From: Pararcticibacter amylolyticus
Lineage (GTDB): Bacteria > Bacteroidota > Bacteroidia > Sphingobacteriales > Sphingobacteriaceae
Reading direction: 5' to 3'
Length of the DNA: 43,809 bases
NCBI RefSeq assembly: GCF_003130405.1
Contig: NZ_QEAS01000008.1
Coordinates: forward strand, 1-43,809
Part shown: positions 1 through 43,809 of the stretch, one piece after another
How positions within the stretch are numbered: position 1 is the first letter of the stretch
How the letters are laid out: each line of letters opens with the position of its first letter
The notes under the pieces: generated by a model
Seen by the model: only the letters and a program-made list of their open reading frames with translations
Database searches by the model: none
Told to the model about the DNA's origin: nothing
Position numbers and translations under genes: made by a program

Positions 1-348
1 GCGATCCTGGCGGCTTTCAGGACGACGGAGCCTCTTTCGTTGCAGGAGCCGCTGAAAGTGAGGAAAGAGGCCGGGGGGCGTCACCCGGGCTTGTGTTATG
101 CGGGGAATGAGTTGCTGGAAAAGATGGCTGAGGTGGCGCAGAAGCGGAAGGCGAGGGAGCAAAGGGGCGGCCGGAGGGTTCGGGCGGATGGGATAGCGGG
201 AGATGGCATGGGGAGAAACGGGCCGGAGGGTGTTGTGGAGAATGAGAGGGGGGGGAGTTCGGAGGGTGTGTTGAGCGCGAAGGAAAGATTGAGCACTGAT
301 GGTGATGAAGGGATGCCTTTTGTATTGGGAAAGAGGTTTTCTCTTTAA
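1..348 (+). CDS. 3' end of an unidentified CDS (5' part outside window)
   Basis: Frame 1 is open from the first base to the TAA at 346-348, so this is probably the tail of a gene that starts upstream of the window; a TTG at 40 is unlikely to be a true start. The visible 115 residues begin with a short helical, Lys/Glu/Arg-rich stretch (around LLEKMAEVAQKRKAREQ) and then become low-complexity and Gly/Arg/Glu-rich, ending GKRFSL. Base composition is clearly more G-rich than the rest of the window. I do not recognise the family. It could also be a spurious frame in a GC-rich stretch. The last codons form the first copy of an 18-base tandem repeat that continues past the stop. Confidence 0.35.
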   Translation, partial: AILAAFRTTEPLSLQEPLKVRKEAGGRHPGLCYAGNELLEKMAEVAQKRKAREQRGGRRVRADGIAGDGMGRNGPEGVVENERGGSSEGVLSAKERLSTDGDEGMPFVLGKRFSL

Positions 349-385
349 AGGTGGTTTTCTCTTTAAAACGGGTTTCTCTTTAAGG
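336..385. repeat. Short tandem repeat, about 18-base unit, nearly three copies
   Basis: The core GGTTTTCTCTTTAAA occurs at about 335-349 and again at about 353-367, with a third, slightly shortened copy (GGTTTCTCTTTAAGG) at about 371-385. The first copy covers the final codons and stop of the gene ending at 348, so each repeat recreates the same Phe-Ser-Leu-stop ending. This looks like slippage or local duplication of a gene end. Confidence 0.7.
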
Positions 386-860
386 GAAGGAATATAGGGG
401 CGGCCTTAAATGGGGGTCGAAGGGATGAGCTGTAAGACATCCTGGCTGGGTCTTTGCAGAAAGAAAGTATGGCAAAATGGGAAAAGCAAGATGGTAATGT
501 GAAGGATTGCCAGTTACACCTCATAATTTAATGCGGTAGTTGACGGATGGTTAACATGGCAACGTGATGGGTTTCGATTGGCCTATCCATAAGCAGGAGA
601 GAGGTATGGTACATGCGTGAATCCTATAATTCTCTCAGTCCTCACCAATTCCTTTTTTATGTCGGATGTAAAAGGTTGGTTAAACGTTTTAGTTAAAAAC
701 AGCTGCTGCTTTCTCATGACCGGCCGTTTAGAAAAATTCTTCGTTTGAAACTTTTTCAAGTAAAAATTCCTTCCTTTAAGAGCGGAAAATTCAATCCATT
801 TTACCCCAACTCCGCAGCAAAAAAATATAAAACATTCTCAGCTGGGTTATCCTTCCTACC

Positions 861-889
861 ACTTATAACTTATTACCTATAACTTATTT
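861..889. repeat. AT-rich dispersed repeat (ACTTATAACTTA type)
   Basis: ACTTATAACTTA at 861-872 is followed by a degenerate copy at 878-889. The same 12-mer recurs in inverse orientation in the tandem array at 11313-11337. Both copies are intergenic. It may be a small dispersed intergenic repeat of this genome or chance in AT-rich DNA. Confidence 0.4.
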
Positions 890-946
890 ATTGCACTTTT
901 CTGATTAAAATATTGTAAAAATTAGCTAAAAAATTCATAAAAGTCC

Positions 947-954
947 TAAATTTG
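947..954 (+). promoter_or_regulatory. Possible Bacteroidota -7 box for serC
   Basis: TAAATTTG matches the TAnnTTTG -7 consensus of the Bacteroidota primary sigma factor and lies 25 bases before the serC ATG, giving a short leader. No TTG sits at the usual 17-23 base distance upstream (the nearest is at 913-915, 31 bases away), so the call rests on the -7 box alone. Confidence 0.4.
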
Positions 955-979
955 GCGCTTCAACAAAACAAACTAAACA

Positions 980-2047
980 ATGAAGTATAATTTCGGCGCA
1001 GGCCCGTGTATTTTACCCCAGGAAGTGTTTAAACAAGCCTCTGAAGCAGTATTGAATTTTAATGGTACAGGTTTGTCTATTCTAGAGATTTCGCACAGGG
1101 CGCCGGAATTTGAAGCTGTAATGGATGAGTCTGTTCATTTAGTAAAGGAACTGCTAAACGTACCTTCAGGTTATTCTGTATTGTTTTTACAGGGAGGTGC
1201 GAGTCTTCAGTTTTCAATGGTGCCGGCAAATCTATTGGCCGAAGGTCAGACTGCTGCATATCTTGACACCGGTGCATGGGCAAGTAAGGCAATGAAAGAA
1301 GCAAAGCTGTTCGGTAATGTACAAGTGGTTGCTTCTTCTAAGGAATCTAATTACACCTACATTCCAAAGGATTATGAGATCCCTGCTGATGCAGCGTATT
1401 TTCATTGCACCTCTAATAACACTATTTTCGGTACGGAACTGTTTTCGTTCCCGAAAACCCCTGTTCCGATGGTAAGCGATATGTCTTCTGACATTTTCAG
1501 CAGGGAGATCAATGTAGAGGACTTCGGTCTTATCTATGCAGGGGCTCAAAAGAATCTGGGTCCTGCGGGTGTGGTACTGGTACTGGTGAAAGATGAATTG
1601 TTAGGTAAGTCGGGCAGGAAATTGCCTTCTATGCTTGATTATAAGATCCATGCAGATAACAAATCCCTTTACAACACGCCGCCTGTATTTTCTATTTATA
1701 CAGCTATGCTGAATTTAAGATGGCTAAAGGCTAAAGGTGGTGTGGGACAAATGGAGAAGGAAAATACGGCTAAGGCAGCTGCTCTTTATGAAGAAATTGA
1801 CAGAAACCCTATTTTTAAGGGAACCTGTCAGCCGGAAGACCGTTCCCGGATGAATGTGTGCTTTGTTACCGAAAATCCGGAGCATGAAAAGCCCTTCCTT
1901 AAATTAGCGGAAGAACGCGGAATGATCGGTATTAAAGGTCACAGGAGCGTAGGTGGTTTCAGGGCTTCTATATATAATGCTTTGCCTATCACAAGTGTAT
2001 ATAGCCTGGTGGAGGTAATGCAGGAATTCGCCCAAAAGAACGCCTGA
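980..2047 (+). CDS. serC: Phosphoserine aminotransferase
   Basis: Cytoplasmic PLP enzyme that converts 3-phosphohydroxypyruvate and glutamate to phosphoserine and 2-oxoglutarate in serine biosynthesis; in many bacteria it also acts in pyridoxal phosphate synthesis. The 355-residue product has the usual family length. It starts with the family signature [13 protein letters not shown] and has the PLP-binding lysine K191 in [10 protein letters not shown]. The C-terminal [15 protein letters not shown] is also typical, with residues that contact the substrate phosphate. The start ATG is fixed by that N-terminal motif. serA follows after 79 bases on the same strand, so the two serine-pathway genes probably form one transcription unit. 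Confidence 0.97.
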
Positions 2048-2086
2048 GAAGGCATCAAGACAATTTCTTAAAATACGTTTACAGCG

Positions 2087-2106
2087 GCGGGAGCTTTAGT
2101 TCCCGC
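2087..2106 (+). promoter_or_regulatory. Small stem-loop between serC and serA
   Basis: GCGGGA at 2087-2092 pairs with TCCCGC at 2101-2106 across an 8-base loop, followed by TTTCC. The short U run makes it a weak terminator at best; it could attenuate or process the serC-serA transcript. Confidence 0.4.
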
Positions 2107-2126
2107 TTTCCGGAAAAATAAAAGCA

Positions 2127-3080
2127 ATGATTAGAATACTGGCAAACGACGGTATTGACGCAGTTGGGAAGCAGCTTTTGGAGCAGGCTGGCTTCTTTGT
2201 CGATACAAACAATATCCCGCAGGATCAGCTTCCTGAAGCTCTGAAGAACTATGATGCCATCACGGTAAGAAGCGCAACGCAGGTTCGTAAAGATCTGATA
2301 GACGCCTGTCCGAATCTGAAACTGATAGGAAGAGGCGGTGTTGGAATGGACAATATAGACGTGGTGTATGCAAAGAACAAGGGGATTACAGTGGTGAATA
2401 CTCCTGCGGCATCATCTCCATCTGTTGCGGAACTGGTTTTTGCACATCTGTTTACCGGGATCCGTTTTCTTCACGATTCAAACCGGAAAATGCCTGTTGA
2501 AGGTAATACCGCGTTTAATAAGCTTAAGAAAGCTTACGCCGGAGGAATAGAGCTTAAGGGTAAGAAGATCGGGATCATTGGTTTCGGGAGAATCGGCCGG
2601 GAGACGGCAAAGATTGCTCTTGGTCTGGGCATGGAAGTCCTGGCCTATGATCTGTATGAAGTGCCCTCCGAACTGGAGCTAAGCCTTGCCGGAGGTGTTA
2701 AGGTGAATGTACCGGTAAGAAGTGCTGAGTTTAATGAACTGATCACTGAAGCTGACTTTATAAGCCTTCACATTCCTTTCCTGGATAAACCTATAATAGG
2801 AGCAGAGGAATTCCGCCGGATGAAACCTGGTATCGGGATCGTAAATTGTTCCCGCGGGGGAACGGTAGACGAGAAGGCACTTGTGGAAGCTCTTGATTCG
2901 GGAATAGTTGCTTTCGCCGGTCTCGACGTATTTGATAATGAGCCAACTCCTGCTGAAGAGCTATTAAAGCATCCAAAGATTTCGCTGACACCGCATATCG
3001 GCGCTGCCACAAACGAAGCTCAGGAAAGAATTGGAGTAGAGCTGGCGGGTCTCATTATTGACTTCTTTAAAAAAGCCTGA
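2127..3080 (+). CDS. serA: D-3-phosphoglycerate dehydrogenase (short form, no ACT domain)
   Basis: Oxidises 3-phosphoglycerate to 3-phosphohydroxypyruvate with NAD+, the first step of serine synthesis and the substrate source for SerC next door. The 317 residues contain the 2-hydroxyacid dehydrogenase layout: an N-terminal substrate half, an inserted NAD-binding domain with GFGRIG (152-157), the catalytic arginine R243 in NCSRGG, glutamate E272 in DNEP and catalytic histidine H290 in TPHIG. The protein ends right after the catalytic fold, so it lacks the C-terminal ACT domain that gives serine feedback inhibition in longer SerA proteins. A related 2-hydroxyacid dehydrogenase is possible, but adjacency to serC supports SerA. 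Confidence 0.93.
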   Translation: MIRILANDGIDAVGKQLLEQAGFFVDTNNIPQDQLPEALKNYDAITVRSATQVRKDLIDACPNLKLIGRGGVGMDNIDVVYAKNKGITVVNTPAASSPSVAELVFAHLFTGIRFLHDSNRKMPVEGNTAFNKLKKAYAGGIELKGKKIGIIGFGRIGRETAKIALGLGMEVLAYDLYEVPSELELSLAGGVKVNVPVRSAEFNELITEADFISLHIPFLDKPIIGAEEFRRMKPGIGIVNCSRGGTVDEKALVEALDSGIVAFAGLDVFDNEPTPAEELLKHPKISLTPHIGAATNEAQERIGVELAGLIIDFFKKA

Positions 3081-3107
3081 CGGTAAAATTTACAGAATGA
3101 AAAGATA

Positions 3108-3140
3108 AAGGTTGTGCAAACAGTTGTACAGCCTTTTTTT
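3108..3140 (+). terminator. Rho-independent terminator after serA
   Basis: AAGGTTGTGCA at 3108-3118 pairs over 11 positions (two G-U wobbles) with TGTACAGCCTT at 3125-3135, leaving a six-base loop and running into a T tract to 3140. It separates serCA from the following lactate dehydrogenase gene. Confidence 0.8.
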
Positions 3141-3171
3141 GTTTATAAAATAACAGTAACACAGATCAGAT

Positions 3172-4098
3172 ATGCCATTAACAACGAAAAAGACAAGGAT
3201 AGTAGTAATTGGAGTTGGTGCTGTAGGTTCCACTACGGCTTATACCCTTCTGTTAAGAGAACGGATGGATGAGCTCGTATTGATTGACGCCAACCAGGAG
3301 AAAGCGGTCGGCGATGCTTTGGATATGAACCACGGACTTCCTTTTCTCGGTCAGTCTAAAGTTTGGGCCGGTACCTATGAAGATTGTAAAGGTGCCGATA
3401 TCATTATCATAACAGCCGGTGCGGCGCAGCGTCCGGGCGAATCCCGGATTGATCTGCTGAAACGGAATGTTGCGATCTATGAGAGTATTACTTCTGAAGT
3501 TCTGAAATACAATACCGACGGCATTTTGCTGATCGCCTCAAACCCTGTCGATATCATGAGCTATTTTACCTTGAAGAAATCGGGGTGGCCTGCCAAAAGA
3601 ATCATCGGCTCCGGGACGCTGCTTGACAGTGCCAGGTTCCGCTACCTTATCGGGGAAGAACTGAAGATCGACTCGAGAAGCGTTCATGCACATATTATCG
3701 GAGAGCATGGCGATTCTGAACTGCCTTTATGGAGTCTCGCAAATATTGCAGGGACGGAACTTTCTATTTCCGGCGAGGTAAAAGACCGGATTTTTGCGAA
3801 CACCAGGGATGCTGCTTACCAGATTATAAAAGCAAAAGGAGCAACATATTATGCCATTGCTTTAGCTCTTGACCGGATTTGTACGGCAATTCTTCACAAC
3901 GAAGCAGCGGTACTAAATGTATCTACTCTGTTGGATGACTACCATGGCGTTTCGGGAGTATATCTAGGGGTTCCTTGTATTGTGGATCGTGACGGAATAA
4001 GAGATGTGCTTAAACTGAATATAAGCGATTCTGAAAAGGAGATGCTGCAAAGTTCAGCGGCCAAGCTGAAGGAAATTATAGAGTCTATTGCTTTATAG
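3172..4098 (+). CDS. ldh: L-lactate dehydrogenase
   Basis: Cytoplasmic NAD-dependent enzyme interconverting pyruvate and L-lactate. The 308 residues start with the nucleotide-binding motif GVGAVGSTTA. The substrate-specificity position is glutamine (Q86 in AGAAQRPGESR), where malate dehydrogenases have arginine; this supports lactate over malate. R92 in the mobile-loop segment, D152/R155 in LDSARFR and catalytic H179 in GEHGDSE are all present. The gene has its own upstream terminator boundary and is followed by a 380-base gap, so it is probably transcribed alone. Fermentative or redox-balancing use is inferred. Confidence 0.93.
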   Translation: MPLTTKKTRIVVIGVGAVGSTTAYTLLLRERMDELVLIDANQEKAVGDALDMNHGLPFLGQSKVWAGTYEDCKGADIIIITAGAAQRPGESRIDLLKRNVAIYESITSEVLKYNTDGILLIASNPVDIMSYFTLKKSGWPAKRIIGSGTLLDSARFRYLIGEELKIDSRSVHAHIIGEHGDSELPLWSLANIAGTELSISGEVKDRIFANTRDAAYQIIKAKGATYYAIALALDRICTAILHNEAAVLNVSTLLDDYHGVSGVYLGVPCIVDRDGIRDVLKLNISDSEKEMLQSSAAKLKEIIESIAL

Positions 4099-4478
4099 CT
4101 GCAAACTTCTGCCTTATTCATATTGCGGATCTGAGCGACCATCGTCATGGTTGCTTCAGCTTCTATGTAGCCCCATATATGCTCAGGCAGGAAAACTTTG
4201 TGCGCCTGAAGCGTATCATAATTATTTTCTGAATGGAGGTGAAATAACGCCGGCGTTTGATTATCAAGCGTTAATAAAATTCCCTTTTTGTTTTTGAAGC
4301 GTATCAAATGTGCTGTAAATTGTTATTTTTCAGTTGATTATGTGGTTGTTTCTTTTGTTTTTCCGGGGAACCACTTTATATTTGCTTTCAGATTATAGCC
4401 TGTTATTTCTAAATACATTAAACACATCAATAGGTGTCAGAAACTGATTAGCCAAATAAAATTAATTTTCAATATACT
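4099..4478. other. Intergenic region between ldh and the GH5 operon
   Basis: About 380 bases with no supported gene. The 12-mer TGAAGCGTATCA occurs twice (4207-4218 and 4295-4306). The right part carries a clear promoter (4354-4384) for the downstream operon, leaving a leader of roughly 90 bases. A minus-strand frame running back into ldh was considered and set aside. Confidence 0.6.
4354..4384 (+). promoter_or_regulatory. Bacteroidota-type promoter of the GH5-receptor-GH18 operon
   Basis: TTTG at 4354-4357 and TATATTTG at 4377-4384 are separated by 19 bases, a full match to the TTG-N19-TAnnTTTG consensus. Transcription would start near 4390. It is the best promoter in the window and would drive the GH5 gene and, given gaps of 20, 29 and 35 bases, both receptors and the GH18 gene. 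Confidence 0.75.
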
Positions 4479-6263
4479 ATGCTTAGCTCTGAAAACCGAT
4501 ATTACAATCGCGCAACATCTTTCGTATTTCTTGTCTTACCCTTACTGATTTTATGCTTGCCCATTGCGTCGATAGCTCAGGGCTTTTTACGGGCGGAAGG
4601 AAAGAAGATTGTGGACGGAGAGGGGAAAAATGTATTGTTACGGGGAATCGGTTTAGGAGGATGGATGCTCCAGGAAGGATATATGTTGAAGATTAACCGC
4701 GAGGGGCAGCAGTACAGGATCAGGCAACGTATTGAAGAATTGATAGGGCCTGAACAAACAAAGGAATTCTATGATGCATGGCTTGCTAACCACATGAGGA
4801 AGTCAGATGTGGATTCGATGAAGAAATGGGGCTTTAACTCGATACGGCTACCGATGCACTATAACCTGTATACACTGCCGGTTGAAAAAGAACCCGTTGC
4901 AGGCAGTAATACCTGGCTCGACAAGGGATTTCAATTAACAGATAGTTTATTGTCGTGGTGTAAAGCTAACAGTATGTATCTCATTCTTGATCTTCATGCC
5001 GCACCCGGTGGCCAGGGGAATGATCTGAACATCTCTGACCGCGACCCCTCCAAACCCTCATTATGGGACAGCGAAGCAAACCAGCAGAAGACGGTAGCAT
5101 TGTGGAGAAAACTTGCTGAGCGGTATGCCAATGAGCAGTGGATAGGTGGGTATGATATTATAAATGAACCGAACTGGGGATTTACTAATCCGGAAAACGA
5201 TAAGAACGGTACGGGAGAGCCGTCGAATGCACCTTTAAGAAAGCTGATGGTTGACATCACCCGTGCAATCCGGGAGGTAGATAAAAATCATTTGATCATC
5301 ATTGAGGGCAATGGCTGGGGAAACAATTACCGGGGAATTCTTCCTCCATGGGATAGCAACATGGCATTGAGTTATCATAAGTACTGGAACTTTAACGATC
5401 TTGCTTCAATAAAGGGGATCCTTGAGAGCCGGGAGAAATACAATATTCCGGTTTGGCTTGGAGAGACAGGCGAAAACTCCAATGTTTGGTTCACGGAGGC
5501 AATTCGTCTGCTTGAATCCAATAATATAGGCTGGTCGTGGTGGCCTTTGAAAAAATTAGGATCTAATAATCCTCTTGAAATAAAATCTAACCCCAATTAC
5601 GACAAGGTGGCCCGGTATTGGAATGGTGCAGGTAACAAGCCCGGTGCAAGCGATGCATACAGCGGTTTAATGGAACTAACGTCCGCGTTAAAGAGCTCAA
5701 ATAATGCAGTACATCACGATGTTATCGACGCCATGATGAGGCAACCCTTTTCTTCTGAAACCAGGCCTTTCAAATTCCATTTGATTGATAAGGATAATGT
5801 GATTCACGCTGTTAATTACGACCTTGGAAGAAACGGATACGCCTATTTTGACAAAGATACTGCTAATTACAGGGTGTCGGGACAGGACGGACGAGGGAAC
5901 CGGGGTGGTGTTTACCGGAACGACGGAGTGGATATCCGGAAGGACTCAAGCCGTTATGAAAGCTATTACATAAGTGATATTGAAGATGGAGAGTGGCTTC
6001 AATATACCATAACGGTTAAGAAGGCAGGAACATATTCGCTGGCTTTAAATGTTGCCACTCCTTCTGATAAGGGAAGCGTATCTGTTTTCATAAACGGAAC
6101 AAAGAGTGTTAACGCCATGCCACTGGCGGCGACAGGAGATTTTCATCTCTGGAGGTCGCAGGAGCTTAAAAATATTCGCTTAATCAGAGGCACGAACAAA
6201 ATCAGGATATACAGTGATAAAGGGGGGTGGAATTTGAAAGATATCCGGTTTATAGCGCATTAA
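4479..6263 (+). CDS. Secreted GH5 beta-glucanase with C-terminal CBM6
   Basis: Predicted exported glycoside hydrolase of family 5 (cellulase superfamily, resembling glucan beta-1,3- or beta-1,4-glucosidases). Residues 1-34 include a hydrophobic signal segment ending near SIAQG. A (beta/alpha)8 catalytic domain covers about 35-385, with general acid/base E230 in YDIINEPNW and nucleophile E329 in VWLGETGEN. From about 425 to the end (594) a CBM6-like module is visible: YDLGRNGYAYFDKD, the calcium/sugar-binding region around GVDI, DGEWLQYTI and the closing GGWNLKDIRFI. Fine specificity cannot be read from sequence by eye. It is the first gene of an operon with two receptors and a GH18 enzyme, so its products may be what the receptors sense. 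Confidence 0.88.
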   Translation: MLSSENRYYNRATSFVFLVLPLLILCLPIASIAQGFLRAEGKKIVDGEGKNVLLRGIGLGGWMLQEGYMLKINREGQQYRIRQRIEELIGPEQTKEFYDAWLANHMRKSDVDSMKKWGFNSIRLPMHYNLYTLPVEKEPVAGSNTWLDKGFQLTDSLLSWCKANSMYLILDLHAAPGGQGNDLNISDRDPSKPSLWDSEANQQKTVALWRKLAERYANEQWIGGYDIINEPNWGFTNPENDKNGTGEPSNAPLRKLMVDITRAIREVDKNHLIIIEGNGWGNNYRGILPPWDSNMALSYHKYWNFNDLASIKGILESREKYNIPVWLGETGENSNVWFTEAIRLLESNNIGWSWWPLKKLGSNNPLEIKSNPNYDKVARYWNGAGNKPGASDAYSGLMELTSALKSSNNAVHHDVIDAMMRQPFSSETRPFKFHLIDKDNVIHAVNYDLGRNGYAYFDKDTANYRVSGQDGRGNRGGVYRNDGVDIRKDSSRYESYYISDIEDGEWLQYTITVKKAGTYSLALNVATPSDKGSVSVFINGTKSVNAMPLAATGDFHLWRSQELKNIRLIRGTNKIRIYSDKGGWNLKDIRFIAH

Positions 6264-6283
6264 GCACGCACCGGCCAATTATT

Positions 6284-8200
6284 ATGATAAGGAAAGGATC
6301 GATTGTAAGCATCGCAGTTTGTTTTGTTTGTTTACTTGGCGGGCGTGCCCTGGCTCAAAAGACCGTAGAGCTGTTCGCCAGTACACCTGAATACATCTTC
6401 ACCTTTGGCGATGTTCAGATCCTTGAAGATCGGTCGGGCCAGCTCACGTTTGAGCAGGTGAAAAGCGGAAAGTTCGATAAACAGTTTGTTTCAAGCGGAG
6501 AAAAATATCCGAAAAACAACCATGTCAGTTCTGCGTACTGGTACCGTGTAAAAGTAAGGTATGCAGAAGAAGCTCATTCCAGTTATCTGCTTGAATTTTA
6601 TGATCAGACCATTGATGACATAACCGCATGGTTGCCTGATAACAAAGGAAAATATTCATCGGCGCAGTCAGGAGCGAAGTTCGGTTTTGATAAAAGACTG
6701 TTCAGCCATAAAAACTTCCAGTTTAGTGTTCCTGCAAATCAGAAAGGAGTTTACACCTTTTATTTCAGGATTAAATCGGCCCAGACCGTTAATGTGATCA
6801 TTGTTCACCGGTCCGTTCAGAGGTTCGTAGGTTACGCGCTGACCGAATATTTTAGTTTCGGTCTGTTTTATGGAATGATTATCATCTTTAGCTTCCATAA
6901 TCTCCTCATGTATAGTGTTATGCGGCTGAGGCAGTACCTTTACTACGTACTCTACATCATTTCGGTGGGATTATACGAAATGAGTGCCGACGGAATAGCC
7001 TTTCAGTACCTGTGGCCGGATTCTCCGCGCTGGAACGAATATGCATACTCGGTTCCGCTATTCTTTTTAAGCACGTTTGCGTTATTGTTCACGATCGACC
7101 TGTTGCATGTAAAGGTGAAGGCGCCGCGGCTCTATAAACTGATGCTGGGAGTCCTCGCCCTGAGATCCGCTTTTTTCCTGTTATGTGCCTTGTATGAAAG
7201 GAGCTGGTTTAACTACCGGGTCGTAGAATTTATTCCATTGGCTATAGCCTTTTATACAGGCTTTTATATCTGGCGAAAGGGGTATAAACCCGCCCGTTTT
7301 TTTGTTCTTGCCTATACTTTTTTATTCGTGGGCTTTGTCCTTAAGGTCCTCGTGGTGTTAGGCTATGGTCGTTTCATTCCCGGATGGATTGCACACTACA
7401 GCATGAGTTTCTGCTTTATTGCAGAAATGCTTCTTCTATCTTTTGCGATAGGTGATAAAGTTCGTTTGCTGAAAAAGAAGAAAGAAAAGGCTCAGGTGAA
7501 GATCATCAGACAAATGGAAGAGAACGCCAGGCTAAAGGATACGATGAACCAGAAGCTGGAGGTAAAAGTCCGCGAGCGTACGCAGGAAATCGTCGAAAAG
7601 ACGAACGAGGTCAGGGAGAAGTCACTTATTATTGAACAGCAAAATGAAGAGTTGCTCTCTGCCAATCAGCTTCTGCACCAGCAGTCGGAAGAAATTGCAC
7701 GTATGAACCTGCTCCTTCAGAAGGACAACCAGGAGTTGCAAACGAATATCCGAAAAGTTACTCATGACCGGATGATGTCGGCTGAAGTGGATTTCGAGGA
7801 ATTTAGCAGGACTTATCCCGACCGTGACGCATGCTTCAGTTTATTATCCAATCTGAAATGGAAAAACGGGTATGCATGCAGGAAATGTGGTAACACAAAC
7901 TATTGCAGTGGTCATTTACCTTACAGCAGGAGGTGTACAAAATGCGGATATGATGAATCTGTCATTAGTAACACCATTCTTCAGAATACCCGTATCCCTG
8001 TAAATAAAGCCTTTTATATGATATTCCTCATCTACTCAACCAGGGGCAGGATCTCCTCCCACAAGCTCTCGGAGATTACCGGTATCAGGCAGAGTACCTG
8101 CTGGATGTATAGCAGTAAGATCAGGAAGGTAATGAATGAACGAAAAAAGGAGCTGCGTAAAGCGGGCGAGCAGGGCTGGAGTAAACTTGTACTTGAATAA
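6284..8200 (+). CDS. 7TMR-DISM receptor fused to a transposase-type zinc ribbon/HTH (first copy)
   Basis: Predicted inner-membrane sensor of 638 residues. The ATG at 6284 is preferred over an upstream in-frame start at 6227 because it directly begins a signal peptide (1-24, ending RALAQ) and avoids overlap with the GH5 gene. Layout: periplasmic DISMED2-like beta domain about 30-175 (opening ILEDRSGQLTFEQV), seven-helix domain about 186-395 (SFGLFYGMIIIFSFHNLLMY to LLLSFAIGDKVRLL), long coiled coil about 395-490, then a 120-residue C-terminal unit. That unit has four zinc-ribbon cysteines (C532, C535, C551, C554) and an HTH-like segment (SHKLSEITGIRQSTCW), matching the order found at the N-terminus of IS1595/ISXO2 transposases. 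The DDE catalytic domain is absent, as are HisKA/HATPase, GGDEF and other usual outputs. Inferred role: membrane-bound transcription regulator responding to a sugar ligand. The domain reading is strong; function is inference. Confidence 0.85.
   Translation: MIRKGSIVSIAVCFVCLLGGRALAQKTVELFASTPEYIFTFGDVQILEDRSGQLTFEQVKSGKFDKQFVSSGEKYPKNNHVSSAYWYRVKVRYAEEAHSSYLLEFYDQTIDDITAWLPDNKGKYSSAQSGAKFGFDKRLFSHKNFQFSVPANQKGVYTFYFRIKSAQTVNVIIVHRSVQRFVGYALTEYFSFGLFYGMIIIFSFHNLLMYSVMRLRQYLYYVLYIISVGLYEMSADGIAFQYLWPDSPRWNEYAYSVPLFFLSTFALLFTIDLLHVKVKAPRLYKLMLGVLALRSAFFLLCALYERSWFNYRVVEFIPLAIAFYTGFYIWRKGYKPARFFVLAYTFLFVGFVLKVLVVLGYGRFIPGWIAHYSMSFCFIAEMLLLSFAIGDKVRLLKKKKEKAQVKIIRQMEENARLKDTMNQKLEVKVRERTQEIVEKTNEVREKSLIIEQQNEELLSANQLLHQQSEEIARMNLLLQKDNQELQTNIRKVTHDRMMSAEVDFEEFSRTYPDRDACFSLLSNLKWKNGYACRKCGNTNYCSGHLPYSRRCTKCGYDESVISNTILQNTRIPVNKAFYMIFLIYSTRGRISSHKLSEITGIRQSTCWMYSSKIRKVMNERKKELRKAGEQGWSKLVLE
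7790..8143 (+). other. Domesticated transposase DNA-binding domain (within first receptor)
   Basis: Codes for residues about 503-620 of the first receptor. The pattern FxxF-x5-YPDRDAC, a K-W-x-x-G-Y stretch, CxxC, basic RRC, CxxC, SVISNTILQNTRIPVNKAFY and the IS-x-x-x-LSEITGI helix pair follows the N-terminal zinc ribbon and HTH of IS1595-type transposases. Translation stops about 18 residues later, with no room for the DDE/RNase H domain, and no terminal inverted repeats flank it. It is therefore a fused, stably encoded domain and not an insertion sequence. Confidence 0.75.
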
Positions 8201-8229
8201 GGCTTTAATTAAGATTAGTATTGTTTGCT

Positions 8230-10140
8230 ATGGGGAGAGAGTTTTACAGCAGGTTACTATTTTTATTTTTATGCACATTGACGGCGCCGGTGACAGTATC
8301 GGCTGCCAGAGAGGTCGGTATAGGGGGGAACACTGACGAGCATATATTTACTTATTCTGAAATAGATTATATCGAAGACAGGTCCGGTGAATTAACGTTT
8401 GCAGACGTAAGGGGAAAATATAAAGATAAATTTGTCAGCGGAGACAGAAATTATCCCCGGAATACTTCTGTTTCGTCGGCGTACTGGTTCAGGGTGAATG
8501 TGCGTTACCAAAGGACGTCCGGCAAAAGATATATCCTCGAGTTTTATAATCATACTACCGATAATCTTGAAGTGTATATACCGGATGGTAAAGGGAATTA
8601 CCAGATTTTTAAAGCTGGTGATAAAAATAATTTCAAGAAACGGTTCTTTCGCCATAAGAATTTTGAGTTCCCTGTTCCGGAACTGAAGGGGAGTTATATC
8701 ATATACTTCAGGTTAAAATCGGCCCCTGTTGCCAATGTGATTGTTGCGCACCGTTCCTTACAGCGCTTTGTTGAATACGCCTTGAGCGAATACATCTGTT
8801 TTGGACTGTTCTATGGTATGATCCTCATCTTCAGCTTTTATAACCTGCTGATGTTTATTGCGATACGGAAAAGATATTATATCTATTATATCCTGTATCT
8901 TCTTTCGGTAGGGCTTTATGAAATGAGTACCGACGGTATCGCGTTTCAGTATCTGTGGCCCGGGTCGCCCGAATGGAGTCAGTATGCTTACGGAGTACCC
9001 CTATTCTTTATTTCGGTGTTTTCCCTGCTGTTTGCTGCTGATCTGTTAAACATAAAAACACATGCACCTAAGGTGTATTCTTTAGTCAGGATCGTTTTAT
9101 GTGTCCGCCTTGTATTTTTTCTGTTATGTCTGTTCTACCGGCAGGAGTGGTTCAACTACAGAGCGATTGAATTCATTCCTCTTTCTATTGCGTTTTTTAC
9201 GGGAGTGTATTTATGGAGGAAAGGATATCATGCTGCGCGCTTTTTTGTGCTTGCTTATGCGTTTCTTTTTATAGGTTTTATTGGTAAGCTGCTTGTAAGC
9301 TTTGAGTATGCGAGGTTTATACCAGGGCCGGTGCCTCATTACAGCATGAGTTTAGGCTTTATCCTTGAAATGTTGTTCCTCTCATTTGCCATTGGAGATA
9401 AGGTGCGTTTACTTAAGAAGAAGAAGGAAAAAGTACAGCAAAGGGTGATCCGGCAGATGGAGGAAAATGCCCGTTTGAAAGATTCAATGACACGCGACCT
9501 CGAGATAAAAGTGGAGGAAAGAACCCAGGAAATCATAAAACAAACCCATGAAATCAGGGAACAATCTCAGCTTATTGAAGTACAGAATGAGAAGCTTATA
9601 ACTGCTAATAGTTTGCTGAAGGCTCAGGCAGAAGAGATCGCCCGGATGAATGCCTTGTTGCGGAAAGATAACCAGGAACTGCAGACGAGCATACAAAAAG
9701 TGACACATGACAGGATCATGTCGGCTGAAGTTGACTTTGAGGAGTTCAGCAAGACCTATCCGGACAGGGAAACCTGCTATAGCCTGCTGGCTGATATCAA
9801 GTGGAAGGGTGGATATGTTTGCAGAAGGTGCGGAAATACTAACTACTGTAACGGGCATCTTCCTTTCAGCCGGCGATGCTCAAAGTGCAGATATGAAGAA
9901 TCCGTGATTGCCAATACGATCCTTCAGAATACCCGTATTCCCGCAAATAAGGCTCTTTACATGGTTTATTTGATTTATACCAGTAAGGGAAAGATATCTT
10001 CCCATAAGCTTTCGGAAATTACGGGAATCAGGCAGAGTACGTGCTGGTCTTATTGTACGAAAATTAAAAAGGTACTGGAAGAAAGAAAAAGGGATTTACG
10101 TAATGCCGGGGCTGAGGGGTGGAGTAAGTTGATGGTGTAG
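8230..10140 (+). CDS. 7TMR-DISM receptor fused to a transposase-type zinc ribbon/HTH (second copy)
   Basis: Tandem paralogue of the preceding gene, 636 residues, same domain order throughout. The ATG at 8230 is chosen over TTG 8221; it starts a signal peptide (about 1-26, ending VTVSAA). The DISMED2-like sensor is about 31-175 (YIEDRSGELTFADV), the 7TM domain about 187-395, the coiled coil about 395-490, zinc-ribbon cysteines C531, C534, C550, C553 and the HTH SHKLSEITGIRQSTCW about 590-606. By eye the DNA-binding part is roughly three quarters identical to the first copy, while the periplasmic domain differs more, including the N-terminal segment and charged loops. That suggests similar DNA targets but different ligands, or a heteromeric receptor. 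It follows the first copy by 29 bases and precedes the GH18 gene by 35 bases on the same strand. Confidence 0.85.
   Translation: MGREFYSRLLFLFLCTLTAPVTVSAAREVGIGGNTDEHIFTYSEIDYIEDRSGELTFADVRGKYKDKFVSGDRNYPRNTSVSSAYWFRVNVRYQRTSGKRYILEFYNHTTDNLEVYIPDGKGNYQIFKAGDKNNFKKRFFRHKNFEFPVPELKGSYIIYFRLKSAPVANVIVAHRSLQRFVEYALSEYICFGLFYGMILIFSFYNLLMFIAIRKRYYIYYILYLLSVGLYEMSTDGIAFQYLWPGSPEWSQYAYGVPLFFISVFSLLFAADLLNIKTHAPKVYSLVRIVLCVRLVFFLLCLFYRQEWFNYRAIEFIPLSIAFFTGVYLWRKGYHAARFFVLAYAFLFIGFIGKLLVSFEYARFIPGPVPHYSMSLGFILEMLFLSFAIGDKVRLLKKKKEKVQQRVIRQMEENARLKDSMTRDLEIKVEERTQEIIKQTHEIREQSQLIEVQNEKLITANSLLKAQAEEIARMNALLRKDNQELQTSIQKVTHDRIMSAEVDFEEFSKTYPDRETCYSLLADIKWKGGYVCRRCGNTNYCNGHLPFSRRCSKCRYEESVIANTILQNTRIPANKALYMVYLIYTSKGKISSHKLSEITGIRQSTCWSYCTKIKKVLEERKRDLRNAGAEGWSKLMV
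9733..10086 (+). other. Domesticated transposase DNA-binding domain (within second receptor)
   Basis: Residues about 502-619 of the second receptor. It keeps all four zinc-ribbon cysteines and the HTH seen in the first copy, including the identical stretches TILQNTRIP and SSHKLSEITGIRQSTCW. Retention of metal ligands and the helix pair in both copies indicates selection for DNA binding and argues against chance readthrough into a mobile-element remnant. Confidence 0.75.
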
Positions 10141-10175
10141 CAATAGTTTGACTAAGTAAATAATTGATATTCAAA

Positions 10176-11312
10176 ATGAAACTGAAAAATCTAGTATTAA
10201 TGGTGGCAGTACTCTTTATTCTGACTGCATCAATGAGGAGCGACAAACCGGAGGCAGGGAATAATGATAAACGCAAAAAAGTGATTATTGGATACGTAGG
10301 AGGATACAAGGGGAGAATCGATATTGCGGGGATTTCTGCCGGAAAGCTTACCCATATCAATTATGCATTTGTTAATATAAAGAACGGAAGGGCTTTTCTT
10401 GACAATGAAGTAACTGATACATCTAATTTCAGGTCGCTCAACAGATTGAAAGAGAAGAACAGGGAACTGAAGATACTGATTTCTATCGGAGGCTGGTCGT
10501 GGAGTGAGAACTTTTCGGATGCCGTGCTGACCGATAGTTCGAGAGTGATATTTGCAAAGAGTGCGGTAGATATTATCAGGAAATACGCTTTGGATGGAGT
10601 CGATATAGACTGGGAATATCCGGGTATGAGTGGGGAAGAGGGGAATATTTATCGTCCCGAAGATAAACAAAACTATACCCTAATGTTCCGCTCTCTGCGC
10701 TCTGAACTTGATCTGCTGGAAAAAGAAACAGGGAAGAAGAAACTGCTGACAACAGCGACAGGCGGTTTTACTTCTTTTCTTGAGCATACCGAGATGGGCA
10801 AAGCACAGCAATATCTTGATTATATAAACCTGATGACGTATGACTTCTACTCAGGAAGTACGGTAGGGCATCATACCAATCTTTACGCATCCAAAGCTTA
10901 TCCTGCCGGCAATAATGCAGATAAGGCGGTGAAAGCTTACATTGCTGCCGGTGTGCCTGCAGCTAAACTGGTAATGGGAATTGCTTTTTATGGCAGGACC
11001 TTTGTTCTGGTAGATTCCACCAGAATATTAGGGGCTAAATATGCTTCTCAGGCTTACGGGTCGGGCTACAGTTTCATTAAAGATAGTCTGATGACTAATA
11101 AAGCGTTTAGAATGTATAAAGACAAAAAGGCAAAAGCTCCTTATCTCTATAGCGCTTCTGCTAAAAAGTTTATAACCTACGACGACGAATGGTCTGTTAA
11201 GAACAAATGCCGGTATGTAAATAAGTCAGGGATGGGGGGAGTGATGTTCTGGGAGTACAGTTCCGATCCTAAAGAATATCTGGTCGACGAGATTAACAAG
11301 GAGTTGAAGTAG
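10176..11312 (+). CDS. Secreted GH18 chitinase-like glycoside hydrolase
   Basis: Family 18 hydrolase (chitinase/endo-N-acetylglucosaminidase superfamily), 378 residues from the ATG at 10176; an in-frame TTG at 10164 is ignored because the ATG opens the signal peptide directly. After the hydrophobic N-terminus (1-20), the (beta/alpha)8 domain shows SIGGWSWS (about 103-110), the catalytic DxxDxDxE motif as DGVDIDWE (140-147, acid E147), MTYDFYSG and the closing GVMFWEYSSDP, together with the chitinase insertion domain region around YGRTFVL. These features fit an active chitinase. No chitin-binding module is attached. It is the last gene of the GH5-receptor operon, so chitin fragments are a possible receptor ligand. 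Confidence 0.92.
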   Translation: MKLKNLVLMVAVLFILTASMRSDKPEAGNNDKRKKVIIGYVGGYKGRIDIAGISAGKLTHINYAFVNIKNGRAFLDNEVTDTSNFRSLNRLKEKNRELKILISIGGWSWSENFSDAVLTDSSRVIFAKSAVDIIRKYALDGVDIDWEYPGMSGEEGNIYRPEDKQNYTLMFRSLRSELDLLEKETGKKKLLTTATGGFTSFLEHTEMGKAQQYLDYINLMTYDFYSGSTVGHHTNLYASKAYPAGNNADKAVKAYIAAGVPAAKLVMGIAFYGRTFVLVDSTRILGAKYASQAYGSGYSFIKDSLMTNKAFRMYKDKKAKAPYLYSASAKKFITYDDEWSVKNKCRYVNKSGMGGVMFWEYSSDPKEYLVDEINKELK

Positions 11313-11337
11313 TAAGTTATAAGTTATAAGTAGTAAG
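11313..11337. repeat. AT-rich tandem repeat TAAGTTA/TAAGT
   Basis: Directly after the GH18 stop lies TAAGTTATAAGTTATAAGT and a partial further unit, period about 8. It contains the inverse complement of the 12-mer found at 861-872. Confidence 0.6.
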
Positions 11338-11347
11338 AGGGAGGGAT

Positions 11348-11372
11348 GGCTGTAAGCCGGGAGCCTACAGCC
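11348..11372. terminator. Stem-loop between convergent GH18 and lyase genes
   Basis: GGCTGTA (11348-11354) pairs perfectly with TACAGCC (11366-11372) across an 11-base loop. It lies at the junction of two convergent genes and overlaps the stop codon of the minus-strand gene, a position suited to a bidirectional terminator, but it lacks a T tract. Confidence 0.4.
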
Positions 11373-12528
11373 AGATGATTGGGTGCCTGACAGGAAGATT
11401 GCGTATTACTTCTTCGGTATCAGGAGAATGATCGAGCTTTTTCCATGTGTTGAACCAGGCTTCGGACTTACAGGCATTCGCTCCAAAGATCAGCGCCGGT
11501 TGCGCCACGGGCCAGTCATTCCAGTACATTAAATCCGCTTTGTACGGCCAGAGGCTTTTGTCCGCGATAAATGGATAAAGGAATTTTATCCCTTTTTCAA
11601 TCGAGCGGTCGTCAGGGAGAGTGAAACTCCAAAGATTATCTTTTTTATCCGAAAGGATCTGGCATATTGTGGCCATCGCATCCAGGTTAAATAACGAATA
11701 ACCGTAGGGTTTCGTCCTTGCAAGCTCCAGCGGAAAACTGCCATCCGAAGCCATCTGGTTGGGGAGAAGGACTGTTTTGTAGCGTTCGGAACAGAAACTC
11801 AATAAGTCATGATTGCCTGCAAGCTTAGCAAACGACGCCACCTGCATCACCCAGCACGTTCCGTGATTGTTTTTGGCATTCATCTCATCTTTGCCGTATG
11901 GATGGGTAGTAAGCCAGCTCAAATAGCTGGAAAACCACTGTCTGACGCCCTTCAGAAGTTTCTTGTCAAATGCAGGAGATCTCTCCATTACCAAAACGCC
12001 CTGTGCAACTTCCATTAACTGAATCGTGTCTATAATCCCGATACCTCTTCCTGTAAACCGGCCTTTAATTGCCTGTGCGAACTGGAGGTTCGGATTCATG
12101 AGTGTTTCAGGATCGAGGAACCAAGCACGAAGATGGATCAGAGCATGTTTTACATACTTCTCGTCTTTTGTGATTTTATAGGCAGAGGCAAGAGCTCCTA
12201 TAATCCGGCTGAAGCGGATCATGGCCTGACGGTGAGCTGTAAAATTTTCCGGGTTCGTCATGCCATCTCTCTGTATATAGGGTACGGAAGGGTTTTGTGG
12301 ATCCGGCCACCAGTAATCCCCTTCCGAGTAGAAGTCATGTTTCCCCCCGGCGCTTCTTTCTGAAGTCTGAGCAGTGACTGTTACCGGCTGCTGCTGCATA
12401 GCCCACGATGCTTCTTTAAGTATATCTTTCCGGAGTGTTGCTGCAACTTCAGCGGGTATGTCTGAACCGGAAGCGGCATTCCATAATAAAAGTAAGATGG
12501 TTATGAAGAGAGTTGTTGTTCTTTGCAT
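11365..12528 (-). CDS. Secreted alginate-lyase-superfamily polysaccharide lyase (PL38/PL5-like)
   Basis: Predicted exported lyase of 387 residues with signal peptide 1-22. The all-alpha 'alginate lyase' domain fills the rest: YSEGDYWWPDP (67-77), the segment around FTAHRQAMIRFSRIIGAL, RGIGIIDTIQL and NNHGTCW with N221/H222, the likely active-site Asn-His pair of this superfamily. Bacteroidota members of this type include glucuronan lyases of family PL38 as well as alginate lyases, so the polymer is a polyuronate but its identity is open. Last gene of the left PUL arm, 83 bases after the PL14-like gene with a strong hairpin between them. The GH88 enzyme in the opposite arm would act on its unsaturated products. 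Confidence 0.8.
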   Translation of the reverse strand: MQRTTTLFITILLLLWNAASGSDIPAEVAATLRKDILKEASWAMQQQPVTVTAQTSERSAGGKHDFYSEGDYWWPDPQNPSVPYIQRDGMTNPENFTAHRQAMIRFSRIIGALASAYKITKDEKYVKHALIHLRAWFLDPETLMNPNLQFAQAIKGRFTGRGIGIIDTIQLMEVAQGVLVMERSPAFDKKLLKGVRQWFSSYLSWLTTHPYGKDEMNAKNNHGTCWVMQVASFAKLAGNHDLLSFCSERYKTVLLPNQMASDGSFPLELARTKPYGYSLFNLDAMATICQILSDKKDNLWSFTLPDDRSIEKGIKFLYPFIADKSLWPYKADLMYWNDWPVAQPALIFGANACKSEAWFNTWKKLDHSPDTEEVIRNLPVRHPIIWL

Positions 12529-12552
12529 ATATTTTTAATTGTCGTCAGTTCT

Positions 12553-12607
12553 GAAGGATTTACCGGGGCTATTGAAGACAATAGCCCCGCCCGGAAATAA
12601 GTCCTTC
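12553..12607 (-). promoter_or_regulatory. Nested palindrome/stem-loop between the two lyase genes
   Basis: The inner stem is perfect: CGGGGCTATT (12564-12573) with AATAGCCCCG (12580-12589) and a six-base loop. An outer arm GAAGGATTTA (12553-12562) pairs with TAAGTCCTTC (12598-12607) with one wobble. It lies in the minus-strand transcript just after the PL14-like stop and would strongly terminate, attenuate or stabilise mRNA ends. There is no clear T tract. Confidence 0.6.
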
Positions 12608-12611
12608 GCTG

Positions 12612-13490
12612 TTACTGGATTTTATGTACAGTCAGATTATCATAGTAGATATAGTCCTGAGTCGAAGCCTGCCAGTAAGACTGGCTGCCTCCCCTGAATG
12701 TATGAAAACTCAGGTTCTTTATAAGTCGTTTACTGTCGTTGGTGGTCCATCGTATATTTGTATCAAGGATAGGGCTGCCATTGATCAGAATTTGTGCACG
12801 GCCATCATTATTACTGCCTGTGTTACTCTTGATATACATGTGGACATGATACCATACACCTTTTTGAAGTGCTCCTGATGATGGGTATCTCTGGGTAAAC
12901 GAATCTCCATATTCTCCGGGCTGGTCTTTATAATAAACATAAGGTTGAAAGAAAACTCTGTTCGGATTTGAATCCGGAGAATACCACATAATTCTCAGAC
13001 TTCCTCCATTGCCATCCCAGCCCGGATCGCCTCCTGTATTTCCGTCACCTACCAGAAATCCAAATCCCACTTTCCCGCCTCTGCTCCAGTTAAATTGGCT
13101 ATGGAACTTGATATCATAGTCCATTTCGTAAGCCGATCCGTCAGATATGTCTACGTTTGCTATAAGCCCTCCGTTGCCTGATAATGCATTTGGCAGCAGG
13201 ACCACCTGAACACCTTTTCCACTTTGCCCTCCGGTGATGTTAGCCCTTGACTGGTTCCATCCGCTGACATTGCCGAAGTCTGTTCCTGCCTGAGACGAAG
13301 TATAAGTGCCGTTGGTGTTGCTGTCCCAGTTAAGAGAAAAAGAGCTCTTAATGGCGCTTGTTGTAGCGACAGACTTAGGCTTATTGCCCCCGCCGTCTGC
13401 TTCTGTTTGGGGTTCAGCAGTTTTCTTGCATGCGCCTGTGATAGCAAGCAATACTATGAGCGCTCCTGTTAGTTTTTGAATCATTTTCAT
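12612..13490 (-). CDS. PL14-like polysaccharide lyase lipoprotein
   Basis: Predicted surface or periplasmic lipoprotein of 292 residues. The start at 13490 gives a compact lipoprotein signal with acylated C21 in AITGACKK; a longer frame to 13577 would bury the signal. After a short linker the beta-jelly-roll lyase domain shows SFSLNWDS, YEMDYDIKFHSQFNWSRGGK, GFGFLVGDGNTGG, SLRIMWYSPDS, GVWYHVHMYIK, DGRAQILING and HTFRGGS. This order resembles family PL14 lyases and related glucuronan/alginate lyases. Endo-acting cleavage of a uronan at the cell surface is the likely role. Family assignment is by eye and could equally be a neighbouring jelly-roll lyase family. Confidence 0.7.
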   Translation of the reverse strand: MKMIQKLTGALIVLLAITGACKKTAEPQTEADGGGNKPKSVATTSAIKSSFSLNWDSNTNGTYTSSQAGTDFGNVSGWNQSRANITGGQSGKGVQVVLLPNALSGNGGLIANVDISDGSAYEMDYDIKFHSQFNWSRGGKVGFGFLVGDGNTGGDPGWDGNGGSLRIMWYSPDSNPNRVFFQPYVYYKDQPGEYGDSFTQRYPSSGALQKGVWYHVHMYIKSNTGSNNDGRAQILINGSPILDTNIRWTTNDSKRLIKNLSFHTFRGGSQSYWQASTQDYIYYDNLTVHKIQ

Positions 13491-13532
13491 AGAATTTAAT
13501 TGGTTAAAATAATGATCACTATCTTCCAAAAG

Positions 13533-13573
13533 GTTCGCAGGCTTTTCATTTCCGGGTATTAGAGCCTGCGAAC
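13533..13573 (-). terminator. Stem-loop after the SusD-linked lipoprotein gene
   Basis: GTTCGCAGGC (13533-13542) and GCCTGCGAAC (13564-13573) form a perfect 10-base stem with a 21-base loop. On the minus strand the 3' arm is followed by CTTTTGG. It sits between the small lipoprotein gene and the PL14-like gene and could terminate most transcripts from the SusCD part, lowering enzyme expression relative to the transporter. Confidence 0.6.
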
Positions 13574-13591
13574 ACATGAATTTGTATGGTT

Positions 13592-14101
13592 TTAACGGAT
13601 CTCCAATGGTCGTTTAAAAGCAGTAGACATCGTGTCTACCGAGTATTCCGATGTTACATTTTCTATTAAATTGATTTCAATTGTCCGTGTTCCGGGCAGT
13701 GTGTTATTTAATAATTTAACATAAATCGTATCTCTCACTTTCTTAGCCTGCGGAAATGTCATAGAATATTTTCCATCAACCGGCTGAATAATATTGCCAT
13801 TTTTGTCTACAATATTAAAGTCCTGCCCGGGTAACGCCGGGCTAGCGATTCCGGTAGTATTCAAAGTATACATGCCCACCGCGTCATAATTCCTGACAAA
13901 AGCGGAATGAAACTGAACAGGAAACTTAACTAAGCCGGTCTGGTTCCTGTTTACTGTGACCTTTGAATTGTTATAGGGAACATACGCAATATAATAGTGG
14001 TTGTCGTACTCTTGAAGTCCCGCAGGATAGTCCTTGTCTTCACAAGCTGTAATGGCACAAAGGAAGAGTATGATTGCAGATAATATAATTGTTGTTTTCA
14101 T
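13592..14101 (-). CDS. PUL-associated lipoprotein (possible surface glycan-binding protein)
   Basis: Lipoprotein of 169 residues from the ATG at 14101 (an in-frame ATG at 14113 would add four residues). The signal peptide ends in the lipobox AITAC with C20. The remainder is beta-rich with no catalytic motif that I recognise; repeats of YIAYVPYNNSKVTV and TIYVKLLNNTLPGTRTIEINL suggest one or two Ig-like strands, as in the small DUF4843/DUF1735-type proteins found next to SusD. Position directly after susD (SusE/F position) suggests binding of the polysaccharide at the cell surface. Function is inferred from position only. Confidence 0.7.
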   Translation of the reverse strand: MKTTIILSAIILFLCAITACEDKDYPAGLQEYDNHYYIAYVPYNNSKVTVNRNQTGLVKFPVQFHSAFVRNYDAVGMYTLNTTGIASPALPGQDFNIVDKNGNIIQPVDGKYSMTFPQAKKVRDTIYVKLLNNTLPGTRTIEINLIENVTSEYSVDTMSTAFKRPLEIR

Positions 14102-14121
14102 CTCGTTAATCATCTATATTA

Positions 14122-15783
14122 TTATTTCCAGTTCGGATTTTGTATTACGTTACCGTCACTCAGTGTTATCTCGTTGAAAGGAATCGGATATAGATAGTCG
14201 CGGTTCTCCGTAAAAGATCTTTTGCCTGCATCTTCAACTATTAGAACTCCATCAGCATTCAGGTTCAATGAAGAAGGATTGGTTCCTACCCAGTCGGTAG
14301 CATTGAATTTAGCTCCGAGAAGTGTTTGAGGTAAGACCCGTTCTGCTGTTTTCCACCGGATAAGGTCGTCATAACGGAAGCCTTCTAAAGCCAGTTCTAC
14401 AGTTCGCTCTCTCCGGATCTCTTCACGCATACTTAAATTATTGCCAGTAACGAATGTGTTGGTAAGTCTGGCACCAAAACCAGCACGGGCGCGTAATGCG
14501 TTAATGGTTAAATTTAAATCCGCATCACTTATGGCTCCATCCAGCTCATATTTAGCCTCTGCATATATCAGTAGTACTTCCGCATAACGGATAAGTATCC
14601 GGTCAACCGTCCCGGCATTGGTGGTCGTCCAGTCGGGAATATTGAACCCTTTTTTGGTTGCATAAGCAGTTCGCGAACCGAGGGAAGTAGTCGGCGTCCA
14701 TATTCCTTTATAGGCCGTTTCTCCGTTCATGAAAACAGTTGCTGCCATTCTCGGATCCCGGTTTTCGAAGATTGTATTATAGGAGGCTTCGTCACGTTCA
14801 TTTACAAAGAAGGCTGATCTTTTTGCACTGGGAGCATTATCTGTATTAAATGCGGGAAGGCCATCGGTATATAAATATTCGCGGAGCAAATTCCGTGTAG
14901 CTGCGGCTCGCCCGTTTTCCAGATCACGGGAATAATTATGACCCAATATCACATTGGTATTATTAACTCCATAAATCTTAACAAGGATATTTTCCGTATT
15001 TGCCGGGCCTTCCCCGGCCTGAATAAACAGGCCTGAATAACTGGGAAACAGAGTGTGTCCCTGGCCCATTACCGCCGAAGCTGCCTGAACCGCAATATTG
15101 AGATGTGTTTGCCATTCGCCGTCGTTATGAAATTTAGCTCTTGTTCCTTCATATAGAGCTACACGGGCTTTAAACGCCAGAGCAGCGCTTCTTGTGATCC
15201 GGCCATATTGAGTGCTGGCGAGTGCTGCACGGGTGGGAGCCCAGGTTGCGGCGAAATCGAGATCATCATAAATGGTTTGAACAATAGTTTGCCTGTCGGA
15301 TCGCGGCATTTTCAGATCCGGGGAATTGATGCTGAGAACTTTTAAAACAAGAGGAACTCCTCCAAATTTCTGCAGTAAGCTGAAATATGCATAAGCCCTG
15401 AAAAAGCGGGCTTCCCCGAAATAGCGGTTCTTAACCGCATCAGAGACTTGTGCTTTGACACCCTTTTCAAGAATGTTGTTAGCAGTGAAAATCATATCAT
15501 ACGGCCTGCTCCAGTCATCACTTGTATTGGGAATGGTTCGGTTTCCACTGCTGACCCCATTTACATTCTGACCTGTATTGTCGTCAGCTCTGTTATCAGG
15601 CGAGTAGGGACTCATCTGACCCAGAATAACATATAGTCTGTTAGCGGCGTTCATCAGGTCGGACTCAGTATTCCAGAAGTCCACTTCAGAAAACTTTGTT
15701 TCAGGAAAACGATCGAGGTCGCAACTACTGTAGATCAGAGAGAGCGAAAGCAAAGTAACTATAGTGATATTTATCTTTTTCAT
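14122..15783 (-). CDS. SusD/RagB-family starch-binding-like outer-membrane lipoprotein (left arm)
   Basis: Surface glycan-binding lipoprotein that caps its SusC partner. The 553 residues begin with a lipoprotein signal (C21 in IYSSC). SusD features follow: the N-terminal FPETKFSEVDFWNTESDLMNAANRLY, helical TPR-like parts such as RYFGEARFFRAYAYFSLLQKFGGVPLV, the RYAEVLLIYAEAKYEL segment and the C-terminal YLYPIPFNEITL-NPNWK ending. It starts 15 bases after the SusC stop, so the two are cotranscribed. The size and closing motif are normal for the family; nothing indicates truncation. Confidence 0.95.
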   Translation of the reverse strand: MKKINITIVTLLSLSLIYSSCDLDRFPETKFSEVDFWNTESDLMNAANRLYVILGQMSPYSPDNRADDNTGQNVNGVSSGNRTIPNTSDDWSRPYDMIFTANNILEKGVKAQVSDAVKNRYFGEARFFRAYAYFSLLQKFGGVPLVLKVLSINSPDLKMPRSDRQTIVQTIYDDLDFAATWAPTRAALASTQYGRITRSAALAFKARVALYEGTRAKFHNDGEWQTHLNIAVQAASAVMGQGHTLFPSYSGLFIQAGEGPANTENILVKIYGVNNTNVILGHNYSRDLENGRAAATRNLLREYLYTDGLPAFNTDNAPSAKRSAFFVNERDEASYNTIFENRDPRMAATVFMNGETAYKGIWTPTTSLGSRTAYATKKGFNIPDWTTTNAGTVDRILIRYAEVLLIYAEAKYELDGAISDADLNLTINALRARAGFGARLTNTFVTGNNLSMREEIRRERTVELALEGFRYDDLIRWKTAERVLPQTLLGAKFNATDWVGTNPSSLNLNADGVLIVEDAGKRSFTENRDYLYPIPFNEITLSDGNVIQNPNWK

Positions 15784-15798
15784 AAATCATAATTGAAA

Positions 15799-18700
15799 TT
15801 ATAAACCAACATTCATCCCGAATGAGATAGTCCTGTAAAAGGGGTATGTATTTGCCTTGACAAGGTTGCCCGGTGAAGCATCTGTTCCTACCTCGGGATC
15901 GAACACTTTTAACACCTTCGTCGATTCCCACAGATCCTGCCCTGAAAAGTAAACCCGCAAGGTTTGTATATATTTTTTCTTTACAGGGATTGTATAGCCG
16001 AGCTGGATATTTTTTAAACGTATGTAATTGCCGTTTTGAGCCCATTTGTCGGACGGGCGGTAATTATGATCGCTTGTCTGATACATCCGTGGAAAAAGGG
16101 CATTGGGATTTTCCGGGGTCCACCGGTCCATATGTATGGTCCATGGCATATTTGATGTTTCATAAAACGGAGCTACAGTGCTTCGGTCTATTAAAAAGTG
16201 GCGTTCTGAGGCGCCCTGCAGCATTGCCGAAAAATCAATTCTTTTCCAGTTAAAGCCGAAATCAGCACCGAACTGGTATCTGGGGTCGTTGGAGCCTAAG
16301 TATACAAGATCTCCGGAGTTTTGAGGTGTGCCGTCTCCCGCATCAATAGTCCCATTCCCGTCCAGATCCAGGTATTTCACGTCACCGGCGGTGTAGCTCG
16401 CAAAAAAGGGATATTTTACTTTGGTTCTGTATTCGTCGGCTTCTGCCTGTGACTGAAAATATCCGTCAGTTCTGTATCCCCATATGCTGTTCAGCGGGTA
16501 ACCTTCAAGCGTGTAAACCTGACCACCGCTCCCTATGGAGTTGGTGCCATTGTATTTGATTAGTTTATTCTGAGTATCAGTGATGTTAAATCCAATGTTA
16601 TAATTAAACTTCCCGATACGATCTCTCCACTTAGTCTCAAGTTCCCATCCCCAGCTTTTAAGCTCTCCTATGTTAGTCGTCGATGTCCTTACACCTATTA
16701 TATTGGGGACATTTAACCGGGCAAGCATATTTTTATTGCGTTTAACAAATGCGTCGGCCGTTACGGTCAGTCTCTCCTGAAACAATCCGAGATCAAGACC
16801 GAAATCGGAATTTTCTACAATCTCCCATGTTTTATCTACTGAGGGCAATTCCTCCTGGAGCAGGTATTGGGTACGCTGATCGTTAAATACGAGATTAGGA
16901 TAACTTCCCGGGCTACTTCCATTAAGAACCAGGCCGCTGCTAATCAGTCCCAGATAATCATATAAGCCAAATCCGGCCCCATTCCCCAGCTGGCCCCATG
17001 ATGCTCTGAGTTTCAGGTTAGATACAAATGGAAACGTTTCTTTGAAAAACTTTTCTTCATTGATTCGCCACCCCGCCGAGAAAGAAGGGAATAGCTTCCA
17101 TCTGTTCTGCGGAGCAAGCCTGGAGCTGCCATCATAACGAAACGAGGCTTCGAAGAGGTATCTTTCATTAAAATTGTAATTGAATCTTCCGAAATAAGAA
17201 GAGAATGCCCAGGTTTCAACATTGTCATTAACTGTTTTTTGCAGGGGATCAGAAAAGTTGAAGCTGTAAAAGTCGTTAGTGATCATTCCCTTGCCTACCG
17301 CCCAGAATTCATCCTTACGGTACTCTTCAAAAGAAGTGCCTCCCAGCAGCTTGAAGTTATGCTTATTTAATTGAAGATTATAGGTAAAGGTACCCTGTAT
17401 GTTATTTTGAAATCCTTTGTTTTTCGTCATGTCCAGTTCATTGGGGACATTAAATTGGAATCTGACTGTGTTGGTAGTACGACCATACCAGAATAAGCTT
17501 CTTTTGTCGGATTCCTGGTTGTAATAGTTTTGGTTGCGCCAGCCGGCGAGGTCAACCGTTAAGCCTTTTACCAGGTTTTTTAGTGTGAAATTTAATTTCC
17601 CCTGGAAGGTGTCATAATCCCTCGTTTCCTTCCCTCCGTTCTTTTCAATATCGACCGGATTGATCTGAAGGTCTCCGTTATAAGGCTGCCCCGTTATATC
17701 CTCGGCCGGTACATATAATAATTGTCGAGTACGGCTCCGGTATAAACGATCAATAATATTGTCCGTACCATTTGAATTCAGATTAACGGATGATCCGATA
17801 TATCCTCCCACGAAACCTACGCTGATATACTTATTCAGCTCAGCGTTCACGTTCAGTTTGAAATTTGTTCTGGAGTTATCGTCCGGTCCGTAACGTAATA
17901 CCCCATTCCGCGTGTAGTAACTTCCTGAAGCCAGGTAATTAAGCTTCTGAGATCCTCCGCTTACAGATAAGGTATAGTTTTGCATAGAATTAACCTTATC
18001 CATACCTTCTTTCAGCCAGTTGTTATTGCCGAAATATTCCCAGCGATCCTGAGTGGGATTTTCTCTCACGTCGAAATTGGCATTTTTGAGCCATTCAATT
18101 TGTTCGGGAGTGTATTCACGGGCACCTGTAGCATTGAAGCGCGATTCGTCAATCAGGGTTTGTTCATCCCATGAATTCAGCCGCTCTGGTTGCCTGGCCG
18201 TGATATTGAGACCATAATAATTATTAAAGTTGATCCTCGTCTTGCCTTCCGCACCTTTTTTTGTCGTAATCAATACAACACCACCGGCGGCCCGTGCTCC
18301 GTATATAGCTGCTGCCGAAGCGTCTTTAAGTACAGAAATAGATTCAACATCGTCAGGATTTATCAGGTTCATATCCATTTCCATCCCGTCGACTAATACC
18401 AGGGCGTTGGAGCCGCTTGCAGAGGAAAATCCGCGAATACGGATACCGTAACCCTCATCTCCCGGTCTCCCCGTCTGACGCGAAATCGCAACACCGGGGG
18501 CGACGCCTTGTAAAGCAGCGGTCACATTTGGTACCGGCCTGTTCTCCAGTTCTTCACCGCCTACCTGTGTAACAGCACCTGTAAGGTTAACCTTTTTTTG
18601 TGTTCCATATCCAATTACTATGACTTCGTTTAATTGAGAAACGTCGTCTTTCATGACTACGTTAATGGCATTCCGTTTATTGACCGGTATTTCCTGTTTG

Positions 18701-18957
18701 ATAGAGCCAACCTGTGTGAATACTAAAATGCTGTTGTCCGGCGCTGTGATAGTATAATTACCCCGTACATCAGAACTAACACCTTTTGTAGTCCCTTTAA
18801 CTAATACACTGACTCCGGGTGCCGGACTGCCGTCCTGCGACGTTATTCTTCCTGTGATCTTAATGGGAGTTTGGGCAACAGCAGCCGTCGCAATGAACAT
18901 TATAATACACAAAGAGAGGATAGGATGTAAGCATTGAAAGTAGACTTTCATGTTCAT
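15799..18957 (-). CDS. SusC/RagA-family TonB-dependent receptor (left arm)
   Basis: Outer-membrane importer of oligosaccharides, 1052 residues. Signal peptide about 1-29 (ending AVAQ), CarboxypepD-regulatory-like Ig domain about 32-105 (GRITSQDGSPAPGVSVLVKG), a TonB-box region around 110-117 (NEVIVIGYG), plug domain about 120-235 with the SusC signature SISVLKDASAAAIYGARAAG, and a long beta-barrel ending ISFGMNVGL. It lacks an N-terminal STN/secretin domain, so control through a FecR/ECF sigma pair is not indicated. The start is the ATG at 18957; ATG 18951 is nearly equivalent. First gene of the left arm, with a promoter about 200 bases upstream. Confidence 0.96.
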   Translation of the reverse strand: MNMKVYFQCLHPILSLCIIMFIATAAVAQTPIKITGRITSQDGSPAPGVSVLVKGTTKGVSSDVRGNYTITAPDNSILVFTQVGSIKQEIPVNKRNAINVVMKDDVSQLNEVIVIGYGTQKKVNLTGAVTQVGGEELENRPVPNVTAALQGVAPGVAISRQTGRPGDEGYGIRIRGFSSASGSNALVLVDGMEMDMNLINPDDVESISVLKDASAAAIYGARAAGGVVLITTKKGAEGKTRINFNNYYGLNITARQPERLNSWDEQTLIDESRFNATGAREYTPEQIEWLKNANFDVRENPTQDRWEYFGNNNWLKEGMDKVNSMQNYTLSVSGGSQKLNYLASGSYYTRNGVLRYGPDDNSRTNFKLNVNAELNKYISVGFVGGYIGSSVNLNSNGTDNIIDRLYRSRTRQLLYVPAEDITGQPYNGDLQINPVDIEKNGGKETRDYDTFQGKLNFTLKNLVKGLTVDLAGWRNQNYYNQESDKRSLFWYGRTTNTVRFQFNVPNELDMTKNKGFQNNIQGTFTYNLQLNKHNFKLLGGTSFEEYRKDEFWAVGKGMITNDFYSFNFSDPLQKTVNDNVETWAFSSYFGRFNYNFNERYLFEASFRYDGSSRLAPQNRWKLFPSFSAGWRINEEKFFKETFPFVSNLKLRASWGQLGNGAGFGLYDYLGLISSGLVLNGSSPGSYPNLVFNDQRTQYLLQEELPSVDKTWEIVENSDFGLDLGLFQERLTVTADAFVKRNKNMLARLNVPNIIGVRTSTTNIGELKSWGWELETKWRDRIGKFNYNIGFNITDTQNKLIKYNGTNSIGSGGQVYTLEGYPLNSIWGYRTDGYFQSQAEADEYRTKVKYPFFASYTAGDVKYLDLDGNGTIDAGDGTPQNSGDLVYLGSNDPRYQFGADFGFNWKRIDFSAMLQGASERHFLIDRSTVAPFYETSNMPWTIHMDRWTPENPNALFPRMYQTSDHNYRPSDKWAQNGNYIRLKNIQLGYTIPVKKKYIQTLRVYFSGQDLWESTKVLKVFDPEVGTDASPGNLVKANTYPFYRTISFGMNVGL

Positions 18958-18995
18958 AAAAATTAAGTTTATGTTAATTAATTAGCTTTTACTTC

Positions 18996-19028
18996 GTCCG
19001 GTCCGCAATGGATTTTGTTGTGCCGGAC
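18996..19028 (-). promoter_or_regulatory. Leader stem-loop upstream of left-arm SusC
   Basis: GTCCGG (18996-19001) and CCGGAC (19023-19028) form a hairpin in the predicted mRNA leader, ending about 39 bases before the start codon. A second pair, CCAGAC (19051-19056) and GTCTGG (19085-19090), lies further up the leader. Such structure could modulate translation or be a target for a small RNA. Confidence 0.4.
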
Positions 19029-19158
19029 ATTCTTTGAGGCGTTTAATCCGCCAGACAATTTAATGTCGTTAGTTTTATTCGCTGGTCTGGTAATTGATTG
19101 TGCGGGGAGTTCTTTCCTTCATTGTATTTATTAATTGGCTTCAGATGGTTTGTGAGTT

Positions 19159-19189
19159 CAAAAGTACTCGACATTTTTTCAATAGTCAA
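19159..19189 (-). promoter_or_regulatory. Bacteroidota-type promoter of the left PUL arm
   Basis: On the minus strand TTG (19189-19187) is followed after 20 bases by TACTTTTG (19166-19159), matching TTG-N19/20-TAnnTTTG. The predicted start near 19153 leaves a leader of about 195 bases before the SusC ATG, unusually long compared with other leaders in this window. Confidence 0.65.
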
Positions 19190-19263
19190 GGAAAAAATAT
19201 GGTTAATTATTTGATTTACAGTTATTTATGTATTTTTTGATACGGTTTGTTCTTAAATGAAAT

Positions 19264-19364
19264 TTAACGTACCCGCTTCATTTACAGCCGATAGCCCGAA
19301 GGGGATGTTTAAAAACCGATACGTTAATCTCACAACGAAAAAAAAAATTTAGTCGGGAGCTATC
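19264..19364. repeat. Interleaved inverted repeats (pseudoknot-like order)
   Basis: TTAACGTA (19264-19271) pairs with TACGTTAA (19320-19327), while GATAGCCCGA (19290-19299) pairs with TCGGGAGCTATC (19353-19364, two unpaired bases). The arms are interleaved A-B-A'-B'. An A tract of ten bases lies between A' and B'. No ORF is present here. Confidence 0.5.
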
Positions 19365-19521
19365 CCTTAACTTGATGAGGCGTTTTTACTTAAGTTCATG
19401 TAATAGTTGATCTGTTGCTGAGAACAGTTCACGAAAAGAACGCCAAAAAAGACTGGCGAATAAGGCGTATCATATTCAGCGGCCAGGGCCGGGTACAGAT
19501 GTATTTTATCATTGATATACA

Positions 19522-19532
19522 GGTTATAACCG
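19522..19532. promoter_or_regulatory. Palindrome GGTTATAACCG, possible operator
   Basis: GGTTATAACC (19522-19531) is a perfect 10-base palindrome, and its right half TTATAACCG is repeated exactly at 19651-19659. It lies about 80-90 bases upstream of the right-arm promoter -33 element, a plausible activator position. Confidence 0.4.
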
Positions 19533-19609
19533 ATTTTTTTACGATGTCGTTAAAGCGTATTGAAAGTTAGTTAACTATCTTATTATCAATAAATTGTGAT
19601 ATTTTTTTC

Positions 19610-19641
19610 TTGTTTTTTTCTTGAAAACCGCCCTATCTTTA
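19610..19641 (+). promoter_or_regulatory. Probable promoter of the right PUL arm
   Basis: TTG at 19610-19612 and TATCTTTA at 19634-19641 are separated by 21 bases; the -7 box differs from TAnnTTTG only in its last base. Transcription would begin near 19647, leaving a leader of about 48 bases before the SusC ATG at 19695. Confidence 0.5.
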
Positions 19642-19650
19642 CCGCAGAAA

Positions 19651-19664
19651 TTATAACCGGTTAT
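19651..19664. promoter_or_regulatory. Palindrome ATAACCGGTTAT at the right-arm transcription start
   Basis: ATAACCGGTTAT (19653-19664) is a perfect 12-base palindrome that begins within a few bases of the predicted transcription start. Together with the preceding TT it repeats the TTATAACCG found at 19524-19532. A protein bound here would block initiation, so it is a candidate operator. Confidence 0.45.
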
Positions 19665-19694
19665 TTCTATCAGTTTTTAATTAACCTAAGTAAT

Positions 19695-22600
19695 ATGAGA
19701 AAAAAACTTACAATTATTCTTGTATTCCTGTTATCTGTTGGTACGTTATCTTTTGCTCAGGAGCATACTGTCAAGGGTGTCGTGAAAGACAAACAGGGAA
19801 TCCCTTTGCCGGGGGTATCGGTGAAAGTTAAAGGAACAAGCAAAGGTGTCTCTTCCGGAGTGAATGGAGATTACCGGATTGCAGTTCCCCCGAACGCTGT
19901 ATTGGTTTTTACAAGCATTGGTTTTGCTGTTCAGGAGATAAACGCCGGAAGCAGGTCGGAGATTAACATCACTCTTTCTGACGATACCAAACAGCTGGAT
20001 GAAGTGGTGGTTATCGGCTACGGTACTGCTACAAAGAAGGATGTGACCGGTGCTATATCTAGTGTAAAAGCCAGTCAATTGGAGAATGAGAACCCGCAGA
20101 ATGTTACCGATATACTGAGAGGAAACATACCAGGTCTTAATGTTGGTCTTAGCACCAGTGCAAAAGGTGGGGGTGATCTGCTTGTGAGAGGGAAGACTAC
20201 CTTAAGCGCTTCAATTTCCCCATTAATAGTTCTTGATGGGATTATTTATTCAGGTCAGCTTTCTGATATTAATCCTAATGATATTGAAAGTATTGATGTT
20301 CTGAAAGACGCCAGTTCGCTCGCCGTATATGGAGCCAAAGCTGCAACAGGAGTTGTTGCGATCACTACAAAAAAGGGGAAAAGCGGTGCTCCCATCATTA
20401 CTGTTAACACAAATTTCGGCCTTGCTTCCCTGGCCCGGGACCAAAAAGTTTACGACGGCCCCGGTTTTCTCAAATGGAGAGCTGACGTAATGAGGAGCGG
20501 TGCGGCAACGCCATCTTATTTATATGATAATCCGGATAACCTGCCGGAAGGAATAACTCTCACCCAATGGCTGAATGGTCAGAGCGGTGATCCTACCGAT
20601 CTCTGGTTAAACCGTCTTGGCTTGGTTGCGAATGAAAAGGCCAATTATCTCGCAGGAAAAACGGTCAATTGGTATGATGAGATTTTCAGAACTGGTCTGC
20701 GTCAGGATCATACGGTAAGTATGTCCGGCAGAAAAGAGGAAGTTAGCTATTATATGTCTCTGGGATATCTAAAGAATGAGAATCTGATAAAAGGGGGTGA
20801 GTTTAGCACATTCAGAGCCAGGGTTAATCTCGAGGGTAAGGCAGCGAAGTTTTTGACAGTCGGACTAAATTTTCAATATGCAGATAGAGACGAGGGAGCT
20901 ATTGAGGCTGATTGGAATCAGTTAACAAGCCTTTCTCCATATGGCGATATGTATACAGCAGACGGCAAATTAAGGAGAATTCCGACAGATGACAACGGAC
21001 TAAATGCAAGGAACCCGTTCCTTGATATGACCTATAATTCGCGGTTGAACAGGCAGAATACAATTTTCGGTAGTTTGTATACCAAGGTTGAGTTGCCCTT
21101 CGGAATCACATATCAGCTGAACTTCAGCCCCGGAATAGATATGTATCGTACCTTTAATCATAGTTCAACTAATAATCCAAATGTTACAACTCCGGGTGGG
21201 TCGGTTACCCGTGCAAATGAAACCAGGTACAACTGGCAGGTCGATAATTTGCTAAAGTGGAACAAGACCTTCAACAAGATCCACACTATTGATGTGACAT
21301 TGCTTGCGAATGCTGAAAAATATCAAACATGGTGGACGCAGGCCGGAAATGAGGGGTTCGTGCCGAGCGATGTCTTAGGATATCATAATTTGTCAAGTGG
21401 AATTAAGGCTACAGTAGACGCAGAAGACAAAGTTGCGACAGGAAACGCTTTGATGGGCAGGTTAAACTACAGCCTTATGCAGAGATATAATCTGACGCTT
21501 TCTGTAAGACAGGATGGATATTCGGTGTTTGGAGCAAACTTTAAGGATGCAGTCTTTCCGTCGGCTGCTTTTGCCTGGACTTTTACAGAAGAGTCGTTTA
21601 TGAAAGGTAAACTAAACTGGCTGGATTATGGTAAACTACGGTTGTCATATGGTATTAACGGCAACAGAGAATTACGGAACCCGGATAACGGAACATTAGA
21701 TCCTTACGCTGCCTTGCAGCTGCTTACAATAGGAAAATATCAACTTGTGAATAACAGCGGTACTCCACTTGAAGCAAACACCGTCAGAAACGGGAACCGG
21801 ATGGGAAATGACAATCTGAAATGGGAACAAACGAAATCGCTTAATGCTGGTTTGGACTTCTCCGTTCTGCATGACAGGTTAAGCGGTTCAATTGACGTGT
21901 ACGATAAAAGAACCCGTGACCTGCTTGTAAAACCAACGCTGACTAATGTTTCAGGATACGACAATGTTTTTTCAAATTTAGCTGCAATCAAGAATACAGG
22001 ATTAGAGCTGAGCCTGAACAGCAAGAACGTGAGGTCTGAGAAATTCACCTGGAATACATCACTTAATTTTTTCTTCAACCGTAACAAAATTGAGCGACTT
22101 GCAACTACCTCAGATGAACCAGGTAACGGGTGGTTTATTGGAAAAGATGTCGACGTGATATGGGATTACAAGATTTTAGGAGTTTGGCAGGAAAGTGAAC
22201 TTGAGGAGGCCAATAAATTTAACAAAGGCATCAAAGCCGGTGATTTTAAACTTGAAGATGTCGACGGAAATTATACCTATAATGATCTTGACAAACAGTT
22301 TATTGGTTATAAAACACCAAGATTTGTGTGGGCATTAAGAAACGAGTTCAACATCTTCAGAAATATTGATTTCTCTTTTCAGCTGTTGTCCAATTGGGGG
22401 CAGAAAAAGCAATTTAATCAGGCCAAGAACCAGCCTGGAAGTGTTGGCTTCGGTAGGTCCAGTTCCTATATACTGCCCTATTGGACTCCTTCAAATCCCT
22501 TAAATGATTTTGCACGGTTAAATTCAGGGCTTAGCGGAGCAAGTTTCAACGTATGGAGGGATAACTCGTTCATCAGGTTGAATACTGTTGCCGTTGCTTA

Positions 22601-22766
22601 TTCACTGCCTCAGTACCTGGCTGGAAAATTAAAGGTAAAAAGTGCTAAAGTTTACCTGAATGTTAATAACGCCGCGCTATATGCCCCGACATGGGATTAC
22701 TGGGATCCGCAGAATGACGGACCGACGCCGCGGTATTACACTTTAGGGCTTAATGTTTCACTTTAA
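19695..22766 (+). CDS. SusC/RagA-family TonB-dependent receptor (right arm)
   Basis: Outer-membrane oligosaccharide importer, 1023 residues from the ATG at 19695; an upstream in-frame start at 19596 is rejected because it would precede the signal peptide and run through the promoter. Signal peptide 1-21 (ending SFAQ), regulatory-like Ig domain about 25-96 (GVVKDKQGIPLPGVSVKVKG), TonB-box region LDEVVVIGYG (101-110), plug about 115-225 with SIDVLKDASSLAVYGAKAATG, then the beta-barrel to the closing YYTLGLNVSL. Like the left-arm SusC it has no STN domain. SusD follows after 13 bases. The two SusC proteins are clearly different sequences, so the arms are not a recent duplication. Confidence 0.96.
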   Translation: MRKKLTIILVFLLSVGTLSFAQEHTVKGVVKDKQGIPLPGVSVKVKGTSKGVSSGVNGDYRIAVPPNAVLVFTSIGFAVQEINAGSRSEINITLSDDTKQLDEVVVIGYGTATKKDVTGAISSVKASQLENENPQNVTDILRGNIPGLNVGLSTSAKGGGDLLVRGKTTLSASISPLIVLDGIIYSGQLSDINPNDIESIDVLKDASSLAVYGAKAATGVVAITTKKGKSGAPIITVNTNFGLASLARDQKVYDGPGFLKWRADVMRSGAATPSYLYDNPDNLPEGITLTQWLNGQSGDPTDLWLNRLGLVANEKANYLAGKTVNWYDEIFRTGLRQDHTVSMSGRKEEVSYYMSLGYLKNENLIKGGEFSTFRARVNLEGKAAKFLTVGLNFQYADRDEGAIEADWNQLTSLSPYGDMYTADGKLRRIPTDDNGLNARNPFLDMTYNSRLNRQNTIFGSLYTKVELPFGITYQLNFSPGIDMYRTFNHSSTNNPNVTTPGGSVTRANETRYNWQVDNLLKWNKTFNKIHTIDVTLLANAEKYQTWWTQAGNEGFVPSDVLGYHNLSSGIKATVDAEDKVATGNALMGRLNYSLMQRYNLTLSVRQDGYSVFGANFKDAVFPSAAFAWTFTEESFMKGKLNWLDYGKLRLSYGINGNRELRNPDNGTLDPYAALQLLTIGKYQLVNNSGTPLEANTVRNGNRMGNDNLKWEQTKSLNAGLDFSVLHDRLSGSIDVYDKRTRDLLVKPTLTNVSGYDNVFSNLAAIKNTGLELSLNSKNVRSEKFTWNTSLNFFFNRNKIERLATTSDEPGNGWFIGKDVDVIWDYKILGVWQESELEEANKFNKGIKAGDFKLEDVDGNYTYNDLDKQFIGYKTPRFVWALRNEFNIFRNIDFSFQLLSNWGQKKQFNQAKNQPGSVGFGRSSSYILPYWTPSNPLNDFARLNSGLSGASFNVWRDNSFIRLNTVAVAYSLPQYLAGKLKVKSAKVYLNVNNAALYAPTWDYWDPQNDGPTPRYYTLGLNVSL

Positions 22767-22779
22767 TTTGATCATTCAC

Positions 22780-24663
22780 ATGAGAACTCTAAATAAAAGA
22801 ATAGGTGTTATTGCAATTTCGGCCGTTTTGCTGGCTGCTGGCGGATGTAAAGAGTCGTATCTTGATTCAGATCTTTTATCCCAGTATGCTCCCTCTACGT
22901 CTTTAAATAATGTTGCGGCTATGAAAGCTGCATTAAATAATCTGGGCGCAAGTACGCGGCAGGAATTTTTTGGAGATGCCGCGCCAATGCTGACAGAGTC
23001 GCTTTTTTCGGATGTAGCAGTCGATGGTACTACTGATAAAAGCACTAATGCTCAAGACCTGGTTACCCGCATTACTCCCGACGCAGAGTTAAATAATAAT
23101 GACTATAACAAAGTAGGATGGTATTGGACTGAAGAATTCAGAGCGGTCAGATATGCAAACACGATCATCACTAACATCGATAATGCAAAATATGCTTCTG
23201 ATGCGGAGCGTAATGCAATATTAGGATCAGCATATTTCTATCGCGCTTACTTTTATTATCGTCTTGTTCACCAGTTTGGAGATGTTCCACTGAACCTTAA
23301 AGACATCTCTTCGCCCCGTGACGATTACTACTCCACAAAAAGGGAGGTGATCCTTCAGAAGATGAGGGAAGATCTGGAATTCGCCCAAACCTGGGTGTCA
23401 GATGATGTAATGAAAGGAGAAGTGACAAAAGGTGCGGTAAGCCATTTGCTTACAAAAGTAAATCTCTCTTTGGGCAAGTTTGACGATGCAATTGCCTCCG
23501 CAGGTAATATCCTTAATGGGGCAAAATATGCCCTTATGAAAAACCGCTTTGGTAGTACAGCTTCAGATGCTTCAAAGAACGTGATTTGGGATTTGCACAG
23601 AATGGATAACAAAGCGCTGGCAAGTAACAAAGAAGCTCTTTTTCTGGTTATAGACAGGGATAATCTTGCAAATGGGTTTACACAATTCGGTTCTCAGGTT
23701 ATGCGTAATTGTGTTCCCGCATGGCACTTCGCCAACGTTAAAACACCTTCGGGCGCGACGGCTATGACTGATGCTGTAAATGTTGAATATCCATTGACAG
23801 CCTGGTATGGAAGAGGAATCGGCCGTTACAGAGGAACCCCATACAGTACGAAATATATCTGGACAGATAATACCGATTTACGGCATGCTCCGGGAATGTG
23901 GATGAACATGACAGACCTGGTCTACAACAATCCGGCGTTAAAAAACTCCAGTAATGCAGCTGACCGGGAACTGTATGGAAAGCCTCTTATAGAGTATAAT
24001 AATTCTAATGTTGCTGCAAGGTTCCAGAATGGTGCATATGACACAATTCGTCACTGGTTTGGCTGGCCGCATTACAAAGTGTTCATTAACTCGACTAACA
24101 AAGTTGCCAACGACCCTTACTGGACCCCACCAAGAGGTACGAACACAGACTGGTATGTTTTCCGCGTTGCAGAAACATATCTGTTAAGGGCTGAGGCGTA
24201 CTATTGGAAGGGCGATTTGACACGTGCGATGGACGATATAAATGAAGTGAGAAAAAGGGCTCAGGCTCAATTGCTTACTAATCCTGCTGAAATTACTATC
24301 GGGACAATTTTGGATGAAAGGGCACGTGAACTCTATTGGGAGGAACCGAGAAAAACTGAACTTACCCGTATCGCATATGTTTTTGCAATGACTGGTAAAC
24401 CTGCGTATAACGGTAAGACTTATAATCTCGCTTCGTTTTCAGATAATAATTTCCTCTATGACAGAATAATTGAAAAGAATGATTTTTATAGGAATCAAGT
24501 CCCTACAGTTCAGGGGGTAAAATATCGAATAGCTCCTTATCACGTTTTATGGCCTATACCTGCCGCCGCGCAGCGGTTTAATGTACGGGGAAGGATTAAC
24601 CAGAATAAAGGATACAACGGATATGAGGAAAATGTCGCGCCGCTGGATAAAATAGTTGAATAG
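22780..24663 (+). CDS. SusD/RagB-family outer-membrane lipoprotein (right arm)
   Basis: Glycan-binding partner of the preceding SusC, 627 residues. The ATG at 22780 is chosen over 22753 because it opens a lipoprotein signal with C23 in LLAAGGCKES. SusD motifs include SAYFYRAYFYYRLVHQFGDVPLN, a FRVAETYLLRAEAYYWKG segment, DERARELYWEEPRKTEL and the C-terminal HVLWPIPAAAQRFN. It is longer than the left-arm SusD. It is followed by a 12-base-stem hairpin and then the GH2 genes, so expression of the enzymes is probably lower than that of the SusCD pair. Confidence 0.95.
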   Translation: MRTLNKRIGVIAISAVLLAAGGCKESYLDSDLLSQYAPSTSLNNVAAMKAALNNLGASTRQEFFGDAAPMLTESLFSDVAVDGTTDKSTNAQDLVTRITPDAELNNNDYNKVGWYWTEEFRAVRYANTIITNIDNAKYASDAERNAILGSAYFYRAYFYYRLVHQFGDVPLNLKDISSPRDDYYSTKREVILQKMREDLEFAQTWVSDDVMKGEVTKGAVSHLLTKVNLSLGKFDDAIASAGNILNGAKYALMKNRFGSTASDASKNVIWDLHRMDNKALASNKEALFLVIDRDNLANGFTQFGSQVMRNCVPAWHFANVKTPSGATAMTDAVNVEYPLTAWYGRGIGRYRGTPYSTKYIWTDNTDLRHAPGMWMNMTDLVYNNPALKNSSNAADRELYGKPLIEYNNSNVAARFQNGAYDTIRHWFGWPHYKVFINSTNKVANDPYWTPPRGTNTDWYVFRVAETYLLRAEAYYWKGDLTRAMDDINEVRKRAQAQLLTNPAEITIGTILDERARELYWEEPRKTELTRIAYVFAMTGKPAYNGKTYNLASFSDNNFLYDRIIEKNDFYRNQVPTVQGVKYRIAPYHVLWPIPAAAQRFNVRGRINQNKGYNGYEENVAPLDKIVE

Positions 24664-24690
24664 TGCTCATATAAATCATGTACTTTAGAA

Positions 24691-24724
24691 GACGCACAGT
24701 TGTGTTTTATTTCAACTGTGCGTC
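24691..24724 (+). terminator. Strong stem-loop after right-arm susD
   Basis: GACGCACAGTTG (24691-24702) and CAACTGTGCGTC (24713-24724) form a perfect 12-base stem with a 10-base loop. It is followed by AATTTAATCTG, not a pure T tract, so partial termination or 3'-end protection of the susCD mRNA is more likely than complete termination. Confidence 0.7.
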
Positions 24725-24749
24725 AATTTAATCTGTCTTTAAGAACCAA

Positions 24750-27455
24750 ATGAAGTCCTTTGCAAATTTTATTGCTATCCTTCTGATTATTTCAAATCCC
24801 CTTTACTCACGATCATTAGACGGTGATTTTAGAGTCGGGAAAATTTCCCTCAACGACAACTGGAAATTCACCAAAGATCCTCAGGGTAAAGGACTGAAAG
24901 ATAACGCTTCTCTTCAATGGCAGGACGTGTCTTTTCCACATACATGGAACGCTCATGATGTGATGGATGACGACCCTGGATATTTCAGAGGCATCGGATG
25001 GTATAAAAAGAAAATTAAGATAAACCCGGAGCTGAAAGGGAAACAGTTATTCCTTTATTTCGACGGGGCTAACCAACAGACAGAGGTTTGGGTAAATGGT
25101 AAAATTGCAGGAAAACACACCGGCGGGTATACCCGCTTTTGTATTCCAATAAGCAATTGTCTCGACTTCAATAGTCAGGCGAACAACGAAATAATACTTA
25201 AGGTCGACAATAGTCATAACGAGAATATTCCCCCTTTATCAGCTGATTTTACATTCTTCGGTGGCGTTTACCGCAATGTGTATCTGGTTGTAAAAGACGA
25301 TGTTTATTTTGATCTGACGGACTATGCCTCTAACGGAATTTATGTAAGCACACCTTCGGTCTCCGAGAAAAGCGCGTCAGTACTCGTTCGGTCTAAACTG
25401 AATAATTCGGCAGCGAATGTGCAGAGGATACTGATCGAGACCATACTAATGGACAGCCTCGGTAATAAAGTGACTTCAACCAGTTCTTCCCTGAAATTGG
25501 CCGCCGGTTCTAAGGCGGAAATATCACAGGAGATGAAGGGGATACACAATCCTCATTTGTGGTCTCCCGACAATCCTTATCTGTATAAAGTTGTAAGCAG
25601 GATTTTTGATGCCAGGAGTAAGCGGCAGATTGATGAAGTGATCAACCCTCTGGGGTTCAGGTGGTTCAGGTTCGATCCCGATGAGGGCTTCTTTTTGAAC
25701 GGAAAGCGGTGTAAGCTGATAGGAACGAGCCGGCATCAGGACTATAAGAACCTCGGCAATGCGATCCCTGCCGAACTTCATATCCGGGATATCGAATTGC
25801 TGAAAGAGATGGGTGGTAACTTTTTAAGAATAGCCCATTATCCGCAGGATCCTGTTATTCTGGAAATGTGCGATAAACTCGGGATACTGGCTTCAGTGGA
25901 AATCCCGGTTGTCAATGCCATTACGGAATCTGAAGAGTTTTATAATAACTGCAGGGAGATGCAGATTGAAATGATCCGGCAGAATTATAACCACCCGGCT
26001 GTGATTCTCTGGGCTTATATGAATGAAGTCCTTTTAAAGCCTAAGTTCGGAAATGACGCCCAAAGACAGGAAGCGTATTATAAGAATATTAAAGCCCTTG
26101 TACAAAACCTGGAAGATCTGACGAGGAAAGAGGATCCAACGCGCTACACTTTTGTATCTAATCACGGTGCTTATGATCTGTATAAGAAAGTGGGGCTCAC
26201 CTCTATACCTATGGTTATAGGCTGGAATCTTTATCAGGGCTGGTACGGAGACAAGATTGAAGGATTCGGACAATTCCTTGACAAGTTTCATAAGGAGAAC
26301 CCGGGTAAACCTTTGATGGTTACCGAATACGGGGCTGACGCAGATCCCCGGTTACGGACGTTTAACCCCCTTAGATTTGATAAAACGGTTGAATATGCAA
26401 GCTTTTATCATGAGGTATACCTGAAGGAAATTCAGAAAAGAGATTTCGTTGCCGGAGCTGCCGTATGGAATCTTGCTGATTTTAACTCTGAACCGCGGGA
26501 GGAGACGATGCCCCACATGAATAACAAGGGGCTCCTCACCTGGGACCGCAAACCGAAGGATATATATTACCTCTATCAGGCAGCCCTCCTTAAAAAGCCC
26601 TTTGTCAGGATTGCTTCCCGAGGCTGGAACCTCCGGTCTGGCATTGCGATGTCTGATAAGGATCTGTTTTGTCTTCAGAAACTGAAGGTATATACCAATC
26701 AGAAAGAAGTGACTCTTATCGTTAACGGTAAGGATCTGGGGACAAAAACAGTTGAAGATCACATCGGCGAATGGGATGTCCCTTTTCTTGACGGGGTCAA
26801 TTCGGTAGAAGCGATCGCGATGCAGCAGGGGGTATCTTTTAAAGATTATACAGAGATTGACTTCAAACTTCTGCCATATAACTTAAGCAGCGGTTCAATC
26901 CCTTTTAAAGAAATGAATATCATATCAGGAACGCAGCGGTTCTTTGTGGATGATCAGAAGTATATTGTATGGATCCCTGATCAGCCGTACAGGCCGGGGA
27001 GCTGGGGTTATACCGGGGGCAAGCCATTTAAACTTAATAACGGCAATAAAGATGGATACGGTAGCGACAGGAATATAAAGGGTACATTCGATGATCCTCT
27101 GTTTCAGACTCAACAGGTAGGAATAACAGAATACAGGCTTGATGTACCTGATGGTTTATATCATATTTCTTTATACTTTTCAGAATTAAACGGTGGAAAG
27201 GAAAAAGCGCCTTTATTATATAATCTAAATAATACCGTTGCCCCAAAGACTGATTCTGCCAGGGTATTCGATGTGTCGGTGAATGGTAAACAACTGATAG
27301 ATGCTCTGAATATTAAAGAGGAAGCGGGGATAAACAGGGGAATCATTAAGAGTACAGCCGTATTGGTAGAAGGGGGAAAAGGGATCGGGATTAAATTTAA
27401 CGCTGTTGAAGGCGATCCTGTATTAAATGCATTGCAAGTAAGAAAAGTATTCTAA
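24750..27455 (+). CDS. Exported GH2 glycoside hydrolase with C-terminal malectin-like domain
   Basis: Family 2 exo-glycosidase (beta-galactosidase/beta-glucuronidase group), 901 residues. Signal peptide about 1-21; jelly-roll sugar-binding domain about 30-185 (FPHTWNAHD, GIGWYKKKI, WVNGKIAGKHTGGYT); Ig-like domain about 190-300; TIM barrel about 305-620 with acid/base E426 in LWAYMNEVLLK and nucleophile E526 in MVTEYGAD. A further Ig-like region follows, and residues about 740-901 form a malectin-like carbohydrate-binding domain (YRLDVPDGLYHISLYFSEL, RVFDVSVNGK, FNAVEGDPVLNALQV). The substrate cannot be told from these motifs; the GH88 partner suggests a uronic-acid-containing oligosaccharide, possibly a beta-glucuronide. 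Confidence 0.9.
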   Translation: MKSFANFIAILLIISNPLYSRSLDGDFRVGKISLNDNWKFTKDPQGKGLKDNASLQWQDVSFPHTWNAHDVMDDDPGYFRGIGWYKKKIKINPELKGKQLFLYFDGANQQTEVWVNGKIAGKHTGGYTRFCIPISNCLDFNSQANNEIILKVDNSHNENIPPLSADFTFFGGVYRNVYLVVKDDVYFDLTDYASNGIYVSTPSVSEKSASVLVRSKLNNSAANVQRILIETILMDSLGNKVTSTSSSLKLAAGSKAEISQEMKGIHNPHLWSPDNPYLYKVVSRIFDARSKRQIDEVINPLGFRWFRFDPDEGFFLNGKRCKLIGTSRHQDYKNLGNAIPAELHIRDIELLKEMGGNFLRIAHYPQDPVILEMCDKLGILASVEIPVVNAITESEEFYNNCREMQIEMIRQNYNHPAVILWAYMNEVLLKPKFGNDAQRQEAYYKNIKALVQNLEDLTRKEDPTRYTFVSNHGAYDLYKKVGLTSIPMVIGWNLYQGWYGDKIEGFGQFLDKFHKENPGKPLMVTEYGADADPRLRTFNPLRFDKTVEYASFYHEVYLKEIQKRDFVAGAAVWNLADFNSEPREETMPHMNNKGLLTWDRKPKDIYYLYQAALLKKPFVRIASRGWNLRSGIAMSDKDLFCLQKLKVYTNQKEVTLIVNGKDLGTKTVEDHIGEWDVPFLDGVNSVEAIAMQQGVSFKDYTEIDFKLLPYNLSSGSIPFKEMNIISGTQRFFVDDQKYIVWIPDQPYRPGSWGYTGGKPFKLNNGNKDGYGSDRNIKGTFDDPLFQTQQVGITEYRLDVPDGLYHISLYFSELNGGKEKAPLLYNLNNTVAPKTDSARVFDVSVNGKQLIDALNIKEEAGINRGIIKSTAVLVEGGKGIGIKFNAVEGDPVLNALQVRKVF

Positions 27456-27476
27456 TAATCTTTGAAGGAGTAAGAT

Positions 27477-29942
27477 ATGTATTGGTTTAAGTCCGGATTT
27501 ATTCTCTTGCTGGTATTTCTGATGGCAGTTCAACAATGTTTTTCCCAGGAAAAAATTCGCCTGATAAATGACTGGGAATTTCTGAAACAGGATTTGGGTG
27601 GGATATGGGAAGCTGTCAGGCCGGTAGGAAAAGGCAATCCTGAAAGTGTTCCGTTGTGGGAGAAGGTATCGTTGCCGCATTGTTTTAACGCAGAAGATGC
27701 TGTCGATCCCGATGTAAACTACTATCAGGGCCCCGGCTGGTACAGGACTTTACTCGATATAAAGAATCCTTACAGTGATGGACGCACCCTGCTGCATTTT
27801 GAAGGGGCCGGACAAAAGACGGAAGTTTATATCTACACAACGAAGGTTGGGGCACATGTTGGCGGATATGACGAGTGGATGGTGGACGTAACAAAAGCGG
27901 TAGAAGAATTTAAACAGACTGAAGTTTGTAAAAAGCAATTCGGAGGGAAGGTCCCGCTTTCTGTCAGATGCGATAATTCCCGCGACCTCGAAATGATTCC
28001 CTCGAACCTGTCAGACTTTACTATCTATGGCGGAATTTACCGCTACCTTAATCTGGTGTATACACCTTCGCTTTCTGTTGATCAATTATTCGCCAAAGCG
28101 GAGACGGACTCCTCAGGAAAGCTGGGACATTTAAACGTTAAAGCAAGGTTCTATAATCCTGCCGGAATTACTTCGGCTATGGCTGAACTTCGTTTATATG
28201 ATCCCTCGGGAAAGCGGGTAGCCGTCGGTAATATCAGACTCAGTAATTTTCAGGACGACATGACGATCTGGGACATTCCTGTTAAAAAGCCAATGTTGTG
28301 GTCTCCGTCAAAACCTCTTTTGTATACAGTTGAAACTATTATTACTTCGTCTGCCGGAAAATTCAGACAAACAGAAAAGATCGGCTTCAGGAATTTTGAG
28401 TTTGCAGAGAAAGGCCCCTTTTTTCTTAATGGTCAGCGACTTCTTCTCCGCGGTACACACCGGCATGAAGATCATGCTGGTGTAGGACAGGCAATGACGG
28501 AGGAGATGATCCGGAAGGAGATGGTCATGATGAAGGAAATGGGCGTGAACTTTATCCGCCTCGGGCATTATCAGCAATCAAGGATTGTGCTAAATCTGTG
28601 TGATAGCCTCGGTATTCTGGTTTGGGAAGAGATTCCCTGGTGCAGGGGCGGACTGGGAGGGGAGGTTTATAAAGAACAAGCCCGGCGTATGCTGACCAAC
28701 ATGATTGAACAGCATTTTAATCATCCTTCGGTTATTATCTGGGGGCTTGGAAACGAGAATGACTGGCCCGGCGATTTTCCGGAGTTTGATAAGGAGAAAA
28801 TACGGACTTTTATGAAAGAGCTGAACGCGTTATCCCATCGTCTGGACGACTCACGGAAAACAGCGATCAGACGATGCGACTTTTGCAGCGATATTGTGGA
28901 TGTCTACTCTCCGTCTATATGGGCGGGCTGGTATCGGGGAGTATATACGGAATATAAACAGGTAAGCCAGGAAGAGTTTAATAAAGTAAAGCGCTTTCTT
29001 CACGTAGAATGGGGTGGCGACAGTCATGCACGAAGACATTCGGAAAATCCGGACAAAGCTTTGAATAAGATCACTTCGGGTGGAGGGGCCGACGAACGGG
29101 CGGGCGATGCTTCGCTTTATGGAGGCGCAGCGCGCGTTTCGAAAGATGGCGACTGGAGTGAGTCGTATATCTGTAACCTCATCGACTGGCATCTTAAGGA
29201 ACAGGAAAACATGCCCTGGCTGTCGGGATCCGCTTACTGGCCTTTTAAAGATTTTGCGACGCCTGTACGGCCGGATAATCCTGTACCATATGTCAATCAG
29301 AAAGGGGTAGTGGAAAGGGATTTTACAAAGAAGGAATCTTACTATGTATTTCAGTCTTACTGGGCGGCAAAGCCGATGGTGCATATCTATGGTCATTCTA
29401 TGCCTGTGAGATGGGGGGATCAGAACGAAGAGAAAATGATAAAAGTTTACTCGAATTGCGGGCAGGCGGAATTATTCCTTAATGGCAAGAGCCTCGGGAT
29501 TAAGAAAAGGAGTGCAGATGATTTTCCGGCAGCCGGACTTAGATGGAGCGCCGTTCTGCAGGAAGGAAAGAACACTGTAAGTGTAGTGGCAGGGAATGGG
29601 AAAGAGGTAGTCAAAGACAGTATCTCTTTTGTTTATCAGACTGAGAAATGGGGAAAACCAGCCAAAATTACACTTCAAAAGATCTCGGAGGAGGATGGAA
29701 TTGCAACGCTTGAAGTAAAACTTCTTGACAATAAGGATGTGCTCTGCCTGGATGCAGCAAATCTTGTTAAGTTTTCTCTTTCAGGAGACGGAAAGCTGAT
29801 TGATAATCAGGGTACTTCTTCGGGGTCAGGAAAGGTACAGGCATACAACGGGCGCGTACTTATTAAAGTAAGGTTACAGAAGGGCAGATCGGTAGTCGGC
29901 GCCGCTTCGGAAGGCTTGCCAACTGTTTTTGTGGAGTTATAG
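27477..29942 (+). CDS. Exported GH2 glycoside hydrolase (second)
   Basis: Second GH2 enzyme, 821 residues, 21 bases after the first. AAGGAG at 27465-27470 is a good ribosome-binding site, unusual in this window, and fixes the ATG at 27477. Signal peptide about 1-23 (ending CFSQ). Sugar-binding domain about 25-195 (LPHCFNAEDA, GPGWYRTLL, KVGAHVGGYDEWMVDVT), Ig-like domain about 200-300, TIM barrel about 305-640 with RGTHRHEDHAGVG, acid/base E427 in IIWGLGNENDW and nucleophile E511 in RFLHVEWGGD, then two C-terminal Ig-like domains. It is not a close copy of the first GH2, so the two probably cleave different linkages of the same oligosaccharide. Confidence 0.9.
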   Translation: MYWFKSGFILLLVFLMAVQQCFSQEKIRLINDWEFLKQDLGGIWEAVRPVGKGNPESVPLWEKVSLPHCFNAEDAVDPDVNYYQGPGWYRTLLDIKNPYSDGRTLLHFEGAGQKTEVYIYTTKVGAHVGGYDEWMVDVTKAVEEFKQTEVCKKQFGGKVPLSVRCDNSRDLEMIPSNLSDFTIYGGIYRYLNLVYTPSLSVDQLFAKAETDSSGKLGHLNVKARFYNPAGITSAMAELRLYDPSGKRVAVGNIRLSNFQDDMTIWDIPVKKPMLWSPSKPLLYTVETIITSSAGKFRQTEKIGFRNFEFAEKGPFFLNGQRLLLRGTHRHEDHAGVGQAMTEEMIRKEMVMMKEMGVNFIRLGHYQQSRIVLNLCDSLGILVWEEIPWCRGGLGGEVYKEQARRMLTNMIEQHFNHPSVIIWGLGNENDWPGDFPEFDKEKIRTFMKELNALSHRLDDSRKTAIRRCDFCSDIVDVYSPSIWAGWYRGVYTEYKQVSQEEFNKVKRFLHVEWGGDSHARRHSENPDKALNKITSGGGADERAGDASLYGGAARVSKDGDWSESYICNLIDWHLKEQENMPWLSGSAYWPFKDFATPVRPDNPVPYVNQKGVVERDFTKKESYYVFQSYWAAKPMVHIYGHSMPVRWGDQNEEKMIKVYSNCGQAELFLNGKSLGIKKRSADDFPAAGLRWSAVLQEGKNTVSVVAGNGKEVVKDSISFVYQTEKWGKPAKITLQKISEEDGIATLEVKLLDNKDVLCLDAANLVKFSLSGDGKLIDNQGTSSGSGKVQAYNGRVLIKVRLQKGRSVVGAASEGLPTVFVEL

Positions 29943-30004
29943 TAGTCTTTCCGGATCCATATGTCACCAGAAACTCTCCATTTATAACTTAAAATTTTGA
30001 TATT

Positions 30005-31195
30005 ATGAAATATACGATCTTCTTTCCGCTGGTTCTATTGCTTTCGGGCCTCGTGAAGGCTCAGCCTGTAAACGTGAAAAAAGCCTTTACAGGCGCTGAA
30101 GAACAAGTGCAGTTCATGCTTAAGAAAATTGCTCCGTTGGATACCGCTAACGCAAAGCTGGTCTCTCCCAGAACTTATGAAAAGGGTGAGTTAAAGCTTG
30201 TTCCCTCAAGAGACTGGACCAGCGGATTTTTTCCGGGGGTACTCTGGTTCCTGTACGAATATAGCGGAGATCAGCAGTGGAAGGAAGCTGCAGTGCATTT
30301 TACAGCAAAAATTGAGAAAGAACAATATAATACCGGGACGCATGACCTCGGTTTTATGATTGGGTGTAGTGCCGGAAACGCTTATCGCCTGACTTCCGGC
30401 CCTGAATACAGGAAGGTGATGATCGAAGCGGCAAGGAGCCTTTCTAAACGGTTTAATCCGGTGACAGGAGTCATTCGTTCCTGGGATCATAACAAGGATA
30501 AATGGGAATACCCGGTTATTATAGATAACATGATGAATCTTGAACTTTTATTTGAAGCAACCCGGCTTAGCGGTGATTCATCATTTTATAAGATCGCTGT
30601 AAGTCATGCCAACACAACACTGAAAAATCATTTCCGGCCGGATTTTAGTTCCTATCATGTAGTTGACTATAACCCTAAGGATGGTTCGGTCAGATCAAAA
30701 GTAACTCATCAGGGTTACAGCGATGGATCTGCTTGGGCTCGTGGACAAGCCTGGGCTTTGTATGGGTATACGATGTGTTACCGCGAAACCCGCGACAAGA
30801 AATACCTCAGGCAGGCGGAGCAAGTGGCGAACTTCATTCTCCGCAACAAAAATATTCCGGCTGATATGGTGCCTTACTGGGATTTTGACGATCCGGGGAT
30901 TCCGAATGTTTCCCGTGACGCCTCTGCTGCTGCTATTATCTCTTCTGCATTATACGAGCTGAGTACTTACAGCAAAAAAGGGAAAGAGCTTAGAAGTTCG
31001 TCTGATAAGATTCTTCGTTCTCTGACTGAAAAGTATACCAGCAAGCCGGGAGAGAACGCCGGATTTATTCTTGCTCATAGCACCGGGCACAAGCCTGCAA
31101 ACAGTGAAATTGACGTTCCGCTTGTTTATGCTGACTATTACTACCTTGAAGCCCTGCTGCGCTGCAAGCGTTTAACAGAAGGTAAGAAACTTTAA
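30005..31195 (+). CDS. GH88 unsaturated glucuronyl hydrolase
   Basis: Removes the 4,5-unsaturated uronic acid that polysaccharide lyases leave at the non-reducing end, by hydration of the vinyl ether. The 396 residues carry a signal peptide (1-19, ending VKAQ), so a periplasmic location is likely. The (alpha/alpha)6 barrel shows DWTSGFFPGVLW (70-81), catalytic-type D114 in GTHDLGFM and D174 in VIIDNMMNLE, THQGYSDGSAWARGQAW and YWDFDDP. These match family 88 better than GH105. Its presence beside two lyases is the clearest sign that this PUL degrades a uronic-acid polymer. Last gene of the right arm, 62 bases after the second GH2. Confidence 0.92.
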   Translation: MKYTIFFPLVLLLSGLVKAQPVNVKKAFTGAEEQVQFMLKKIAPLDTANAKLVSPRTYEKGELKLVPSRDWTSGFFPGVLWFLYEYSGDQQWKEAAVHFTAKIEKEQYNTGTHDLGFMIGCSAGNAYRLTSGPEYRKVMIEAARSLSKRFNPVTGVIRSWDHNKDKWEYPVIIDNMMNLELLFEATRLSGDSSFYKIAVSHANTTLKNHFRPDFSSYHVVDYNPKDGSVRSKVTHQGYSDGSAWARGQAWALYGYTMCYRETRDKKYLRQAEQVANFILRNKNIPADMVPYWDFDDPGIPNVSRDASAAAIISSALYELSTYSKKGKELRSSSDKILRSLTEKYTSKPGENAGFILAHSTGHKPANSEIDVPLVYADYYYLEALLRCKRLTEGKKL

Positions 31196-31230
31196 AAGCA
31201 AGGCGTAAAATTACCGGGCATTTACATTTG

Positions 31231-31264
31231 TTGTCTGAAAAGAATGTGATGCTGCTTACATTTG
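31231..31264 (+). promoter_or_regulatory. Probable promoter of the carbonic anhydrase gene
   Basis: TTG at 31231-31233 and TACATTTG at 31257-31264 are separated by 23 bases, at the long end of the usual spacing. A second TACATTTG lies at 31223-31230. The predicted start is about 10 bases before the ATG at 31281. Confidence 0.45.
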
Positions 31265-31280
31265 CAGGAAACTAAACAAA

Positions 31281-31916
31281 ATGAATTCTTACCAGCAGCT
31301 TTTTGAGAACAATAAAAAGTGGGTTGCTCAGAAGAAAGAAGGCCATCCCAATTTCTTCGAGGAACTCGCTAAAGAGCAGAAGCCCGAGTTTCTTTATATC
31401 GGATGTTCTGACAGCCGGGTGCCTGCTAATGAAATTATGGGACTGGAGCCGGGAGATGTTTTTGTCCATAGGAATATTGCCAACGTAGTGAACAGCATTG
31501 ACCTGAATTGCATGTCGGTGATTAATTATGCTGTCGTGCATTTAAAGGTTCAATACATCATTGTATGCGGCCACTATAATTGCGGAGGTGTTAAAGCGGC
31601 AATGGAGCCGAGAGACCTGGGGATCCTGAATCCCTGGCTCAGGAATATACGGGATGTCTATCGTCATCACCAGGAGGAACTGGACCGGATAGCTGATGAT
31701 ACAAAACGCTATAACAGGCTTGTTGAGCTTAATGTGGTAGAACAATGTATTAATGTGATCAAGACAGCAGAGGTACAGCAATGTTACAAAGCTAACGGTT
31801 TTCCCAAAGTAGCGGGTTGGGTATTTGACCTGCATAATGGTGATCTTATCGACCTGAACATCAATTTTGAAGAACAACTGGAGAAGATACAAAAGATCTA
31901 TAATCTTGATGTATAG
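31281..31916 (+). CDS. can: Beta-class carbonic anhydrase
   Basis: Cytoplasmic zinc enzyme that interconverts CO2 and bicarbonate. In the 211 residues the zinc ligands C42, H98 and C101 (GCSDSRVPANE and VCGHYNCGG) and the catalytic pair D44/R46 are all present, as in the E. coli Can type. Length is normal. It follows the GH88 gene on the same strand but after 85 bases containing its own promoter element, so it probably does not belong to the PUL. A bicarbonate supply for carboxylases is the usual role. Confidence 0.95.
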   Translation: MNSYQQLFENNKKWVAQKKEGHPNFFEELAKEQKPEFLYIGCSDSRVPANEIMGLEPGDVFVHRNIANVVNSIDLNCMSVINYAVVHLKVQYIIVCGHYNCGGVKAAMEPRDLGILNPWLRNIRDVYRHHQEELDRIADDTKRYNRLVELNVVEQCINVIKTAEVQQCYKANGFPKVAGWVFDLHNGDLIDLNINFEEQLEKIQKIYNLDV

Positions 31917-31962
31917 CTATTTCGAAGGGAGATATACTTCTTTATTGTGATAATGTTTAAAA

Positions 31963-31993
31963 TTTAAAGCCTCCTTCTCCGGGAGGCTTTAAA
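31963..31993. terminator. Terminator-like stem-loop after carbonic anhydrase gene
   Basis: TTTAAAGCCTCC (31963-31974) pairs perfectly with GGAGGCTTTAAA (31982-31993), loop seven bases. The stem carries its A and T runs at the outer ends, so it could act on either strand. It lies 46 bases after the stop codon. Confidence 0.65.
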
Positions 31994-32067
31994 CATTCGG
32001 GCATCCTTGCTGTATATATTTTAGGGTCTCTGTTATTGAGGAGAACTTTATTAACCTTAAGATTGTT

Positions 32068-33801
32068 ATGGCAAAAGTTGCAGAACAAGTAGTCGATATC
32101 CTGGTAGAAGCAGGTATCAAAAGAATTTATGCGGTTACAGGCGATAGCCTGAATGAAATAAATGATGCTGTCCGCAGGAATGGCAAGATTGATTGGGTAC
32201 ATGTGCGTCATGAAGAGACTGGTGCGTTTGCTGCAGGCGCTGAGGCCCAGCTGAACGGACTGGCCTGTTGTGCCGGCAGTTCCGGCCCCGGTCACGTTCA
32301 TCTTGTTAACGGTTTGTATGATGCACACCGTTCGGGTGCGTCCGTTATTGCCATTGCGTCTACGTGCCCTTCCAATGAGTTCGGAACAGATTATTTCCAG
32401 GAAACCAATACGATCCGCCTGTTCGACGATTGCAGTTGTTATAATGTGTTGGCTAATACTCCAACCCAGGTGCCGCGCATGCTTCAGGCAGCAGTTCAGC
32501 ATGCTGTTCATAAAAAAGGTGTAGCTGTATTGGGACTGCCAGGGGACCTCGCCATGCAGAATGCAGAAAATGGCATGACTTCTACAAAGGCATACCATAC
32601 AGAAAGTATTATAAGGCCTTCTGATACAGAGCTGGCGAACCTGGCTAATTTAATATCTCAGTATAAAAAGATTACCATTTTCGGGGGAATCGGATGTGAA
32701 AACGCTCATGAGGAAGTGGTGGCCCTGGCGCGGAAGCTCAAAGCTCCTGTAGGATATTCATTCCGTGGTAAGATGGCTTTACAGCATGATAACCCTTATG
32801 AAGTGGGAATGACGGGACTGCTTGGGCTTCCGTCTGCTTACCACAGTATGAAGGATGCTGAATTACTGATCCTCCTGGGAACAGATTTTCCGTATAGCAA
32901 TTTTATTCCTGAGGACTGTAAGATTGTGCAACTGGATGTGAAGCCCGAACGTATAGGAAGAAGAGCGAAAGTTGACATTGGACTTCACGGGCAGGTGAAG
33001 GCTTCCTTACAGGCTTTGCTGCCTATTTTGGCTGAGAACACGGATGACAGTTTCCTTCGTCAGCAACTTGACTTTTACGGGGAAGTAAAAAGAAAAATGC
33101 AGACCTATGTGGACGATAGGGGCGATGTCAATATCATACACCCTGAATTTGTGGCTGCCGAAATCGACAAGTTGGCTTCGGATGACGCTATTTTTACTGT
33201 GGATACAGGCATGTGCTGTGTTTGGGGTGCCCGTTACATCAGGGCAACCGCTAAAAGGAAGATGCTGGGTTCTTTTAATCACGGTTCTATGGCAAACGCA
33301 TTGCCTCAGGCAATTGGTGCAGCGTTTGCTGCTCCCAACAGGCAGGTCGTTGCTCTTTGCGGCGACGGAGGCCTGTCTATGATGCTGGGGGATATGGCGA
33401 CTATCGTGCAGTATAATCTTCCTGTAAAACTGGTGGTATTTAATAACCGGTCACTCGGAATGGTGAAGCTGGAGATGGAAGTAGCCGGCTTGCCGGACTG
33501 GCAGACCGATATGTATAATCCTGATTTCGCTGCACTGGCTCAATCGATGGGGATGAGAGGCTTTTCGGCTGCGGGACCTGACCAGGTAAGAGATGCGCTG
33601 GTACAGGCTTTTGCTCACAATGGACCGGCCCTTGTGAATGTTATGACAGACCCCAACGCCCTGGCGATGCCGCCGAAGACGGAATTTGACCAGATCCGTG
33701 GTTTTGCCATTTCTATGACAAGGCTCATGCTGAACGGAAAAATGGACGAAGTGATTGATACGATCAAATCAAATTATAAGCATATTAAAGATATGTTGTG
33801 A
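32068..33801 (+). CDS. poxB: Pyruvate oxidase / quinone-dependent pyruvate dehydrogenase
   Basis: Thiamine-diphosphate and FAD enzyme that decarboxylates pyruvate to acetate and CO2, passing electrons to membrane quinone. The 577 residues align by eye along the whole length with E. coli PoxB: YAVTGDSLNE at the N-terminus, catalytic glutamate in HVRHEETGAFAAGAEAQL (E50), CAGSSGPGHVHLVNGL, YFQET, LGLPGDLAMQ, the ThDP-binding GDGGLSMMLGD through FNNRSLGMVKLEME, and a C-terminal tail (NGKMDEVIDTIKSNYKHI) like the lipid-responsive tail of PoxB. Acetolactate synthase is less likely given these PoxB-specific stretches. It is a single gene bounded by stem-loops; with ldh upstream the region offers two alternative fates for pyruvate. 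Confidence 0.92.
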   Translation: MAKVAEQVVDILVEAGIKRIYAVTGDSLNEINDAVRRNGKIDWVHVRHEETGAFAAGAEAQLNGLACCAGSSGPGHVHLVNGLYDAHRSGASVIAIASTCPSNEFGTDYFQETNTIRLFDDCSCYNVLANTPTQVPRMLQAAVQHAVHKKGVAVLGLPGDLAMQNAENGMTSTKAYHTESIIRPSDTELANLANLISQYKKITIFGGIGCENAHEEVVALARKLKAPVGYSFRGKMALQHDNPYEVGMTGLLGLPSAYHSMKDAELLILLGTDFPYSNFIPEDCKIVQLDVKPERIGRRAKVDIGLHGQVKASLQALLPILAENTDDSFLRQQLDFYGEVKRKMQTYVDDRGDVNIIHPEFVAAEIDKLASDDAIFTVDTGMCCVWGARYIRATAKRKMLGSFNHGSMANALPQAIGAAFAAPNRQVVALCGDGGLSMMLGDMATIVQYNLPVKLVVFNNRSLGMVKLEMEVAGLPDWQTDMYNPDFAALAQSMGMRGFSAAGPDQVRDALVQAFAHNGPALVNVMTDPNALAMPPKTEFDQIRGFAISMTRLMLNGKMDEVIDTIKSNYKHIKDML

Positions 33802-33828
33802 TCCCGTAAAAAGGATTACTTTTGCGGG
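33796..33828 (+). promoter_or_regulatory. Overlapping hairpin and promoter between poxB and the OMP gene
   Basis: TTG (33796-33798) and TACTTTTG (33817-33824) are spaced by 18 bases, fitting a promoter for the gene at 33849. The same DNA forms a hairpin, CCCGTAAAA (33803-33811) with TTTTGCGGG (33820-33828), one wobble, followed by CTTTACTTTT, which could end poxB transcription. Confidence 0.45.
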
Positions 33829-33848
33829 CTTTACTTTTAAATTATTGA

Positions 33849-34526
33849 ATGAAACCTTTCTGGCTTTATCTGATATTTCTGCTACCAGCCTCCGTATTTG
33901 CCCAAAACGAATTCAGAAGGTTTGCTGTTGGAGCAAATGCAGGGATCACTACCAGCAAAAATGACCTGTCGTCGTCGAAATATAAATTTGCTTTTGGCGG
34001 GACTGCTGATTTTTATTTCAGCCGGTATGTCAATATCGGAGCCGAGCTGCAAAAGGGGAAGTTAGCGGGATCTGAATCCGCTTCACCAGGCAGATATTTT
34101 GTGAATGATTATAAGGCGGCAACGGCTTATGGAAAGGTCCATCTCGGCCAGTTTATGGGAAACAGCGGACGATATCACTTCAACGATGAAGGTATTATAA
34201 ACAGGTTCATCAAAGGAATATATGCCGGAAGTGGGATCGGCTTGATTTCCAGCAGCCAGGTAAGCATTAACAGGAAGCCGGTACCTGGCCGGGAAGCTTT
34301 GTTCCGTGGTGCAAACTGGAATAAAGAGCTGGTTATTCCGGTGCTTGCCGGAGTTGATCTCCAAACTTCAAGGGAGCCCAGGGTGATCCTGAGTATGAAG
34401 TTCCAGGCGAACTTTTTAATGGGGGATAATATGGATGGGTATTACATTCCCGGAAGTGGAAATGATATGTATGGGGTTTTCAATATAGGGCTGAAATACA
34501 TGTTCGGTCCGCTTGTGCAGTATTAA
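33849..34526 (+). CDS. Predicted outer-membrane beta-barrel protein
   Basis: Exported protein of 225 residues with signal peptide 1-19 (ending SVFAQ). The mature part alternates polar and hydrophobic residues in strand-like stretches (VGANAGITTSK, FAFGGTADFYFS, YVNIGAELQKGKL, GIYAGSGIGLISS, VFNIGLKYMFG) and ends in an amphipathic strand, as in small eight-stranded OmpW/OmpA-like or PorT-like barrels of Bacteroidota. No specific family is recognised. It is convergent with folC, 88 bases apart, with no clear terminator in between. Confidence 0.75.
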   Translation: MKPFWLYLIFLLPASVFAQNEFRRFAVGANAGITTSKNDLSSSKYKFAFGGTADFYFSRYVNIGAELQKGKLAGSESASPGRYFVNDYKAATAYGKVHLGQFMGNSGRYHFNDEGIINRFIKGIYAGSGIGLISSSQVSINRKPVPGREALFRGANWNKELVIPVLAGVDLQTSREPRVILSMKFQANFLMGDNMDGYYIPGSGNDMYGVFNIGLKYMFGPLVQY

Positions 34527-34614
34527 GCTGATATTTATTTCGATTCCTTTAGTATGGGTAAACGGTATTGTAAAGATTCGGCTTGACTTATTGCTTTACG
34601 CCGCTGTACGCAGA

Positions 34615-35910
34615 TCAGACTACTTCAGCTGCAACGAACGTACTTCCGCCAACAAATATCAGGTCATCTTTCCCTGCTGCCTTCCTGGCGGCTGCCAGGG
34701 CCTCGTTAACGCTTGAATATGCCTGCCCCCTCAGTCCTTTCAGGGCAGCTTCTGCAGCCAGTTCTTCCGAGGGCTTAGCCCGCTCAATGGCGGGCTGGCA
34801 AAAGTAATATGCAGCATCAGCGGGCAGGAGAGAGAGTACCCTGGAAATATCTTTGTCTTTGACCATGCCAATCACCAGATGAAGCTTAGAAAAGGAAGTT
34901 TGCTGAATGTTTCTTAAAACTTCACGGATTCCATCTTCATTGTGCCCAGTGTCGCAGATAACCAGAGGAGCTCTGTCCAGGACCTGCCATCTGCCCATTA
35001 AACCGGTAGCAGACTGCACATTGGCAAGAGCTTTAGTAATATGTTCCTTATCAATAAGAAATCCCTGCTTCCGTAACTCCTTTACAGCGCTTAATACTGT
35101 CTTTATGTTTTTTAACTGATATGTTCCTGTAAGATCAAGTTCAATCAGGGCGGGAATTATATCATCAGAAGGGCTGACGTTTACCTGCAGCAGATCTTTG
35201 TGTGCTCCGCTTATCTTTTCTCCCGACACTTCCCATTCTTCTGAAGCAAAAGTAATATCTGATCCGGTTTCTCTTGCCTGGGTAATGAACACGTCTTTTG
35301 TTTCCGGGTGTTGCTCTCCTATAACAACCGGTACGCCTGGTTTAATAATTCCCGCTTTTTCGGCAGCAATAAGCGGAAGGGTATCTCCGAGGATATTCAT
35401 GTGATCAAAACCAATGTTGGTGATCACTGAAAGAAGCGGAGTGATAATATTGGTAGAATCAAGTCTCCCTCCCAAACCTACTTCAATGACAGCAATATCA
35501 ACCTTTTGTTCAGCAAAGTACTGAAAGGCCATTGCAACTGTCACTTCGAAGAATGAAGGCTCAATTTCGTTTATGCAAGCTTTGAGGTGATCCGTCAACT
35601 CAACAACCTTTTCTTCCGGAATCATATCTCCGTTTATCCGGATTCGCTCCCTGAAATCCCGGAGGTGAGGGGAGGTGTATAAACCGGTTTTGTAGCCAGC
35701 CTGCTGTAGTATTGCGGCGAGCATATGCGACACTGACCCTTTTCCGTTAGTGCCGCCTACATGTACAGTCCTGAACTTTTCCTGCGGATTGCCCGAATAA
35801 CTGCAAAGCAGCCTGGTATTAGTAAGATCCTTTTTTAACGCCGGAGCCCCGATCCTGGAAAACATAGGCAGACGGGAGTAAAGGAACTCTACGGTTTGCT
35901 GGTAAGACAT
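34615..35910 (-). CDS. folC: Folylpolyglutamate synthase / dihydrofolate synthase
   Basis: Cytoplasmic ATP-dependent ligase that adds glutamate to dihydropteroate and folates. The 431 residues have the Mur-ligase-like P-loop GGTNGKGSVS (52-61, K57), the following YTSPHLRDFRERI, the signature EVGLGGRLDSTN (143-154) and ICDTGHNEDG in the C-terminal domain. Length is normal. The gene is the last of the minus-strand run, 17 bases after the TonB-like gene, so it is probably cotranscribed with the envelope genes; the functional link is not obvious. Confidence 0.95.
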   Translation of the reverse strand: MSYQQTVEFLYSRLPMFSRIGAPALKKDLTNTRLLCSYSGNPQEKFRTVHVGGTNGKGSVSHMLAAILQQAGYKTGLYTSPHLRDFRERIRINGDMIPEEKVVELTDHLKACINEIEPSFFEVTVAMAFQYFAEQKVDIAVIEVGLGGRLDSTNIITPLLSVITNIGFDHMNILGDTLPLIAAEKAGIIKPGVPVVIGEQHPETKDVFITQARETGSDITFASEEWEVSGEKISGAHKDLLQVNVSPSDDIIPALIELDLTGTYQLKNIKTVLSAVKELRKQGFLIDKEHITKALANVQSATGLMGRWQVLDRAPLVICDTGHNEDGIREVLRNIQQTSFSKLHLVIGMVKDKDISRVLSLLPADAAYYFCQPAIERAKPSEELAAEAALKGLRGQAYSSVNEALAAARKAAGKDDLIFVGGSTFVAAEVV

Positions 35911-35927
35911 GTTATGTATACCTCAGA

Positions 35928-36749
35928 TTATTTCACCTTGAAGTTAAACACCACGACTCCGATCTGTACATCCGGAGCAGATTCAAGCTGGTTTAGTTTA
36001 GCACCCATTACCGCTTGTTCACATTTACGCCAGAGGTTCTGATCTGAAAGTGTAGTTCCCCTGACGCCTGCCCGGGCGTAGACGACTTCGCCTGACTTGT
36101 CAACCCGGATCTCCACATAGATCTTCCCTGATTGCTGCCCCTGATCGTTGATCCTTGGCAGATTGAGGAAGCGCCTGTTTGCAAGGGTAAGCTTGACATT
36201 TCCGAAACCTGAGCCGCCTGATCCGTAATTAGAGGCAAGAGGGTCGCCATCAGGATCTCCCTGATTACCCGGTGTGCTGCCGGTTCCATCGCCCATACCC
36301 GTTCCGGTACTCTTCTTCCCTTTGTAAAGGGCATTCTGATTCACAGTGGGTTTACTTTCTTTAGGGGGTGTTGTGGCTGTTGATGCAACGGGTGCGCTGG
36401 TTGCCTTTTTAGGAACACTTACTTCCGGAGCATCTTCTACTTCCTGCGTCACAACGGTTTTCTCATTGCTTTCTGCCGAGGGGACGGGTTGTGTTTCGGT
36501 ATTGGGAAGCACTTTATCAGGCGGGGTATTATTGGCATTCGGATCTACTGAAGGTTCTTCGATACTCATGAAGTCATCACCCATTCCTTCTTCAACCGTG
36601 CCGTAATTGACAACAATACCGCCTGTTCCTACTTCCTGGGGTGCCTGCATCCCAAAGACAATAAAATAACTGATTGCTATTAAAAGTCCCATCATAACTC
36701 CTGAGATCAGGAATGCTTTGGGATAGTTATTTTCTTCCTGGTATTGCAT
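35928..36749 (-). CDS. TonB/TolA-type energy transducer
   Basis: Periplasm-spanning protein of 273 residues with a single N-terminal transmembrane anchor (about 12-33), a Pro/Thr/Glu-rich extended region (about 60-150), a Gly/Asp-rich linker (GTGMGDGTGSTPGNQGDPDG) and a C-terminal TonB/TolA-like domain from about 190 (NLPRINDQGQQSGKIYVEIRVDKSGEVVYARAG). It follows exbD after three bases and exbB is just upstream, so it is the transducer of that proton-driven motor. Whether it energises SusC-type receptors (TonB) or envelope constriction (TolA) cannot be decided from sequence. Confidence 0.85.
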   Translation of the reverse strand: MQYQEENNYPKAFLISGVMMGLLIAISYFIVFGMQAPQEVGTGGIVVNYGTVEEGMGDDFMSIEEPSVDPNANNTPPDKVLPNTETQPVPSAESNEKTVVTQEVEDAPEVSVPKKATSAPVASTATTPPKESKPTVNQNALYKGKKSTGTGMGDGTGSTPGNQGDPDGDPLASNYGSGGSGFGNVKLTLANRRFLNLPRINDQGQQSGKIYVEIRVDKSGEVVYARAGVRGTTLSDQNLWRKCEQAVMGAKLNQLESAPDVQIGVVVFNFKVK

Positions 36750-36752
36750 AGC

Positions 36753-37148
36753 TTATTTGGGTTCCGTTGCTAAAACAAGTTTTATTCCCATTTTGTTAGC
36801 GATGTCCATGATCTGAACAACGTCCTGAATGGCAACCGTGCGATCAACGCTCAATACAATAGTTAGCTCTTCTACCTGCTGCTTATAAACCAGCAGCCTT
36901 GGCTGAATATCTTCGAGCTTAACAGGCTGTTTGTCCAGGAAGTACTCCAGATCCTTTGTAACTGCTATACTAACGGTTTTTTTAGATATTGATTGTCCTG
37001 ATTCTGATTTCGGGAGCAACAACTTAATCACATTTGGATTCGTTAACGTTGACGCGATCAGGAAGAACAGCATCAGGAAGAACATGATGTCGTTCATCGC
37101 GGAAGTTTGTACTTCTGCTGCAGGACGGTTTCTTTTTCTTAAATTCAT
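36753..37148 (-). CDS. exbD: ExbD/TolR-family biopolymer transport protein
   Basis: Inner-membrane motor subunit of 131 residues with one transmembrane helix (about 19-36). The proton-carrying aspartate is D20 in AMNDIMFFLMLFFLIAS. The periplasmic domain (about 40-131) has the usual ExbD ending TIVLSVDRTVAIQDVVQIMDIANKMGI. It lies 65 bases after the exbB-like gene and abuts the TonB-like gene. Confidence 0.92.
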   Translation of the reverse strand: MNLRKRNRPAAEVQTSAMNDIMFFLMLFFLIASTLTNPNVIKLLLPKSESGQSISKKTVSIAVTKDLEYFLDKQPVKLEDIQPRLLVYKQQVEELTIVLSVDRTVAIQDVVQIMDIANKMGIKLVLATEPK

Positions 37149-37213
37149 TTAAGATGCATTTTAGCAGGGCTTTGATGCCTGCAAGTCTAAAATCAATTTA
37201 TCTGCACTAACTG

Positions 37214-37912
37214 TTAACGTCCCGGTTCTTCAAGCAGGTCGATAAACTCAATGGCATCCGTTTCCATTCTCAGGATCACGCGGTCTACCATGATATTCAA
37301 TACATGATATCCAACATATGCAAGGATACCAATCATCAGACCCGTAGCTGAAGTGATCATTTTTTCATACAAACCTTCCGAAATGATACCAATACTCATG
37401 TTATCAGAAAGAGAGATGTTATAGAAGATCCTGATTACTCCCGAAATCGTACCAACGAAACCGAGCATTGGAGCGATACCGGCTACGATACCAAGGATGC
37501 TGATGTTCTTTTCGAGCTTCGAAACTTCAAGCTTGCCTACATTTTCAATAGCGCCTTCAATTTCCTTGATGGGTCTTCCTATCCGTAATAATCCCTTCTG
37601 AAGCATTCTGCCAAGAGGGGTATTGCTGTTGCGGCAGATGGCGACAGCCGAATCAAGTTTACCGGTTAAGATACTCTGTTTGATTTGTACCATCAGGTTA
37701 GAATCATTACGCGACGCTTTCCGGATGGTTATATATCTCTCTATAAAGATTACCAGGCCAATGAATAAAAGGATTGCGAGCGGTATCATCACCCATCCCC
37801 CCTTAAACAGCAGGTCCATAAATCTCAACTCCTGCGCTTTCTGTGCCGCCTGCGCTGCTGCTGTAGCAGCGGTGTCCGGGTTTATTGTTGAATCAATCTG
37901 TAATAGAAACAT
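37214..37912 (-). CDS. exbB: ExbB/TolQ/MotA-family proton channel protein
   Basis: Inner-membrane proton-channel subunit that drives ExbD/TonB. The 232 residues have three predicted helices (about 39-60, 137-165 and 187-210), with the conserved second-helix stretch GIAPMLGFVGTISGVIRIF and third-helix start SATGLMIGILAYVGYHVL. It follows the SPOR-domain gene by five bases. N-terminal residues before the first helix are Ala/Gln-rich and poorly conserved in general. Confidence 0.93.
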   Translation of the reverse strand: MFLLQIDSTINPDTAATAAAQAAQKAQELRFMDLLFKGGWVMIPLAILLFIGLVIFIERYITIRKASRNDSNLMVQIKQSILTGKLDSAVAICRNSNTPLGRMLQKGLLRIGRPIKEIEGAIENVGKLEVSKLEKNISILGIVAGIAPMLGFVGTISGVIRIFYNISLSDNMSIGIISEGLYEKMITSATGLMIGILAYVGYHVLNIMVDRVILRMETDAIEFIDLLEEPGR

Positions 37913-37917
37913 GTGTG

Positions 37918-38940
37918 TTATTGTTTTACTTTATCTTTTACTGTTAAAATCCAGGCCTCCCTGTTGAAAGTGTTCTGTACTTTTCTCTTTTCCAGGTTGG
38001 CTTCTTCATAAGTGGTGTAAGAACCTAAGCTGATCTTGAATCTGGGTTTCCTCGTGTCTTCATAAATAGAAGCCCGGATGCCCCTGTTTTTCATTACTTT
38101 AATATAGTCTTCGGCTTCAGAGCGTAAGCCAAATGAGGCTCCTATCACTTCAAACTTAGGAAGCTTCTCTGTGAGAGCAACGGGAGCTGTGGTAGTTACA
38201 GTTGGTTTCGGACGGGGAACAGAATCTGTCCGTTTTGTAACTCCTGTTGTTGCGGGAAGGGCAGAGGTCTGCGGGTGGTTCTGCAATGTATCTTGTTGTA
38301 CCGGCGGAGCCGTGACTTTCGCAGGCTGTTCGTTCACCTGGAGCGGTCTGTCTGTCTTCAGATCGAATAATTCCGGGTAAAATACGTATGCCAGCCCCCC
38401 TGTACCAATGATTAAAATAAGGATCACCAGGATGGCCTGCCCGAGACTATTGGACCTGGCAGGTTTTTCCTCTTCAGCGAACTCTGCGGGAGGCGAAACG
38501 GGAATCGTGTGGCTCTCCGCCATCTTTCTGGCCGGAGGAGAAAATGCAGTATCCTGAACTGGCGCCAAACCAAAACTCGAAGCTTCCGTGCTCAGGGGAG
38601 ACATCGATAAATGGCCGTTCTGGTTATGAAGTATCCCGAGCGGACTCAGATCTGCCTGTCCTTCTGAAGCGAGGGATTGCCTGATATGGTCAACGAATTT
38701 GTTGATGAAATATCTTGCGCCTGCATCGGAAATGTTTTTTACGGCGCTGACATATCTTACCAGTTCACTGTTATTAGAATCCCCTGTTTTAAAGCTGATC
38801 TCTTCTGATGGAGGGTACAGGATCCCGGTAGCCCGGTCGTACTTTGCTGATATTCTCTTTTTGCAGAACGTTCCGATACCAGAAAGGCTTATTTCATTAT
38901 GGTCTCTAAGAAGTTCCGATATATACAGCGCAATATCCAT
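37918..38940 (-). CDS. HU-CCDC81 and SPOR domain membrane protein
   Basis: Predicted inner-membrane protein of 340 residues. The cytoplasmic N-terminus (about 1-115) resembles the paired HU-CCDC81 bacterial domain (LLRDHNEISLSGIGTFCKKR, FVDHIRQSLASEGQADLSPLGILHN), an HU-fold unit described mainly in Bacteroidota. A Pro/Glu-rich linker, one transmembrane helix (about 168-187), a Thr/Pro-rich periplasmic linker and a SPOR domain (about 262-335, FEVIGASFGLRSEAEDYIKVM) follow. SPOR domains bind denuded peptidoglycan at division sites. The arrangement could couple a cytoplasmic protein or nucleoid partner to the septal wall; that is inference. Confidence 0.85.
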   Translation of the reverse strand: MDIALYISELLRDHNEISLSGIGTFCKKRISAKYDRATGILYPPSEEISFKTGDSNNSELVRYVSAVKNISDAGARYFINKFVDHIRQSLASEGQADLSPLGILHNQNGHLSMSPLSTEASSFGLAPVQDTAFSPPARKMAESHTIPVSPPAEFAEEEKPARSNSLGQAILVILILIIGTGGLAYVFYPELFDLKTDRPLQVNEQPAKVTAPPVQQDTLQNHPQTSALPATTGVTKRTDSVPRPKPTVTTTAPVALTEKLPKFEVIGASFGLRSEAEDYIKVMKNRGIRASIYEDTRKPRFKISLGSYTTYEEANLEKRKVQNTFNREAWILTVKDKVKQ

Positions 38941-38980
38941 CCCGGTAAAATTAACTAAAAAATTTATGCCGCCAACACTA

Positions 38981-40642
38981 TCAGAAGGAATAGTTTAAAC
39001 CGGCGATAACATTTAATCCAACTTTTGGATAGTATAAATACCTTTCGTATTTGTTGCCGAAGATGTTATTTGCTCTCAGGAAAATTCCGTATTTCTCTTT
39101 ATACAGGTATTCTGCACCTGCGCTAAAGTCTACATAACTCTTGATTTTTACCATGACCGGGTCAGGGTTGTATTTTACCCCGTATGTCTGGTCGTTAACA
39201 ACGATCTCGCCATCAAGGGTTAACTTCTTTTTAATATTAACGCGGGCGTTTGAAGAGAGACGGAACTCGGGCATGAACCAGGCTTTCTCCTGGATATCCA
39301 TATTGTAGGTATTGATATTCACTTTTCCCTGCCAGCTGACAGTTTCTGAGATCTTTACACTCACTTCTCCTTCTAAACCGGTTACCTTTGCGTCATCATA
39401 GATCATGTTAAAGCGCTCCTGACGGTCCCTGTCGTTCCTGAACAAAGCCATATCGTTAATCTTTTTATAGAACAACATAGCCTTATACCCAAAACCTGCA
39501 CCTGCATTTCCTTTTATACCACCATAGATATTTGTTTTCTCAACGGCGTTTTGAATGCCGACATTCTGATTCAGATAAGGATTCTCACGTGAGAACTCTC
39601 TCAGAGTCGACTTGTTGATGTTCCCGGTAAAGCCTCCGAATACGGTGGCAAATTCAGGAACGATGGGTATTTCAGCAGTGATGGCCGGAAAGAAGTTGAA
39701 TCTTGAGTTTGTTCCGAACTCCTGGACCAGGTTTACACCCAGGGCGAGTTTGTAGGTTTCTCCCTGCAGCTTAATATATGGATTTGCCCTGAAAATGTGG
39801 TTACCGATACTTGCTGAATCTTTTGTCTGCGTGATATCAAGGGAGGTATTTACCCCGATGTTGAACTGTTTCCATACCTTATTCAGGAATCCGCTCAGTG
39901 CTAATGAGTTCTCCTTTGCATTGAACTTGTCGGACATCAGGTAAGCATCGGCTTTCAGCGCGTAGTCAACCGGGGGATTTTCTTCGTAATTCTTGATCAG
40001 CTCGCCTTTAAGGGTAAAAGTGCTGTAGCGTTGTTTTTCAGGATTAGCATGAATGGTCTTACCTGAATCGGCGCTGAAGCCGTAATAATAACTTGCGTAG
40101 CGGTCAAAGCCAAGCTCTCCGTTGAGCGTGATTTTGTCCAGCACACTTTTCCCGAATATTCCTAATTCCTGTCTTGAAAATTGCTGCTTTGTCAGGCTCC
40201 CTTCCTGGTTCAGGTGCTTTGCAAAAACTCCGGCCTGCAAGCCTTCGTCCGCACCTGTGTTGAGGTAAAGTTCTGCCAGTCCCGTACTGAAATTCCCGAG
40301 ACCGAGTTTGGCGTAATTGGCCAGCGGGGGAGGAACTGCCGCCTGCGACAGGGGCTGTGCCTGCAATTGCCTGATCTCGCTGTTCAATTCCAGCTTTCTA
40401 TTCAGGATAGAATAATTCTGTTTCGATTTTAATGCTTTGGTACTGTTCAGATCCGGGCTCCTCCGGATCTTGGCAGCATCAGCCAGTACCGGTTTGTATG
40501 GTCTTTCTACAACAATTTCTTCTGTTAATGCCCCGGTCGGTTTATCAGTCTTTTTTTCTTCAGGTTTTACCTGAGCATAAGAAGTCGCTGCAAACAGCAG
40601 AACTGAAAAACTAAGAGTATATGGAATATGATTGAGTTTCAT
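38981..40642 (-). CDS. Outer-membrane beta-barrel protein, TonB-receptor-like without plug
   Basis: Exported protein of 553 residues from the ATG at 40642, which opens a signal peptide (about 1-23, ending TSYAQ); an upstream start at 40732 would overlap the TPR gene. After a Lys/Glu-rich linker comes GALTEEIVVERPYKPVLADA, with a TonB-box-like EEIVV, then about 60 residues without the plug domain of TonB-dependent receptors, then a long barrel (strands such as YAKLGLGNFSTGLAELYL, VGINVIAGLNYSF-type ending). The barrel part resembles the C-terminal half of TonB-dependent receptors. It begins 4 bases after the TPR gene and is cotranscribed with ExbB/ExbD/TonB-like genes. Function unknown. Confidence 0.8.
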   Translation of the reverse strand: MKLNHIPYTLSFSVLLFAATSYAQVKPEEKKTDKPTGALTEEIVVERPYKPVLADAAKIRRSPDLNSTKALKSKQNYSILNRKLELNSEIRQLQAQPLSQAAVPPPLANYAKLGLGNFSTGLAELYLNTGADEGLQAGVFAKHLNQEGSLTKQQFSRQELGIFGKSVLDKITLNGELGFDRYASYYYGFSADSGKTIHANPEKQRYSTFTLKGELIKNYEENPPVDYALKADAYLMSDKFNAKENSLALSGFLNKVWKQFNIGVNTSLDITQTKDSASIGNHIFRANPYIKLQGETYKLALGVNLVQEFGTNSRFNFFPAITAEIPIVPEFATVFGGFTGNINKSTLREFSRENPYLNQNVGIQNAVEKTNIYGGIKGNAGAGFGYKAMLFYKKINDMALFRNDRDRQERFNMIYDDAKVTGLEGEVSVKISETVSWQGKVNINTYNMDIQEKAWFMPEFRLSSNARVNIKKKLTLDGEIVVNDQTYGVKYNPDPVMVKIKSYVDFSAGAEYLYKEKYGIFLRANNIFGNKYERYLYYPKVGLNVIAGLNYSF

Positions 40643-40646
40643 TGTA

Positions 40647-43600
40647 CTATTTCTTCTTGTTAAGTTGATCAAGTTTTGCTTTGGCTGTCGGAATGATATC
40701 ATCATCCTTCCCCGCGTAATTGTCCAGAACACTCTGAAGAGTACTCTTAGCCTGGAAGTTATCTTTCAGGGCGACATAATTGTCGGCGAGAAGAATGAAG
40801 CCCTTCGCCACCCAATAATCATGCGACTCCATCTTGACTAACTCGAATATGGTTTTCTGTGATGCTTTGTAATCTCCGCGTACATACTGGAGATATCCTA
40901 CCAGATATTTTGCTTCGGCACCAACTACCGTAGCTGTTTTACCGGCAACATCTGTCAGTTCTTTTGTCGCCGTAGTCGTATCACCTTTCAACAGGTAAGC
41001 CTTGCCGGCAAAAAGTCCGGCCCGGTATTTTTCTTCAGCAGACGAGCGGTCGAACTCCCTGATGATCTTTACATATTTAAGTACATCATCCGGCATATTC
41101 ATGTTCTGATATGCTTCCAGAAGATTATTGATCGCGAATCCGTAATTCGTCTTATATTCTGATGTAAGCTCCAGCTTTTTCAGGTAAACTACCGCTTCAT
41201 TGTATTTTTTCTGGTGCAGGTAAAGCCGGGAGATGCTCATCAGCGCTCTCTCGGTATATTCGCTTGTCCAGTCGTTAAGGATGAATGTATAGTCTGGAAT
41301 GGCTTCATCAGGCCTGTTGAGTTTAACCAGGCTTTCGGCCCTTATAAAACGGGCGTGTTTCTCATAAATTGGCTTCGGGAACTTGTCGAAGTAGGCATTG
41401 ATCGCATCAAAAGCAGCCTGGTAATCTCCTCTGAGGAAGAGGTTATTCGCAGCCTGGAAAGTGATGTTATCCTGTTCTGAAGTTGTCAGGTTTCCGATAC
41501 TGGTGCTGTTTGCATAGCCAAGATATCCGTTGGCATCTCCTTTATCCAGGTAGATATTCTTGATCGATTCAAGTGCCAGCTTTGCTTCGTCGGTAGTAGA
41601 ATAATCTTTTACTACTCTCTGGAATGTAGCCAGGGCGGCTTCATCCTGATCCTGGTTGTACTGAACAAGTCCCACCGTTACAAGAGCCCGGGGAACATAG
41701 CTGCTTCTCGGATATTTTTCTATCAGAGCAAGCAGGTCGTTTTTCGACCGGTCATTTTCGCCTTTCACAAAATAAGTATAAGCGATCTCGAACCCGGCAT
41801 CATCCGCATAGTTGGAATTCGGGAATTTTTGCAGCAGAGCCTGATGCGTGGCGATCTTGGCATCCGGTTGTCCTGTCAGCCCTTCGATCATCCCTTTCTG
41901 GAATAAAGCATAGTCTTCACCATCAGTATTCCAGGCAATCACCCGGTTATACTGCTGCATGGCGAGATCATAGCTTTTTAATACGAAGTAGGAATCCCCA
42001 AGGCGTAAAGTAGCGTCATTTACCGTATTCCGGTCTTTGTCGTCGCCATTAAGGAACCTGTCGAAATATTTCGCCGCCTTACCATAGTTTTCGTACTGGA
42101 ATGCAGAATAGCCTAAAGCATAGTTAGCGTAATTGTATACATCTGTTTTGCGGGCAGCAGGCATAGCGAGAAATTTCTCAAACTGGGCTACCGACTCTCC
42201 GTATTTTCTAACCTCAAACATTGCTTCGGCAAGCCAGTAGGTAGCTAAAGCCTCCAGTTCGTCGTCAACAGCGTTCTTTTGAGAACGCATGAACAGGGAA
42301 ATACTGTTTTCAAAAGCTCTTTCATTATAGAACTCCAGCCCTCTGAAATACGTTACCTTCTGATAGACCGCTTTTGTTTCGGCATTCTTGGTCGGGATAG
42401 TTTCCAGGATGTTTACAGCTTCTTTGTAGTTTTTGGTTGAAAGCAGAACTTCTCCCAGCAATGTCTTGGCATCATTGATCCTAGCAGAACGGGGATAGGT
42501 TTTGATGAACTGCTGTACCGCATCAAGAGCTACAGTATAGAAATCGAGATCGTAAGAAAGCTTTGCGTAATTGAATAATCCCTCTTCCTTCAGTTTGGGG
42601 TCGAAGTCGAGGCGGGATGCTCTGAAGAAAGCGTTCCTTGCAGCCTGCTTGTTGTTGGTTTTTACAGAGGCTTCTCCCAGAACAAGCATTCCGCTCTGGT
42701 AGTGAACATCCGGGCTTCCCATTTTCTCGAGTTCCACAATAGCTTTCTGTGGGTTGCCTAATTGCATATAGGCATAGCCCATCTGGTAGTTATCCTGGTT
42801 ATTCTGTGTTTTTCCTTTATCAAGAGCCTGGAACTTCTGATAGTAAGAAATGGACGTTTTATAATCATTTCTTGCAAAGTAGGTGGCAGCCACCAGGCGG
42901 TACATTTCCGCTTTGTACTGCTCATCGATTACGTTGATTGCGGGAATAGTGTATTCCAGGACATCATCATAGCGTTTATCCAGGAAGTAAAGAGCCGATA
43001 TATAATAAGGGTAGCTGGACTGATAAGCAGTTGAATTCTTCAGTCGTTCAAACTCCCGCAGGGCAGTCTTATAGTCGGCATTCAGGTAACTCAGGTAAGC
43101 ATAATAATAGATGGACGATTCATTATAAATCCCCTTTTCTTCCTTCAGCTTGGCAAACAGCGGTTCTGCGTCAGTGTATTTCTTTACAGAGAAGTAAGAG
43201 TAGGCAAGCTTAAACCTGTATTCGTAATTGTCCTTTCCTGCCAGGTTTGAAGCATTGGTCTTAGTGAACCACTCAATTGCCTTCTCGTAATTCTTCCTCT
43301 CGAAGAATGAACGTCCCATCTGGAAGTACGCAGCCTTTGTATTAGCCCCGGAAGGATATTCCCTGATGAAAGCAAGAAAGAGTCCTTCCGCATTCGAGTT
43401 CCCGAGTTCCAGCGCACACACCGCCTGGTAGTACTGTGCATTTTCCTTTATAAGAGAAATCTGTTTGCCATCAGGCAGCAGTTGAGATGAAGGCGCCAGG
43501 CGATACTGTTCAACTTTGCTGAACTGTTCACTTGCCGCAGCATATTTCGATTTTTCAAAAAGCTCGATCCCACTTTTATAAGCCTGGTTTATGGTAAACC

Positions 43601-43676
43601 ATTCGGTTTGTTGTGCCTTCGCTGTAAAAAGGAATGAACAAAATATTGAGGTAAGCAGAATATATTTCCTAAGCAT
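40647..43676 (-). CDS. Large exported tetratricopeptide-repeat protein
   Basis: Predicted periplasmic protein of 1009 residues from the ATG at 43676, chosen because it opens a signal peptide (about 1-21, ending TAKAQ); the frame stays open to 43802 but those residues have no signal. The rest is a chain of TPR and TPR-like helices from about 30 to the end (for example AYFQMGRSFFERKNYEKAIEWF, YQMGYAYMQLGNPQKAIVEL, LRLGDSYFVLKSYDLAMQQYNRV, YTFILNDWTSEYTERALMSISRLYL). No lipobox is seen, unlike the T9SS lipoprotein PorW/SprE, so I do not call it that. As first gene of the envelope operon it may be a scaffold, comparable in place to CpoB of the Tol system. Confidence 0.85.
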   Translation of the reverse strand: MLRKYILLTSIFCSFLFTAKAQQTEWFTINQAYKSGIELFEKSKYAAASEQFSKVEQYRLAPSSQLLPDGKQISLIKENAQYYQAVCALELGNSNAEGLFLAFIREYPSGANTKAAYFQMGRSFFERKNYEKAIEWFTKTNASNLAGKDNYEYRFKLAYSYFSVKKYTDAEPLFAKLKEEKGIYNESSIYYYAYLSYLNADYKTALREFERLKNSTAYQSSYPYYISALYFLDKRYDDVLEYTIPAINVIDEQYKAEMYRLVAATYFARNDYKTSISYYQKFQALDKGKTQNNQDNYQMGYAYMQLGNPQKAIVELEKMGSPDVHYQSGMLVLGEASVKTNNKQAARNAFFRASRLDFDPKLKEEGLFNYAKLSYDLDFYTVALDAVQQFIKTYPRSARINDAKTLLGEVLLSTKNYKEAVNILETIPTKNAETKAVYQKVTYFRGLEFYNERAFENSISLFMRSQKNAVDDELEALATYWLAEAMFEVRKYGESVAQFEKFLAMPAARKTDVYNYANYALGYSAFQYENYGKAAKYFDRFLNGDDKDRNTVNDATLRLGDSYFVLKSYDLAMQQYNRVIAWNTDGEDYALFQKGMIEGLTGQPDAKIATHQALLQKFPNSNYADDAGFEIAYTYFVKGENDRSKNDLLALIEKYPRSSYVPRALVTVGLVQYNQDQDEAALATFQRVVKDYSTTDEAKLALESIKNIYLDKGDANGYLGYANSTSIGNLTTSEQDNITFQAANNLFLRGDYQAAFDAINAYFDKFPKPIYEKHARFIRAESLVKLNRPDEAIPDYTFILNDWTSEYTERALMSISRLYLHQKKYNEAVVYLKKLELTSEYKTNYGFAINNLLEAYQNMNMPDDVLKYVKIIREFDRSSAEEKYRAGLFAGKAYLLKGDTTTATKELTDVAGKTATVVGAEAKYLVGYLQYVRGDYKASQKTIFELVKMESHDYWVAKGFILLADNYVALKDNFQAKSTLQSVLDNYAGKDDDIIPTAKAKLDQLNKKK

Positions 43677-43809
43677 ATCTAAGTGTGAAAATTGCGAATT
43701 TAACAGATATAGTTCGATAAATGCACATAAGAAATTAACAGATGTGGATAATCTGCCAAAAATAACGTTTCCGGAACCAAAAGTGAAATAGAAAGAGAGC
43801 AATCGGTTT

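Follow-up and report, generated by a model that had tools for sequence, protein, structure and literature searches.

Two adjacent genes of Pararcticibacter amylolyticus encode receptors in which an extracytoplasmic sensor domain, a seven-helix membrane domain and a long helix are followed by a zinc ribbon and a helix-turn-helix (ZnR-HTH) of the kind found in IS1595-family transposases. We consider these proteins to be, quite probably, membrane-bound one-component transcription regulators of polysaccharide-utilization loci that work in the manner of SusR. The genes lie in a stretch of 43,809 nucleotides of contig NZ_QEAS01000008.1, the whole of which is referred to as the window. Within this proposal, zinc binding, DNA binding, dimerisation, the ligand and activation as the sign of control are predicted from sequence. 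An earlier note, made on the letters of this DNA, had described a one-step regulator of this sort; what stands of that description is that sensor and HTH occur in one protein, that the tail appears to be transposase-derived and that the architecture is widely spread, while its functional steps we still infer.

Tandem receptors with a transposase-type tail

Receptor 1 occupies positions 6284–8200 of the window (638 aa, ATG start) and receptor 2 positions 8221–10140 (639 aa from a TTG, with an alternative ATG 9 bp inside that start), both on the plus strand. Both are complete and unbroken ORFs, as the earlier note had it, and the signal peptide that it claimed is present as judged by eye. From the ORF list and Pfam, the neighbors are a GH5 + CBM6/35 glycosidase gene (4479–6263, plus strand) and a chitinase-like GH18 gene (10164–11312, plus strand), and the gaps along the series GH5–receptor 1–receptor 2–GH18 are 20, 20 and 23 bp. 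Since the flanking GH5 and GH18 genes are co-directional with the receptors, at gaps of 20 and 23 bp, the four genes likely form a single operon, with the GH5 gene first and the GH18 gene last. Two further groups of genes in the window are of interest as targets. An operon encoding SusC, SusD, two GH2 and one GH88 (19596–31195, plus strand) is presumed to be one, and a divergent SusC/SusD pair (14122–18957, minus strand), upstream of which only a degenerate box pair is seen (pair sum 15.5), is a possible one. Genome-wide there are three receptors with a ZnR-HTH tail and a single IS1595 relative of transposase size. The remaining two 7TMR-DISM proteins of the genome have histidine kinase ends, one with a receiver.

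In receptor 1, Pfam places the 7TMR-DISMED2 extracytoplasmic domain at residues 43–173 (6410–6802), the 7TMR-DISM 7TM domain at residues 188–392 (6845–7459) and the IS1595-type zinc ribbon at 7823–7951, while the HTH region, drawn from positions 1–57 of the NCBIfam model NF033547 and from a tri-helical structure model, spans 7985–8152. The 7TM domain of receptor 2 lies at 8788–9402 and its zinc ribbon at 9766–9894, all of these on the plus strand. For receptors 1 and 2, respectively, 7TMR-DISMED2 is matched at E 1.2e-29 and 1.2e-25 (103 and 90 bits against a cut-off of 22) and 7TMR-DISM_7TM at E 7.2e-46 and 2.7e-44 (157 and 152 bits against 29). Zn_ribbon_IS1595 (PF12760) scores 25.5 and 26.9 bits, slightly above the curated cut-off of 25.4, and falls slightly below it in two relatives (24.6 and 24.4 bits); on the isolated tails the match, which the earlier note had expected, reaches 28.5 and 28.8 bits. 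The IS1595-transposase model NF033547 is matched over positions 1–57 of 215 with 24–31 bits against a cut-off of 75, a shortfall that is expected because the DDE part is absent. Neither receptor matches the DDE domain model PF12762, and by Pfam and NCBIfam both ORFs stop after the HTH. Kinase, GGDEF and phosphatase outputs were likewise sought with Pfam, and none was found in the window receptors up to E 1.

The tail is also conserved in its details. Residues C532, C535, C551 and C554 are invariant across seven sequences that are 25–63% identical to the first, a CxxC-14..16-CxxC pattern lies inside the last 175 residues of all 94 of 94 receptors, and the HTH motif RQSTCW is invariant in the close set and partly kept in the distant set. 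After the HTH, at the extreme C-terminus of most listed receptors, a GW(S/A/T)xLV-like motif is seen (8174–8197 in the window).

In an AlphaFold2 model of the tail (mean pLDDT 84.4, with block means of 87–96 over residues 41–150), a ribbon-like hairpin is followed by a tri-helical HTH. The full-length model (mean pLDDT 78.6) has a beta domain at the N-terminus, then a helical membrane domain and a helix at 367–472, with residues 467–501, between the long helix and the tail, below a pLDDT of 50. Both models agree with the order DISMED2, 7TM, long helix, zinc ribbon, HTH and, together with the Pfam and NCBIfam results, bear out the architecture without a DDE domain that had been read from the letters. 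Among solved structures, a profile search gave no match below E 0.18 and Foldseek none at E ≤ 0.001; VIA-align of the HTH gave a best Z of 5.7 (a homeodomain), with 4.6 for IstA and about 4–4.5 for Lrp-type HTHs. These structural matches are weak, being compatible with an HTH rather than diagnostic of one.

Distribution, gene context and origin of the tail

An ORF of more than 550 aa bearing the tail occurs in 27 of 101 sampled genomes of the window's family (manual count) and, in a sample of the phylum, in at least 11 of 395 genomes, from four families, which is a lower bound as scoring was limited to nine candidates in each genome. A tblastn search of plasmid records located the architecture in eight records of Flammeovirga, Persicobacter and Aureibacter, with 91–99% query coverage and 25–29% identity, and four annotated RefSeq entries carry just the name "7TM diverse intracellular signaling domain-containing protein." In genome contigs, a scan returned 557 stretches encoding a relative of some part of the protein; the 80 best were retained, as 79 loci that come mainly from Pedobacter, Mucilaginibacter and Chitinophaga. 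Receptor and tail form a single unbroken ORF in 79/79 of these best loci, and one locus (L009) has two such ORFs, giving 80 receptors. The architecture is therefore widespread in Bacteroidota, and the frameshift or assembly join between receptor and zinc ribbon that the earlier note had considered appears in none of these 79 loci.

The genes that surround these receptors point to glycan use. Within three genes, 75 of the 80 receptors have SusC/SusD or a glycosidase/lyase cluster (L009–L087), with SusC or SusD near 59 and a glycosidase or lyase cluster near 62, and for 58 the next gene downstream is a susC on the same strand. Neither class of neighbor is present for L010, L014, L026, L081 and L084, of which L026 and L081 are near a contig end. 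The Pfam identities of representatives of the neighbor clusters are SusC, SusD, GH30, GH3, GH5, GH2, GH16 and chondroitinase-B-like; from neighbors of the GH5, GH18, GH2, GH88 and alginate-lyase types the glycan cannot be named.

For a tree of the tails, 137 rows were thinned by identity to 53, with domains shorter than 100 aa and identical rows dropped and classes assigned by ORF length alone. All 25 of the 25 sampled receptor tails fall on one side of one branch with support of 96/80, and none of 500 label shuffles gave a value as low; the clade that they form adjoins Bacteroidota IS1595 transposases, in agreement with the transposase origin claimed at the outset. Its nearest neighbors are a 137-aa solo domain, a transposase-like set of genome G162 and the transposase of an insertion element of genome G099, the branch that joins the nine-copy G162 set being weak (94/64). 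Because the solo domain, the G162 set and the intact insertion-sequence transposase adjoin the receptor tails, the tree suggests that the tail was captured from a transposase, perhaps via domesticated intermediates, a direction that relies on other IS1595 transposases as the outgroup since the tree program infers no root.

Eight of the nine G162 paralogues were read (L194–L201, 304–332 aa). By eye, their catalytic residues, at the positions that we presume these to occupy, seem to be lost, and we did not take the set as a live transposon because of this apparent loss. Inverted repeats, which might have pointed to the operator sequence, were looked for around these eight of the nine genes without a convincing find, and an AGGCGC stretch precedes the start codon in four of the paralogues. 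The G099 element (L209–L215) is a multi-copy element of the IS1595 type and the nearest intact relative of the receptor tails; both of its ends could be read from several copies, and its terminal repeat is ATAGAATAAGGCGTTT.

In close pairs of receptors, the median dN/dS is 0.075 for DISMED2, 0.023 for the 7TM domain, 0.029 for the coil and 0.016 for the ZnR-HTH, based on 51–58 usable of 189 pairs (57 for the ZnR-HTH and 55 for DISMED2). The sensor is thus diversifying while the ZnR-HTH head is fixed, and the tail is the most constrained part of the protein.

The ZnR-HTH also occurs outside the receptors. Stand-alone proteins, some 155 aa long (202 aa by the ORF call in L129), are encoded in five genomes of genus g9 (L129:5668–6276, L130:5331–5798, L131:5336–5800, L132:5413–5880 and L133:5435–5899), with a gene order common to four and partial in L129. 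They look like an independent domestication, since the two tree rows used for them fall far from the receptors. At L134:5888–6445, a 185-aa zinc-ribbon protein (PF12760) adjoins a 1358-aa ORF that by eye resembles a hybrid two-component regulator.

Paired boxes before susC and receptor genes

CGTAT is prominent in the listed alignment of 24 receptor–susC gaps, and two boxes of the AAGCGTATCA type (A1 and A2) stand as direct repeats 76–93 bp apart in 59 of 61 such gaps. The spacing is 92 bp in 23 of the 59, 79 bp in 12, 90 and 91 bp in seven each, 93 bp in six, 89 bp in three and 76 bp in one. The consensus of the box is about GGTA-N3-AAGCGTATCA; as the boxes were found by CGTAT[CT], the letters around CGTAT[CT] alone are free evidence. 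Each A box is followed by an ATCAG-like element (B box). Behind A2 this element ends +34 from the start of the A2 core in 51 of the 52 gaps where it was found, and behind A1 the end is usually at +56 to +59, with +47 in eight cases. As these eight fit the short-spacing class, that class is 10–14 bp shorter, or about one helical turn. The A2 boxes lie 23–406 bp before the called susC start. The A-box spacings are not whole helical turns, which counts against a model of paired heads.

A PWM built from 101 distinct boxes, with the Pararcticibacter amylolyticus genome excluded, picks out two candidate operators on the plus strand of the window. Operator 1, upstream of the GH5–receptor operon, has box A1 at 4200–4220 (core CGTATC at 4212, 19.2 bits, an exact AAGCGTATCA) and, 88 bp after it, box A2 at 4288–4308 (core at 4300, 22.0 bits), with a TCAG that ends 34 bases from the core start. 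Operator 2, upstream of susC, has box A1 at 19454–19474 (core at 19466, 15.0 bits) and box A2 at 19544–19564 (core at 19556, 13.1 bits), with a TCAA that ends 34 bases from the core start; both +34 distances were counted by hand on the sequence. The pair sums are 41.2 at the receptor operon and 28.1 at the susC of 19596, against a best value of 21.8 in 100 Markov shuffles. On the minus strand within 18957–19400, before the divergent susC, there is a degenerate pair (spacing 79, sum 15.5), possibly a third and weak operator of the window. In four other loci a second pair lies about 4.6 kb behind the receptor–susC operator (L031 14508–14585, L034 14501–14578, L048 14572–14649 and L062 14570–14658), which may point to a second promoter that is controlled in the same way.

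A lone box carries little information, since the 10-mer AAGCGTATCA by itself is present 26 times in the genome, against 7 in the reversed control, and relaxed box pairs are at chance level (28 against 35 in the reversed control). The PWM passes three of the 28 relaxed pairs, two of them in the window and one directly behind the third receptor. Across the 101 family genomes, the strict pair pattern gives 21 places in 17 genomes against 3 in the reversed control. Of these places, 16 pass the PWM; they fall in 14 genomes, each of which has a receptor-sized ORF. Four of the five strict places that fail the PWM are in two receptor-free genomes. No PWM-passing place occurs in the 74 family genomes without a receptor-sized ORF, 43 of which were not individually named, both family scans being taken as the same 101 genomes. 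Among the 27 receptor genomes, 13 have no PWM-passing strict pair. Counted by hand, 12 of the 16 passing places have a receptor gene no more than 3 kb away, and the other four are on other contigs (G428 and G472), 20 kb away (G415) and more than 280 kb away (one of those in G483).

At the level of loci, a PWM pair is present in 67 of 90 receptor loci, most of which had served to train the PWM, with the CGTAT core fixed by the search word; none of 53 control loci, which together cover 283 kb with some overlap between stretches, has such a pair, and neither does any of the 90 loci when reversed. As the loci are related by descent, these counts are not independent. Pairs outside the training gaps are present in the window, at the third receptor of the same genome, and in L012 (second), L031, L034, L048 and L062 (second); further non-training pairs, which are not in a receptor–susC gap, occur in L044, L063, L077, L083, L086, L127 and L144. 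The 23 loci without a PWM pair include six distant Cytophagales (L005–L008, L152 and L153), ten in which the receptor apparently ends a glycosidase operon whose start is beyond the fetched stretch, and seven others (L009, L010, L014, L022, L081, L084 and L145). In a Cytophagales-like genus, a GTGTGTA-nn-AAGCGTATA block is found behind the receptor in L091 and L096 and AAGTGTATA in L092, with no pair seen; behind the receptor of five other distant loci there is no box of the GTGTGTA-nn-AAGCGTATA type. Taken as candidate operators, conserved paired boxes go with the ZnR-HTH tail.

A natural exchange of sensors is seen in one genome, G421. A 1090-aa ORF there consists of Reg_prop propellers and Y_Y_Y, an apparent membrane helix and then the ZnR-HTH tail in place of kinase parts, and this tail groups inside the receptor clade in the tree of 53 tails. 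Pfam finds no HisKA, HATPase_c, receiver or AraC HTH in the window receptors or in this relative. Further fusions of this kind were found neither among the listed, E-sorted matches of 300 genomes of the order nor in the other two of the three genomes of the genus. One box pair precedes the called ORF start by 178 bp (spacing 79, sum 37.0 bits), and a second is in the 272-bp gap behind the ORF (spacing 78, 20.7 bits, B box at +34 by manual count); the latter is below the best whole-window shuffle (21.8, n = 100) and counts solely through its 272-bp gap. These putative operators are not assignable to the Reg_prop protein alone because the same locus also encodes an ordinary receptor, about 5 kb distant, and they offer consistency rather than proof.

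The terminal repeat of the G099 element has GAATAAGGCGT in common with one operator box of the window. The best common word, of 11 bases, was reached by 5 of 3000 shuffles, and by 7 of 20,000 for the window boxes alone. Over all 107 boxes the mean likeness is ordinary, 1007 of 3000 shuffles being as high. The likeness is only suggestive. A tentative and rather doubtful scenario has one capture of a transposase end-binding domain onto a 7TM receptor, a later move to the Reg_prop sensor, and an operator that descends from, or resembles, the inverted repeat of the transposase. If true, the regulator protein and its landing site would both derive from one mobile element.

Mode of action and relation to known systems

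We propose that a periplasmic saccharide, or a saccharide-bound protein, would change the 7TM bundle, and that the long helix, probably as a parallel dimer, would in turn reposition the two ZnR-HTH heads. The heads would bind the two A boxes, some 7.5–9 helical turns apart, before susC and before the receptors' own operon, and this binding would activate the target operons while the receptor stays in the membrane. For both receptors of the window, the targets would be their own GH5–GH18 operon and the susC-susD-GH2-GH2-GH88 operon.

Regulated proteolysis on ligand binding could instead free the ZnR-HTH as a soluble factor. A tethered protein must reach distant operators, four of the 16 PWM-passing places are not near a receptor gene, and the poorly predicted residues 467–501 could be a cleavable linker. 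The remaining 12 places, however, are near a receptor gene, which tethered binding would predict, and no anti-sigma or site-2 protease gene is present among the 16 recurrent neighbor clusters scanned; we regard release as unlikely. It is somewhat less probable still that the paired boxes belong to the promoter or leader of susC and are bound by another factor, with the receptor working through an unnamed partner. The A2 boxes do lie where any promoter element could lie relative to the called susC start, but boxes also precede the GH5–receptor operon and flank the Reg_prop-ZnR gene, and the family genomes without a receptor-sized ORF have no PWM-passing place.

The tail might also serve as a zinc-dependent dimerisation or partner-binding module that does not bind DNA, as the transposase model scores below its cut-off and the HTH fold matches are weak. 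Against this stand the constraint on the tail, the greatest of any part, the specific DNA motif that accompanies it, and the RQSTCW motif, invariant in the close set, though only part of it is in the distant set, and we give such a module very little credence. The tail does resemble a transposase, and a transposon insertion or an assembly join could in principle have fused a receptor to a transposase fragment, but all 79 loci of the contig scan have the same junction, as do plasmid records from three further genera, and the tail is under strong purifying selection. An artefact has next to no probability, and this reading, like that of a frameshift, was rejected on the intact junction in those loci and records.

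As proposed membrane-bound regulators acting from paired boxes, the receptors can be set beside several known proteins. They share DISMED2 and 7TM, both above cut-off, with other 7TMR-DISM receptors, and differ from them in a ZnR-HTH end instead of the usual kinase, GGDEF or phosphatase output. With IS1595-family transposases they have in common the zinc ribbon and first HTH, but they are without the DDE domain and are fused to a receptor. The general idea of a 7TMR-DISM receptor with a DNA-binding domain is not new, because 7TMR-DISM appears in an excerpt of PMC8092284 among the domains in architectures with a C-terminal ChiS DNA-binding domain; ChiS of Vibrio cholerae differs by its description there, which is of a cryptic HTH and of proteobacterial genomes. 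In excerpt, PMC1592074 mentions 7TMR-DISM and rare S-helix–HTH links, and no zinc ribbon or transposase. The earlier note knew of no description of the architecture, and with the ChiS-domain parallel set apart, we found none of the transposase-derived head, the Bacteroidota class or the operator in the open-licence literature.

HTCS likewise control SusC/D loci, and their Reg_prop + Y_Y_Y sensor is common to one relative of the receptors (P0003). Unlike the ZnR-HTH receptors, they signal via HisKA, HATPase, receiver and AraC-type HTH, and their motifs are about 21 bp apart (excerpt of PMC3878776). For SusR-like regulators, the predicted operator is a set of widely spaced direct repeats before susC, at 67 or 77 bp (PMC3878776, in excerpt). 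The receptors resemble these regulators in a predicted membrane sensor joined to a cytoplasmic DNA-binding domain and in the long-spacer direct repeats before susC described above (76–93 bp, 59/61 gaps). They differ in the IS1595 zinc ribbon and HTH and in the 7TMR-DISM sensor; the DNA-binding domain of SusR is said in the same excerpt to resemble no other known one (PMC3878776). We take a SusR-like mode of action since two widely spaced direct repeats before susC match the SusR-like prediction, and the two are likened by layout and operator rather than by sequence homology. A candidate operator, presumed target operons and a natural exchange of sensors would make signal transfer by a bacterial seven-helix receptor approachable with a simple reporter. 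The Bacteroidetes-specific kinds of glycan-locus regulator listed in the excerpt of PMC3878776 are SusR-like proteins, HTCS and ECF sigma/anti-sigma pairs. If our reading is right, the receptors would be a further kind of polysaccharide-utilization regulator beside these three, and a common one, present in 27 of 101 genomes of the family.
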